Source: a virus
Virus record (IMG/VR): IMGVR_UViG_3300045738_000994
Span: 1-49,963 of that record
Length of the DNA stretch: 49,963 bases
Reading direction: 5' to 3' (one strand)
Below are positions 1-49,963 of this stretch, piece by piece (the first letter of the stretch is position 1; each line of letters starts with the position of its first letter). The translations under genes and the position numbers were made by a program. Below the pieces are notes generated by a model. The model made no database searches, was not told the origin of the DNA, and was given only the letters and a program-made list of their open reading frames with translations.

Positions 1-2
1 CA

Positions 3-620
3 GTTGCAATTGCTGTTGGTATGTATTGTTATATTATGCTTGGTGTTACAATGGGATATCATAGATATTGGTCTCACAATAACTTTAAATGTCCTAGATG
101 GTTTGAATATGTAATGATGTTTGGACCCCATATAATGATGATAGGTCCGGCTCTTACATGGGCTGCCAATCATCGAGAACATCACATGTATGTAGATACA
201 CCCGAAGACCCACATAGTCCTTATTATAGAGGAGTGATGTTAGCATACTTCGGACAAGTTCTTATAAACATCAACTTCAAGTTTGTAAGAGATTTATTAA
301 AAGACAAATTACACAGATTACAAGTTAAATATTATTGGCAGGTAGTTGGAGCCTGGGCTTTACTACTAGCTTTAATTGATCCTTATGCTTTATTATACGC
401 TTGGCTCATACCAGCAGGCTTTGCTAAAATGATAGGATCATTGGTATTCACATATTCACACAGAGGGAAAAAAGCTCATAGTGATATGTGGGTAGGTTTA
501 TTAACATTAGGTGAAGGGTTCCATGAGATACATCACAGGACAGCCAGGAGAGTTCTTTGGCACCCATTAGATCTAGGTGGACAACTTATAAAATGGATAG
601 ATCGAGATGTCAAGATTTAA
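3..620 (+). CDS. Fatty-acid desaturase, delta-9 type (5' end cut by window edge)
   Basis: Membrane di-iron fatty-acid desaturase of the acyl-CoA/acyl-lipid delta-9 type, expected to introduce a double bond into a membrane acyl chain. The three histidine boxes are visible: HRYWSH (HxxxxH), HREHH (HxxHH) and HEIHH (HxxHH). Hydrophobic stretches lie between boxes 2 and 3, as in the family. The frame is open to the left edge of the window, so the N-terminal membrane segment probably lies outside and the ATG at 21 is unlikely to be the true start. The 3' end overlaps the next gene by 14 nt, which makes it the first visible member of the long plus-strand accessory operon. A second desaturase occurs at 23789. 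Family assignment is firm; substrate and regiospecificity are inferred. Confidence 0.88.
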   Translation, partial: VAIAVGMYCYIMLGVTMGYHRYWSHNNFKCPRWFEYVMMFGPHIMMIGPALTWAANHREHHMYVDTPEDPHSPYYRGVMLAYFGQVLININFKFVRDLLKDKLHRLQVKYYWQVVGAWALLLALIDPYALLYAWLIPAGFAKMIGSLVFTYSHRGKKAHSDMWVGLLTLGEGFHEIHHRTARRVLWHPLDLGGQLIKWIDRDVKI

Positions 621-1272
621 CAAAAGGCATTACCCACACATTGCCGAACTACCAATAGAACTAGATTACGATCTCATAGAAGAATTTCTGTGGGAACATT
701 ACGACAAGTGGCAAGATAATTACACATCACACAGAGGATTAGCAGTAGCTAGCAATTCAATTGCATCTGATACATATAAAGACGTAGAAACGTTTCATTT
801 AACAGAATGTAAAAAAGAAGAAGAATTAGAAGATGCCTCAGCATACACAACTAAACAAAAAATTTCACGCAAGATTCCGTTCTCTATGGACGAACATAAT
901 TGGAACGAACCCGTTGATTTTTACAAGGGCTCCCCACTACAACGACATCTCAATGGAGCTTTCCAAGATAAATTGATACGGGTTCGTTTCTCTCGCCTTC
1001 GTCCAGGAGGATCTGTTCCACCACATATAGATTATAATACAACTTATGCCATGAGGGTGATCATTCCTTTAAGTGGCAACAAAGGAGTTGAAAATCACTT
1101 TTGGGTAAACGGAGTACATAAAGTAGTTGAAATGAAACAAAAAAGATGTTATTTTCTTAACATAGGATATAGACATGCTGTGTATCACAAGGGCAATGAC
1201 TTAAGACATTATTTAATAGCATCTATTGATGGACAGAAGGATTTTGAATGCATAAGATTATCGACAAAATAA
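607..1272 (+). CDS. 2OG-Fe(II) oxygenase-like, Asp/Asn beta-hydroxylase type
   Basis: Probable non-heme iron, 2-oxoglutarate-dependent oxygenase of the aspartyl/asparaginyl beta-hydroxylase-like group. Around residues 125-215 the protein has the pattern LRPGGSVPPHID (the HxD iron ligands), then a beta-strand reading RVIIPLSGN, then GYRHAVYH with the distal histidine, and an arginine in LRHYLIAS placed to bind 2OG. The N-terminal 90 residues are polar and not recognised. Starts inside the desaturase end and overlaps the next gene by 25 nt. The substrate is unknown; in this operon it could be a peptide, a lipid or a sugar. Three other oxygenases of this fold are encoded at 11320, 24487 and 24986. 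Confidence 0.72.
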   Translation: MSRFNKRHYPHIAELPIELDYDLIEEFLWEHYDKWQDNYTSHRGLAVASNSIASDTYKDVETFHLTECKKEEELEDASAYTTKQKISRKIPFSMDEHNWNEPVDFYKGSPLQRHLNGAFQDKLIRVRFSRLRPGGSVPPHIDYNTTYAMRVIIPLSGNKGVENHFWVNGVHKVVEMKQKRCYFLNIGYRHAVYHKGNDLRHYLIASIDGQKDFECIRLSTK

Positions 1273-1850
1273 AAGGCACAAAACTTGAATCAGCTGTAAA
1301 GTTACTTCAAGAACAAGCATTAGAAGAAGGTAATACATCTATTACCCTTGACAAATATAATGTAGAGACAACACCAGGAACGCCTATGTTGATAACGTGT
1401 AATAGTCGTTACGACAAGTTTGATAAGATTGCTGGGTTTTGTTCTTATGAGCCAGATACATACATGGGGACTCCTGACATAGCAGTTAGGATTTGTCGTT
1501 TACATATATTAAAAGAATTTAGACATAATCAATTAGGATTTTACTTCTGGGATCATTGTTTAAAGAAAGCAAAAAAAGATGGATTTAAAATACAGTATAT
1601 GACACATGATGTTGATGCAAAGGCACTGAACGCTTTATACGAGCATAAAAGATTTGTACCAGGACATAGTAGAGAACCGTATGAGTTAGATTCATTTCAA
1701 AGGATAAAAAAGGAACCTAGATTTTTATTTGATGTAGATCCAGGATCAGGATTCTTTCAAAATATTTATTATGTGGATGTTGACAATGATGGATATAACT
1801 GGATACCCAATACAAATATATCTTGGATAGGGACAAGGTCGACAGTATGA
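1248..1850 (+). CDS. GNAT-like N-acetyltransferase
   Basis: A 200-aa protein with a GNAT-like core at about residues 80-150: a strand RICRLHILKEF, then RHNQLGFYFWDH resembling the acetyl-CoA pyrophosphate loop and helix, then a strand IQYMTHDVD and a helix ALNALYEHKRFV, the usual last-helix pattern in which an aromatic residue precedes the final strand. The canonical Q/RxxGxG/A loop is degenerate (RHNQLG), so an acyltransferase is the best guess rather than a certainty. The ATG at 1248 has an AAGGA ribosome site at a good distance. It ends in an ATGA overlap with the next gene, suggesting translational coupling. The acceptor substrate is unknown. Confidence 0.5.
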   Translation: MHKIIDKIKGTKLESAVKLLQEQALEEGNTSITLDKYNVETTPGTPMLITCNSRYDKFDKIAGFCSYEPDTYMGTPDIAVRICRLHILKEFRHNQLGFYFWDHCLKKAKKDGFKIQYMTHDVDAKALNALYEHKRFVPGHSREPYELDSFQRIKKEPRFLFDVDPGSGFFQNIYYVDVDNDGYNWIPNTNISWIGTRSTV

Positions 1851-2446
1851 CAAACGTGGGTTGGAACGGTCGTTACTACAAACCTATAGCAGGTGTCTCG
1901 GGAAACTTAAAACGTCATGAACCTGACTATACTAATTGGGAAGAGTCCGTTGCCTTGTTTGGAGAGTCTACAACATGGGGCCACGAACTAGAAGAAGAGC
2001 AAAAATTACATAATGTTATTAATACACATAGGACAGTAAACAATTTTGCTTATCCCGCAGAGTCTAACTTTCATATGTGGATGAAATTAATAGATCAAGT
2101 TAAAGCGTACGGCTGGCCATATATCGTTGTTATGGGCTGGACAACTCCTTTTAGAATAGCTGACTTTAAAACCAGCGTGCATGTTGAAAATGTTGGAAGC
2201 TGGAATGGTAAGCCTTACACAGATTTTTTAGAGAGAAACGAAACAAACTTAATTGAATATACTAAATTAGTAATAGACTCAACTCAACTAATGTGTAAAG
2301 GAAATACAAAATTGTTTGAATGGTCGTGGTTTAAATTAAATAGAAAAGAACTTATTGTTAATAAAATAGATTACTCAAAGGACGGACAACACCCTGGCCC
2401 TGAGTCAATACAAAGCATAGCAAGGAAAATAGAAAATGTACTTTAA
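1847..2446 (+). CDS. SGNH/GDSL-type hydrolase-like protein
   Basis: Likely SGNH-fold hydrolase or esterase. Near the N-terminus is FGESTTWGHEL, a phage-style block I in which the serine of G-x-S would be the nucleophile. Near the C-terminus is DGQHPGPES, matching the DxxH catalytic block V. Between them a strand YIVVMGWTTP fits the block III position. I chose the ATG at 1847 because it forms an ATGA overlap with the previous stop; an upstream ATG at 1823 would add eight residues. Overlaps the next gene by 11 nt. A role in adding or removing acyl groups on a glycan or lipid is plausible beside the acetyltransferase-like gene, but this is inference. Confidence 0.6.
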   Translation: MTNVGWNGRYYKPIAGVSGNLKRHEPDYTNWEESVALFGESTTWGHELEEEQKLHNVINTHRTVNNFAYPAESNFHMWMKLIDQVKAYGWPYIVVMGWTTPFRIADFKTSVHVENVGSWNGKPYTDFLERNETNLIEYTKLVIDSTQLMCKGNTKLFEWSWFKLNRKELIVNKIDYSKDGQHPGPESIQSIARKIENVL

Positions 2447-3038
2447 TCATAGACAACTAGAACGTTGGATGGAGTTGATTAGAACTCATCCAGACGGCCT
2501 TGCATGTTTCTGGCCAAGTCAAATTAAAGCAAAAGCATGGATAGCTGATACACTAGCGTTTAATACTCGTATTCCACAGCCCTTTTCATGTATAATATTT
2601 GGGGGGTGGTACGGTGTGTTAGCAGACATGTTACGAATTGAGGACACAACAATCGTTGAGTTAGAAGAAAAACATTTAGAATGGTGCTCACAAAAATATA
2701 CTACTTGGGGTGGTTGTATGTCGAAATATACTTATACACACGATCCTGATTTAGTAATAAATACAGTTACAGAGCACGTTAGTCAGAGAGTGTATGACAA
2801 GTGGTTTGATAATATACCTGAGGGTACACATTATATAATACAAGGTAATAATGATTTTAAAGAAAAAGATCATATTAGAGCAACAGTAGATTTAGATACT
2901 TTTGCAGTCAAAAATAGACTTACCAATTATATTATGTTAGAGGAACAATTTTACGAAGGTCCTTGGGATTTTGAAAACGGTAAACCAAATTATTTTAAAA
3001 GGTTTATGGGAATTGGTAAGAAAGAGAATGGAACATAA
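2436..3038 (+). CDS. Class I SAM-dependent methyltransferase-like protein
   Basis: A 200-aa protein with a Rossmann-like pattern: strand and glycine loop CIIFGGWYGVLADML (motif I-like), strand TIVELEEKHLEWC with an acidic residue at the ribose-binding position, DLVINTVTEH (motif IV-like) and a strand HYIIQGNNDF. It therefore resembles class I methyltransferases, but the SAM-binding loop is short and divergent, so activity is unproven. SD-like AAGGAAA lies about 8 nt ahead of the ATG. The stop overlaps the first radical-SAM gene by 11 nt, so it is probably expressed with that array. Confidence 0.5.
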   Translation: MYFNHRQLERWMELIRTHPDGLACFWPSQIKAKAWIADTLAFNTRIPQPFSCIIFGGWYGVLADMLRIEDTTIVELEEKHLEWCSQKYTTWGGCMSKYTYTHDPDLVINTVTEHVSQRVYDKWFDNIPEGTHYIIQGNNDFKEKDHIRATVDLDTFAVKNRLTNYIMLEEQFYEGPWDFENGKPNYFKRFMGIGKKENGT

Positions 3039-4416
3039 TCCGAGAGGAAATGAAGAAAGAATAGAGCTTTTAGAATTAAAACGTGAGAAAATTAATTCTG
3101 TTAGTCCTTCGTTTTGTAGTGCCAAGTGGCTACAAACAACTCTCTATCTTCAAAATGGATACAACCATAGCTGCCATCATCCATCAGCACATAAGATCCC
3201 TATAGAAGAAGTAAAAGCCAATCCAGCTGCTTTACACAATAGCCAATTTAAAAAAGAACAAAGAGCTAAAATGCTTAATGGTGTTCGCCCTCAGGAATGT
3301 GATTACTGCTGGAAGATAGAAGATTTAGATAAAGATTATTTCTCAGACAGACATTACAAAACAGCCGACTGGTGGGCATGGGATAGGTTTAAAGAAATTG
3401 CTAACAGCTCGCCGGCTGATGATGTTTATCCTTCATATTTAGAAGTATCGTTTGCCAATTCATGTAACTTTGCCTGTGCCTATTGTAGTCCAGACATATC
3501 ATCTACATGGATGAAAGATATAGAAGAACATGGTAACTACCCTGTACAAAACGGCAACCATGATCTAGCCTATTTAAAAAGCATAGGTAAGTTTCCATAT
3601 AAGCGTAGCGAAGAGAACCCTTATATGGAAGCCTGGTTTAAATACATGCCAGAAGTATTACCACACTTAAAAGTCTTTAGACTTACAGGTGGAGAGCCTA
3701 CAATGTCAAAAGATGTGTGGAAAACTCTTGAATATATAATAGATAACCCACAGCCACAACTGCAAGTAGCAATTAACACTAACCTAGGAACAGACAAAAA
3801 ACTTATAGACAAATTAATTAAAACTATAAACCTATTAGAAGATAAAGTAGATAGAATAGATGTTTATACAAGTGTTGAAAGTACAGGCGAGTATGCAGAG
3901 TATGTGAGAGATGGGATTGATTACAACTACTGGTATGAAAACTGTAAGCGTGTATTATCAGAAACAAATTCACTTGTTGCTATAATGACAACGTTGAATA
4001 TATTGTGTTTACATGGATTTCATAATTTTATAGAAGATATCATGAAACTAAGAATAGAGTTTAATAAAAATTTAGAAAACAATAGGGTTCCTATTAGTTT
4101 AAATTATTTAAGATGGCCCCCTCACTTACAGTCAACATTATTAGATATAAAAGATAGACAGCATTTTGTGAGCATGTTTTTAAAGCAAGGTAAGGGTTGG
4201 TTAAAGTATGATTCACCTGATAAATGGGCTAGACTATATTTAGAAGAGTATGATCAACTTAAACGTTGGTGTGATTACTTATTACAAGAACCAACCCAAA
4301 CAAAATTTAGAAATGATTTCGTTAATTTTATTAAGGCTTACGATGTGAGAAGAGGAAAAGACTTTACAAAGGTATATCCTGAATGGGCTCACTTATTAGA
4401 GGAATGGAATGTCTGA
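3028..4416 (+). CDS. Radical SAM protein with N-terminal twitch-type cysteine region (1 of 6)
   Basis: Radical SAM enzyme of 462 aa. The CxxxCxxC cluster motif is C146/C150/C153 (CNFACAYC), followed by LTGGEP, the SAM-binding GGE motif. Ahead of the core are C30 in SFCSAKW, C49 in SCHHPS and C91/C94 in RPQECDYCW, the arrangement seen in 'twitch domain' radical SAM proteins, where such cysteines are thought to hold an auxiliary Fe-S cluster. Start chosen at 3028 (an upstream ATG at 2971 would overlap the previous gene by 68 nt). It is very similar in layout to the following protein, pointing to a tandem duplication. The reaction is unknown. No precursor peptide is visible nearby. Confidence 0.85.
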   Translation: MEHNPRGNEERIELLELKREKINSVSPSFCSAKWLQTTLYLQNGYNHSCHHPSAHKIPIEEVKANPAALHNSQFKKEQRAKMLNGVRPQECDYCWKIEDLDKDYFSDRHYKTADWWAWDRFKEIANSSPADDVYPSYLEVSFANSCNFACAYCSPDISSTWMKDIEEHGNYPVQNGNHDLAYLKSIGKFPYKRSEENPYMEAWFKYMPEVLPHLKVFRLTGGEPTMSKDVWKTLEYIIDNPQPQLQVAINTNLGTDKKLIDKLIKTINLLEDKVDRIDVYTSVESTGEYAEYVRDGIDYNYWYENCKRVLSETNSLVAIMTTLNILCLHGFHNFIEDIMKLRIEFNKNLENNRVPISLNYLRWPPHLQSTLLDIKDRQHFVSMFLKQGKGWLKYDSPDKWARLYLEEYDQLKRWCDYLLQEPTQTKFRNDFVNFIKAYDVRRGKDFTKVYPEWAHLLEEWNV

Positions 4417-5923
4417 AGACGTAGAAAATCTAATTATATGGAGACAAGAAAACTTAGACACCAAGTCTGAAAGTTTTTGTGGAGCTAAATGGTATAACGC
4501 TACCACATGGTTAGGTAGTGGAACAACTGCTAGCTGTCATCACCCTCCGGCACACAAAATTCCATTGGCAGAACTAGAAGGAAACCCTTCAGCCATACAC
4601 AATACAAAACACAAAAAGGCAATGCGGAAGATGATGCAAGAAGGAGCTCGTCCACGTGAATGTGAGTATTGTTGGAAAATAGAAGACATACCTGGTGATA
4701 CTAGGGTTTCAGATAGAGTATTTAAGTCTAACATATACACACCCGAACAATTAGACAAAGCATACAACGCAGACTTTAATGATAATACAAATTTAAAAAC
4801 ATTTGAAATAGCATTTGATAGAGTATGTAACTTGGCGTGTAGTTATTGTAATGCAAGTTTTTCTACTACGTGGGCAAAGGATATTAAAAATGATGGTCCG
4901 TATCAAAACCTTGTTAGTGATGGCGCAGCAGCTTTTCAACAAGATGGTGATTGGACAGAGCCTTTTGGAAGGGATGCAGTAACCCCCGAAAAAAATCCGT
5001 ATATAAAAGCATTTTGGGATTGGTGGGATTCAGGCCTAGCAGATGAATTAGAAGAGTTAAGAGTTACAGGTGGAGAACCGCTAATGTCCGGAGAGACATG
5101 GAAACTGTTTGATAAAATACAAGCACGTCCTGAAATGCGCCTAGCAATTAACAGCAATCTAATATGTAAACCTAAAATTCTAAATAAGTTAATTAAAAAG
5201 AGCCACGACATTAAAAAGTTTCACATTTACACTAGCGCAGAGTGTTATAGAGAACAGCAAGAATATGTAAGAGATAATTTTGTTTGGAAGGTTTGGAACA
5301 ATAATATGGAACGTATTATTAATGAGGCCAATTATGAAGGACTTCATATAATGATGACTATTAATAGTTTATGTTTATTTTCTATTACAGAATTTTTAGA
5401 TCATGTTTATAAACTTAAAATGATTAAAGGAACAAAGTCACCAACAGTTACTTTGAACCTATTACGTTTTCCTAGTTTTCAAAGTCCACTAGCACTTCCT
5501 GATCATATTAAAATATATGTTAGAACGCAACTTATGAATTGGTATGCTAAACAAGAAGATAAACAGTGGTGGACAGGAATTGAACGTGCTAACATAGAAC
5601 GTTTAATAGATTATTTAGATCACGTAGATGCGCCGCACAGAAGAACAAGCCCTAAACCTGCATTGTGGAGAGACTTTAAATCGTTTTATGAACAATACGA
5701 TATAAGGAGAGGCCATGACATACATGTATTTCCTGAAATATTAACAGACTGGTTAGACGCTATGCCGCCTACTATTACAAATATTGCAACATTAACAGAA
5801 GGCGATAGTACAAAGGACAACGTAGGAGACGAAGATTTACAAAGAATTGCCAAAGAAGAAGGTTGGATACTAGAGCCGGACAATAAAAACATAGATGAAC
5901 CTTTAGGGGATTATGATGTCTGA
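4409..5923 (+). CDS. Radical SAM protein with N-terminal twitch-type cysteine region (2 of 6)
   Basis: Radical SAM protein of 504 aa, paralogous to the preceding one: SFCGAKW, SCHHPPAHKIP, RPRECEYCWKIED and CNLACSYC recur in the same order, with VTGGEP as the GGE motif. The C-terminal 60 residues, after the shared YDIRRGHD segment, form an acidic polar extension absent from its neighbour. GAGGA lies upstream of the ATG, and the start overlaps the previous stop by 8 nt. The close similarity to gene 1 suggests either a heterodimer or two successive modifications on one substrate. Both ideas are inference; only family and paralogy are seen. Confidence 0.85.
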   Translation: MSEDVENLIIWRQENLDTKSESFCGAKWYNATTWLGSGTTASCHHPPAHKIPLAELEGNPSAIHNTKHKKAMRKMMQEGARPRECEYCWKIEDIPGDTRVSDRVFKSNIYTPEQLDKAYNADFNDNTNLKTFEIAFDRVCNLACSYCNASFSTTWAKDIKNDGPYQNLVSDGAAAFQQDGDWTEPFGRDAVTPEKNPYIKAFWDWWDSGLADELEELRVTGGEPLMSGETWKLFDKIQARPEMRLAINSNLICKPKILNKLIKKSHDIKKFHIYTSAECYREQQEYVRDNFVWKVWNNNMERIINEANYEGLHIMMTINSLCLFSITEFLDHVYKLKMIKGTKSPTVTLNLLRFPSFQSPLALPDHIKIYVRTQLMNWYAKQEDKQWWTGIERANIERLIDYLDHVDAPHRRTSPKPALWRDFKSFYEQYDIRRGHDIHVFPEILTDWLDAMPPTITNIATLTEGDSTKDNVGDEDLQRIAKEEGWILEPDNKNIDEPLGDYDV

Positions 5924-7097
5924 GCTCTATTGTGTAAATTTAGAAAAGAATGTTCGTGTTGACAACAAAGGGACATGTACGAGCTGTTGTTTACAAATGA
6001 TTCCTTATACGGACGAGTTTGGACAGGAATTAAACATTCGTAAAAACAGTTTAGACGATGCTATCAATAGCTATACAGCCAATGTAATTAGAAACAATTT
6101 AAAAAAAGGAGTACAAGATCCTCATTGTAACTATTGTTGGAGCCAAGAGAATGTTGGTAGAAGAAGCAAAAGAATGATAGACAATGAACACAGAGCAGAT
6201 TTAAATAGAAACATAGAGGTTCAAGCATTAGATCTTAATATGGGTACCACATGTAATATAAAATGTAGAACGTGTGGGCCTGATAATAGTTCTATGTGGA
6301 ATAAAGAGTTTTTAGCTTTACATGATGGATATGGAAATATTGCGAGCGGTAAAAAAGAATTTCAAGAATATTTTAGACAATTTAATAAGTCGTTTGAAGA
6401 CGACAGTGCTATCTGGGATGATATGGAACAACATCTGCCTAGGATAAGATATATTGACATGTATGGTGGTGAGCCTATGTTAATGAAGAAACAATGGAAG
6501 CTATTACAAACAGCAATTAAGTTAGGTTATGCAAAAGATATATCCTTACACTACAATACAAATGGAACACTATGGGATGAAAAGACGTTTAATATACTAA
6601 ATGACTTTAAACATATATCAATGGACTTTAGCTTAGATGGTATATACAATAGATTTGAATTTATGAGACACCCAGCCAAATGGGATCCGGTTATTAAGAA
6701 CTTTAGAACACTAAAGGATATATCTAAAACAAATAAAAAGTTTGACATATCAATTGCACATACAGTAAGCTCTTTAAACATTTGGTATATACCTGAATTT
6801 ATGGAATATTTTAAAGGGGAAAATATGTATTTAAATTTAGTACATGGCCCTCCTCATTTTAATATAGTAAACATTCCTCAAGACATTAAAGAAGTAATTG
6901 AAAAACATTTAGGACATTCAGATCCTAAAGTAGTTGAAATAATAAATTTTATGAATGGTAAAAAGGCCAATCCTTTAGAGTGGACTAAGTTTGCTCCTAA
7001 TGTAAGAGGAAGTGATGAATATAGAAAAGAAGACTTTAGAGAATTCTTCCCAGAGTTTTATAAAGTATTAACAGAACATGGGTGGAACTATGGCTAG
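5913..7097 (+). CDS. Radical SAM protein with N-terminal twitch-type cysteine region (3 of 6)
   Basis: Radical SAM protein of 394 aa. C114/C118/C121 (CNIKCRTC) bind the catalytic cluster, and YGGEP is the GGE motif. The N-terminal cysteines are C7, C22, C25, C26 and the pair C72/C75 in HCNYCW. Unlike the first two members it is followed in the core by GPDNSSMWNKEF, a motif shared with members 4 to 6 (C-G/N-x-x-S-S-x-W), so the array falls into two subfamilies. Two adjacent ATGs (5913, 5916) could serve as start. Overlaps both neighbours. Substrate unknown. Confidence 0.85.
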   Translation: MMSELYCVNLEKNVRVDNKGTCTSCCLQMIPYTDEFGQELNIRKNSLDDAINSYTANVIRNNLKKGVQDPHCNYCWSQENVGRRSKRMIDNEHRADLNRNIEVQALDLNMGTTCNIKCRTCGPDNSSMWNKEFLALHDGYGNIASGKKEFQEYFRQFNKSFEDDSAIWDDMEQHLPRIRYIDMYGGEPMLMKKQWKLLQTAIKLGYAKDISLHYNTNGTLWDEKTFNILNDFKHISMDFSLDGIYNRFEFMRHPAKWDPVIKNFRTLKDISKTNKKFDISIAHTVSSLNIWYIPEFMEYFKGENMYLNLVHGPPHFNIVNIPQDIKEVIEKHLGHSDPKVVEIINFMNGKKANPLEWTKFAPNVRGSDEYRKEDFREFFPEFYKVLTEHGWNYG

Positions 7098-7542
7098 AAA
7101 AAAGAATATGATACCGGAACCAATTACATTAATTGTTAAAGATATAAGAATAATAATTGAACAGGGTGAATTTGTAACTATATATGGTGTCGCCGGATCA
7201 GGCAAATCACCTATACTTAGAGATTTATCTAGGGATTATCCTGACAGGGTATGCTTTTTAATAAGAGATGATGTCCCACATGTACAACATAGAATTAATA
7301 TACTTAAAGCAGTATTAGGCGGCCATGACATTTATCTATTTGACGAACCAACAGGCCACGGTTTAGTGAGAGCACAGCGAATGGAAATGTTATCATTGAT
7401 ACACAGGCTTCATGATCATGGAAAAACTATAATAATGGCAACACATGATCAAGCGGCCATAGAACTTGGAACAAGAGTTATAGAGCTAATGGAAGACCAA
7501 ACTTTCATAGATCATGGCCCTGGACTACATAGGACCTTATGA
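7090..7542 (+). CDS. Miniature ABC-type ATPase without signature subdomain
   Basis: A 150-aa P-loop ATPase with ABC features: Walker A GVAGSGKS at residues 33-40, Walker B IYLFD at 81-85 followed by the catalytic glutamate (DEPT), and an H-loop-like ATHD with H119. Only about 40 residues separate Walker A from Walker B, against roughly 115-120 in a normal ABC domain, and no LSGGQ signature is present: the helical subdomain is missing. The DEPT is followed by GHGLV instead of a canonical D-loop. No transmembrane partner lies nearby, so export is not supported. It sits inside the radical-SAM array with overlaps on both sides, suggesting an accessory NTPase role. The upstream ATG at 7078 is an alternative start. 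Confidence 0.75.
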   Translation: MARKKNMIPEPITLIVKDIRIIIEQGEFVTIYGVAGSGKSPILRDLSRDYPDRVCFLIRDDVPHVQHRINILKAVLGGHDIYLFDEPTGHGLVRAQRMEMLSLIHRLHDHGKTIIMATHDQAAIELGTRVIELMEDQTFIDHGPGLHRTL

Positions 7543-8834
7543 AGTATCTTTGCACAGCGCCTTGGACACATACTTACGTTAGCCCGCAAGGTGAACGACG
7601 TCTGTGTTGTGCTAGCAGAGAAGATTCAGATTTTCAGAAACAATATATTGATTCAGGAGAACAAAACCCAAATCCAAAATTTAATCCTATTGCATTAAAA
7701 GATCATTGGAATAGTGAATATATGAAAGACATAAGAAAGCGCATGATGGATGGAGAGGCCATACCTCAATGTGTTGTATGTAATGAGAACGTTTTAAACC
7801 TACATACATATAGGTCATATTTTACTGATACTCTATTCCCACATAAAATACAAGAGTTAATAGACACAACAGATGAGACTGGCTATACAACAATGGTTCC
7901 GGTATCATATGATTATCGTTTATCTAACTTATGTAACTTCAAATGTAGAATGTGTGGAGATCAGTTATCTTCATCTTGGGAGGCAGAAAACAAATCAAAC
8001 AAACGTCTACAAGATGAGCCCTGGTTAATACCTAACAACAGAAGGAAAATAACAAACTTTCAAAAAGAAGTATTAGAAGAAGAATTACAAGCAGCAGTTG
8101 ATGAGGATGTAATAGAAGAGATTTATTGGGTAGGTGGAGAACCTTTAATGTGGGAAAGACATTGGACAATAATGGAGCAACTTAAAGACTCCGAAAGGAA
8201 AAAAGAGATTACTATACGTTATAATACAAATTTAAGTAGAATTGATTATAAAAAATACAACCTGTTTGATATGTTAGAAGGTTTTAAAGCTATGAATATA
8301 TGTGCAAGCATTGATGGAGCGGGAGCAATAGGTGAGTACATAAGAACAGGAATAAAGTGGGACGAATGGTTAGATAACTTTAAAAGAGGAATCTACTTAA
8401 ATGAAATATATGGCGATGATGGCATGGTATTTGATGTTACACTTACAACACCTGGCTTATTTGGATTAAAAGATTTATTTGATGTTGTAACAGAACTAGA
8501 TGTAAAATCTTATTTTAAATTTACTTATGGCTTTACACCCAACGTTCTTATGTGTCCCGATGCCTTACCTAAATCTATTGTAGAACCTTATTGTAACGAA
8601 CTTATAGAATACATGGAGTCAAGAAAAACTGAGAAGACACAGGTATATATTGATTCACTTAAAAACTTAATAGAAAGAAAAAGTTTTGATGAACAATGGG
8701 AAGGAGACGCACTTAAATATGGAATGAGAAACGGTAAAGAAAATTTGTTGTTTTTAGAAAAGATAAGAGATCAAGAGTTGACGTTTAGAGAGATATTAAA
8801 TGAACCAGGAAAGGAGTGGTGGGATGCCATCTAA
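7539..8834 (+). CDS. Radical SAM protein with N-terminal twitch-type cysteine region (4 of 6)
   Basis: Radical SAM protein of 431 aa. The catalytic motif is C132/C136/C139 (CNFKCRMC) and the GGE motif is VGGEP. The N-terminus carries CTAPWTHTYVSPQG ending in C23/C24, then C78/C81 (CVVC), the typical twitch layout with a C-x3-W and a paired CC. Linked to the upstream mini-ATPase by an ATGA overlap, so the two are probably translationally coupled. Its C-terminus overlaps the next gene by 11 nt. The N-terminal PW-xxxxxxP-x-G-xxxxCC pattern recalls SPASM/twitch clusters of peptide-modifying radical SAM enzymes; the actual substrate is unknown. Confidence 0.85.
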   Translation: MKYLCTAPWTHTYVSPQGERRLCCASREDSDFQKQYIDSGEQNPNPKFNPIALKDHWNSEYMKDIRKRMMDGEAIPQCVVCNENVLNLHTYRSYFTDTLFPHKIQELIDTTDETGYTTMVPVSYDYRLSNLCNFKCRMCGDQLSSSWEAENKSNKRLQDEPWLIPNNRRKITNFQKEVLEEELQAAVDEDVIEEIYWVGGEPLMWERHWTIMEQLKDSERKKEITIRYNTNLSRIDYKKYNLFDMLEGFKAMNICASIDGAGAIGEYIRTGIKWDEWLDNFKRGIYLNEIYGDDGMVFDVTLTTPGLFGLKDLFDVVTELDVKSYFKFTYGFTPNVLMCPDALPKSIVEPYCNELIEYMESRKTEKTQVYIDSLKNLIERKSFDEQWEGDALKYGMRNGKENLLFLEKIRDQELTFREILNEPGKEWWDAI

Positions 8835-10068
8835 ATCATTTTGTCCATTACCATGGAATCACTTAGCCACACACCCTGACGGACAGGTTAGTTTATGTTG
8901 TGAGGCAGAAACTATTGATGGTGTTTCTAACGCACACTTTACAGTCTCACGGACTAGAGTATTTAATACATTGTTGTCTACCAAATATGATTTTAATAAA
9001 ATAACTAACAGCGAAAGTTTTAATAAGGTTAGATTACAAATGCTTAATGGAGAGTATCCAACACAATGTAAAAAATGCTGGGACTCTGAATCTGCTGGAA
9101 ACCCTAGTAAAAGAACAGTTGAATCTGAAAGGTTAAATTTTACTGAAGAAGATGCTATAAAAATAACCAATATAGATGGTAGTTTAAAAGAAGTTAATTA
9201 TGAATTTATAGAACTACGTTTAGGCAACCATTGTAACTTAGCATGTAGAACCTGTAATCCTATTTCAAGTTCACGTTGGAAAAAAGAGTGGAAACTTTTA
9301 GATTTAGAGAAGAGTTATTTAGAGGTTCCACAAACTAATATGAATTGGCCAAAAGATCAAAACTTTTGGGATAAACTATTACCACATATAAACGAATTAA
9401 GATATGTTTATGTAAACGGTGGAGAGCCGTTACTTATAGACAAACACCTTGGGTTTTTAGAAGAGCTCGTTAAAAAAGATGTAGCAAAAAATGTTACCCT
9501 AGTATATTCTACTAATACAACAGTTTCAGGACAGGACTACGAAGATGCTTGGAAGGAATTTAAAGAAGTACAGTTAATGTGGTCTATAGATGACATACAA
9601 AGGCGAAATGAATATATGAGGTATCCAGCAAAGTGGGATCAAACATTAGAAACAATTGATTGGTTTAAAGGTTTAGAAAGTAGACATGAGAATATATTTT
9701 GTTCTATACTACAAACAATTTCTATATTAAACATTTATTATTTAAAAGAGTTTCACGAATATTTTAAAGAGATTGTTCCTTATGTTTCACCTAACTATGT
9801 TACGGAACCTAATTACTATGACCCTGCTATTCTTCCAATAAATATTAAGGAAAGAATACTTGAAAAAAGTGAAGGTGAAGTATTTTATGATAGTATAAAA
9901 AATTATTTAACTATTGAACGCCCTGATACTATAATGACCGGACCGGCAGAAAATCTTCTATATAGATTCTTTGACATTACAAACAGGCAAGACATTATAC
10001 GAAAAGAAAAATTTAAAGATGTCTTTCCAGAATTTTATGAGATAATAAAAGACTATGACAAAAAATAA
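8824..10068 (+). CDS. Radical SAM protein with N-terminal twitch-type cysteine region (5 of 6)
   Basis: Radical SAM protein of 414 aa: FCPLPWNHLATHPDG with C7, paired C25/C26, C82/C85 in QCKKCW, catalytic C137/C141/C144 (CNLACRTC) and NGGEP. Start at 8824 is supported by a good AGGAG about 8 nt upstream; an upstream in-frame ATG at 8800 lacks this. The sequence SSSRWKKEW after the cluster motif is the subfamily hallmark shared with members 3, 4 and 6. Overlaps the next gene by 14 nt. The overlapping layout fits stoichiometric expression with the other five members. Confidence 0.85.
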   Translation: MPSKSFCPLPWNHLATHPDGQVSLCCEAETIDGVSNAHFTVSRTRVFNTLLSTKYDFNKITNSESFNKVRLQMLNGEYPTQCKKCWDSESAGNPSKRTVESERLNFTEEDAIKITNIDGSLKEVNYEFIELRLGNHCNLACRTCNPISSSRWKKEWKLLDLEKSYLEVPQTNMNWPKDQNFWDKLLPHINELRYVYVNGGEPLLIDKHLGFLEELVKKDVAKNVTLVYSTNTTVSGQDYEDAWKEFKEVQLMWSIDDIQRRNEYMRYPAKWDQTLETIDWFKGLESRHENIFCSILQTISILNIYYLKEFHEYFKEIVPYVSPNYVTEPNYYDPAILPINIKERILEKSEGEVFYDSIKNYLTIERPDTIMTGPAENLLYRFFDITNRQDIIRKEKFKDVFPEFYEIIKDYDKK

Positions 10069-11320
10069 AGACACTAAATGTGTATTACCTTTAATACATT
10101 TACATACATGGCCTAATAAGGATGTATATGCTTGCTGTCTTGGCAACATAGATCATCAAGTAGGAACATTAAAAACAAATACTCTAAAAGAGATTTGGAA
10201 TGAAGAACCCATGCGCAAAATTAGAAGGACCATGTTAGCAGGGGAAAGACCTCCTGAATGTATTAATTGTTTTAAAGAAGAAGACACCGGCAACGAGTCT
10301 TTTAGAATAACTTCTGCGAGAGACTTTGCCCCTCATATGAAAAAATGGGATGATGTAAAAGAAGATGGTACATTAGATGAAATGGATTTAGCATATTGGG
10401 ACTTTCGTTTTTCTAATGTATGTAATTTCTCATGTCGTAGCTGCGGCCCACAATTAAGCACAGGTTGGTATGGAGACACCAAAAAGATATGGGGTGGTTT
10501 ACCACCTGATCTTCCTGAGAAAGGCAGAGTGTTTGAATTGTGGGAACAAATAGAGCCTTATTTTCCCATAGTAGAAAAAATATATTTTGCTGGCGGTGAA
10601 CCTTTAATGATGGAAGAACATTACAGGATTATTAATAGACTTATAGAAATGGGAAGGACAGATGTACATTTAATATACAACTCAAATTTAAGTCAGTTCT
10701 TTTACAAAAAACAAAACATATTAGATTCCTGGAACAAGTTTGATCGAGTAACAATGGCAGCAAGTTTAGATGGTTATGGACCACGTGGAGAGTTTGTTCG
10801 TACAGGTTTGAGTTGGGAGAAGTGGCTTAATAACAGATTAGAAATGAAAGAAAGAACTCCTAAGGTAGAGTTTAATATTAATTCTACAGTTAGCATACAA
10901 AACGTTATGCACCAACCAGACTTTTTTAATGAATTAATGAGACAAGGGGTAATAGATCACCCACATTGTTTCCATGTAAACTTGGTTCATTTTCCTTATT
11001 GGTTAAATGTTGGAATTTTACATCCAAGCAAAAAACAATTAATAGACAAACTATGGACAGACTGGGAATCAGATATACTAACAAAATATAAACCTGCCTG
11101 GAGATCAGAGACTTTAGTAAGACATATTAGAGGATTTATAGATTTTATGTGGTCAGGAGAATTTAACCCTGAGATGATCAAGAAGTTTATTGAAGAAATG
11201 GAACGTATTGATGCAGTGAGAGACGAAACTTGGCAAGAATCAATTCCTGAAATGGCAGACTTAGATCCTGACTGGAGAATAAAACGGATTAGAAAGCAAG
11301 ACCCGTTTATATATGGGTAA
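10055..11320 (+). CDS. Radical SAM protein with N-terminal twitch-type cysteine region (6 of 6)
   Basis: Radical SAM protein of 421 aa, last of the array. C9 (KCVLPLIHLHTWP), paired C27/C28, C69/C72 (CINCF) and catalytic C123/C127/C130 (CNFSCRSC), followed by GPQLSTGW and the GGE motif AGGEP. It ends in a TAATG junction with the following oxygenase. Member 6 and member 4 share an RTG-x-x-W-x-x-W motif near residue 260, suggesting they are closest relatives within the array. Reaction and substrate are unknown. Confidence 0.85.
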   Translation: MTKNKDTKCVLPLIHLHTWPNKDVYACCLGNIDHQVGTLKTNTLKEIWNEEPMRKIRRTMLAGERPPECINCFKEEDTGNESFRITSARDFAPHMKKWDDVKEDGTLDEMDLAYWDFRFSNVCNFSCRSCGPQLSTGWYGDTKKIWGGLPPDLPEKGRVFELWEQIEPYFPIVEKIYFAGGEPLMMEEHYRIINRLIEMGRTDVHLIYNSNLSQFFYKKQNILDSWNKFDRVTMAASLDGYGPRGEFVRTGLSWEKWLNNRLEMKERTPKVEFNINSTVSIQNVMHQPDFFNELMRQGVIDHPHCFHVNLVHFPYWLNVGILHPSKKQLIDKLWTDWESDILTKYKPAWRSETLVRHIRGFIDFMWSGEFNPEMIKKFIEEMERIDAVRDETWQESIPEMADLDPDWRIKRIRKQDPFIYG

Positions 11321-11907
11321 TGGAATACAACCAGATACATACAGATTACCCTATATGGGATATAAAAGATTTTATATTACCTGATATTAATTGGAAAGAA
11401 AGTGAAGTCTTTGACCAACTCATAAGGAGTAATGAATATGGAGAATTTAACTCTCCAAAAGGATTAAGGAAAAATTTAATTCATACAAATAATGATGACT
11501 ATCAAAATTTTTTAGATGCATGGAATGGCTATACAGTTCAATTAGAACAGATGCTTATAACTACAGATTTACTAATAGTAGATCAAATGTGGAAAGGACA
11601 TATAAAGAGATTGCACTGGCCCCAACACGACAAAAATACAGACTATCTATTAGACCTACCTAATTTTAAAATGGGTGAACACTTAGATAATAGATATGTT
11701 TTAGGAGTTTTAATTATAAACATACAAGACAATCCAGAAGGATCTGGAACACATATTAAAGAGCTTGATCATGCAGGAACTACTGAGAAAGGAACAGGGT
11801 TGCTTATATTAAACAATTATAATACATACCATAGCGTAATGCAGCCAGGCCCTGGAGATAGGAAAATAGGATATCAAACTTTAACAATAGATCATTTATA
11901 TGATTAG
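11320..11907 (+). CDS. 2OG-Fe(II) oxygenase-like protein
   Basis: A 195-aa protein whose C-terminal half has the double-stranded beta-helix pattern: MGEHLDNR (HxD iron ligands at about residue 120), strand VLGVLIINIQD, GSGTHI, then GTGLLILNNYNTYHSV containing the distal histidine, and DRKIGYQTLTI with an arginine for 2OG. The N-terminal half is not recognised. Placed between the last radical-SAM gene and a glycosyltransferase-like gene, with overlaps on both sides, so it likely works on the same product. Hydroxylation is the default prediction. Confidence 0.68.
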   Translation: MEYNQIHTDYPIWDIKDFILPDINWKESEVFDQLIRSNEYGEFNSPKGLRKNLIHTNNDDYQNFLDAWNGYTVQLEQMLITTDLLIVDQMWKGHIKRLHWPQHDKNTDYLLDLPNFKMGEHLDNRYVLGVLIINIQDNPEGSGTHIKELDHAGTTEKGTGLLILNNYNTYHSVMQPGPGDRKIGYQTLTIDHLYD

Positions 11908-14566
11908 ATATTATACAATAGGTTTTGACAAAGGCGATCAAGCTATAGGAAAAACAGAAAAAAAGATAGTCAATTTGTTATTAGATAAACTGCCGGCTCA
12001 TATTTGTTTAATCAATTCGACTTGGTTGGGTGATGATTTAAAAGGATTAAAAGAGTTTATTACTCAAACAACATGTACTGAAGCAGCGGTTTACTCAGGA
12101 CCTGACTGGGAAAATACTTCTGAACCTGGAAAACGAACAAACACACATAGATTATTAGAAGATAAGTTTGAAAAAGTACACCACATAGGCAATACAAATA
12201 AAGGATATTATTTTAGTTTTTGGTTAGAGTTTATAAAAGATAATTGGAAATATTTTAATAAAGACAAATACAAATCAGAACCTAAGCTAGTGCGCTCATC
12301 AACAGTAGGTAAAAATGGCAAACATTTTTTATGCTACAACAGAAAACCACATGATCATAGAGTTGGTTTTATGAATAAACTTATGATCGGTTCTGATCAC
12401 AGACAAGGGTTATCAAATTTTGGAATTGTTTCTGCTACAATAGAAGACCCACGTTATACTTTTTGTACTCCTATAATATTAGATGAAAGTCATGATTCAA
12501 AGACTTTTGAAATAATTAACGAATGGGAAGGACAAAATGAAAATGATATTATTTCATTAGGAGACGCAGGACATTGGGAAAGACACTTTCTTACAGTAGT
12601 TACAGAAACAACAATTCATACAGATGTATTGCTTAGTGAAAAAACTTTTAAACCTATTATAGGCTTACGGCCGTTTTTAATTTTAGGAGATGCAAACCTT
12701 TATCCTAAATTAAAAGAAATGGGCTTTGACATTTTTGAAGATATGTTCCCAGACATTTTAATAAGTTTATCACATCCAGATTATGAAAAACGCATCAATT
12801 ATATAATTGATCAATTACAGCGCTTATCAGCTTTTTCTTTAGAAGAGTTAGATGTGAAATATAAAGAACTACTTCCGCGGTTGGTGGCTAACAGAGCACG
12901 TTTAGAAGAAGTAATAAATGAAAATTCTAACAGAATAGAAAACATAGATGAGGTATTTAGATCTAATGAACAGAACTCTATACAAGTACCGTGGGATTAT
13001 TATTTCGAGTTAGAGACGTTTGCAAAAGACTATCCACCACAACAAAAAAGGGATCATTGGAAAACAGGACAATGGAATATAGGTATGCCTGCCAACAATC
13101 AAAAGACAACAATCTCTGTTGATCCTCCTTTTGTTGTTGATAGATCTTTTCATAATCCTAATGATATTTTTTATTTGTGGTTTGACAAACTAACCAATCC
13201 GTTGCAAGGAAATATGTATCAAGCTGGTAACAACCATACGGTGGGAGAGGCAGCAAACATGCAATGGTGGTATGAGTTTGCAGAATTAAATTATAAGATA
13301 ATGGATATAGAAAAATTTAATGAAAATGTACATGGCAAAAATCACCCTTTACACAATTACTATTTTATTGAAATAGCTTCTTTAGATAGTTTAGCATCTC
13401 TTATAGGTGAACTTCCAGACATAATAAAAAAGTTATTAAGAAAAAGAATGATACAATTAGTTTTTGTGTTTCCTCACGAAGGATTTCATTTAGACGCTCA
13501 TTGGTGGATGGAGAAATTAAATGCAGCGGTTGTTCAAAATAATCTAAATGGAATTTATTCTTATTTTATCTTTGGTGATATAAACTTTTCTAGAAACTAT
13601 GCTCAATGGGTTAGTAGCAATCCTATGGGACAGAAAGGTATGTTTACCAAAGCAATTGGTTATGACTATTTTCAATTTTTATATCGTCAACAATATGTAT
13701 TAAGAACAGATCCATTAGAAGTGGGATTATTTACAATGGAGAATGCAGTTGCTTTTATTGCTGATGGTAATACTTATGAACGAGAAACACTACATACGGT
13801 TCCAACTGCTGAAGACAAAACACACGATTTATTAAATTTTAATGGTTTACCAAGGCCACATAGAGTGGCGATTGTATCAGAATTACACCGATTAGGTTTT
13901 GATGAAACTTCTTATATAAGCTTCTTGTTACGATACTATGGTGATGTAGAAGGAGAAAGAGAATATAGAGCAGAGTGGAAAAAAAATCTTTTAGAAGTAG
14001 CCGAACCTTTACTTAAAACAAAAACACAAACAGATCATTTGTTGGAATTTTTTAAAGAACCGAAACATATTGAATTAGACGTTACAACAGATCAACTCAA
14101 ACAAGATGATAGATATTATGATAAAAATCTTTATAAGAGTTCTTATTTTTCTTTAGTTAATGAAACTATTTTTACAGAGCCGCTAAACAAAAACCAATGG
14201 GACACTCAACTCTTTATTACAGAAAAAACCTATAAGCCCTTAATGAATTACCATCCATTTATTGTTGTGAGCCTACCATATACACTTCGTTATTTAAGGC
14301 AACAAGGATTTCAAACCTTTCCAGAAATGTTTAATGAGTATTATGACCTTGTTAAAGATCCTGTAGAAAGATTTGATTATATAGTCAAAGAATTAGAAAA
14401 ATGGAAGAGCTATTCAACAGATGAAAAGAATCGTAGGTATAATGCAATAAGACCTAAGCTTGCATTTAACAAATGGCACTTCCTACATAACAATAAACTC
14501 CAACAACTTAAAACCAGGAAGAAGGATATGTTATTATCTTTACATCCATATAAGAACAATGATTAG
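11900..14566 (+). CDS. Double glycosyltransferase-like protein (two tandem similar domains)
   Basis: An 888-aa protein with two related halves. The first contains FLTVVTETTIH followed by LLSEKTFKPIIGLRPFLILG near residues 230-270. The second contains YFSLVNETIF followed by FITEKTYKPLMNYHPFIVV near residues 750-800. Each is followed by a similar helix with R/K-x-GF-x-x-F-x-x-MF and a basic helix. The E-T...EK-T/F-KP-x-x-x-xPF pattern resembles the nucleotide-sugar binding end of GT10-like and other GT-B glycosyltransferases that occur often in phages, so sugar transfer is the best guess. The repeat is seen; the activity is inferred. Overlaps neighbours by 8 nt at both ends. Confidence 0.6.
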   Translation: MIRYYTIGFDKGDQAIGKTEKKIVNLLLDKLPAHICLINSTWLGDDLKGLKEFITQTTCTEAAVYSGPDWENTSEPGKRTNTHRLLEDKFEKVHHIGNTNKGYYFSFWLEFIKDNWKYFNKDKYKSEPKLVRSSTVGKNGKHFLCYNRKPHDHRVGFMNKLMIGSDHRQGLSNFGIVSATIEDPRYTFCTPIILDESHDSKTFEIINEWEGQNENDIISLGDAGHWERHFLTVVTETTIHTDVLLSEKTFKPIIGLRPFLILGDANLYPKLKEMGFDIFEDMFPDILISLSHPDYEKRINYIIDQLQRLSAFSLEELDVKYKELLPRLVANRARLEEVINENSNRIENIDEVFRSNEQNSIQVPWDYYFELETFAKDYPPQQKRDHWKTGQWNIGMPANNQKTTISVDPPFVVDRSFHNPNDIFYLWFDKLTNPLQGNMYQAGNNHTVGEAANMQWWYEFAELNYKIMDIEKFNENVHGKNHPLHNYYFIEIASLDSLASLIGELPDIIKKLLRKRMIQLVFVFPHEGFHLDAHWWMEKLNAAVVQNNLNGIYSYFIFGDINFSRNYAQWVSSNPMGQKGMFTKAIGYDYFQFLYRQQYVLRTDPLEVGLFTMENAVAFIADGNTYERETLHTVPTAEDKTHDLLNFNGLPRPHRVAIVSELHRLGFDETSYISFLLRYYGDVEGEREYRAEWKKNLLEVAEPLLKTKTQTDHLLEFFKEPKHIELDVTTDQLKQDDRYYDKNLYKSSYFSLVNETIFTEPLNKNQWDTQLFITEKTYKPLMNYHPFIVVSLPYTLRYLRQQGFQTFPEMFNEYYDLVKDPVERFDYIVKELEKWKSYSTDEKNRRYNAIRPKLAFNKWHFLHNNKLQQLKTRKKDMLLSLHPYKNND

Positions 14567-15977
14567 GTGGGGAGTATCAGCAGGACATCATGACGCAGCC
14601 ATATCTGTGCTTGAAGATAACGAAATTTTATTCGCAGGCCATGCTGAACGTTATAGTGGTATAAAAAATGATAAAAATTTAAATAGAGCTCTTGTACAAG
14701 ATGCTGCACAACATGGAATGCCTGAAGAATTGTATTGGCACGAAAGCCCGTTTTGGAAAAATACAAGACGTTTATATAGTGGACAAAAATGGCAAAAGAA
14801 CAACATTAAGGAATTATTTAGAAGTTATGGTTTAGATGGAAAAATAAAATACACCACACATCACAAATCACATGCAGCAGCAGGTATGTTTACAAGTCCT
14901 TATCGTAATGCAATGGTTATTGTGATAGATGCTATAGGAGAGTGGACAACTTCAAGTATATGGAGTGGAGCTTTAGGAAAGTTTTGGAGCACACGTTTTC
15001 CTACTTCATTGGGCATGTTTTATTCTGCTATTACAGATAGATGTGAATTAAAAGCAAATGAGGACGAGTATATTTTAATGGGTATGGCTGCATATGGAGA
15101 TCCAGATAGATATTATGATGATATGAAACTATTGTTACAACAAAATTTATATCATGGTTGCAGATCATGGCAACAACATCAAGATGATCCACACAATACA
15201 TTATATTTTGATTTTGCAGCAACAGCACAAAAAATATACGAAGAAGAGTTTAGAAAAATATTAGAGATCTCCAAGAAGTATGACTACAGCAACAACTTAG
15301 TTCTTCAGGGAGGCTGTGCATTAAATTGTGTAGCAAATAATATAGCTTTAGAATATTATGATAATGTATGGATAATGCCTAACCCAGGAGATGCAGGGAC
15401 ATCATTGGGAGCAGTATTAGCTCACACACAAATTCACGTAGAGTTTACACCTTATTTAGGATACAATATTCCTGGTCCATATCCAGGACATCAATTACTA
15501 GACGAACTACTTAAAGGAAACATGGTAGGGGTAGCTAACGGGAGAGCAGAATTTGGACCTAGGGCATTAGGTAATAGAAGTTTGTTTGCAGATCCACGTG
15601 GTCCTGATATAAAAGACAGAGTAAATAAAATTAAAAGGAGACAGGAATTTAGACCTTTTGCACCGGTTATAATGGAAGAGTATGCAGCCAGCTATTTTGA
15701 AATGCCATGTAAAGAAGCTCCCTTTATGCAATACACAGCTAAGTGTAGAGAGCCTAAGAAATATCCAGCGATAGTTCATGTTGACGGCACTTCAAGAGTT
15801 CAAACAGTTACAAGAAAACAACACCCAGGACTCTATCAGTTATTAGTAGTGTTCAAAGATCAAACAGGATGTCCTATGTTACTTAATACAAGTCTTAATA
15901 TCAAGGGCAAACCAATCGTTAATACCCGCAAGGACGGTGAAATGTTTTCACAAAAATACGGGATCAAGGTATTTTGA
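14559..15977 (+). CDS. NodU/CmcH-type carbamoyltransferase
   Basis: Carbamoyltransferase of the NodU/TobZ/CmcH family, which uses carbamoyl phosphate and ATP to carbamoylate a hydroxyl group. Visible motifs are HHKSHAAAGMF (the metal and nucleotide site shared with Kae1-like proteins), GMAAYGDP, LQGGCALNCVAN, GRAEFGPRALGNRSL at the start of the C-terminal domain and LNTSLNIKGKPIV near the end. The 472-aa length is somewhat below the family's usual 550-600. Start chosen at 14559, 8 nt inside the upstream gene; an earlier ATG at 14460 would lie far inside it. The acceptor could be a glycan made by the operon or a hydroxymethylated nucleotide: phage members that act on 5-hydroxymethylcytosine are known. 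Confidence 0.9.
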   Translation: MIRWGVSAGHHDAAISVLEDNEILFAGHAERYSGIKNDKNLNRALVQDAAQHGMPEELYWHESPFWKNTRRLYSGQKWQKNNIKELFRSYGLDGKIKYTTHHKSHAAAGMFTSPYRNAMVIVIDAIGEWTTSSIWSGALGKFWSTRFPTSLGMFYSAITDRCELKANEDEYILMGMAAYGDPDRYYDDMKLLLQQNLYHGCRSWQQHQDDPHNTLYFDFAATAQKIYEEEFRKILEISKKYDYSNNLVLQGGCALNCVANNIALEYYDNVWIMPNPGDAGTSLGAVLAHTQIHVEFTPYLGYNIPGPYPGHQLLDELLKGNMVGVANGRAEFGPRALGNRSLFADPRGPDIKDRVNKIKRRQEFRPFAPVIMEEYAASYFEMPCKEAPFMQYTAKCREPKKYPAIVHVDGTSRVQTVTRKQHPGLYQLLVVFKDQTGCPMLLNTSLNIKGKPIVNTRKDGEMFSQKYGIKVF

Positions 15978-15979
15978 TC

Positions 15980-15987
15980 TATAAATA
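15980..15987 (+). promoter_or_regulatory. T4-type late promoter TATAAATA
   Basis: Perfect TATAAATA. With the T4 spacing (motif at -13 to -6) the start of transcription is 15993, which is the A of the next ATG. No Shine-Dalgarno is present, so a leaderless mRNA is predicted. Confidence 0.75.
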
Positions 15988-15992
15988 GAAGT

Positions 15993-16295
15993 ATGGACAC
16001 ACAGAAAGCAAACGTAATTCCATTTAAAAAGAAACAACCGACGCCAAAGATAAAGACAGGCTATCGGATGGCATTCTATACTGAAGAGGAAATAGATATT
16101 GCTTTACTCTGTTTGAATACTTGGGGTTTTAAGGAGTTAAGATACACAAGACCGGTTTTAAAAAAACTTGATCCATTATACATCAAGGAATGCCTAATAC
16201 ACGGTTATAATTCTGAACTCTTCTCAACTCAAAGTAAAAAGACTATCTTCAAGATTATAGATAGTGTTGAAGAAATCGCAATAGCGATACAATAA
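15993..16295 (+). CDS. Hypothetical protein, 100 aa
   Basis: Not recognised. A basic, proline- and lysine-rich N-terminus (VIPFKKKQPTPKIK) is followed by a compact helical region with several aromatic residues. The ATG at 15993 is exactly at the predicted start site of the late promoter just upstream. An internal ATG at 16068 is an alternative start, but it also lacks a clear ribosome site. It is followed within 10 nt by the next small gene, so the two form a late pair between the accessory operon and the ligase module. Confidence 0.65.
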   Translation: MDTQKANVIPFKKKQPTPKIKTGYRMAFYTEEEIDIALLCLNTWGFKELRYTRPVLKKLDPLYIKECLIHGYNSELFSTQSKKTIFKIIDSVEEIAIAIQ

Positions 16296-16305
16296 AGGAT
16301 ATATA

Positions 16306-16620
16306 ATGCCTACATATACAATCGAGAATACTCTGACAGGAGAAGTATATGACGACTTCATGTCGATTTCAGCCAAAGAGGCATTAATAGAAGCTAACCC
16401 ACATCTTAAACAAATAATTGGCGCGCCAGCGCTAGTAGGAGGAACCGGAGACAGAACCAGACCGCCAGACGGATTTAAACAGGTTTTATCTAAGATAGCA
16501 GAAGCTAACCCAAATTCTGGTTTAGCAGACACATACGGTGGCAAAGATAAGAAGTCGGCTGCGATCCGAGACTCATTGAAAAGAGTTAAAAAGAAGCTAG
16601 GACCTATATACGAAGACTAA
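16306..16620 (+). CDS. Small T4-like marine phage protein with FmdB-like N-terminus
   Basis: A 104-aa protein of a kind common in T4-like marine phages. The N-terminus MPTYTIENTLTGEVYDDFMSI resembles the first strands of FmdB-type zinc ribbons (MPxYxF...), but the zinc cysteines are missing: the protein has no cysteine. The middle carries GAPALVGGTGDRTRPPDGF and the C-terminus is lysine-rich and helical (DSLKRVKKKLG). AAAGGA precedes the ATG. The function is unknown. Its stop codon is immediately merged with the long anti-SD-complementary sequence. Confidence 0.7.
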   Translation: MPTYTIENTLTGEVYDDFMSISAKEALIEANPHLKQIIGAPALVGGTGDRTRPPDGFKQVLSKIAEANPNSGLADTYGGKDKKSAAIRDSLKRVKKKLGPIYED

Positions 16621-16633
16621 AGGAGGTGATCCA
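16619..16633 (+). promoter_or_regulatory. Extended Shine-Dalgarno: 15-nt complement of the 16S rRNA 3' end
   Basis: AAAGGAGGTGATCCA is perfectly complementary to the conserved bacterial 16S 3' tail (UGGAUCACCUCCUUU). It begins inside the TAA of the upstream gene. The only start codons nearby are a TTG at 16639 (a 10-codon ORF) and ATGs at 16651 and 16654 (a few codons), so it does not serve an evident gene. Confidence 0.6.
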
Positions 16634-16718
16634 TCGCCTTGAGCACATATATGATGTTCAAAGATCAATAACTTAGGAGCATGCTTATAAAAGAGTGATC
16701 AAATAACCAAATGAGTGC
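16634..16718. other. Non-coding stretch before early-type promoter
   Basis: No convincing gene. It holds only the 10-codon TTG ORF 16639-16671 just after the extended Shine-Dalgarno and a short GCATGC palindrome near 16679. Possibly a small untranslated RNA or leader region. Confidence 0.4.
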
Positions 16719-16748
16719 TTGACTTATGGTCCCAAATCGTGCTATAAT
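16719..16748 (+). promoter_or_regulatory. Sigma70-type promoter TTGACT-N18-TATAAT
   Basis: TTGACT at 16719-16724 and a consensus TATAAT at 16743-16748, separated by 18 nt. It lies about 30 nt upstream of the gene at 16781 and would drive the ligase/nuclease operon with unmodified host RNA polymerase, as expected for early or middle genes. Confidence 0.75.
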
Positions 16749-16780
16749 GTATATACACAATGAGGAATGAGGACAACATA

Positions 16781-17104
16781 ATGGAACCAGCACTAGCAAA
16801 ACTACTAGATTCAATAGTAGCAGACTATTACAGATGGACCAAAAGGTCATGGGAAGCCAATGGATATGACATGGACGGTTTTGAACATAGAATTAGTAAA
16901 TTCAGACACGGACTTGAAGTAAAAAAAGGTCGTAAATTTATTAAAATCTTAACACACAGAAGTGTTTGGGGCTTTGTAAATTTAACACATGACAAGTTTG
17001 AAAACGGTGACATCCTTAAGGCAGCAGGTTACAATGCTCCGGCTCTTAACTTTGCTAGAGGAAACATTTTTGAAGATTATAGTGTAGCTTGGACAGGAGC
17101 TTAA
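16781..17104 (+). CDS. Hypothetical early protein, 107 aa
   Basis: Not recognised. A small soluble, basic protein with a helical N-terminus (LAKLLDSIVADYYRWTKRSW) and a beta-rich middle (KKGRKFIKILTH, VWGFVNL). Start chosen at 16781 because TGAGGA lies about 8 nt upstream; an ATG at 16760 is the alternative. First gene after the sigma70-type promoter, followed 3 nt later by DNA ligase, so it probably belongs to nucleic-acid metabolism or early takeover. That role is inference from position only. Confidence 0.65.
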   Translation: MEPALAKLLDSIVADYYRWTKRSWEANGYDMDGFEHRISKFRHGLEVKKGRKFIKILTHRSVWGFVNLTHDKFENGDILKAAGYNAPALNFARGNIFEDYSVAWTGA

Positions 17105-17107
17105 AGC

Positions 17108-18220
17108 ATGATTTATCCATTACAAACACTCTACAAAAGAGACACAAACGGAAACATCCGTGAATGGACCGTTGAATATTGTGGTCCAGTTGGAGCAGGA
17201 CATAGAACTCTTGCTGGAATTAAAGATGGCAAACTTGTTACTTCCGGATGGAAATATACTGAAGGCAAAAATTTTGGTAAAGCAAATGCCACAACAGCTT
17301 TTGAACAAGCTCAGAAAGAAGCGGAAGCAAAATGGGATAAAGCTCTAGAGAAAGAGTATTTCAAAGACACAGCAGATGTCGATACTTACGACAAATTCAA
17401 ACCACAACTAGCACACGACTACACAAAAAGGCCACAATCAAGTGGTATTAGTCAACCTAAGTTAGATGGTATTAGATGTATTGCAAGGACAGATGGACTT
17501 TACACAAGAGCAGGTAAAGCAATCACAACATGTGATCATATCTTTTTAGCACTACAACCATTCTTTAAGGATAATCCACATGTCATTTTAGATGGTGAAC
17601 TTTACAATCACGAACTAAAGGCAGACTTCAACAAGATTACAAGTCTTGTTAGGAAAGCAAAACCTACACAAGAAGAACAGGATGAAACTTTTGCTAAAGT
17701 TCAATACCATGTATATGATATGGCATGGGTGGATGCACTTGCACTTGATGAAGGTTTCTTAGATAGAATGGAATATATAGAAGAACAAAACTTTCAACTT
17801 CCAATAGTTACTGTTGAAACTTCTATATGTGAAGATCAAGAAGCTTTAGATAAGTTATACTCAGAATATACTGAAGTTGGTTATGAAGGCCAAATGGTTC
17901 GTAACGATGCACTATACGAAAACAAAAGAAGTAAGAACTTACTTAAAAGAAAAGAGTTTATAACTGAAGAATTTGATGTTGTAAAAGTATTAGAAGGTTC
18001 AGGTAACTGGGCAGGATATGCCAAACACTTCCAACTTGAACTTGGAGATGGTAGAACATTTAGAAGTGGAGTTAGAGGCAATCAAGCATTGTTAAAAGGT
18101 TTATTGGAACAGGAAGTAAAACCCACTTGGGTTACATGTAGATACTTTCAACTATCCCCAGACGGAGTACCTAGATTTCCTGTTGTTATTGACTGGGGTA
18201 ATGGAGTTAGAAATGACTGA
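17108..18220 (+). CDS. ATP-dependent DNA ligase
   Basis: ATP-dependent DNA ligase of 370 aa that seals nicks through a lysyl-AMP intermediate. The adenylation motif is KLDGIR with catalytic K118. Other nucleotidyltransferase motifs are YTRAGKAI, LDGELY (motif III), YEGQMVRN (motif IV) and LLKRKEF (motif V), followed by an OB-fold region ending near RFPV. The first 85 residues form a separate beta-rich module containing YKRDTNGNIREW and GWKYTEGKNFGKANATT, resembling a WGR-like domain. Second gene of the operon starting at 16781; its last 8 nt overlap a zinc-ribbon peptide gene. Shorter than T4 gp30 (487 aa), so it is not simply the T4 ligase. Confidence 0.9.
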   Translation: MIYPLQTLYKRDTNGNIREWTVEYCGPVGAGHRTLAGIKDGKLVTSGWKYTEGKNFGKANATTAFEQAQKEAEAKWDKALEKEYFKDTADVDTYDKFKPQLAHDYTKRPQSSGISQPKLDGIRCIARTDGLYTRAGKAITTCDHIFLALQPFFKDNPHVILDGELYNHELKADFNKITSLVRKAKPTQEEQDETFAKVQYHVYDMAWVDALALDEGFLDRMEYIEEQNFQLPIVTVETSICEDQEALDKLYSEYTEVGYEGQMVRNDALYENKRSKNLLKRKEFITEEFDVVKVLEGSGNWAGYAKHFQLELGDGRTFRSGVRGNQALLKGLLEQEVKPTWVTCRYFQLSPDGVPRFPVVIDWGNGVRND

Positions 18221-18362
18221 ACAAGAACAAGCATGTGTAGATGCTCAGGCAGGAGCCCACCAGCAGGAACAAGAAGAGCAAGAAGCCAATGAAAAAGGCT
18301 TTTGCATTCACTGTGGTGAGACGCTAGATGATTGTACAGGTTACAAGTGTTGGATACGCTAA
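18213..18362 (+). CDS. 49-aa zinc-ribbon-like peptide
   Basis: A short ORF starting inside the ligase end. The N-terminal 28 residues are glutamine- and glutamate-rich and likely helical. The C-terminal 20 contain CIHCGETLDDC followed by TGYKCW, four cysteines spaced like a small zinc ribbon. The stop is immediately followed by the ATG of the nuclease gene, so it is embedded in the operon. The role is unknown; DNA binding or an adaptor for the adjacent ligase or nuclease would fit. Confidence 0.65.
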   Translation: MTEQEQACVDAQAGAHQQEQEEQEANEKGFCIHCGETLDDCTGYKCWIR

Positions 18363-19121
18363 ATGTATGTTTGCATTTGCAACGCAATAACAGTTAAAGA
18401 TTTAGAGAGAGACCCAGGACTTAGAAAGTTACTGGGAAACAAATGTGGGAGATGCATGCAATTTAATCATATACCCGTCGAAATAGACGAACTTAAACGA
18501 ATCAATACAGACAACGGAAGGAGATATATTACTCCTTCGGGAACTCATTACCCTTCAATTACGACGATCTTATCTCATAAATCAAAACCAAGCATCGATG
18601 CTTGGCGTAGGCGTGTGGGAGCAAAAGAAGCAAACAAAATAACACGAATTGCAACAACTCGTGGAACTTCAATTCATAAGCTCTGTGAGAATGCTCTACG
18701 TAATGAGCCAGAAGATCGGGAAACGCTATTCAGGCTTAGTATTTTAGATCAAGAAATGTATGGCCATTTCTGGCCTTTGTTGAGAGAAATAGACAATATA
18801 AGAGCAGTTGAAGCAACCTTATATTCAGATCATTTAAGACTGGCCGGACAGGTAGACTGTATTGCGGAATATAGAGGAAGATTGTCTGTAATAGATTTTA
18901 AAACATCTAAGAAAAAGAAAGAAAAGTGGATGTGTGAAAACATGTTCATACAATGTTCTGCTTATGCCATTATGTTTGAAGAAAGAACAGGGATTCCTGT
19001 AGATCAAACGGTAATTTTAATGGTTCAAGAAGATGAAGGCCCTGTGGTTTTTGTTGAAAAGAGAGACAACTATGTTTCTAAATTGATAGAAGCCAGAGAT
19101 GCTTACGAAAACGAAGCCTGA
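18363..19121 (+). CDS. PD-(D/E)XK exonuclease with N-terminal BFD-like [2Fe-2S] module
   Basis: A 252-aa fusion. Residues 1-31 (MYVCICNAITVKDL ... GNKCGRC) match the cysteine pattern of bacterioferritin-associated ferredoxin [2Fe-2S] domains (C4, C6, C28, C31), about ten residues shorter between the pairs than Bfd. From about residue 50 the sequence is a RecB/Cas4-like PD-(D/E)XK nuclease: YPSITTILSHKS, RGTSIHKLCE, AGQVDCI with the first acidic residue, VIDFKTSKK as the D-x-K core and a motif QCSAYAIMFEE with the QxxxY pattern. Likely a DNA exonuclease in recombination or host DNA breakdown. Last gene of the ligase operon, convergent with the lipoprotein. Confidence 0.78.
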   Translation: MYVCICNAITVKDLERDPGLRKLLGNKCGRCMQFNHIPVEIDELKRINTDNGRRYITPSGTHYPSITTILSHKSKPSIDAWRRRVGAKEANKITRIATTRGTSIHKLCENALRNEPEDRETLFRLSILDQEMYGHFWPLLREIDNIRAVEATLYSDHLRLAGQVDCIAEYRGRLSVIDFKTSKKKKEKWMCENMFIQCSAYAIMFEERTGIPVDQTVILMVQEDEGPVVFVEKRDNYVSKLIEARDAYENEA

Positions 19122-19164
19122 ATACACTCGAGATATACCCAGGCCCTTTAGTTTACTAGCTAGT

Positions 19165-19467
19165 TTATTCTTTTAACTCACCGGTTGGAAAGTCTGGTTT
19201 TTCAATTTCCACTTCTAGAGCATCTGTTGATTCGTCAACCTTATCAGCAGCCGATACAACGACTCCTGCTGTTGTTTCAACAACAAATGTGCCAACGTCT
19301 GTAACATCTTCAGCTACGGCTACTACAATGTTTTTAGCACCTTGTACCGTAACATCTATTGCTGTTGCAGCAACGTTACGAACTGTGTCTATGGCTGCAC
19401 CAACCGAGGCACATCCACTGGCAGTTATTGTGAGGAAAAGAAAAACAGCTGTTATTATTCTTTTCAT
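19165..19467 (-). CDS. Small lipoprotein, possible outer spanin-like
   Basis: About 100 aa with a lipoprotein signal: MKRIITAVFLFLTITASGC, the cysteine being the lipidation site. The mature part is rich in A, V, D and T, with few charges, and probably amphipathic. Start chosen at 19467 because AGGGAGAAAAC lies directly upstream; a GTG at 19500 would extend it by 11 residues but bury the signal peptide. It would sit in the inner or outer membrane facing the periplasm. The context (a late promoter, a membrane peptide gene and a cell-wall hydrolase) suggests lysis or superinfection control; the function is not demonstrated. Confidence 0.7.
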   Translation of the reverse strand: MKRIITAVFLFLTITASGCASVGAAIDTVRNVAATAIDVTVQGAKNIVVAVAEDVTDVGTFVVETTAGVVVSAADKVDESTDALEVEIEKPDFPTGELKE

Positions 19468-19478
19468 GTTTTCTCCCT

Positions 19479-19500
19479 GTGGCAATAAAAAACTTGCCAC
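19479..19500 (-). promoter_or_regulatory. 5'-terminal stem-loop of the lipoprotein mRNA
   Basis: Perfect 7-bp inverted repeat GTGGCAA / TTGCCAC with an 8-nt A/T loop. The predicted late transcript starts at 19500, so the mRNA would begin exactly with this stem-loop, followed by the Shine-Dalgarno and ATG. It may protect the 5' end or modulate initiation. Confidence 0.55.
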
Positions 19501-19505
19501 TGTGT

Positions 19506-19513
19506 TATTTATA
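19506..19513 (-). promoter_or_regulatory. T4-type late promoter TATAAATA (minus)
   Basis: Perfect TATAAATA on the minus strand; predicted start site 19500, 33 nt ahead of the lipoprotein ATG. Confidence 0.7.
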
Positions 19514-19554
19514 TAAAACAGATGTTAAATGAGCTATTTTTTTAGGTGAAAGTA

Positions 19555-19576
19555 AGGGCAATCCTAAGATCACCCT
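19555..19576 (-). terminator. Probable hairpin terminator after the 33-aa membrane peptide
   Basis: AGGGTGATC-TTAG-GATTGCCCT forms a 9-bp stem (two G-U pairs) with a UUAG loop, 11 nt past the stop at 19587. The following tract is only moderately U-rich (TACTTTC). Confidence 0.5.
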
Positions 19577-19586
19577 GCATTGGTGT

Positions 19587-19688
19587 TTATGAGCTTATAA
19601 CAGATCCGATTAGCCAACCGCAAAAGAAAAATGCTGCTGCCCATCCAGGATATTGTTTACAAAACTCCCATATTTGCTGTATGAACAT
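19587..19688 (-). CDS. 33-aa membrane peptide, holin-like or spanin-like
   Basis: Short minus-strand ORF. An amphipathic start (MFIQQIWEFCKQ) is followed by a single hydrophobic segment PGWAAAFFFCGWLIGSVISS long enough to cross a membrane. It lies 17 nt behind the predicted start of a perfect late promoter and ahead of a hairpin terminator, so it behaves as a compact, independently transcribed unit. The ribosome site is weak (ACGGA). The size is below most holins; the location near a lipoprotein and a cell-wall hydrolase gene makes a lysis role plausible but unproven. Confidence 0.55.
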   Translation of the reverse strand: MFIQQIWEFCKQYPGWAAAFFFCGWLIGSVISS

Positions 19689-19710
19689 TATTATCCGTGG
19701 GCTTATATAA

Positions 19711-19718
19711 TATTTATA
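19711..19718 (-). promoter_or_regulatory. T4-type late promoter TATAAATA (minus)
   Basis: Perfect TATAAATA on the minus strand with predicted start at 19705, driving the 33-aa membrane peptide. It diverges from the plus-strand promoters of the hydrolase gene. Confidence 0.65.
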
Positions 19719-19745
19719 CACACAGAGTTTTTGGTACTTTGGGGC

Positions 19746-19774
19746 TTGATTTGTGCCTCAGATTTGTATATAAT
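19746..19774 (+). promoter_or_regulatory. Sigma70-type promoter TTGATT-N17-TATAAT
   Basis: TTGATT at 19746-19751 and TATAAT at 19769-19774 with the optimal 17-nt spacer. Placed just upstream of a late promoter for the same gene, so the hydrolase gene could be transcribed both early and late. Confidence 0.7.
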
Positions 19775-19780
19775 ATACGA

Positions 19781-19788
19781 TATAAATA
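19781..19788 (+). promoter_or_regulatory. T4-type late promoter TATAAATA
   Basis: Perfect TATAAATA; predicted start 19794, leaving a 19-nt leader that includes the strong AAAGGAGG ahead of the ATG at 19813. Confidence 0.7.
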
Positions 19789-19812
19789 AGGAAATAAAGG
19801 AGGCAACTGACT

Positions 19813-20316
19813 ATGTCTAAATGGCCATTGTTACCAATATTATTATTAGGATTTTACTCCGGGCCTGTTAAGGCTGATTATGTTGATGAAGTCCTATGTT
19901 TGGCAGAGAATATATATTTTGAAGCTAGAAGCGAATCAGCTGCTGGAAGAATGGCAGTAGCTCTAGTAACATTCAATAGAGTAGAGCACCCAAACTTTCC
20001 TGACACGGTTTGTGGTGTTGTTAAACAGACTAAATACTATCCTAGCGGTAGAATTGATTTACATTCATGTCAATTCAGCTGGTATTGTGATGGTAAATCT
20101 GATAAACCAACAGAAGAATGTTTTGATGAAATATACCTATTATCAGTTGTAATGATGACTTGGAGGACATGGCCGGGAGGCAAAACAGGTCCATTGGTGG
20201 ATGTAACACAAGGTGCTTTGTGGTATCACAGTAAGGGGGTTATGCCTAATTGGGCATCCCATTATCTTAAAACGGTTAGTATAGACAACCATATCTTCTA
20301 TAAACCTCTTGATTAA
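19813..20316 (+). CDS. Secreted SleB-type cell-wall hydrolase
   Basis: Hydrolase_2/SleB-type cell-wall hydrolase of 167 aa. A signal peptide is visible (MSKWPLLPILLLGFYSGPVKA). The catalytic domain has LCLAENIYFEARSES with the family's glutamates, VALVTFNRV, FPDTVCGVVKQ, CQFSWYCDG and GALWYHS ... IDNHIFYK. It should cleave peptidoglycan after export through Sec. The strong AAAGGAGG gives a clear start, and both a sigma70-type and a late promoter precede it. The window also holds a GH24 lysozyme (25707), so the phage has two muralytic enzymes, one exported and one without a signal peptide. Confidence 0.88.
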   Translation: MSKWPLLPILLLGFYSGPVKADYVDEVLCLAENIYFEARSESAAGRMAVALVTFNRVEHPNFPDTVCGVVKQTKYYPSGRIDLHSCQFSWYCDGKSDKPTEECFDEIYLLSVVMMTWRTWPGGKTGPLVDVTQGALWYHSKGVMPNWASHYLKTVSIDNHIFYKPLD

Positions 20317-20343
20317 TAGTTCTAAAGAAACTATAATAACACT

Positions 20344-21243
20344 ATGTTAACGGATATGCCTAATATTATAGTTACAGGTGGTTGTGGATTTATTGGATCA
20401 CATCTTGTATCTAACTTACTTGAACAAGGATTTTTTGTTACAGTAATAGACGATAATAGACAAGGACAAGTTTATTATAAACATGACAACGTCGAGTATC
20501 ACAAAACTGAAGTATCAACTTTTAATCCACATCACGCAACAATAGAACCCCCTTCTTGTATATTTCATCTAGCAAACAGCCCAAGAGTTAGACGTGCTTT
20601 AGAATATCCATCAGAAACAATAACCAATAATATCGCTACAACTGCAAGGGTGGCCGACTGGGCGAGAATATTTAATTGTAAATTATTTTTTGCTACTTCT
20701 TCGAGTACACAATATCAAGAAGCACGAGAAAATCCTTACACGTTTAGCAAAATAATGTGTGAACAGCTGCTATATTTGTATAGGAAATTATATTCTTTAG
20801 ATTATGTTTTGATGTATTTTTATAATGTATATGGACCTGGCGAGGCTGACTATGGAGAATATAGTACAGTCGTTAGGAAATTTAAACAAGACTATTTAAA
20901 AGGCGATGCGTTGACAATTTATGGAACAGGGAAAAAGGAAAGAGACTTTACTCATGTTCATGATGTGGTACAAGGAATGTTACAGCTTATGGCTGATCCA
21001 GATGTTCCTGGTGTAGCCCATCTTGGAAGGGGTGATCCTAGAACAATCTTATCTATAGCAGAAAGTTTTAGTCATCCTGTGGTACATACATTTGATAGAA
21101 AGGGAGAAGCAAAGCGCACCTATTGCACAACACCTTATATAGAATGCCCTAATGATGTCCACGATTATATTAAAAATTGGGTGAAGGAGAATAAACGTAA
21201 TGACAGCAAGAGTAGTAGTAGACAACACGATAAAAATGACTGA
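20344..21243 (+). CDS. NAD-dependent epimerase/dehydratase (extended SDR, GalE-like)
   Basis: Nucleotide-sugar epimerase or dehydratase of 299 aa. The NAD-binding glycine motif is VTGGCGFIGSHL at the N-terminus, followed by the acidic residue at the end of strand 2 (VIDDNRQG). The catalytic YxxxK is in NPYTFSKIMCEQ and the Thr/Ser before it in FFATSSSTQ. YNVYGPGE and RDFTHVHDVV are typical of the sugar-binding half. An ATG at 20356 (MPNIIVTGG) would fit the family N-terminus slightly better. No strong ribosome site is seen. It may supply a sugar for the glycosyltransferase-like protein at 11900. The last 44 nt overlap gp33. Confidence 0.88.
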   Translation: MLTDMPNIIVTGGCGFIGSHLVSNLLEQGFFVTVIDDNRQGQVYYKHDNVEYHKTEVSTFNPHHATIEPPSCIFHLANSPRVRRALEYPSETITNNIATTARVADWARIFNCKLFFATSSSTQYQEARENPYTFSKIMCEQLLYLYRKLYSLDYVLMYFYNVYGPGEADYGEYSTVVRKFKQDYLKGDALTIYGTGKKERDFTHVHDVVQGMLQLMADPDVPGVAHLGRGDPRTILSIAESFSHPVVHTFDRKGEAKRTYCTTPYIECPNDVHDYIKNWVKENKRNDSKSSSRQHDKND

Positions 21244-21499
21244 AGAAAAAGTTAGTGATGTCTTTCTTGTTACAAAGGAGTTTCACACCTCTACGGAGTT
21301 TTCACAACATATCGAAAGGCTGGCTTTTAATTCCAACTCGTCGTGCATGGATATGGTTTGTGATTATTGTGAGAAGAGAAATATTGAAATTGAAAGTATT
21401 AGTAAGTTTTTAACAGCTTCTATCAAAGCAAAGATAAAAGAAGAAGCTTTAGATCTAAATTTACTTAAAGAAAAGAGAAAGAGTAGCTTACCTATATGA
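21200..21499 (+). CDS. 33: Late transcription coactivator, T4 gp33-like
   Basis: A 99-aa protein matching the gp33 late-transcription coactivator of T4-like marine phages in size, place and sequence style: EFSQHIERLAFNSNSSCMDMVCDYCEKRNIE, SISKFLTASIKAKIKEEAL and a basic C-terminal tail. In T4, gp33 bridges RNA polymerase with the sliding clamp and acts with gp55 at TATAAATA promoters, which fits the many such sites here. Start at 21200 is supported by AAGGAGA; an internal ATG at 21236 is possible. As in T4 it lies upstream of genes 59 and 32. Confidence 0.82.
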   Translation: MTARVVVDNTIKMTEEKVSDVFLVTKEFHTSTEFSQHIERLAFNSNSSCMDMVCDYCEKRNIEIESISKFLTASIKAKIKEEALDLNLLKEKRKSSLPI

Positions 21500-22191
21500 C
21501 AAAACCATCCAACACAAAGGAAGGAAAAAGGTTTCAAAAATATTTAGACTGGGCAGAGTTTGAGTATTTTCATATAGCGAACGGTAAAACTGTTTTAGAA
21601 TTTGGCCCTTTATCAGGCTTACAAACAGAAATAATACTAAAAAATAAACCTCTCGCCTATATGGGTGTAGAGCCTAATACAGATGATTCGTTTGATGCAC
21701 TCATTCAAACAGTTAAATACCATTACTGGGGATCAACCTTGACACCACAGCGTCGTGGTGTAGGCAAAGGTAAAGGAGTAGTATTCCCAGGAACCGCAAA
21801 TGATTTTTACAAAGAACAGAAAGAGCATTATGATGTAGTTTTTTGTTGTGGTTTATTATATCATTTACTTAGTCCACAAGACTTATTAGAAAAAATAGTT
21901 AATTACAATACTCCTGAATTTATAGTAATATCAAGTACGCATATTGATACAGACACGTTTCAAGAATATGAAAGCAAGTATTTAGAAAATTCATTTGGAA
22001 GAGTAGTAGAAAATGATATTACAAAGCCTATAAGACTTAGTTTATTATTGTCCTCAGAAACAGTAAAACAAATGATGAAGTCAATGGGGTTCTTGTGTAT
22101 AAAAGAACATACAGCAGAAGAAGTATCTAAAATCTGGACAACAGATGCAGGTGTTCCTTATTATTGGCAGATGTATCGTGGACCCGTTTGA
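21496..22191 (+). CDS. Class I SAM-dependent methyltransferase
   Basis: A 231-aa protein with clear class I methyltransferase motifs: VLEFGPLSGLQTEI (motif I), YMGVEPN (motif II, acidic residue), DVVFCCGLLYHL (motif IV) and EFIVISSTH (motif V). No DNA methyltransferase catalytic motif such as DPPY or PC was seen, so a small-molecule, lipid, sugar or protein substrate is more likely. Inserted between gp33 and gp59, which are adjacent in T4, with an ATGA-type junction to gp33 and a 14-nt overlap with gp59. Confidence 0.8.
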   Translation: MTKPSNTKEGKRFQKYLDWAEFEYFHIANGKTVLEFGPLSGLQTEIILKNKPLAYMGVEPNTDDSFDALIQTVKYHYWGSTLTPQRRGVGKGKGVVFPGTANDFYKEQKEHYDVVFCCGLLYHLLSPQDLLEKIVNYNTPEFIVISSTHIDTDTFQEYESKYLENSFGRVVENDITKPIRLSLLLSSETVKQMMKSMGFLCIKEHTAEEVSKIWTTDAGVPYYWQMYRGPV

Positions 22192-22789
22192 CGTTTATAA
22201 AATTTATTTATCTCTTAAATTACATTTTACAACAGAGTCCTATGACATAACTAAGTACAAATATGCAGCTAAAGGAAAAAGAGAAACATTTTTAAAACGT
22301 AAGGACTTACCTGTTCTTCGTAAGTTGGCCAGGGATTTTAGAAGACAAGAAATAATAGATATCCTTGTTGCCAATTTTGTATCAGGAGATCGTTGGGGAG
22401 GCATGTTTGATGTTGAAGCAATGGAAACACATAAAAGGTGGAAAGCTAATAAAGAAAAATTAGCATATACATTTGAACAAGATTTAAATACCATTCAATT
22501 AAGAATGGAAAAGGATAATATAGAAGATGCTACAACAGGTGAACAGCATCCTCTAATATTAAGATTGTTATTAGGTAGAAAAATAACACTTGAAACTGTG
22601 GTTATATTAAACAAAGGATTAGATTTTATTGATGATTATAAAGATGATTTGATATTAAAAGATACATGTTTATTGGTTAAAAAGTATGGTCCGTTTATAA
22701 CGAAAAATACCATAACACTATTGAATAAGCATCGAACCCTTATAAATATAATTGCTAGGACTAGAAATAGTTCTAATACAAAAATATAA
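22178..22789 (+). CDS. 59: Replicative helicase loader, T4 gp59-like (GTG start)
   Basis: Loader of the gp41 helicase onto gp32-coated DNA. Recognised by the N-terminal pattern DPFDVYKIYLSLKLHF, YDITKYKYA, FLKRKDLPVLRKLARDF, EIIDILVANFVSG and the C-terminal all-helical part ending near LINIIARTRN. Length 203 aa versus 217 in T4. I chose the GTG at 22178 because the homologous region begins right there; the ATG at 22145 would add 11 residues from inside the methyltransferase gene. Located directly before gp32, as in T4. Confidence 0.85.
   Translation: MDPFDVYKIYLSLKLHFTTESYDITKYKYAAKGKRETFLKRKDLPVLRKLARDFRRQEIIDILVANFVSGDRWGGMFDVEAMETHKRWKANKEKLAYTFEQDLNTIQLRMEKDNIEDATTGEQHPLILRLLLGRKITLETVVILNKGLDFIDDYKDDLILKDTCLLVKKYGPFITKNTITLLNKHRTLINIIARTRNSSNTKI
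22741..22748 (+). promoter_or_regulatory. Possible late promoter TATAAATA inside gp59
   Basis: TATAAATA within the last codons of gp59, about 70 nt ahead of gp32. It could give late gp32 transcription, but in AT-rich coding sequence it may be chance. Confidence 0.35.
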
Positions 22790-22820
22790 CGTAATACAAC
22801 GCAATACAAAGGAGAACTAT

Positions 22821-23732
22821 ATGTCGTTTAATACACTTTCAGACCTCAGAAAACAAAGAGGCAACTTCGACAACTTAATGAAAGAAGTCGAAAAAATCTC
22901 AAATCCCCAATCTTTTAAAAAACAAGATGAGCGGGAATGGAAAGCAACAGTAGACAAGGTAGGTAACGGTTATGCCGTTATTAGATTCTTGCCTGCACCT
23001 CAAGGCGAAGATATGCCCTGGGTTAGAATGTGGAATCATGGATTCCAAGGACCAACCGGGAAATGGTATATCGAAAATTCACTTACAACTTTAAACAAAC
23101 AAGACCCTGCTTCGGAATTAAATTCGGAACTTTGGAATTCTGGTGTTGAAGCAAATAAGGATATTGCCCGTAAGCAAAAGAGGCGCCTTAATTATTGGGC
23201 TAACATTCTAGTCGTTGAAGACAAATCCAATCCAGATACGGTAGGTAATGTATATTACTACAAATTTGGCAAGAAAATCTTTGACAAGATTAAAGATGTT
23301 ATGCAACCACAATTTGAAGACGAAAACCCAGTCAATCCTTTTGACTTTTGGGAAGGAGCGAACTTCAAATTAAAAATTCGACAGGTAGAAGGCTATCGTA
23401 ATTATGATAAGAGTGAATTTGACAAAGCCTCACCTATTGATAGTAGTGAAGAGAAAATTGAAGAAGTTTGGGCTAAACAACATTCTTTACAAGAGAAGGT
23501 TGGACCAAGCGAATTCAAAACCTATGAAGAGCTTAAAGCTAAATTAGATTTAGTTCTTTCGGGTGGTCCTAAAGTCGCAACGGCTGAACAGATCTCTCAA
23601 ATTACGAATGATGCAGCAGACGATCATTTTATGGAAACAGTGAAAAGCGTTCAAGCAGCACCAGAACCTTCAACCAACAATGACGACGAAGATGAAACTT
23701 TGTCTTATTTTAAATCCCTGGCTGAAGACTAA
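22821..23732 (+). CDS. 32: Single-stranded DNA-binding protein, T4 gp32-like
   Basis: ssDNA-binding protein of replication and recombination, 303 aa. Matches T4 gp32 in the segment LNYWANILVVEDKSNP, YYYKFGKKIFDKI, FWEGANFKLKIRQVEGYRNYD and in the acidic C-terminal tail DDEDETLSYFKSLAED that binds partner proteins. The region that carries the zinc ligands in T4 is replaced by GKWYIENSLTTLNKQD..., and the whole protein contains no cysteine, so the zinc site is lost. Start at 22821 has a strong AAGGAG; an upstream ATG at 22752 is not used. Followed by a strong terminator. Confidence 0.93.
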   Translation: MSFNTLSDLRKQRGNFDNLMKEVEKISNPQSFKKQDEREWKATVDKVGNGYAVIRFLPAPQGEDMPWVRMWNHGFQGPTGKWYIENSLTTLNKQDPASELNSELWNSGVEANKDIARKQKRRLNYWANILVVEDKSNPDTVGNVYYYKFGKKIFDKIKDVMQPQFEDENPVNPFDFWEGANFKLKIRQVEGYRNYDKSEFDKASPIDSSEEKIEEVWAKQHSLQEKVGPSEFKTYEELKAKLDLVLSGGPKVATAEQISQITNDAADDHFMETVKSVQAAPEPSTNNDDEDETLSYFKSLAED

Positions 23733-23748
23733 ACTTTCAAAGTTTTGG

Positions 23749-23773
23749 AGCCCTCTTAGGAGGGCTTCTTTTT
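23749..23773 (+). terminator. Rho-independent terminator after gp32
   Basis: AGCCCTC-TTAG-GAGGGCT, a 7-bp GC-rich perfect stem with a UUAG loop, followed by TTCTTTTT. It closes the replication operon and sits right before a late promoter. Confidence 0.9.
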
Positions 23774-23775
23774 GA

Positions 23776-23783
23776 CATAAATA
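23776..23783 (+). promoter_or_regulatory. T4-type late promoter CATAAATA
   Basis: One-mismatch late promoter directly behind the gp32 terminator. Predicted start 23789 equals the A of the desaturase ATG; no Shine-Dalgarno is present. Confidence 0.65.
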
Positions 23784-23788
23784 GTGGT

Positions 23789-24490
23789 ATGAAGTTTAGT
23801 GATTGGACAGTTATTCGGGTTACATTATTGTTCGCGATAACCATACTAGGGGTTCCTTATGTTATAACCACGTTACCTATATGGCAAATTGTAATAGGTT
23901 TTGTCATGGCAGTCTCAGTAGCCAGGGTAGGCAACATAGGATACCATCGTTGGTTAACACACGATCAATTTACACCCTCATACTTAGGAAGAAAGTTAAT
24001 GCTTTCTTGTATGGTATTGTCTGGGTTAACACCCCCTGGACATTATGTACATGCGCACTTGAACCATCATAGATATAGTGATAAGAAAGGAGATCCTCAT
24101 AACCCTAAGGAAATAGGCTTTGTAAGATTTTTCTTTGGCCAGTATGAATCTCCACGACCTATCTTTATGAGGAATTACGCTACGAATAAAGATGCCGTTT
24201 ACTTGACAAAACATTATTGGAACCTATACATAGTAACGGTAATAATATTAGGAATAATCAGCCCTTGGTTGATAGTGTGGTTAGCATTTATGTTTAGCTG
24301 GAGCTGGATACTTACAATGCACTTAAATTGGAACGGACATAAGGAAGGCAAACCAACAAACTTAGGTTGGATATCTAACATATTTTTAGGAGGAGAGGAT
24401 TACCACAAGAACCATCATGAGAACCCAAGTAAATTAATTATGGGTCCAAGAGATGTATCAGGTAAATACATAATCCCCTTATTACAATGA
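23789..24490 (+). CDS. Fatty-acid desaturase, delta-9 type (second copy)
   Basis: Full-length membrane desaturase of 233 aa. Histidine boxes: HRWLTH (HxxxxH), HLNHH (HxxHH) and HKNHH (HxxHH). Two hydrophobic segments lie before box 1 and two more (IVTVIILGIISPWLIVWLAFMF) before box 3, as expected for the four-helix family. Short compared with bacterial delta-9 desaturases (about 300 aa), mostly at the N- and C-termini. Transcribed late from CATAAATA with no visible leader. It is not a recent duplicate of the 5'-terminal desaturase: the spacer sequences differ widely. Likely alters host membrane lipid unsaturation late in infection. Confidence 0.9.
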   Translation: MKFSDWTVIRVTLLFAITILGVPYVITTLPIWQIVIGFVMAVSVARVGNIGYHRWLTHDQFTPSYLGRKLMLSCMVLSGLTPPGHYVHAHLNHHRYSDKKGDPHNPKEIGFVRFFFGQYESPRPIFMRNYATNKDAVYLTKHYWNLYIVTVIILGIISPWLIVWLAFMFSWSWILTMHLNWNGHKEGKPTNLGWISNIFLGGEDYHKNHHENPSKLIMGPRDVSGKYIIPLLQ

Positions 24491-24993
24491 TACATAGATT
24501 TGATTTTGGAGTAAACAAAGAACGGCTTTTAAAAGAATTGCAGCGTGATGAATTTAAACCTTTCATTGATCCTAAAACAAAAATTCAATTAGACTTCTTA
24601 CTGATTAAACTTACAACGCAAAGATATGCTAAACAAGTTGCAGAGTATTTTAGTAAAGTTTTAGATTTGCCTGCCTGGGATGGCACACCAATATTTTACA
24701 TACAAAAAGCTGGTTATCGTTTTCCTTTTCACCAAGACAGAAAAACAGAATGTTCTGTTAATGTTTTACTAGATGAAAATCCAGACCCTATAACTTTTCG
24801 TGTAGAGCAACATGATAATAATATGGAAGGAATAGATTCAGACATTGATGAGCATTATGAAACTGCTTTAATAAACGTGCAGCATTGGCACGGTGTTATG
24901 CCACCAATAACTACAAGACATCTCTTTAAAGTATCAATACAAAGTAAAACCTATGAAGAGTGTTTAGAAATAATAAAGGCTAAATATGATTGA
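24487..24993 (+). CDS. 2OG-Fe(II) oxygenase-like, Asp/Asn hydroxylase type
   Basis: A 168-aa protein with the pattern GYRFPFHQDRKTECSVNVLL (HxD), then ETALINVQHWHGV with the distal histidine and RHLFKVSI with an arginine at the 2OG position. This is the small double-stranded beta-helix seen in aspartyl/asparaginyl hydroxylase-like phage proteins. Starts with an ATGA overlap at the desaturase end and overlaps the next oxygenase by 8 nt, so the three genes form one late transcript. Substrate unknown. Confidence 0.7.
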   Translation: MIHRFDFGVNKERLLKELQRDEFKPFIDPKTKIQLDFLLIKLTTQRYAKQVAEYFSKVLDLPAWDGTPIFYIQKAGYRFPFHQDRKTECSVNVLLDENPDPITFRVEQHDNNMEGIDSDIDEHYETALINVQHWHGVMPPITTRHLFKVSIQSKTYEECLEIIKAKYD

Positions 24994-25729
24994 TTTGTTT
25001 CCAACAGTAATTTACTGGGAAAAAGATATAGCGGCACACTTACAAGAAAGACTCGTTACATCTATTACAAAGTTATATGATGACAAAGCATACTATCTAG
25101 AAGGCCAACCTATAAAAGGAAGACAGTGGAGAAAGCTAGGAGGAGTGTATGATAGTGAAGGAAATCATTCTGTTGATAAAGGTTTAGATTCAATGGATGG
25201 TGTCGATGGTTGGGGAGAACTAAAAGAAATCGTACACCAACATGCTCTTTCCTATTTTAAAGAACTAACAGATTACAAATGGATAGACCAGTTAGAAGAA
25301 ACCTGGCCAGTACAAGCCTGGTATAGCGTCTTTGATGAACAAGACAACTATCCTTGGCACCATCATGCGCAGTATTGTTTGATTGCCACGTATTATGTAC
25401 AACATGAAGAAGAACATTCTCCAGTAGCTCTCAGGTCGCCGTTAAACAGTTTAATCACAAATACTATACCAGGAACTTCTAAGGTTCCAGGTGAACAGGT
25501 ATTAAAACCTAAGACAGGAGACTTAATGATCTGGCCTGGCTGGTTAGAGCACGAAGTACCTGGAGCAGACTCTTACATATATAAGAAAGATGATTCAACA
25601 GGACGCAACAAAAGCTATCCCGATCCGGATAATGATAAATACGAGAAACTAAGGATCAGTATTACATTGTGTTTTCTCAAACCCGACTTAATGTTAGGAT
25701 ATAAAAATGAATATAAAAAACAAAGATAA
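24986..25729 (+). CDS. 2OG-Fe(II) oxygenase-like protein
   Basis: A 247-aa protein with features of the phage 2OG-Fe(II) oxygenase group: an N-terminal LFPTVIYW, then NYPWHHHAQYCLIATYYVQ carrying the iron-binding histidines, TGDLMIWPGWLEHEVPG with the distal histidine, and RISITLCF with the 2OG arginine. The usual HxD is replaced by a histidine run (WHHHAQ), so which residues bind iron needs modelling. Third gene of the desaturase transcript, overlapping the lysozyme gene by 23 nt. Confidence 0.68.
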   Translation: MIDLFPTVIYWEKDIAAHLQERLVTSITKLYDDKAYYLEGQPIKGRQWRKLGGVYDSEGNHSVDKGLDSMDGVDGWGELKEIVHQHALSYFKELTDYKWIDQLEETWPVQAWYSVFDEQDNYPWHHHAQYCLIATYYVQHEEEHSPVALRSPLNSLITNTIPGTSKVPGEQVLKPKTGDLMIWPGWLEHEVPGADSYIYKKDDSTGRNKSYPDPDNDKYEKLRISITLCFLKPDLMLGYKNEYKKQR

Positions 25730-26159
25730 TGTTTACGAACAATTAAAAATTGATGAAGGCGTCTTCTATGGTATATACGAAGACTCTTTAGGATTTTTAA
25801 CCTTTGGAGTAGGACATTTGATTACAAAAGATGATGACGAAGATGGACTTCCGATAGGCTATGATATATCTGAAGAAAGAGTTCGAGAGGTTTTTGAACA
25901 AGATTTAAATACGATGATATCTGAATGTGAGATATTATTTGAATCTCGTTGGAATAATTTTCCTGATGAACTACAGGAAGTTCTTGTTAATATGATGTTT
26001 AATTTAGGAAGGCCTAGGTTAGGCAAATTTAAAAAGTTTATTGGCCACTTAGAAAACCATCATTGGCCCCTTGCCGCTTTGGAAATGTTAGATAGTAGGT
26101 GGGCTAGGCAAGTAGGTAATAGAGCAATACGCCTGTCAGACAGAGTAGCTAGACTCTAA
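25707..26159 (+). CDS. Lysozyme, GH24 (T4 lysozyme family)
   Basis: A 150-aa muramidase of the T4 lysozyme family. The active site is conserved: IDEGVFYGIYEDSLGFLTFGVGH gives the catalytic Glu, Asp and Thr in T4 spacing (E-x8-D-x5-T). The C-terminal lobe carries VLVNMMFNLGRPRLGKF and a conserved final helix. No signal peptide is visible. It may be the endolysin or a virion-associated lysozyme: the gp5-like protein here lacks the lysozyme domain that T4 gp5 carries. Convergent with the tape measure gene, overlapping it by 11 bp. Confidence 0.9.
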   Translation: MNIKNKDNVYEQLKIDEGVFYGIYEDSLGFLTFGVGHLITKDDDEDGLPIGYDISEERVREVFEQDLNTMISECEILFESRWNNFPDELQEVLVNMMFNLGRPRLGKFKKFIGHLENHHWPLAALEMLDSRWARQVGNRAIRLSDRVARL

Positions 26160-29100
26160 AACGTTTGTCTTGGTATCTTTGCCATACACTATCTGAGGTC
26201 CTAACCCTAGTAGGCAACAAAGCAATATTAGGTCCGTCGTCACTTGGTGCTGGAGCGGGCGCTAGTTGATTTGCCACTACTACGGTTGCGGGTGTCTCTG
26301 CTGTTGTTTGAGCTGCAAGATCAGTCATATTATCAATAGCATCTCCTGTGGGCAATGTTATTGGTTCAAGAGACCCTGATAAATCATCCATCTCTTGGCC
26401 TTCAGGAACAATTTGTCCGTCTTGAGATCTTTCAATGTTCGAGAATCCTTCTGTTCTTCCCATTCGGCCCCATTCATTAATGGCCTTTGTGCTTGCCATT
26501 CTATCGCCTCTATATTTCTTTTTAATTTCTTGAAATTCTTTATAAGCTTCTGGATTGTCTCTGGCCAGATCCCTTTCTGAAAAGGTTCCACTTATTTTTT
26601 GAGTTCTTCTTGTAGTCATGAACTCTCTAGTTTTGTCTCCACCACGTTTATCTCTTCCTTTGTTTAATGGCATTCCTAGTTTATCAGTGTTGGAAAAGGC
26701 ATCCACTCTATTTAATGGCATCAAATTACTATCAGCACCACGCTTTTTACCAATGGGTGTTGGAGTTTTAAAATCTATTCCCTGGTTAAGGCTAGCGAGT
26801 GCCTCTGGTGACTTGCCCCAATCGCCCCATGTTGTTTCATCATATAGTGCATCGGGAGATGAATCCCTAAACTTCTTCTGAATGCCGAATTTATCTCTCT
26901 GTTCTTGACTAACATCCTGGCCACCTAGCCTTGTTATTTGTGAACCGTAAAAATATCCATTTTCTCCAAGCTTGGATCCAATTCCTGAAGTCATCTGATA
27001 ATCGCGGAGTGGGCCGCCTGGGGAAGCGATTTCTTCATTAGTAAATCCCATATCCCTCGCAATGCCTACTGCTCCACCTCTTGTAAGATCATTCTTCAAA
27101 TCAATATCATCAGGATCTTCATCATCCAAGTCAGCACCAGCGGCAACCAAGCCAGCTTGTTTATCCCATTTCTTTGCTCCTGGAGATTGTGTAGCATCAG
27201 TTGGTTCTGGAAGGGCATCAATTTCTGCTGTATGATTTTGTATTGCTTTTACAAGGCCAGCATTTGTAATGGCAGCTTTATCATCGTCTGAAACTTCATC
27301 ACCTGCCTCTTCTAACATCTGTGCTTCTATTTGTTTGGCTTCTTGTCGTATTGTTGCAACTAACGCGGGGTCTCTCTCTCCAACATTTTCTAGTGTAGTT
27401 TCAGCTAGTTCATTTGATTCTGCTAATTGTTCTGCACTAACAGGAATTGCATCTGCGATTGCTCCACCTGCTTTTTTGCCTGCCCATCTGCCTGCAAAGT
27501 AACCTACCGCTCCACCAACAAGGCCACCAATTGCTGTACCTATAACAGGAACAATCGATCCAATTGCTGCTCCAGCAGCTGCGCCTGCTATGGCACCACT
27601 TGCTCCACCGGTACCTCCTCCTATAGCTTCGCCTTTTGCTATTTGTTCTTCTTCTGCTGTTAATTCACCTGCATCTGCTCTTGCCTCAGCATCTCTAAAG
27701 CCTGTTACACCTTCATAAACACCCATGCCAACACCAGCAATAGCGCCACCAAATCTTGTTAGGCCTCTAAGACCTTGTTTCATTATTCCACCGCCGGTGC
27801 CTTGAGCAAAGGCTTGGCTCGCTGGCCCAACTCCTTTAAGAGCAGTACCGGCTTTGCCTCCCAATTTTTTCGCCCCGGCCCAAAGTCCTGCGCCTATACC
27901 AACCTTTGCCGCTGTTCCTGCAATTCCTCCGCCACCACGGCCACCGGCCCCCCTTTCTAATATATTTCTAATCTCTATTAATACTTCTAGCTGTTTCTCT
28001 TGAAATGATTCTGTATCTTGACCTGTTCTTTTATCTTTTTTCTTGCCGGCTTCTTTAACTGGTTTATCTTCACCTGCATCTGCCTCTAGTTCCTGAGCAG
28101 TTTCATCTCTTTGTAATATGTCTAGGCCTTTTTCTCCTGTCGCGCCTTGGAATCCCTTTTGTTGTGCTTCTGTTGCTAATTGTTGTTCAGCCTTTTCATC
28201 AGCCACTCGATCTTCTATTGTACGAGAATCAAATTTCTTTTTCATTCCAAACATTCCACCGATAACATTACCGGTACCTGCTATAGCTCGTTCACCCAGA
28301 TTCCACGCGGAGGCTATTTTACTATCTTTTCCAAACATTCTTTCAGCTGTAAATGCTTGTCTTAAACCTTTTCCAAATCCTGCACCGGAGTCAACACCAG
28401 CGAAATTCTTTACTGCTGTGGTGAAACCTCTTTCTGACAATGACGAATCTACGTCTCGTAGGCCTAAATCTTCAACAAGTTTTGCACCAACCTCTCCTTG
28501 TGATCCCATTACTCCTTGAACTCTTTTCGACTGAACTCTAACATCTTCTATAGAAACGTTTTGGTCGCCATATTTTTCACCCAGAGCACGAGCAGTCATC
28601 ATTTTGGCAAGGTTTGTTAATTCTTTTTGTGCGGCAGCTGCTTGTTCTTTATCTGCTTTCTCAAGCGCTTCCATACCTTTTTGTATGGCTGGAGCATTTG
28701 CTCCCATATTTTTACTTAAAACTGCTGCGCCTCTAGATGCCTCAGAAGCGCCTCTGTCTAATGTACCACCGGCATAACCCATGCCAGCTCTAGCGTCTCC
28801 AGCTATTGCTGCAATTGCTTCTCCTGGTTCTTTTGCAAACCGGCCTGTTTCGGGATCTATCCAGCGCTCTGCTTGTTCATTATAAACTTTATCTTCAAAA
28901 TCAACAGCTTGCTCACCTGGCTTATGGAAAACTGTCGGATCACCCGGTATTCCTGGTCCTCTCTTCGGAAAATTTGCCCTTGCTTTCTTCCACGATTGTT
29001 TTGCATTAACTTTTCCTAATGGTGTTTCTATTTTAGGTACAGGTTCAGGTTCAGCTTCGGTGCTAGCCTCAGGCTCCCAACCTTCTGGGGCTTTTGCAAA

Positions 29101-29685
29101 CCTGCCAGTTTTAGGATCTTTGTATTGTGGTTCGTTTCTTACTCTAGATGTATCTGTCCAATATTCACCTTTTTGGTTTGCACCTTTAAATCCTTTCTTT
29201 CTGCCAGGTGGTATGTCTGGATCAGGCCCCTGTGGAGTGCCGGCCCCTCCCTCCACTGCCTCTATTATTCGTGGAATGGATTCAATGATGAGCTCATTTT
29301 GTGCTATGATCTGAGCATTTTGGTCTTCTATTCTTATACGAGAATATTTTGCGCCTTGGTTATGTTTTCTTTGTTGATCGAAGAATACTTTGGCAGTCTT
29401 TTGCTGCGTTATGTTTATTATTTCTTTGGCAATTTGTAATTGGTTAGCTACCTTATTGGTTGTAGCATCTTTCTTTAGAATATCGGTATCTTCGGTAATT
29501 ATTCCGTGATTCTCTTCGACTAATGCTGTTAATTCCTTAAAATCACCTGAGTTCGTTACATCATTGACACCGACTCCAAAGCCTCCGCTCTTGTCGCGCG
29601 CATCTGTCGTTTTAAGCTTATCTATTAGATCAGTAAGCTGATTTAATAATGCTCTTGATTTTGTGTCTTCGGGTATATCTACCAT
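26149..29685 (-). CDS. Tail tape measure protein (gp29-like position)
   Basis: Largest minus-strand gene, 1178 aa. The N-terminal 140 residues are helical and coiled-coil-like. A P/E/G-rich linker carries two copies of DP-K/E-TGRFAK at about residues 190-200 and 277-287. Residues 590-760 are glycine- and alanine-rich with strongly hydrophobic segments (GAIAGAAAGAAIGSIVP), typical of tape measures that insert into the host membrane. The C-terminal part is polar. Position right after a gp26-like gene and a small chaperone-like ORF is the classical place for a tape measure. At about 1.5 angstrom per residue the length would suggest a tail of roughly 170 nm. Homology to T4 gp29 is not demonstrable by eye. 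Confidence 0.7.
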   Translation of the reverse strand: MVDIPEDTKSRALLNQLTDLIDKLKTTDARDKSGGFGVGVNDVTNSGDFKELTALVEENHGIITEDTDILKKDATTNKVANQLQIAKEIINITQQKTAKVFFDQQRKHNQGAKYSRIRIEDQNAQIIAQNELIIESIPRIIEAVEGGAGTPQGPDPDIPPGRKKGFKGANQKGEYWTDTSRVRNEPQYKDPKTGRFAKAPEGWEPEASTEAEPEPVPKIETPLGKVNAKQSWKKARANFPKRGPGIPGDPTVFHKPGEQAVDFEDKVYNEQAERWIDPETGRFAKEPGEAIAAIAGDARAGMGYAGGTLDRGASEASRGAAVLSKNMGANAPAIQKGMEALEKADKEQAAAAQKELTNLAKMMTARALGEKYGDQNVSIEDVRVQSKRVQGVMGSQGEVGAKLVEDLGLRDVDSSLSERGFTTAVKNFAGVDSGAGFGKGLRQAFTAERMFGKDSKIASAWNLGERAIAGTGNVIGGMFGMKKKFDSRTIEDRVADEKAEQQLATEAQQKGFQGATGEKGLDILQRDETAQELEADAGEDKPVKEAGKKKDKRTGQDTESFQEKQLEVLIEIRNILERGAGGRGGGGIAGTAAKVGIGAGLWAGAKKLGGKAGTALKGVGPASQAFAQGTGGGIMKQGLRGLTRFGGAIAGVGMGVYEGVTGFRDAEARADAGELTAEEEQIAKGEAIGGGTGGASGAIAGAAAGAAIGSIVPVIGTAIGGLVGGAVGYFAGRWAGKKAGGAIADAIPVSAEQLAESNELAETTLENVGERDPALVATIRQEAKQIEAQMLEEAGDEVSDDDKAAITNAGLVKAIQNHTAEIDALPEPTDATQSPGAKKWDKQAGLVAAGADLDDEDPDDIDLKNDLTRGGAVGIARDMGFTNEEIASPGGPLRDYQMTSGIGSKLGENGYFYGSQITRLGGQDVSQEQRDKFGIQKKFRDSSPDALYDETTWGDWGKSPEALASLNQGIDFKTPTPIGKKRGADSNLMPLNRVDAFSNTDKLGMPLNKGRDKRGGDKTREFMTTRRTQKISGTFSERDLARDNPEAYKEFQEIKKKYRGDRMASTKAINEWGRMGRTEGFSNIERSQDGQIVPEGQEMDDLSGSLEPITLPTGDAIDNMTDLAAQTTAETPATVVVANQLAPAPAPSDDGPNIALLPTRVRTSDSVWQRYQDKRFRV

Positions 29686-29829
29686 TTATTGCCACTTTTG
29701 ATTCTGTTGTTGTTCTCTCTTTTTTTCTGCTTTCTTCTTCAAATGCTGTACTAGCATTGAAACGTAAACTTCTCTCTCCCACGGCATCATGTTTTCTAGC
29801 TCCGTTAAACTATACTGATGTTCCTGCAT
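29686..29829 (-). CDS. 47-aa tail assembly chaperone-like ORF (-1 frameshift partner of gp26-like)
   Basis: Short ORF between the gp26-like gene and the tape measure. It reads MQEHQYSLTELENMMPWER followed by a tyrosine/leucine-rich helix and a lysine/glutamine-rich tail; the MPWERE-YV style is typical of small proteins encoded just before tape measures. Its stop TAA directly abuts the tape measure ATG. Upstream of its ATG the same frame is open back to the slippery site at the end of the gp26-like gene, so it is probably made mostly as the C-terminal part of a fusion (about 295 aa). Independent translation from the ATG is possible, but no clear ribosome site is seen. Confidence 0.7.
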   Translation of the reverse strand: MQEHQYSLTELENMMPWEREVYVSMLVQHLKKKAEKKREQQQNQKWQ

Positions 29830-29862
29830 AAGCAAGAAATTAGTCCTGTAAAAATTTCCAAG

Positions 29863-29892
29863 ACTCTCCGAGGACAGAGTTAACCGAAAAAA
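29863..29892 (-). promoter_or_regulatory. Predicted -1 ribosomal frameshift site
   Basis: Heptamer T TTT TTC (29892-29886, minus strand) placed in the correct zero frame two codons before the TAA of the gp26-like gene. After a 5-nt spacer a small hairpin ACTCT-N8-AGAGT (29880-29863) follows. The -1 frame is open through the 47-aa downstream ORF. Confidence 0.65.
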
Positions 29893-30572
29893 TGTTCGTA
29901 CCCGTTAATATTAATTTTATTTTCGGTTTCACAATGTGGACATTTATATTCTACAATGTGTTCTATACGAGGCATTTGTTGAAAAAAGGCTCTCATCTTA
30001 TCCATAACATCAATTGGAAGATCTTCTACAAAGGAGCCAATCTCTTCAGGAGTTTCGTTTGCAACGCTAAATGTCTCTTCCCCATCAACAACATAATCAA
30101 TACATTTAGCAACCAATTCATCATCGGTTAGCTCTTCTATTTCTGCTGCTACTAAAGCAGTAGGCCATTGTAATTGTACACCCATATCTTCATTTATTTT
30201 AATGAATTTATCGGGCGGGTTTTCTAAACCCACAACTTTTATTTTATCAAGCTCTAATTCATAAGGTGTTGTCTTTTTACATTTACCACAGGTAAGTGTA
30301 AAGTCAGCTGTTTCACCTACAGACTTAGATCTTATTTTAAGAAATAAGTCTTGTAAATCAAACATTGCGAGTTCGTGTCCTTCAATTTTTCCGTCGCAAC
30401 AGTTTGTTACGATTTGAGCACAGGCGTTAACCATCTCTTTAAATTCTCCTCCCGCACTTGCCAACATAAGAATTTTTTCTTCCTTAACTAGGAAAGGCCT
30501 GAACTTAATAGTCTCTCCTGTTGAGGCCAAATTGCCTTCAAACATTGGTGTTTCTATTCTAGGTAATGTCAT
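29880..30572 (-). CDS. 26: Baseplate hub/tail assembly protein, T4 gp26-like
   Basis: A 230-aa protein of the T4_baseplate (gp26) type. N-terminal MTLPRIETPMFEGNLASTGETIKFRPFLVKEEKIL is characteristic. Two CxxC pairs (TCGKCKK at about residue 98; KCPHCETENK near the end) form a zinc ribbon. In T4 gp26 belongs to the hub assembly pathway. Here, its place directly before a small ORF and the tape measure, plus a slippery heptamer at its 3' end, argue that it also plays the part of the first tail assembly chaperone (lambda G analogue). Good SD (GGAG) ahead of the ATG. Confidence 0.8.
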   Translation of the reverse strand: MTLPRIETPMFEGNLASTGETIKFRPFLVKEEKILMLASAGGEFKEMVNACAQIVTNCCDGKIEGHELAMFDLQDLFLKIRSKSVGETADFTLTCGKCKKTTPYELELDKIKVVGLENPPDKFIKINEDMGVQLQWPTALVAAEIEELTDDELVAKCIDYVVDGEETFSVANETPEEIGSFVEDLPIDVMDKMRAFFQQMPRIEHIVEYKCPHCETENKININGYEHFFG

Positions 30573-30592
30573 ATATTTTCTCCATTATATTA

Positions 30593-31351
30593 TTATGATC
30601 CTCCAAATGGGCCCCATTGGGTATCGGCGCCAAAGTATTGTGGATCTGGCGTTGATTTGTTAGTTCCTTTGGTAACCTTTGCTTCCTCATTTAAATCAAT
30701 TGCAACTGTTTTAGATTCCCAGTATGCTGAGGATATAATTAAAGTAGTCCTCGCAAAGCTGGTGGCACCTGTTGCTAGTGGTACCAAGTTTAATACTTTA
30801 GGTGTAACTTCGTGCATCAACCAGGTTGTTTGTACGTCGTCATTCATGTTCAGCATATTAATCCATACCTGGCCAAATTGATCGTCTGGAAACGCAACCT
30901 TTTTAGATCGAGGATTAACACAATGCCCTATCCAAGCCTCAAACACATGTCTTAATTTCCACTCTGCATCTGTTAGAAACGTAAAGTTGATTTCGTTTCC
31001 TAAAAAAGCAACGTTTGAATTTCTCATAAATTGCCAGGTGCCTATAGAAACTTCTTTGTTTTGTAATACCATACCAGGTATCTGTACTTCTTCGCACATT
31101 ATAGTTGATTCTAATCTTAAATCCATCCCTGATGGCTTATCACTATCTGCTTGGAGCTCGCTCCAAACATCTCTCATAGAAGCTGGAAACTCAAAAATAC
31201 ATTCAAACCTTTCAGTTCGAGCTAATTGTGTTTTCTTTATATGTTCTCTAAAAGAAACTTGCGGCTCTTTATCTTTATTAGCTTTGCCTCTGGTGCGGGT
31301 CGTTAAGCCTGTTAGTGTCTCTGTATTTCTGTCAAATTTCTTTAATGCCAT
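30593..31351 (-). CDS. 54: Baseplate tail tube initiator, T4 gp54-like
   Basis: A 252-aa protein with the tail-tube-like fold pattern of T4 gp54: RTERFECIFEFPASM near the start, MCEEVQIPGMVLQNKEVSIGTW, then NEINFTFLTDAEWKLRHVFEAWIGHCVNP and WINMLNMNDDVQTTWLMHEVTPKVLNLVPL. These fit the order of strands and the central helix in gp54/gp48-type proteins that nucleate the tail tube. The first 50 residues are basic and likely disordered. TAATG junction with the upstream gene, AGAGGAGA ahead of the start. Assignment rests on pattern and context. Confidence 0.68.
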   Translation of the reverse strand: MALKKFDRNTETLTGLTTRTRGKANKDKEPQVSFREHIKKTQLARTERFECIFEFPASMRDVWSELQADSDKPSGMDLRLESTIMCEEVQIPGMVLQNKEVSIGTWQFMRNSNVAFLGNEINFTFLTDAEWKLRHVFEAWIGHCVNPRSKKVAFPDDQFGQVWINMLNMNDDVQTTWLMHEVTPKVLNLVPLATGATSFARTTLIISSAYWESKTVAIDLNEEAKVTKGTNKSTPDPQYFGADTQWGPFGGS

Positions 31352-31941
31352 TATAACTGTCTCCTCTTACGTTCAGGTTTTTTTGCACTCTGTCTGTATA
31401 TATGTTCAGCCTGGGCACCAACAAATTGTTGTGTGTCTAAAAAGATTGCTGACTTCCAATGTACTGGATTTACTTTATACATCCTACCTGAAATCTGACT
31501 TGTTAAATATTTTTTAACAGAGCCTCTTACTTCTGGGTATCTGCTAAAATTCCTTATAAAGCCCCATTTTGAATTTAATTTACTTTTTACATCTATATCT
31601 AAATCTGAGGCATCCATAAGTTTGCCTAGTAATCTAGCCCTTACTAAGGGCGGAATATAATGTAAATTAATACCACTGAATCCTGTTGGCAAAGGTTCAG
31701 ATATTATAACTAAAGGAAACATATCATAATATGGTAATGTTGCCTTGTGTTTAGGATCATATCTAAAAGCATACATTTGACCTATATCTAATCTTGTTGC
31801 GTAGTCTCCTAAGTCTGAACCAAACACTTCATTGGGTTGATTTAATCCGCTCGCTACATTACGAACAGTTTTCATATACCAATTAGCAGAACGTTCTTTG
31901 TCTCCTGCTTCTAGTCTAATGTCTGTGAATGGTGTTGCCAT
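31351..31941 (-). CDS. 2: DNA end protector/neck protein, T4 gp2-like
   Basis: A 196-aa protein with MYAFRYDPKHKATLPYYDMFPLV, GINLHYIPPLVRARLL and a basic C-terminus, a pattern I associate with the T4 gp2 (DNA end protector, head completion) family in marine T4-like phages. The position beside gp4, on the same strand, matches the T4 order 4-(50)-2. The protein would sit at the head vertex before tail joining. The ATG coincides with the predicted start of a perfect late promoter, with no leader. The family name is less certain than that of gp4. Confidence 0.6.
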   Translation of the reverse strand: MATPFTDIRLEAGDKERSANWYMKTVRNVASGLNQPNEVFGSDLGDYATRLDIGQMYAFRYDPKHKATLPYYDMFPLVIISEPLPTGFSGINLHYIPPLVRARLLGKLMDASDLDIDVKSKLNSKWGFIRNFSRYPEVRGSVKKYLTSQISGRMYKVNPVHWKSAIFLDTQQFVGAQAEHIYRQSAKKPERKRRQL

Positions 31942-31946
31942 AATAG

Positions 31947-31954
31947 TATTTATA
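31947..31954 (-). promoter_or_regulatory. T4-type late promoter TATAAATA (minus)
   Basis: TATAAATACTATT directly before the ATG of the gp2-like gene on the minus strand. Predicted start 31941 equals the A of the ATG. The same sequence, including ATGGCAA, precedes gp25. Confidence 0.75.
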
Positions 31955-32389
31955 TTAGATACCCAATTCTTTTTCAGTTATAATCATAAATTCCATGTTT
32001 TGTTTTTTACAAAATTCTTTAGCACTTTTCCATTTAGCCTCATTAACTCCGTATTGAGCTACTTCTTGTATGTATCTTTTGGTTTTTCTCTTCTGTGTTT
32101 CGGGAGGTTTTGTAAATCTTTCGGGCTTTACTTCAATAAGATACTTTTTCTTGTCTACCTCTATATAAAAGTCTACCATATATCTGTGTACCTTATTGTC
32201 TAGTGGGTTACGATATGGAATCGCTACTTCTTCTGATGCCCACCCTTTAACTGATTCGTTCAGATCACACCAGTTCATAAATTTTAATTCATAACTAGAT
32301 CTGTAGACAATAGATTTTAAGTCCCCGAGATACTTCATTGGGTTTCGAGGAATAAACTTGCCTTTATATATTTCTTTGGCGTAAACCAT
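31955..32389 (-). CDS. 4: Head completion nuclease-like protein, T4 gp4-like
   Basis: A 144-aa head completion protein. GKFIPRNPMKYLGDLKSIVYRSSYELKFMNWCD is the conserved N-terminal block, followed by a PD-(D/E)XK-like core HRYMVDFYIEV ... YLIEVKPER with aspartate and E-x-K in place. In T4 gp4 closes the packaged head before tail addition. It starts the minus-strand structural operon from a late promoter at 32418-32425, divergent from gp48. Length close to T4 gp4 (about 150 aa). Confidence 0.85.
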   Translation of the reverse strand: MVYAKEIYKGKFIPRNPMKYLGDLKSIVYRSSYELKFMNWCDLNESVKGWASEEVAIPYRNPLDNKVHRYMVDFYIEVDKKKYLIEVKPERFTKPPETQKRKTKRYIQEVAQYGVNEAKWKSAKEFCKKQNMEFMIITEKELGI

Positions 32390-32396
32390 ATAAATA
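32389..32396 (+). promoter_or_regulatory. T4-type late promoter TATAAATA for the baseplate operon
   Basis: Left arm of an 11-bp inverted repeat CCATATAAATA / TATTTATATGG (32386-32396, 32418-32428). Plus-strand start predicted at 32402, giving a 23-nt leader to gp48. The motif overlaps the start codon of gp4. Confidence 0.75.
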
Positions 32397-32417
32397 AGTG
32401 TATAACATAACTAAGAG

Positions 32418-32425
32418 TATTTATA
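32418..32425 (-). promoter_or_regulatory. T4-type late promoter TATAAATA for gp4 (minus)
   Basis: Right arm of the same inverted repeat. Minus-strand start predicted at 32412, 23-nt leader to gp4. The motif ends on the A of the gp48 start codon. Confidence 0.75.
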
Positions 32426-33663
32426 TGGCACATGCATTGTATCATCCATGGGGGACAATAACCCCAGAACAAGCATCAGTTAAAGCAGCTGCTGCTAAAA
32501 AGAACATAATAGATGCAAGAATGGAAACGACCGTTGACGATCGTGATGACGGGTTAATAGACGAACAACAAGCGAAGAAAACCTCTTTTGGCCTCGCCGA
32601 TAAAAATCCAGGATTTAACAACGGACAAACTTTACAATATCCTCAAGAGCTTTATACCTTGAGTCAACCACATGGTGTTCATTTTTATATAAACGCTAGG
32701 CAAACTTCTGTAGCGGCAGAAAAAGCTCATGGAGAGGGCTACGACAAAACCGCCCTTCTAGAAGCAAATGCGGAGTATAATAAAGACTACACACAAGAAA
32801 ATAGAGCAAAAGCTGAAAATTATGAGAATGCAATGAAGGGCGCAGGCCTGCTAGCAGGAGCTTTAGGTATGGCAGCAGGGATTACAGGTGGGGCAGTAAC
32901 AACCGCAGGAGCTAGCAAAGGGGCTAAACTGCTTACTACAATAGCTGGGGGCCTGATAGGAATGGGACTAGGAGCAATAGTTTCTAAAAATACTTCTACA
33001 ATTAGATTATTGAAATCAATTCAAATGCATGTACCTCAATCAGTAATAGCAGGATATATAGCCAATTGGGATGAAACAAGTTTAGGAGCAGCGGGGATGC
33101 TGGGCTCAGGCAGATTTGACTTACAAGATTTGGCAGAGGCACCAGAATTTCTGGCCAGGGGAATGATATCAGCTGCTGCTAATATACCTAAAGGAATTGG
33201 TGGTAACGCAGACTTTGGAGCTACATTAGAAGCAACATCTAAAAAGATAGCGAATCCATATAAAGAACAATTATTTAAGAGCATGGGGTTTAGAAGATTT
33301 TCTTTTAATTATAATTTTGCACCTAGAAATTTAGGAGAAGCCCAAATGGTTTTAGAAATAATTGATACCTTTAAATATCATATGCACCCAGAGGCCTCTG
33401 ATGGAGACATGTATTTAATTTATCCGGCAGAATTCTCAATAGAATTTGAAATATTAGATGAAACGTCCGGCATCGTGAAACGAAATCCTTATTTACCTAA
33501 AGTATCCTCTTGTGCATTAACAAGTGTGAAGGCAACATATGGCCCAGACGGTATGTTTAATACTTTCCAAGGTACAGACGGTATCCCAACAGAGATGGCT
33601 CTGGAATTACAGTTTACAGAACTAGAAACATTAACAGCAGTAAGGATAGCCCAAGGGTTCTAA
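32425..33663 (+). CDS. 48: Baseplate tail tube cap, T4 gp48-like
   Basis: A 412-aa tail tube cap protein. The C-terminal half carries the family signature NPYKEQLFKSMGFRRFSFNYNF, VLEIIDTFKYHMHPE and YPAEFSIEFEI, ending with a beta-rich block and LEFTELETLTAV-like strands (here ALELQFTELETL). The middle has a glycine-rich hydrophobic segment (GLLAGALGMAAGITGG). Start chosen at 32425 (MAHALYHPW); the upstream ATG at 32398 lies before the predicted mRNA start and so cannot be used from this promoter. Caps the baseplate and nucleates tube polymerisation with gp54. Confidence 0.82.
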   Translation: MAHALYHPWGTITPEQASVKAAAAKKNIIDARMETTVDDRDDGLIDEQQAKKTSFGLADKNPGFNNGQTLQYPQELYTLSQPHGVHFYINARQTSVAAEKAHGEGYDKTALLEANAEYNKDYTQENRAKAENYENAMKGAGLLAGALGMAAGITGGAVTTAGASKGAKLLTTIAGGLIGMGLGAIVSKNTSTIRLLKSIQMHVPQSVIAGYIANWDETSLGAAGMLGSGRFDLQDLAEAPEFLARGMISAAANIPKGIGGNADFGATLEATSKKIANPYKEQLFKSMGFRRFSFNYNFAPRNLGEAQMVLEIIDTFKYHMHPEASDGDMYLIYPAEFSIEFEILDETSGIVKRNPYLPKVSSCALTSVKATYGPDGMFNTFQGTDGIPTEMALELQFTELETLTAVRIAQGF

Positions 33664-33664
33664 T

Positions 33665-34168
33665 ATGTATTTTAAAGCATTGCCTAAAATCTATTATCCA
33701 TACGGTAACACACAAACAGTCGTTCCAGATATATTTCGTAGAGTTCATTTAGATAAGTATTTTCAGAATAGACTCCTCTTGCAAGAGTATTATATCAATG
33801 ATCATGAGAGTCCTGAAATAGTAGCAGACAAATTTTATGGCTCTGGTAAATATCATTGGTTAGTTATTATTGCTAATAATATAGTGGACGTGAAAAGAGA
33901 GTGGCCACTAAGCTCCAACTCTTTGGTTGCTTATTGTGATGACAAATATGGAGAAGGTAATAGAACAGCTGTCCACCATTATGTAATGACAGAAGACAGA
34001 ACAGTTATAGTAGATTGGGATGCAAGTAAAGTTGCTTCAGGAGATTATGAGGCTGTTACAAATTTAGATTATGAAACTGATCTAAATAATTCAAAGAGGC
34101 AGATACTTCTCTTACATAAACAATTTTTAAGAGATATAACAGCCCAATATCTTAGGTTAGTTAAGTAG
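33665..34168 (+). CDS. 53: Baseplate wedge subunit, T4 gp53-like
   Basis: A 167-aa wedge protein. The N-terminus MYFKALPKIYYPYGNTQTVVPDIFRRV, the pattern SPEIVADKFYGSGKYHWLVIIANNIVDVKREWPLS (T4 gp53 has the same helix-strand 'YWVLLMCNDN' motif) and a helical end LHKQFLRDITAQYL support this. gp53 binds wedges around the hub. Located between the tube cap and the hub genes. High confidence from both motif and context. Confidence 0.85.
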   Translation: MYFKALPKIYYPYGNTQTVVPDIFRRVHLDKYFQNRLLLQEYYINDHESPEIVADKFYGSGKYHWLVIIANNIVDVKREWPLSSNSLVAYCDDKYGEGNRTAVHHYVMTEDRTVIVDWDASKVASGDYEAVTNLDYETDLNNSKRQILLLHKQFLRDITAQYLRLVK

Positions 34169-34175
34169 TGATGAA

Positions 34176-35606
34176 ATGGCAGAAGAAACAGTAGAACAAA
34201 TTATAATGCCAGGCGATGTCGCTTGTGATGAGATCTTTATAATCACGCAGGACATGACAGAATATGACTTCACTAGGTATATTATTGAATTCAATTTGTA
34301 TGAAGATATTTTTTCACCTACATTATGGGGAACTATATTAGTTACAGATGCGGTTAATGCAATAACTAAATGGCCTATCAGGGGGGGTGAAATAATAACT
34401 TGCAAATGGCGGACAAAAACATTTGAAGATATTCCATCTAATAGAATAGAAAAATCATTTCAGATTTACGCTATTGAAAAACGAATCCTTAATAACGATA
34501 GAGAACAATTTTACACATTAAAGTTCTGTTCAATAGAAGCAATTAGTGATCAAGCAAGAAGCATTACACAGGGATATGGCACACCTGAAAGTCAGAGAAA
34601 AACAACAGACTTAATAGCAGAACAAATATATTTAGATCATATACAAGAATATAGACGTATTGACTCACCAAATTATGTAACAGACTTTATTATAGGCGAC
34701 ACCCCACACAGTTCTAAGATACAATATACTTCTAACTTTTGGACACCAATGCAAAACATGCAATTTATAAGCAGGAAGTGTCAAGGCGCAAAATACATAG
34801 GTTCAGACTTTTTATTCTATGAATCTAATAAAGCATTTTATTTAACATCACTTCAAAATTTAATAGGAACGCAATTAGAAGTAGGGTTGTGGGAAGAATT
34901 TATTTATGCCCCACCTGGGCTAGATGTTCCACACAGGGGCGGTGGCGAAACTTTTTTAGCCAATTCAGTGCCAACCTCTTTTAGTAAAATAGAAGGGATA
35001 AGTCTGCCTAGAACAATTGATATATTAGATGGACAAGACAGCGGTTACTATTCAGCATCTACAAGAGCTTATGATTTGTTTACAAAAGAACAAGCCGAAG
35101 TTACATTAGATGGAAGAGATCAATTTGGTAGTTTTGTTCATACAGATCCAGGCATTCCAATACCAGCCGGGATACCACGTAATCCGTATTCATTTGTGAA
35201 TATTAAATACTTAAACAAAGTCATGTTCACAGGAATGCAAGGTGGATTAATAGATGGTGAAGGTGGAGAAGCAGCTAATCCAGCATTGTTAGCTAACAAT
35301 TTATTTAGACAACAATATTTTGCCTCGTTTAATGATTACACCTTTGAAATAGATCTACCTGGTAGAACAGACATAGAAGTTGGAAAACTTATTAAAATGG
35401 TTTATCCTAACGCAGGAGACAAACCAACAGACGCAACGTATGATGATCTCATTGATCCTTTATTAACAGGTAACTATTTAATAACAGCTATTAAACATAA
35501 ATTTGATAGCTCAAGACACACAATGAAATTAGAAATAGTTAAAAATGGATTAGCAGCATCGTTAGGTGAAATAGATGATAAAGTAGTAGGAGCAAATTTA
35601 GTATGA
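34176..35606 (+). CDS. 27: Baseplate hub protein, T4 gp27-like
   Basis: A 476-aa hub protein. The N-terminal half reads YIIEFNLYEDIFSPTLWGTILVTDAVNAITKWPIRGGEIITCKW, the tube-like barrel opening of gp27/gpD-type hubs. A middle segment QNMQFISRKCQGAKYIGSDFLFYESNKAFYLTSL matches the second barrel, and the end DRTDIEVGKLIKMVYP-like strands (here GRTDIEVGKLIKMV) close it. The following gene encodes the gp5-like spike, the natural partner, joined by an ATGA overlap. Longer than T4 gp27 (391 aa). Confidence 0.8.
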   Translation: MAEETVEQIIMPGDVACDEIFIITQDMTEYDFTRYIIEFNLYEDIFSPTLWGTILVTDAVNAITKWPIRGGEIITCKWRTKTFEDIPSNRIEKSFQIYAIEKRILNNDREQFYTLKFCSIEAISDQARSITQGYGTPESQRKTTDLIAEQIYLDHIQEYRRIDSPNYVTDFIIGDTPHSSKIQYTSNFWTPMQNMQFISRKCQGAKYIGSDFLFYESNKAFYLTSLQNLIGTQLEVGLWEEFIYAPPGLDVPHRGGGETFLANSVPTSFSKIEGISLPRTIDILDGQDSGYYSASTRAYDLFTKEQAEVTLDGRDQFGSFVHTDPGIPIPAGIPRNPYSFVNIKYLNKVMFTGMQGGLIDGEGGEAANPALLANNLFRQQYFASFNDYTFEIDLPGRTDIEVGKLIKMVYPNAGDKPTDATYDDLIDPLLTGNYLITAIKHKFDSSRHTMKLEIVKNGLAASLGEIDDKVVGANLV

Positions 35607-37159
35607 GTGAAGGACTGAAAAATTACGGTAAATTAAATATACCAGATTTTATTTGGTGGTTGGGCATTGTTGAAGATAATAATGATCCTACCTATGCCGG
35701 TAGAGTTAAGGTTAGAATTACAGGATATCATACAGGGAATAAGAAAACCTTGCCTGTAAAACATTTACCTTACGCAATTCCAATAAATGCTGTTACAAGT
35801 GCAAGCGTCAACGGAATAATGGAAAATCATTCATTACTTCGGGGTTCAACTGTTATAGGTTTCTTTGCAGACGGCGAAGACGGACAAATTCCTATGATCA
35901 TGGGAACTATAGCAGGCAAACCAGCATCAAAACCTGAACCCAGTGATGCTGATGGCTTTAGGGATCCATCAGATACGTTTCCTAGACTTCCAGACGATCC
36001 AGATGAAGGATTTGCCGGAATAGGTGAACCTGATATTTCTAGACTTGCTAGAAATGAAGCAGCAGAAACACACTACTCTTTATTAAATAGAAGAGAACAA
36101 AGGGAAACAGAAATACGCACAGCAAGAGCCCCGTCAGTATCAGAAGAAACTGGCGATGCAATATTAGATGATATATCAGGAAAAGATTATGAAGGGGAAA
36201 CATGGGACGAACCACACCCAAGAGGAAAATCAAAAGAAGAAGCCAACTACTTTAACGTAGCACAAAAATTAGCGAACAAAGAAAGTGGAATACCAGAGGA
36301 TAAAGAATGGACATCATTATATCCATTTAATACAGTTAAAGAGACTCGAGCAGGCCATGTATTTGAAACAGACAATACAGAGACAAACAGAAGAATTCAC
36401 GAATACCATCCATCAGGTACAAACTATGAAATTCAAAATGATGGAACAAAGGTTACAAACATTGTAGGCGATAATTATGAACTTGTAGCAGGTAAAAATA
36501 ATGTTCTTATAAGAGGATCATGTAACGTTACAATACTAGGAGATGCTAAACTATTAGTACAGGGAGATAAATACGAAGAAGTAGAAGGAGATTATTTCTT
36601 ATCAATCCTAGGTTCAAGGGTTACAAAAATAAATGGCAACGATATTAAAGTCGTTGGAACAGACGTAACACATTCAATTAAAGGAAACAGAACAGCCCGC
36701 GTGGCAAAGGACGATACAGAAACAGTAATAGGAAATCAAATAATTACTATAGCAAAAAACAGAACAGATTCTGTTGCTCAAACAATTAATAAAACATACA
36801 ACAAAGATAATAAAAGTGTTAAAGAAAATATAACAATTTCAGCAGGAGGAACGTATAGAGCATTAGCTGGAGGAAATGTTTACCTTGCAGCAAATGGATT
36901 AATGGAGGTAGGTTCTGGTTCTACAATGACATTTAAAACTTTAGCAGATCAAATATTAGATGTTGCTACAACTAAGACAGAGACAATAGGTGGTACACAT
37001 ACATTGACATCTCCAACAGCAGCAATTACTTACAATGCTGGAGAGATAACAGTTAATGGCATTACACATACTCAACATACACATACAGAAGTACCTGGAA
37101 CAGGCGGATCAAGCTCACCAACTCCTGGAACACAAGAAACTTCAACACCAAATGGATAA
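35603..37159 (+). CDS. 5: Baseplate hub spike, T4 gp5-like without lysozyme domain
   Basis: A 518-aa spike protein. Residues 1-110 form the OB-fold (FIWWLGIVEDNNDPTYAGRVKVRI; GSTVIGFFADGEDGQIPMIMGTI). Residues 110-235 are a polar, low-complexity linker. From about 255 on the triple beta-helix repeats appear (YELVAGKNNVLIRGSCNVTILGD, DVTHSIKGNRTARVAKD). The GH24 domain found between OB-fold and helix in T4 gp5 is absent; a stand-alone GH24 lysozyme is encoded at 25707. The end is threonine- and proline-rich. Pierces the host envelope at contraction. Confidence 0.85.
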   Translation: MSEGLKNYGKLNIPDFIWWLGIVEDNNDPTYAGRVKVRITGYHTGNKKTLPVKHLPYAIPINAVTSASVNGIMENHSLLRGSTVIGFFADGEDGQIPMIMGTIAGKPASKPEPSDADGFRDPSDTFPRLPDDPDEGFAGIGEPDISRLARNEAAETHYSLLNRREQRETEIRTARAPSVSEETGDAILDDISGKDYEGETWDEPHPRGKSKEEANYFNVAQKLANKESGIPEDKEWTSLYPFNTVKETRAGHVFETDNTETNRRIHEYHPSGTNYEIQNDGTKVTNIVGDNYELVAGKNNVLIRGSCNVTILGDAKLLVQGDKYEEVEGDYFLSILGSRVTKINGNDIKVVGTDVTHSIKGNRTARVAKDDTETVIGNQIITIAKNRTDSVAQTINKTYNKDNKSVKENITISAGGTYRALAGGNVYLAANGLMEVGSGSTMTFKTLADQILDVATTKTETIGGTHTLTSPTAAITYNAGEITVNGITHTQHTHTEVPGTGGSSSPTPGTQETSTPNG

Positions 37160-37162
37160 GAA

Positions 37163-37771
37163 ATGGCTTGCGGACCTAGCGAAAAATTAAAAGAACTTGC
37201 AGCACAAGTTCAAGCTGCTGAGGATAAATTTGATTCTCTTATTAATTCATCACCATTAGGAAAGTTAAATGAAATAAAGAATGATGCTTTAGAAGATGTT
37301 AATGGCATATTGGGTAAAATGGAAAATATGATTCCTAGTATTTTAAATAAAGTTTTGTCTGCAGCAGATAAGACATTACATGATGATGTTAAAGATTTAT
37401 TAAAATTTATTATGCTAGGAGCATTAGCTCTACCTCAAATAGAATCTCAATTAGCGTGGATGAAATCGCGTTGGGGAAATTTAGATTTAGGTGATATTAA
37501 AAATTTCGATGATTTACGAAGAGCGCTAGAAAACGGAGCTGTAGATTTAGATAATTTATGTAAGTTAATACCTAATGTTGAAGAAGAAGGTGTTAATGTT
37601 GTAGTTAGAGCAACACCAACTTCGTTCCCAGATATAGATCCTGCTGCAATAATAAAAGGAGAGCCTCTTCCGGATTACCGTAAACCCAAAGTAACAATAA
37701 AGGTTTACGAAAGAGCTAGAGAACAAGCTGAAGAATTTATTAATTTAGAACTACCAGATTTCGGTACCTGA
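37163..37771 (+). CDS. Hypothetical structural protein between gp5 and gp25
   Basis: A 202-aa protein not recognised by fold. The first 80 residues are strongly helical (LKELAAQVQAAEDKFDSLI, VNGILGKMENMIPSILNKVL), followed by a hydrophobic helix and an acidic/loop C-terminus. Its place between spike and wedge genes in a structural operon suggests a virion or assembly role. It ends just before the late promoter of gp25. Confidence 0.65.
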   Translation: MACGPSEKLKELAAQVQAAEDKFDSLINSSPLGKLNEIKNDALEDVNGILGKMENMIPSILNKVLSAADKTLHDDVKDLLKFIMLGALALPQIESQLAWMKSRWGNLDLGDIKNFDDLRRALENGAVDLDNLCKLIPNVEEEGVNVVVRATPTSFPDIDPAAIIKGEPLPDYRKPKVTIKVYERAREQAEEFINLELPDFGT

Positions 37772-37779
37772 TATAAATA
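37772..37779 (+). promoter_or_regulatory. T4-type late promoter TATAAATA for gp25
   Basis: Starts one base after the stop of the upstream gene. TATAAATACTATT then ATGGCAA. Predicted start 37785 equals the A of the gp25 ATG; no Shine-Dalgarno. Confidence 0.75.
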
Positions 37780-37784
37780 CTATT

Positions 37785-38192
37785 ATGGCAATAACACAAT
37801 CACTTAGAATAGCAAGGTTATATAAAGACATTGATATGGCATTTACGAAAAATGCTCTTTCGGGAGACATAAACAAAAAATTAGACGTAAATGCTGTAAA
37901 ACAATCAATAAGGAACTTGCTTTTAACAAAACCATATGAAAGGCCCTTTCATCCAGAGCTTGGATCTAGACTTTACGCCGCGTTATTTGAACAAATGCGC
38001 CCAGGCCTAGAACAAACTTTAGCTCGTATGGTTGAGCAACAGATACTTAATTTTGAACCAAGAGTAGATATATTAAATGTTCAAGTTACTCCTGATTATG
38101 ATAACAATTCTTATGATTTTAGTATAAGATTTTTAGTAAAAGGAATCAACGAACCACAAGACTTATCATTAAGTCTTACGAGGCTGAGGTAA
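37785..38192 (+). CDS. 25: Baseplate wedge subunit, T4 gp25-like
   Basis: A 135-aa wedge protein of the gp25/gpW-lysozyme-like fold. Recognised by RLYKDIDMAFTKNALSGDI, DVNAVKQSIRNLLLTKPYERPFHPELGSRL and a C-terminal strand pair ending in SLSLTRLR. The conserved EPR motif of contractile systems appears as FEPRVDI. The start at 37785 is natural for the family. It lies at the predicted mRNA start, so translation may be leaderless. Confidence 0.9.
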   Translation: MAITQSLRIARLYKDIDMAFTKNALSGDINKKLDVNAVKQSIRNLLLTKPYERPFHPELGSRLYAALFEQMRPGLEQTLARMVEQQILNFEPRVDILNVQVTPDYDNNSYDFSIRFLVKGINEPQDLSLSLTRLR

Positions 38193-38196
38193 ATAA

Positions 38197-40386
38197 ATGG
38201 CACAATTAAACGTAACAGAATTAGACTTTGACAATATAAAGGCAAACCTTAAGACCTTTTTAAATGGTCAAACAGAATTTGCAGACTATAACTTTGAAGG
38301 CTCAGGCCTAGCAGTTTTAATAGACTTATTAGCATATAATACGCACTATAATGGCATATTAGCACACATGTTAGCTAATGAAAACTTCATTGATACTGCT
38401 ATTAAGAGGGAATCTGTAGTATCAATAGCAAAAGCACTAGGTTATACACCTAGATCTAGCCGTTGTTCAGCAGCGAAAATTAATTTAGCAATAACAGTTC
38501 CATCTAGTTATACAGCAACAACCTTAGTATTATCTAGAGACGCAGTTTTTACCTCAGGAGTAAATGGAACAACATACAAATTTTATCCAGCAGGAACAAC
38601 TACCACACAAGCAGTGACAGTAGGTGGACCAGGACCTTATTGGTTATATGGAACACATGCAACACTAGGCGCAGGATATTATTTTCCTATATACTTAACA
38701 GAGTCAGCATCAGATACAGCGGACACAGGCGGAACAGGATCAACGAGCTATACATTTACAGAATATAGTGGTGTAACATTTTATGCTCCTAACAGTGGTA
38801 AAAAAGAAGCACAAACATCTTTAGGAACACAAATTTCTACAGGAGAAAATACAACAATCTCCTCAGGGTTAACTTATGGAATGTACACAGGCCAAGTGGC
38901 ATCTTCAGAAAGCAAAACACAATTTGTTTTTGCAGGGTTAAATATTAAAGAAGGATTAAGAGTAGCAAATCAATTTGTGGTATCAACAGGTAGAGAGGCA
39001 GGACCTTTTGTAATACCTAATAATAGAATAGATACATCTACATTAAGAGTTAGAGTACAAAACTCAACAACAGATTTGACTACGACAGTTTATACTTTTA
39101 ATACAACATTTTTAAATGTTAAATCAGATACCAAAGCGTTTTTTATAGAAGAAGGAGCAGATGGCTTATTCCAAATAAGGTTTGGTGATGATACAATAGG
39201 TAAAAAATTATCTAATGGAAATGTTGTATTACTTGATTATATAAACACAAACGGAACTATAGCAAACACTGCTAATAGCTTTGCAGCAGTGTCAACTCTT
39301 GCCACAGCAGGAGAGGTAGTTAATAACACAGTTTATTCAGCAGCCTCAGGCGGCGCTACTCAAGAAGGCATAGATGAAATTAGATTTAATGCTCCTCGAT
39401 TTAATGCAACAAGAGACAGAGCAGTTACAGAACAAGACTACGAAACACTTATATTAGCAAGTAATCCTAATATACAATCATGTTCTGTTTGGGGCGGAGA
39501 GAAAAACGATCCGCCCATATACGGTAAAGTGTTTATATCACTTAATCCTATATTAGGATCATTTATAACAGAATCAGATAAAGATAATATTAAAACTGCT
39601 GTTATAGAACCTAAAACTCCGGTATCAATTATTCCTGAGTTTGTAGATCCAGAGTACACATACGTTTCTTTAGATGTGGGAATAGTATATAATCCTAAAT
39701 TAACAACACTAGCAAAAGGACAAATAGAAGAAGTGGCATTACTTAATATAAACTCTTATTTTAATAATAGCTTAAATAAATTGAACAAGAGTTTTTATTA
39801 TTCAAGAATACACGACACTATTAAATCATCTAACGATGCAATAATATCTCTAAACATACAATCCAGATTACAAAAAAGAATTAAACCTGATTTACTTGTA
39901 CCTAAAAACTATACGGTTAAATTTAATCAGAAGTTACAACCAAGAGAACTTACAAGCACATATTTTGATGTTACAATAGGTGTAGTAACAACCAAAGTCT
40001 TATTACAAGATGTTCCAGCAGCAGGTGTAGTGGCACCATTGTATAGTGGATCAGGAACTGTTAATGCAGTCACCGGTTCAGGAACGGTTGTAGCAGCTAT
40101 AGGCACAATAGACTACGATGCAGGGACAGTAAGTATTCCTTCAACAACAATAAACAAATTATATGGAACAGAAGCAACATTAAGAATACAAGTCACCCCT
40201 CATGATTCTGTAAAGGACATAACAACACAAGCACTAATTAGAACCTCAGATACTTCTACAGCGGCAGTCGTTGCTAAACCCTCAAGAAATACAGTATTAA
40301 CACTAGATGATAGTGTGGTAAGCTCAATAATAAATTCAAGATCGGGCACAGTAATAACAGCAACCCCTGAAGTCGAAGAGATCTAA
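38197..40386 (+). CDS. 6: Baseplate wedge subunit, T4 gp6-like
   Basis: A 729-aa wedge protein of the gp6/gpJ family. The N-terminal [45 protein letters not shown] is diagnostic for T4-like gp6, and [31 protein letters not shown] is the central core motif shared with baseplate_J proteins. A threonine-rich beta segment (about residues 120-200) and a C-terminal beta tail are extra. Follows gp25, its structural partner, by 4 nt with GAGGT upstream of the ATG. Confidence 0.92.
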
Positions 40387-42983
40387 TGACAGACTATATC
40401 CCATCATTTTATAGATACGTTTCATCTATAACTGTTACAAACGGTGGAACGGGATATAATAATATACCTACGATAGCAATCACAGGCGGCGGCGGTACAG
40501 GAGCCATTGCAACAGCGGTGGTGTCTAGTGGGGTTATTACAACAATTACAGTTACAAGCATTGGAACAGGCTTTACATCCACCCCAACCGTTACAATAAC
40601 ACCACATGCCACTGATACCTCAGCAACAGGTGCAGCAGCATCAGCAGTATTAGATGCAGCTCAAGGTGATATTAAAACAGAAACAAGGAACACTTCTTTC
40701 TTAATAGAAGAACAATTCCCAGAACATATAAGAGATGATTTCCCTACGTTCGTTACTTTCCTTAAAAAGTATTATGAATTCATGGATCAAGATGCTAAGC
40801 AAAGTGATGAAATAGTAAATTACAGTAATGATATAGACTATGCACAAGAAGCTTTTTTAGATAAATGGCGTGGAGCTCTTGCAAATGATTTCCCTAAGAG
40901 TATAAAAGTAGACAGACGTTTCTTTTATAAAAGAGCTAAAGACTTTTATGAAGCCAAAGGTAATAAGGAATCAATAGAAACATTTTTTAGGTTATTGTAC
41001 GGCGAGAATGTTGAAGTACAATACCCTAGTAGATATATCTTAAAACCTTCAGATGCTTTTTATAGTGTTGAACAAGCAGTTAAACTGCAAGAATCAGAAC
41101 ATGGAGGAACATTAGAGCCTTTAACACTACAAGGCAAAAAGATTGATATTAGATACTATCAATCAACAGGCTCAGTTACGGCTTTAAACACACAAAACGC
41201 AACAGTAACTAGAGTAGAAAAGAACACATACCAAACAAATGGTCTAACACTACAAAGATTTGACCTTATCCTTAAATTTGATGAAGCAACAACTGAAGTC
41301 AAAGGCCCAGGAGCAGGCGCAGCTGCAACACCCATAATAGGAACAGTATCGCCTAATGTAGGAAAAATAATAAGTGCAACTGTTAATGATGGAGGAGCTG
41401 ATTATCACGCAATACCTGGTATAACAATATATGGAGATGGCACAGGAGCTACAGCAACACCTACATTAACAGATGGAAAAATAACAGCAATTACAATTAC
41501 TGCAGCAGGTTCAGGATATACTCTTGCAGGGATTAATATAGTTACAGATACTGCACCCACAGATATAAGATCCTTTGTTGTTGATGATGGTGCGGGAAAC
41601 GCACAATCAGATATCTATGGATACTTAGTTAGACAATTAACCTCAGTTAAATATGTGTCTTATGCAGGTTCAGCATCAGATGCAGGGTTTAAAGTAGGAC
41701 AAATTTACAAAATTAATGAATCAGGAGACGATGGAAAGGGGTATGCAATAGCAGGAGATGGAACTAATGGCTCAGGTGGAGGATATTTTTATGTTCATAC
41801 AAGCTCGGCAGACAATTATACTTTTATAGGCGGACAAAATAACGCTTATATAAGAGTTACATCTATTTCAACAGCAGGCCTGCCAACAACATTCCAAATC
41901 ATTAACGCCGGCTCAGGCTTCGAAGCAGACTGTGCACAGATTGTAATAACTTCACCAATAGGTGAAGCAGCTACAATAGAAATTTGTACAGGATACTTAT
42001 TTGAATATGAAGGTAAGTGGAAAGATGACAGAGGAAAATTATCCGATGTCAATGTATTACAAGACAACAAACGATATCAACCATACGCTTATGTTATTAG
42101 GTCGGCTGTAGAACAGACAACTTGGGACAGAGCAATAAGAGATACAGTTCACCCTGCAGGAATGCAAGTGTTTGGAGATCTTATTGTAAGAAGTGTGGTT
42201 GATTACAATGTTGCATTCTCAGTTACATCAACTGGATACACGTTCTATAAATTCTTAACAACAGATACAGTAAGCACATCTGAAATAGTAGTTAAATTCT
42301 TTGAAATAACAAAGACAGACACAGGTACAGTAACAGAAGCAATAGCCAAGGCTTTTGTTCCTGGGACATTCACTGACACAGCATTAGCTACAGATCAGGA
42401 TATTGGCCAACCGTATGTTGTTTTAGGAGATGGCGGATCACCGAACTCCGCTTATTGGAACGATTCCAGCGATGGAGTTGATATTGACAACTATAATATT
42501 GGGGATCATCAGTTCTATTGGCACCTTAATAAGCCTTTAGCACATTCTGCTACAGTTACAGATGTGTCGACAGTGGTTGCAGCATACGCAAGAGCGTTCG
42601 CAGATACGCCCACAGTTGCAGATACTATTACAATAGGTAGGTTTGATGCATACACAGACACAGGAACAGCAGCAGATAGTCCAGCAATATTATTTAGTCA
42701 AGCATTAACAGAATCACAAACGGTAACAGATAGCGCAGTTTGGACATTTGGATTAAACAAATCTGAAACAACTTCCAATTCTGATGCCATAAACAGTATA
42801 AATACAAGTAAAGGAATAACCGAAACACCTTCTGCAACAGAATCAGCAGCTCAAGCACTGAGTAAACCAGCAATAGCAGATAGCTCAAGTGCAACAGACA
42901 TAGGAGCTGGTCGAATGCAGGACTATGTAGACCCCACTTATTTAAGTGAGGATTATGTAGGTGAAAGTTGGTCGTTTACATAA
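40386..42983 (+). CDS. Baseplate wedge/virion structural protein (gp7 position) with repeats
   Basis: An 865-aa structural protein in the gp7 position. Recognisable is the block [28 protein letters not shown] followed by a helical region ending at [19 protein letters not shown], and [30 protein letters not shown], both usual in large T4-like marine phage baseplate proteins. Residues 12-65 and about 310-385 carry glycine-rich repeats of the GGxGYxxxP...GxGTGAxA type, also found in the gp8-like protein. Residues 620-850 consist of degenerate repeats with TDTxTxxE and KxF. Assignment to gp7 itself is by position only. Confidence 0.65.
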
Positions 42984-43012
42984 TAATAAACATATAGATT
43001 AGGAGATAAAAA

Positions 43013-43456
43013 ATGTTTAAAACAGATAAAACTAAAGCTACAGGTAAGCTTACAGTTGAAATCAAAGACAAAAAGGGCAACGTCAAAGAAACTAGGGAAT
43101 TAGAAAACCTAGTTGTTGACGATGGCCTAGCCTTTATAGCATCTAGAATGAAGGATGCTACAGCAACAGCTATGTCACACATGGCTATAGGTACAGGAAC
43201 AACAGCAGCAGCTTCCGGAGACTCAGCTCTCGGAACAGAAGCAGCTCGTGTTGGACTTACCTCTACGGTAGTTACAACTAATGCAGTCGCTTATGTTTGC
43301 TCATTTGCAGCAGGCACAGGCACCGGAGCTATTACAGAAGCAGGCATATTAAATGCAGCTTCTAGTGGTACTCTTTTATGCAGAACAGTATTCTCAGTAG
43401 TAAATAAAGGCGCGTCAGATTCAATGACAATTACTTGGACAGTAACAATTTCTTAA
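43013..43456 (+). CDS. Phage structural protein, tail-fibre-associated type
   Basis: A 147-aa protein with a lysine-rich beta start (TGKLTVEIKDKKGNVKETRELENLVVDDGLAFIASRM), then MSHMAIGTGTTAAASGDSALGTEAARVGL and GTGTGAITEAGILNAASSGTLLCRTVFSVVNKGASDSMTITWTV. This pattern recurs in many tailed-phage virion proteins near the baseplate or tail fibres, though its exact job is not known to me. Clear SD (AGGAGA) before the ATG. Confidence 0.7.
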   Translation: MFKTDKTKATGKLTVEIKDKKGNVKETRELENLVVDDGLAFIASRMKDATATAMSHMAIGTGTTAAASGDSALGTEAARVGLTSTVVTTNAVAYVCSFAAGTGTGAITEAGILNAASSGTLLCRTVFSVVNKGASDSMTITWTVTIS

Positions 43457-43467
43457 TAGAGAAATAA

Positions 43468-45057
43468 ATGGCACTCGTATTACGAAGACTAGGCAGGGTA
43501 GAATTAGCAAGATCTTTTTATAGAGATATAAAAAATAATAATGACTATTTCCACTTTGCTGTAGGCAGGACAACACCCTGGACAGATGATACTGTTCCAG
43601 AAACTCCTATTGACTCTGATGCTTATGTATCAGAGTTTAGACGTAGTATGATGTTTACGCAACGGATAGATTCAGCAGATATCTGTATGTTATCAGATAG
43701 AAATGACTGGGTATCCGGCACAATATACGACGAATATGATGATACATATTCGGCAGTGAATCAATCGAATTCGGGAGCGCAAAGTTTAGCGGAAGCTAAT
43801 TTCTTTGTGCTTACCGATGAGTTTAAGGTTTATAAATGTATATCTAATAATATTAATGGTACTTCTACGGAAAAACCAACAAGCACAGGAACTTCTGTGT
43901 TTGAATTAGCAGATAGTTATAATTGGAAGTTCATGTTTCAAATATCAGCTTCCGATCAAAATAAATTTTTAGACGCAGATTATATTCCTGTTAGAAAAAT
44001 AACAGGAAACCCAACACACGATGTCAACGGAGAGGTTGACAGCGTTACAATATCAGCGGGCGGATCAGGATATACTTCTATTCCAACTGCTGCTATTGTT
44101 GGTGATGGTACAGGAGCAACAGGCACAGCTACAATAGCAGGGGGAGCCGTTACAGGGGTAACAGTAACTTCTTCTGGTAGTGGTTACAGTTTTGCCTTTG
44201 TTGCTTTTACAGGTGGTGGAGGAGTAAACGCTGCCGGATTGGTATTGTTAGGTGACGCAGACAGTTTACCAGCATTACAAAGTGCAGTAGAAGGCGCAGC
44301 AGTAGCAGGAACAGTAGATAGAATAGTTCTCACAACAGGCGGACAAGATTATGCAACTGGTGATGTTGTAGTTTCAGTTACAGGTGACGGCACAGGATCT
44401 GAAGCAGCAGCTTATGTTAATGCAACAACAGGAGCATTGACAAGTATTAGGGTTACAAATCCTGGACAAAATTATTCATACGCAACAATAAACATAACAA
44501 ACACAACGGCGCCTGGAACAGGAGCCACAGCTAGAGCAGTTATATCCCCACAAGGAGGACACGGTTCTAACGCAACTCGAGAATTATTTTCAAATAATCT
44601 TGGACTTACAGTATCATTTGATGATAATACAAACAAAGATTTAGTAGTAGGTAACGATTTTAGACAGCTTGCATTAATAAAAAACATATTAACACCTGGA
44701 GCAGTCACGTATACAACGAATACAGGCACAGCTTGTTATATTATTACAGTAGCAAGTGGACAAACAGCTAATTATGAAGTAGATAATATAATTACAACAG
44801 ATGGTGGCGGTGAATTTACAGTTATACAAATCGACACAGATAATTTACAAGTTTATTTGGCAGCATCGATTCCGTTGATTACAAATTCATCAACATTGGA
44901 AAATACTACTAAGAGTTTAACGGGTTTGAGTATAAATAGTGTAACAAGTCCGGAAGTTGATAATGCAACCGGCGAAATTGTGTACTTAGATAACAGGTCA
45001 CCCATTACAAGATCGACAGACCAAGTAGAACAAATAAAAGCATTGATTAGGTTTTAA
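43468..45057 (+). CDS. 8: Baseplate wedge subunit, T4 gp8-like with inserted repeats
   Basis: A 529-aa wedge protein. The gp8 signature is at the N-terminus: ARSFYRDIKNNNDYFHFAVGRTTPWTD, SEFRRSMMFTQRIDSADICML and NDWVSGTIYDEYDD. Residues about 190-345 contain three beta repeats of the GG-xGY/DY-xxxP/D...GDGTGA type, not part of T4 gp8. The C-terminal LYLAASIPL/DNRSPITRSTDQVEQIKALIRF-like end matches gp8 again. The insertion makes it longer than T4 gp8 (334 aa) and probably exposes an extra surface domain. Confidence 0.85.
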   Translation: MALVLRRLGRVELARSFYRDIKNNNDYFHFAVGRTTPWTDDTVPETPIDSDAYVSEFRRSMMFTQRIDSADICMLSDRNDWVSGTIYDEYDDTYSAVNQSNSGAQSLAEANFFVLTDEFKVYKCISNNINGTSTEKPTSTGTSVFELADSYNWKFMFQISASDQNKFLDADYIPVRKITGNPTHDVNGEVDSVTISAGGSGYTSIPTAAIVGDGTGATGTATIAGGAVTGVTVTSSGSGYSFAFVAFTGGGGVNAAGLVLLGDADSLPALQSAVEGAAVAGTVDRIVLTTGGQDYATGDVVVSVTGDGTGSEAAAYVNATTGALTSIRVTNPGQNYSYATINITNTTAPGTGATARAVISPQGGHGSNATRELFSNNLGLTVSFDDNTNKDLVVGNDFRQLALIKNILTPGAVTYTTNTGTACYIITVASGQTANYEVDNIITTDGGGEFTVIQIDTDNLQVYLAASIPLITNSSTLENTTKSLTGLSINSVTSPEVDNATGEIVYLDNRSPITRSTDQVEQIKALIRF

Positions 45058-45062
45058 CAAAA

Positions 45063-48000
45063 ATGGCATTAAATTTAAACGCATCACCATATTACGACGA
45101 CTTTAACGACGAAAAGCATTTTCATCGAGTTCTGTTTAAACCTGGTGTAGCAGTACAAGCTAGAGAGCTCTCACAATTACAAACAATATTACAAGATCAA
45201 TTAGATAAAGGTTTTGGATTTGTAATTCAAGAAGGAGCGGTAGTTACAGGGTGTGCAGAATCAATATTAGCAAGAGATTGGATTAAAATTAAAGACACAG
45301 ACGCCTCCTCGGTTGCTGTTGATAATTCAACTCTACTAAATTATGCTGGTGATACAATAACAGGTGCTACTTCTGGTTTAGTAGCAGTAATAGCATCTAC
45401 TGAAATAGGAACTGAAGGCAATGCACCGGTAACAAAACAGTTATATTTTAATTATAATACATCATCTACTACTTACGATCATTTCACAACAGGCGAAACC
45501 TTAACAGTAACGTCAGATACCGCCTCAAGAAATGGTGATACATTTCTTGTTCATACAGGAACAACAACAAACGAACAATCTAATTACTTTGGTAGGACAC
45601 AAGAATTAAATTTAGGCCCCGGCATTATATATGCGAACGGACATTTTCTTAAAACAGAAAAAATACGAGTTTTACAAGATAGATGGTCTAAGTTTAATGG
45701 AAAGATGATTGGTTTTCAATTAACAGAAACAGCTGTTACATCAGCAACAGACTCAACTTTATTAGATCCTGCACAAGGGTCTTATAACTACAACGCTCCA
45801 GGAGCGGATAGATTAAAAATTACAGTTAATCTAAGATGTTTCCATCCAGACTTTACACCCCCTGATAATTGGTACTTATATCTGAGAATCCAAGATGGTG
45901 GTATTGTTAGAAACAAAGTTAAAGACAATCCACTCTCAGGTGTGGGACAAGTTCTAGCAAATAGAACTTACGACGAATCAGGTAATTATACAGTAGGCGG
46001 AATGACAGTAGATGTTAGAGAGCATTTACAAAACGCAGAGAACACCAACGGTGGTGTTTACCCAGTTGCTTCGAGCGGAAATAGAGACGGGCTTGTATTG
46101 GGTATTGCACCAGGAACAGCATACGTAGGCGGCTATAAGCGATCATTACAATCAACTAAACGTTTGGTTATAAGAAAACCTGAAGGTATAGTAGTTAAAG
46201 ATGGTATGCCAATATCAACTTCTTTTGGTAACTATACTGAAATATCATATGTATCAGGCTTTTGGGATATAGATGGTGGTGGAACAATAGATTTATATGA
46301 CACCGTACAAAACGGCGCAACATCAGCAGCAGGAACAAAAATAGGAACAGCAAAGGCTCGACACGTTGTTTATAAAAGTGGAACACCAGGAGCAACAGCA
46401 GCAGTATATAGATTATATTTGTATGACATATATTTAGTTAGTGGCGAATTTGGTGATATTAAAGGTGTTAGATTTGAGAGCACGGCCGTTGATGGTGTAG
46501 CTAATACAGTATTAACTGCTAGCAAAGCAACACTCAAAGAATCATCAGCAAATAAAATGTTGTTTGCCATGCCTTACAACCATATTAAAACATTAAAGGC
46601 TGCATCAGGCGGAACATACGATACAACGTATCAATATACAAAAGAGTTTGATGTTCAGTTATCAAGCACGGCTACTGTAACGTTATCATTATCAGGCGAT
46701 GAAACATTCCCTTACGACACAACAAACACAGAATTAACAGACACAATTAAAAATGCTAATATTATAGCAATAGCACAAGATGGATTTACATTAGGAACAG
46801 GAAACGATAGAACAGCAGGACAGTATGTTGACCTAACCTCTAGTAACGCTAACTCATCAGTCAAAGTTAATGGCTCCACAACAATGAATATTGATTTAGG
46901 AGCCACACTAACAACACCTGGCGGGCAGAGTAACAAACTTAGAGTTTATGTGAATGTATTGAAAACAGATACAACACCGGTGGCAAAAGCATTAGTACAA
47001 AATGTTTATGTTAAAGTAGATACCAACTCAAATGCTAATGGTTCAACAGGAGAAATGAACCTAGGAGTTTCAGACGGTTACAAATTACAGGGAGTTTGGG
47101 CAAACTCATCTGCTTACTCGGTAGCAGCAGCAGACGAAGTTACAGACCAATTTAGATTTGATAGTGGACAAAGAGATAACTATTATGGCCATGCTAAGAT
47201 ATTTAAGAAGTCTTCAGCAGCAGTAAATTTAGCAACAGATCGTTATGTAGTTATTAAGTTTTCATACTTTACACATACAGTTGCATCGGGTGGTGGAACT
47301 TTTAATGTTTTAGATAGTTATCCAGTAGATGATACTACCACACCAGCAGCCAATACAATAAGAACAGAAAACATTCCAATTTACAGATCAAGTATAATAG
47401 GAGACTATGATTTAAGAAATACTATTGACTTCCGTCCTAGGATGGCAGACACTGCAACACCAAATTCCACGTTAGGATCAGCTCCTGAGAATCCAGATGC
47501 TTTAGAAGTAATTTTAAGGCCAGGAGATGGAATTACATTCCCGGTACCTATTAAAACATTTACAACAGACTTCTCATATTGGCAAGGGAAAAAAATAAGA
47601 GTAATATGTGATTTCGATGGTAAAATTAGACAAGTAGAAGGAGCATACGGAGACAATCCTATGCTACCAGTAGAGCCTGAGAAATGTATGACGTTGGCTA
47701 CCATTAACTTGCCACCGTATCCATGTTTAGGATCATTAGCTGCTAATTTAGTAGGACGATCAGACTTAGGCGCCACAGTAAATCAAGTGGCATACAAACG
47801 TTTTACAATGCAAGATATTAGTACGTTAGAAACTCGTATTAAAAACTTAGAGTATTACGCTTCACTAAATTTATTAGAAACATACGCAAAAGATCAAACA
47901 ATTACAAATGCAGCAGGCACAGACAGATTTAAAAATGGTATCTTAGTAGATCCGTTTACAGGACATAACGTAGGAGCAGTATTGGATCCGGATTATAAAA

Positions 48001-49963
48001 TATCAATTGATCCGGTTAAGAAACATGCAAGACCGTTTTTCTCAATGGAAAATATATCATTAAAAACATTTACTGATATAGGATCTGCAAACGCAACAAC
48101 TACATTAGCACAAACAGGTAGAACAATTTCACTACCATATGAAGTAGTACCTTATAGAGAACAGTTACAAGCTTCTCAAACAGAGAACCTTACAAAAGAA
48201 TTAACTTTCCATTACTATGGAGACATGTCATTAACGCCAGATATAGATAACTTTGTGGCAACAGATGTTCAACCAGCAGTTACTAAAAACTTTGACGGTA
48301 ACTATGATGCTTGGGAGAACATGGCTAACGCATGGGGAACTCAATGGGGTTCTTGGGAAAACAGCGGAGCGGCTAACGTTGTATCAACGGTGTCACAAGA
48401 ATTAAATACATTTGGAACAAATAGTAGTGGCCAAGGAACAAGCACCAATTCATTATTTACAACGACAACAACGGCGCAAGCACAAACTAGAACAGGCGTA
48501 GGCATAGATATAAGCGCCTCAACTCAAACACAGAGTTTAGGTGAAAGTGTAGTAGATGTATCTTTTGCACCATTTATGAGAGAAGTAAATATCGTATTTA
48601 ACTGCATAAGATTAAAACCAAACACAGTAGTTTATCCATTCTTTGATGGAGAAGATGTATCAGGAAGCGTTACAAACTCAGCAGGAACATCAGGCGGAAC
48701 ATTAACAACAGACGCACAAGGTGTAGTATTTGGACAATTCCTAATACCTTCAGGGCAATTTAGAACAGGTGTTAAGGTATTTAAATTAACAAGTGATGTA
48801 AATAATAATGATTCATTATCAAGAACATCATCAACCTCTAATTATGAATCTTCAGGACTAAGACAAAAAACACAAGACACAATACTTGCTCTTAAAACAG
48901 CAAACGTAACACCTACATATCAGACAGGAGATAGAGTAACAACAGATACAAGTGTTGGCATTTCAATAGGAGCAGGCACACCGTTGCCCCCTCCACCCGC
49001 ACCGGTTATTATACACGAAATTACAAACGTTGTTGGCCAACCAGGACCAACAGGACCAACAGGATTACCAGGACCAGTAGGACAAACAGGATTCGCCGGT
49101 GTAGCAGGGGCCACAGGACCAGTAGGAAGCTCTGGCCCATCAGGAACTCCAGCAGAAGCACCAGACTTAACAGACTGGGTATTGCAGACAGAAGCGGCTA
49201 TACAAGCAGGACTATCATCTGTTGAACAACTTATAGTAGACGTTTCTAACCTGCCACCAGGCCCACCTGGCACAGCAGGACAACCCGGTTCACCTGGTTC
49301 ACCAGGCAATTCGGGAGACACAGGATTACCGGGCGTAATAGGAACGCCAGGAGCAGACGGAATTACTCCAGATCCTATAGAAACTGTTCTGCCAGCGGTA
49401 GTCGTTACAGAAACTGTTTTTGTAGATGTTCCAGTTCCAGTAATAGTAGAGGTACCGGTTCCAGGGGAAACCATTACGGTAACTGAATTTGTACCAGTGA
49501 TGGTACCAGAACCAACCCCAGATCCAGCTGATACATGGAACGTTGGTTTACCAGCAGACGTTGCCTTTGAAGACTTCGACTTTATGGAAGAGGCCTGGTT
49601 CTCAATGGGCGGTGAGCATGGTATGGATCCATTAGCACAAACATTTAGTGTCACAAGCGTACCAGGTGGTTTGTTTGTTGCATGCATTGATGTTTACTTT
49701 AAAACAAAAGGTACCGAGGGTGTTACAATGGAACTTAGAGAAGTTATTAATGGAATACCTGGACCTAGAACTATTCCTAATGGAATAAGATATGTACCAG
49801 CATCACAAATTAATCTATCAACAACATCAGGTGGCACCACAACTTTTGTTCCAACAACATTTACATTCCCAGATCCTGTTTATTTGAAAAACAACACAGA
49901 ATATTGTTTTGTTCCTAAACCAGAAAATGATGATGAAGGATATGAAGCTTGGATATCACAATT
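45063..49963 (+). CDS. Baseplate/tail structural protein, gp10/DUF4815-like, with collagen repeats (3' end outside window)
   Basis: An open frame of at least 1633 codons running past the window edge. The N-terminus MALNLNASPYYDDFNDEKHFHRVLFKPGVAVQARELSQLQ is the typical opening of DUF4815-type structural proteins of T4-like marine phages, which occupy the gp10 slot of the baseplate. A heptad-like stretch DISTLETRIKNLEYYASLNLLE near residue 920 suggests trimerisation. Two Gly-X-Y tracts (residues about 1325-1363 and 1399-1433) are collagen-like, followed by a valine/proline-rich segment and the conserved DPLAQTFSV motif. Probably a peripheral baseplate or fibre-attachment protein. Confidence 0.82.
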   Translation, partial: MALNLNASPYYDDFNDEKHFHRVLFKPGVAVQARELSQLQTILQDQLDKGFGFVIQEGAVVTGCAESILARDWIKIKDTDASSVAVDNSTLLNYAGDTITGATSGLVAVIASTEIGTEGNAPVTKQLYFNYNTSSTTYDHFTTGETLTVTSDTASRNGDTFLVHTGTTTNEQSNYFGRTQELNLGPGIIYANGHFLKTEKIRVLQDRWSKFNGKMIGFQLTETAVTSATDSTLLDPAQGSYNYNAPGADRLKITVNLRCFHPDFTPPDNWYLYLRIQDGGIVRNKVKDNPLSGVGQVLANRTYDESGNYTVGGMTVDVREHLQNAENTNGGVYPVASSGNRDGLVLGIAPGTAYVGGYKRSLQSTKRLVIRKPEGIVVKDGMPISTSFGNYTEISYVSGFWDIDGGGTIDLYDTVQNGATSAAGTKIGTAKARHVVYKSGTPGATAAVYRLYLYDIYLVSGEFGDIKGVRFESTAVDGVANTVLTASKATLKESSANKMLFAMPYNHIKTLKAASGGTYDTTYQYTKEFDVQLSSTATVTLSLSGDETFPYDTTNTELTDTIKNANIIAIAQDGFTLGTGNDRTAGQYVDLTSSNANSSVKVNGSTTMNIDLGATLTTPGGQSNKLRVYVNVLKTDTTPVAKALVQNVYVKVDTNSNANGSTGEMNLGVSDGYKLQGVWANSSAYSVAAADEVTDQFRFDSGQRDNYYGHAKIFKKSSAAVNLATDRYVVIKFSYFTHTVASGGGTFNVLDSYPVDDTTTPAANTIRTENIPIYRSSIIGDYDLRNTIDFRPRMADTATPNSTLGSAPENPDALEVILRPGDGITFPVPIKTFTTDFSYWQGKKIRVICDFDGKIRQVEGAYGDNPMLPVEPEKCMTLATINLPPYPCLGSLAANLVGRSDLGATVNQVAYKRFTMQDISTLETRIKNLEYYASLNLLETYAKDQTITNAAGTDRFKNGILVDPFTGHNVGAVLDPDYKISIDPVKKHARPFFSMENISLKTFTDIGSANATTTLAQTGRTISLPYEVVPYREQLQASQTENLTKELTFHYYGDMSLTPDIDNFVATDVQPAVTKNFDGNYDAWENMANAWGTQWGSWENSGAANVVSTVSQELNTFGTNSSGQGTSTNSLFTTTTTAQAQTRTGVGIDISASTQTQSLGESVVDVSFAPFMREVNIVFNCIRLKPNTVVYPFFDGEDVSGSVTNSAGTSGGTLTTDAQGVVFGQFLIPSGQFRTGVKVFKLTSDVNNNDSLSRTSSTSNYESSGLRQKTQDTILALKTANVTPTYQTGDRVTTDTSVGISIGAGTPLPPPPAPVIIHEITNVVGQPGPTGPTGLPGPVGQTGFAGVAGATGPVGSSGPSGTPAEAPDLTDWVLQTEAAIQAGLSSVEQLIVDVSNLPPGPPGTAGQPGSPGSPGNSGDTGLPGVIGTPGADGITPDPIETVLPAVVVTETVFVDVPVPVIVEVPVPGETITVTEFVPVMVPEPTPDPADTWNVGLPADVAFEDFDFMEEAWFSMGGEHGMDPLAQTFSVTSVPGGLFVACIDVYFKTKGTEGVTMELREVINGIPGPRTIPNGIRYVPASQINLSTTSGGTTTFVPTTFTFPDPVYLKNNTEYCFVPKPENDDEGYEAWISQ
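49035..49151 (+). repeat. Collagen-like Gly-X-Y tract 1
   Basis: About 13 Gly-X-Y triplets (GPTGPTGLPGPVGQTG and so on) inside the gp10-like protein; in phages such tracts form trimeric fibres. Confidence 0.8.
49257..49361 (+). repeat. Collagen-like Gly-X-Y tract 2
   Basis: About 11 Gly-X-Y triplets (PGPPGTAGQPGSPGSPG and so on), separated from tract 1 by a 35-residue helical-looking spacer. Confidence 0.8.

Follow-up and report, generated by a model that had tools for sequence, protein, structure and literature searches.

A conserved array of N-terminal-twitch radical SAM genes in uncultured aquatic phages, with a possible role in glycan modification

The window analysed here is the whole of IMG/VR virus record IMGVR_UViG_3300045738_000994 (49,963 bases), which is linear and possibly a fragment. 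Its source is a marine virus of bacteria; the genes downstream of the array described below include matches to T4-type baseplate, tail and single-strand-binding proteins, and the nearest relatives of the baseplate wedge protein are those of cyanophage BUCT-ZZ01 and Pelagibacter phage HTVC008M (34-38% identity). Between positions 607 and 15977, 14 genes overlap or abut with zero gaps (Table 1), and six of them encode radical SAM proteins, here called r1 to r6. A sequence-only reading of this DNA had described the six as consecutive, mutually overlapping genes. The overlapping block is indeed unbroken, but the six genes are not consecutive, since an ABC-type ATPase gene fills the gap between the end of r3 (7097) and the start of r4 (7539). 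This ATPase gene was detected nowhere but in the window and in two near relatives, L007 and L008; its absence from another near relative, L009, marks it as accessory, and it was ruled out as a core part of the array. Walker A, Walker B and H-loop motifs were recognized in the ATPase, and neither an LSGGQ signature nor a Q-loop was visible.

Table 1 Genes of the radical SAM block and the adjoining desaturase-like gene
Feature	Position	Strand	Evidence
Fatty-acid desaturase-like, cut by contig end	3-620	+	PF00487 54 bits; same position in relatives
Aspartyl/asparaginyl beta-hydroxylase-like	607-1272	+	PF05118 36 bits (cut-off 22.6)
GNAT acetyltransferase-like	1248-1850	+	PF00583 24.9 bits (cut-off 20.7)
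SGNH-hydrolase-like	1847-2446	+	FGESTTWG motif by eye; no Pfam match
Putative methyltransferase-like	2436-3038	+	no Pfam match; family in 27 related loci
r1, N-terminal-twitch radical SAM, SCHHP subfamily	3028-4416	+	NF033640 302 bits
r2, N-terminal-twitch radical SAM, SCHHP subfamily	4409-5923	+	NF033640 288 bits
r3, N-terminal-twitch radical SAM	5913-7097	+	NF033640 292 bits
Compact ABC-type ATPase, 154 aa, accessory	7078-7542	+	PF00005 29.7 bits (cut-off 25)
r4, N-terminal-twitch radical SAM, ERR[LM]CCAS motif	7539-8834	+	NF033640 317 bits
r5, N-terminal-twitch radical SAM	8824-10068	+	NF033640 350 bits; N-terminal SPASM PF13186 30.4 bits
r6, N-terminal-twitch radical SAM	10055-11320	+	NF033640 370 bits; N-terminal SPASM PF13186 30.7 bits
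Small protein, 2-oxoglutarate-oxygenase-like by eye (HxD...H)	11320-11907	+	no family matches; variable in relatives
888-aa protein with two EKTxKPxxxxxPF domain copies	11900-14566	+	family in 36 related loci
NodU/NolO-type carbamoyltransferase	14556-15977	+	PF16861 184, PF02543 119, phrog_1601 334 bits

The sequence-only reading had also seen no precursor peptide between the array genes. Because the genes from 607 to 15977 follow one another without a gap, the block has no room for a small, separate precursor-peptide gene, and a local RiPP precursor was ruled out; the array enzymes may still act on a precursor encoded far away or on a large protein. Upstream, arrays of the window lineage carry the desaturase gene, and genes pointing away from it on the minus strand (L028 498-2111, L033 1105-2244, L053 179-1306 and L056 711-1793) encode proteins with long Asn/Thr repeats whose C-terminal part is conserved (PPPSAIAPSIG/AIG...YSQDLCTTG).

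All six proteins matched NF033640 ("twitch domain-containing radical SAM protein", N_Twi_rSAM; 398-position model, curated cut-off 170 bits) with 288-370 bits in alignments spanning almost the whole model, and the whole record contains exactly six genes of this family. In the six-way alignment, GGEP and seven cysteines are invariant, the latter comprising four N-terminal residues (C30, C49, C91 and C94 in r1 numbering) and those of CX3CX2C, which bears out the CxxxCxxC, GGE and N-terminal cysteine motifs initially read from the sequence. CX3CX2C was present in all of more than 500 relatives, and the four N-terminal cysteines are consistent with one auxiliary cluster. The SPASM profile PF13186 (cut-off 21.5) was exceeded in r4-r6 only. 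The proposed division into two subfamilies, with SCHHP/AHKIP marking r1 and r2 and CC marking r3-r6, was likewise right, but C-x-x-x-S-S/T-x-W had been wrongly confined to the latter four, as S-[ST]-x-W follows the cluster cysteines in all six, with S158 and W161 invariant. All six genes are under purifying selection (dN/dS 0.08-0.23), and r4 is the most strictly conserved class.

Relatives were gathered with r6 (21 loci) and with an r4 alignment, which found at least 596 viral contigs encoding r4, the best 80 of which were kept. In a tree of 207 homologues, each window protein fell into its own clade, usually with one member per locus. Clade support was 1.0 for r4, 0.97 for r3, 0.94 for r2, 0.72 for r5 and 0.56 for r1 (37 sequences from 35 loci), and that of r6 varied between 0.50 and 0.85 with rooting; the split between r1+r2 and the remaining members had a support of 1.0. 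Distant phage members of the r2 class were 46-52% identical to r2. The six proteins thus appear in this tree as old paralogues, and recent tandem duplication was ruled out by their separation into six old clades. The array consists of six intact, selected and phylogenetically distinct radical SAM proteins encoded in one overlapping block.

To describe co-occurrence, we used 47 viral contigs that had been fetched solely by r4 similarity and that extend at least 6 kb on either flank; these loci are phylogenetically non-independent, yet their r4 proteins are 48-87% identical to that of the window. r1 and r2 were each present in 47/47 loci, r5 in 45/47, r6 in 33/47 and r3 in 20/47, and r1, r2, r4 and r5 occurred together in 45/47. 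The usual order is r1-r2-r4-r5-(r6)-(r3), with r1 and r2 adjacent in 75 loci and r4 and r5 in 66. Single-copy loci, which would have spoken against a joint pathway, were not found among the 47. Copy number ranged from 4 to 11 per locus; the core consists of four classes (r1, r2, r4 and r5), and six, the number emphasized by the sequence-only reading, is not fixed. Hundreds of uncultured aquatic phages carry the array set, in most cases next to genes for sugar processing. Among 50,697 deposited phage records, r2 had no match and r4 no ortholog; r4 and r6 recovered only distant radical SAM proteins (20-25% identity), nearly all from Vibrio phages.

The r2 class also occurs on Bdellovibrionota chromosomes, where it adjoins housekeeping genes. 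The r2 profile matched 33 of 144 sampled Bdellovibrionota genomes at E 1e-60 or better; nine matches exceeded 590 bits, and the rest had scores that r1-type genes also reach. Some of these genomes contain up to 26 matches to the family. One chromosomal locus (L130 5236-15018) holds seven family genes and adjoins the ATP synthase operon; in another, a mixed radical SAM cluster also includes a c4-type gene (see below) and an SGNH-like gene (L131/L132). Four further loci from apparently bacterial genomes (L113, L114, L115 and L118) were not counted as bacterial; their genes are ordered as in phages, and they resemble phage contigs placed in bacterial bins.

A predicted model of r4, the one member modelled (pLDDT 76.6), has a radical SAM barrel with a partial TIM barrel fold, and a similar barrel is probable in r1-r3, r5 and r6 given their homology. 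Lack of the barrel, which in most members would have spoken against the pathway interpretation, was not seen in r4. The best structural matches by VIA-align were MoaA (Z 9.8), SkfB (9.6), CteB (9.4) and BlsE (9.2), with peptide-modifying enzymes (SkfB, CteB, anSME and ChlB) as numerous as sugar enzymes and viperin-like structures also present. In Foldseek, the single match under E 0.001 was BlsE, which was not taken as an indication of function, given that enzymes acting on sugars, peptides and cofactors are intermingled in the VIA-align ranking; the fold therefore does not choose the substrate.

Hints of the substrate came from neighbour genes, which were clustered over about 75 viral loci. 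Among the commonest was a family named c4, found beside arrays in 45 loci, followed by c5/c6 and the EKTxKP family that includes the 888-aa protein of the window (36 loci each), a carbamoyltransferase (30) and the methyltransferase-like family (27). UDP-glucose/GDP-mannose dehydrogenases adjoin arrays in 18 plus 9 loci, GT2 and GT7 glycosyltransferases in 16 each, NAD-dependent epimerases in 8 and an amidinotransferase-like family in 5, and the dehydrogenase, GT2, GT7 and epimerase assignments are backed by Pfam. Tail-fibre-like genes were found beside 28 and 23 loci. The EKTxKP, c4, c5 and c6 families had no significant database match, searches of PDB sequences included, nor did the 888-aa protein match in Pfam; its motifs suggest a glycosyltransferase-like protein. 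The c4 model is weak (pLDDT 69.5) and bears a weak structural resemblance to nucleotidyl/GT-A enzymes, its best matches being nucleotidyltransferases such as HddC, below significance. In one phage locus (L100 3449-4963), a glycosyltransferase family 7 domain is fused with a laminin-G/sialidase-like lectin domain.

On 16 long contigs, 10 of 12 dehydrogenases lay within 10 kb of a family gene, as against 3.4 expected, a count reached in 4 of 20,000 random placements; for carbamoyltransferases the figures were 10 of 16, 3.5 expected and 11 of 20,000. A carbamoyltransferase is present on 15 of these 16 contigs, in some of them far from the array. Since sugar genes are commonplace in phage variable regions generally, their proximity to the array may partly reflect a shared genomic hotspot. 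The neighbours in relatives nevertheless point to glycan chemistry, so that the original statement that no substrate is evident, although formally true, can be narrowed.

We conclude that the array forms a genuine multi-enzyme system that has been conserved. The membership of each paralogue in its own old clade, together with the co-occurrence of the core in 45 of 47 loci, supports the initial suggestion of a dedicated multi-step pathway or multi-subunit complex. The best-supported reading, which we hold with moderate confidence, is that the enzymes of the block form a dedicated pathway whose product is an extensively modified glycan, destined for the virion or the surface of the host. At least four non-redundant radical SAM enzymes (r1, r2, r4 and r5; here six) would act in turn on a sugar or nascent glycan through radical steps such as dehydration, epimerisation, decarboxylation or C-C bond formation. 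The carbamoyltransferase, acyltransferase, SGNH-type esterase/transferase, methyltransferase and hydroxylase would then decorate the product, and glycosyltransferases would place it onto a tail-fibre protein or the host envelope. In this scheme we infer that the substrate is a sugar, as well as the kinds of reaction, the order in which they occur and where the product ends up. Against this reading stands the window cluster itself, in which neither a nucleotide-sugar dehydrogenase nor a glycosyltransferase recognised by Pfam is present; the near relatives L008 and L009 likewise had none flagged. The unmatched EKTxKP, c4, c5 and c6 families, the peptide-modifying enzymes among the r4 matches and the carbamoyltransferases remote from the array also weigh against it. 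Glycosyltransferase and nucleotide-sugar genes are present in many relatives; in the window only the carbamoyltransferase is certain, and the glycosyltransferase label is motif-based.

The main rival, which we consider unlikely but the most serious of the alternatives, is that a virion protein is the substrate, in which the enzymes install radical-made cross-links, epimerised residues or other residue changes. The likeliest candidate would be a tail fibre or adhesin whose gene adjoins many of the arrays, with the glycosyltransferases modifying that protein too. Among SPASM/twitch radical SAM enzymes whose function is known, peptides are a frequent substrate, and r4-r6 have N-terminal SPASM matches; moreover, peptide-modifying structures rank high for r4, tail-fibre-like genes are frequent neighbours and a protein-hydroxylase-like gene lies within the block. 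However, the gapless block offers no place for a precursor gene, the carbamoyltransferase, nucleotide-sugar dehydrogenase and epimerase would be unexpected, and the chromosomal arrays of Bdellovibrionota adjoin ordinary bacterial genes.

A pathway for a soluble metabolite, cofactor or modified nucleotide made during infection, of the kind suggested for the radical SAM genes of Campylobacter phages (PMC2853527), appears rather improbable. Carbamoyltransferase, amidinotransferase-like and dehydrogenase genes are also known from natural-product sugar pathways, and the resemblance of r4 to MoaA and viperin-like structures would fit, but no export or self-protection gene was seen and the frequent adjacency of tail-fibre genes argues for a surface target. 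Finally, the idea that the radical SAM genes are independent cargo of a hypervariable region, with no single pathway, is very unlikely given the co-occurrence of the classes, because despite the variable gene order and total number and the precedent of pelagimyophage cassettes (PMC7029224), the same clades recur jointly, with recurrent r1-r2 and r4-r5 pairs and all four core classes in nearly every full locus.

Phages with many radical SAM genes have been described before (PMC2853527, PMC5332604, PMC7029224), and the phenomenon is therefore not wholly new. Campylobacter phages CP220 and CPt10 carry a module of five radical SAM genes plus an amidinotransferase, for which a metabolic boost was proposed, and CP220 has, next to tail/baseplate genes, two nucleotide-diphospho-sugar transferase-like ones (Timms et al. 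2010, PMC2853527). That module resembles the array in having several radical SAM genes and an amidinotransferase, the array neighbour at L022 19314-20405 being 35% identical to the CP220 counterpart, but its radical SAM genes belong to another family and are shorter, and tblastn with r2, r4 and r6 gave no Campylobacter phage match. The T4-like environmental virus TARA_ERS488813_N000010, with 12 radical SAM genes discussed under Fe-S metabolism (Nishimura et al. 2017, PMC5332604), is similarly a marine T4-like phage rich in such genes; its published description includes no conserved classes or glycan link. Pelagimyophages, also T4-like and marine, have radical SAM genes close to those for tail fibres and glycosyltransferases in the host-recognition region, but as variable cassettes (PMC7029224) rather than the conserved set found here. 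In rSAM/SPASM RiPP maturation systems, a short precursor gene lies beside the maturase, unlike in the present 14-gene block. All six proteins belong to NF033640 by its curated cut-off, but that family is defined by sequence alone, and the six classes and their fixed co-occurrence lie outside its definition. No earlier description of the conserved six-class set was found in the literature searched, which excluded most subscription journals.

More tentatively than the pathway itself, we suggest that the arrays represent a phage system of wide occurrence, with four or more non-redundant N-terminal-twitch enzymes producing a hypermodified glycan displayed on the tail fibres or the infected cell. 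Predatory Bdellovibrionota would share this system, which would have escaped notice because the core enzymes are absent from the isolated phages searched. With r2 and r4 lacking orthologs among the deposited phages, culture-based phage biology would have missed them. Radical SAM enzymes are costly, oxygen-sensitive catalysts, and their maintenance as a conserved set of four to six in hundreds of uncultured aquatic phages suggests that these viruses depend on the product for something important. Should that product be a surface glycan, it would matter for host recognition, superinfection exclusion or evasion of host defences, and the array would provide new sugar-radical chemistry.

Promoter and terminator scans of the window gave chance-level results. 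Beyond the block, the gene at 20344-21243 matches phrog_540 ("nucleotide-sugar epimerase", 154.6 bits); it lies in the replication region, and the label may mislead. On the opposite strand, positions 26149-29685 encode a 1178-aa protein, parts of which match tape-measure and tail-lysin families.
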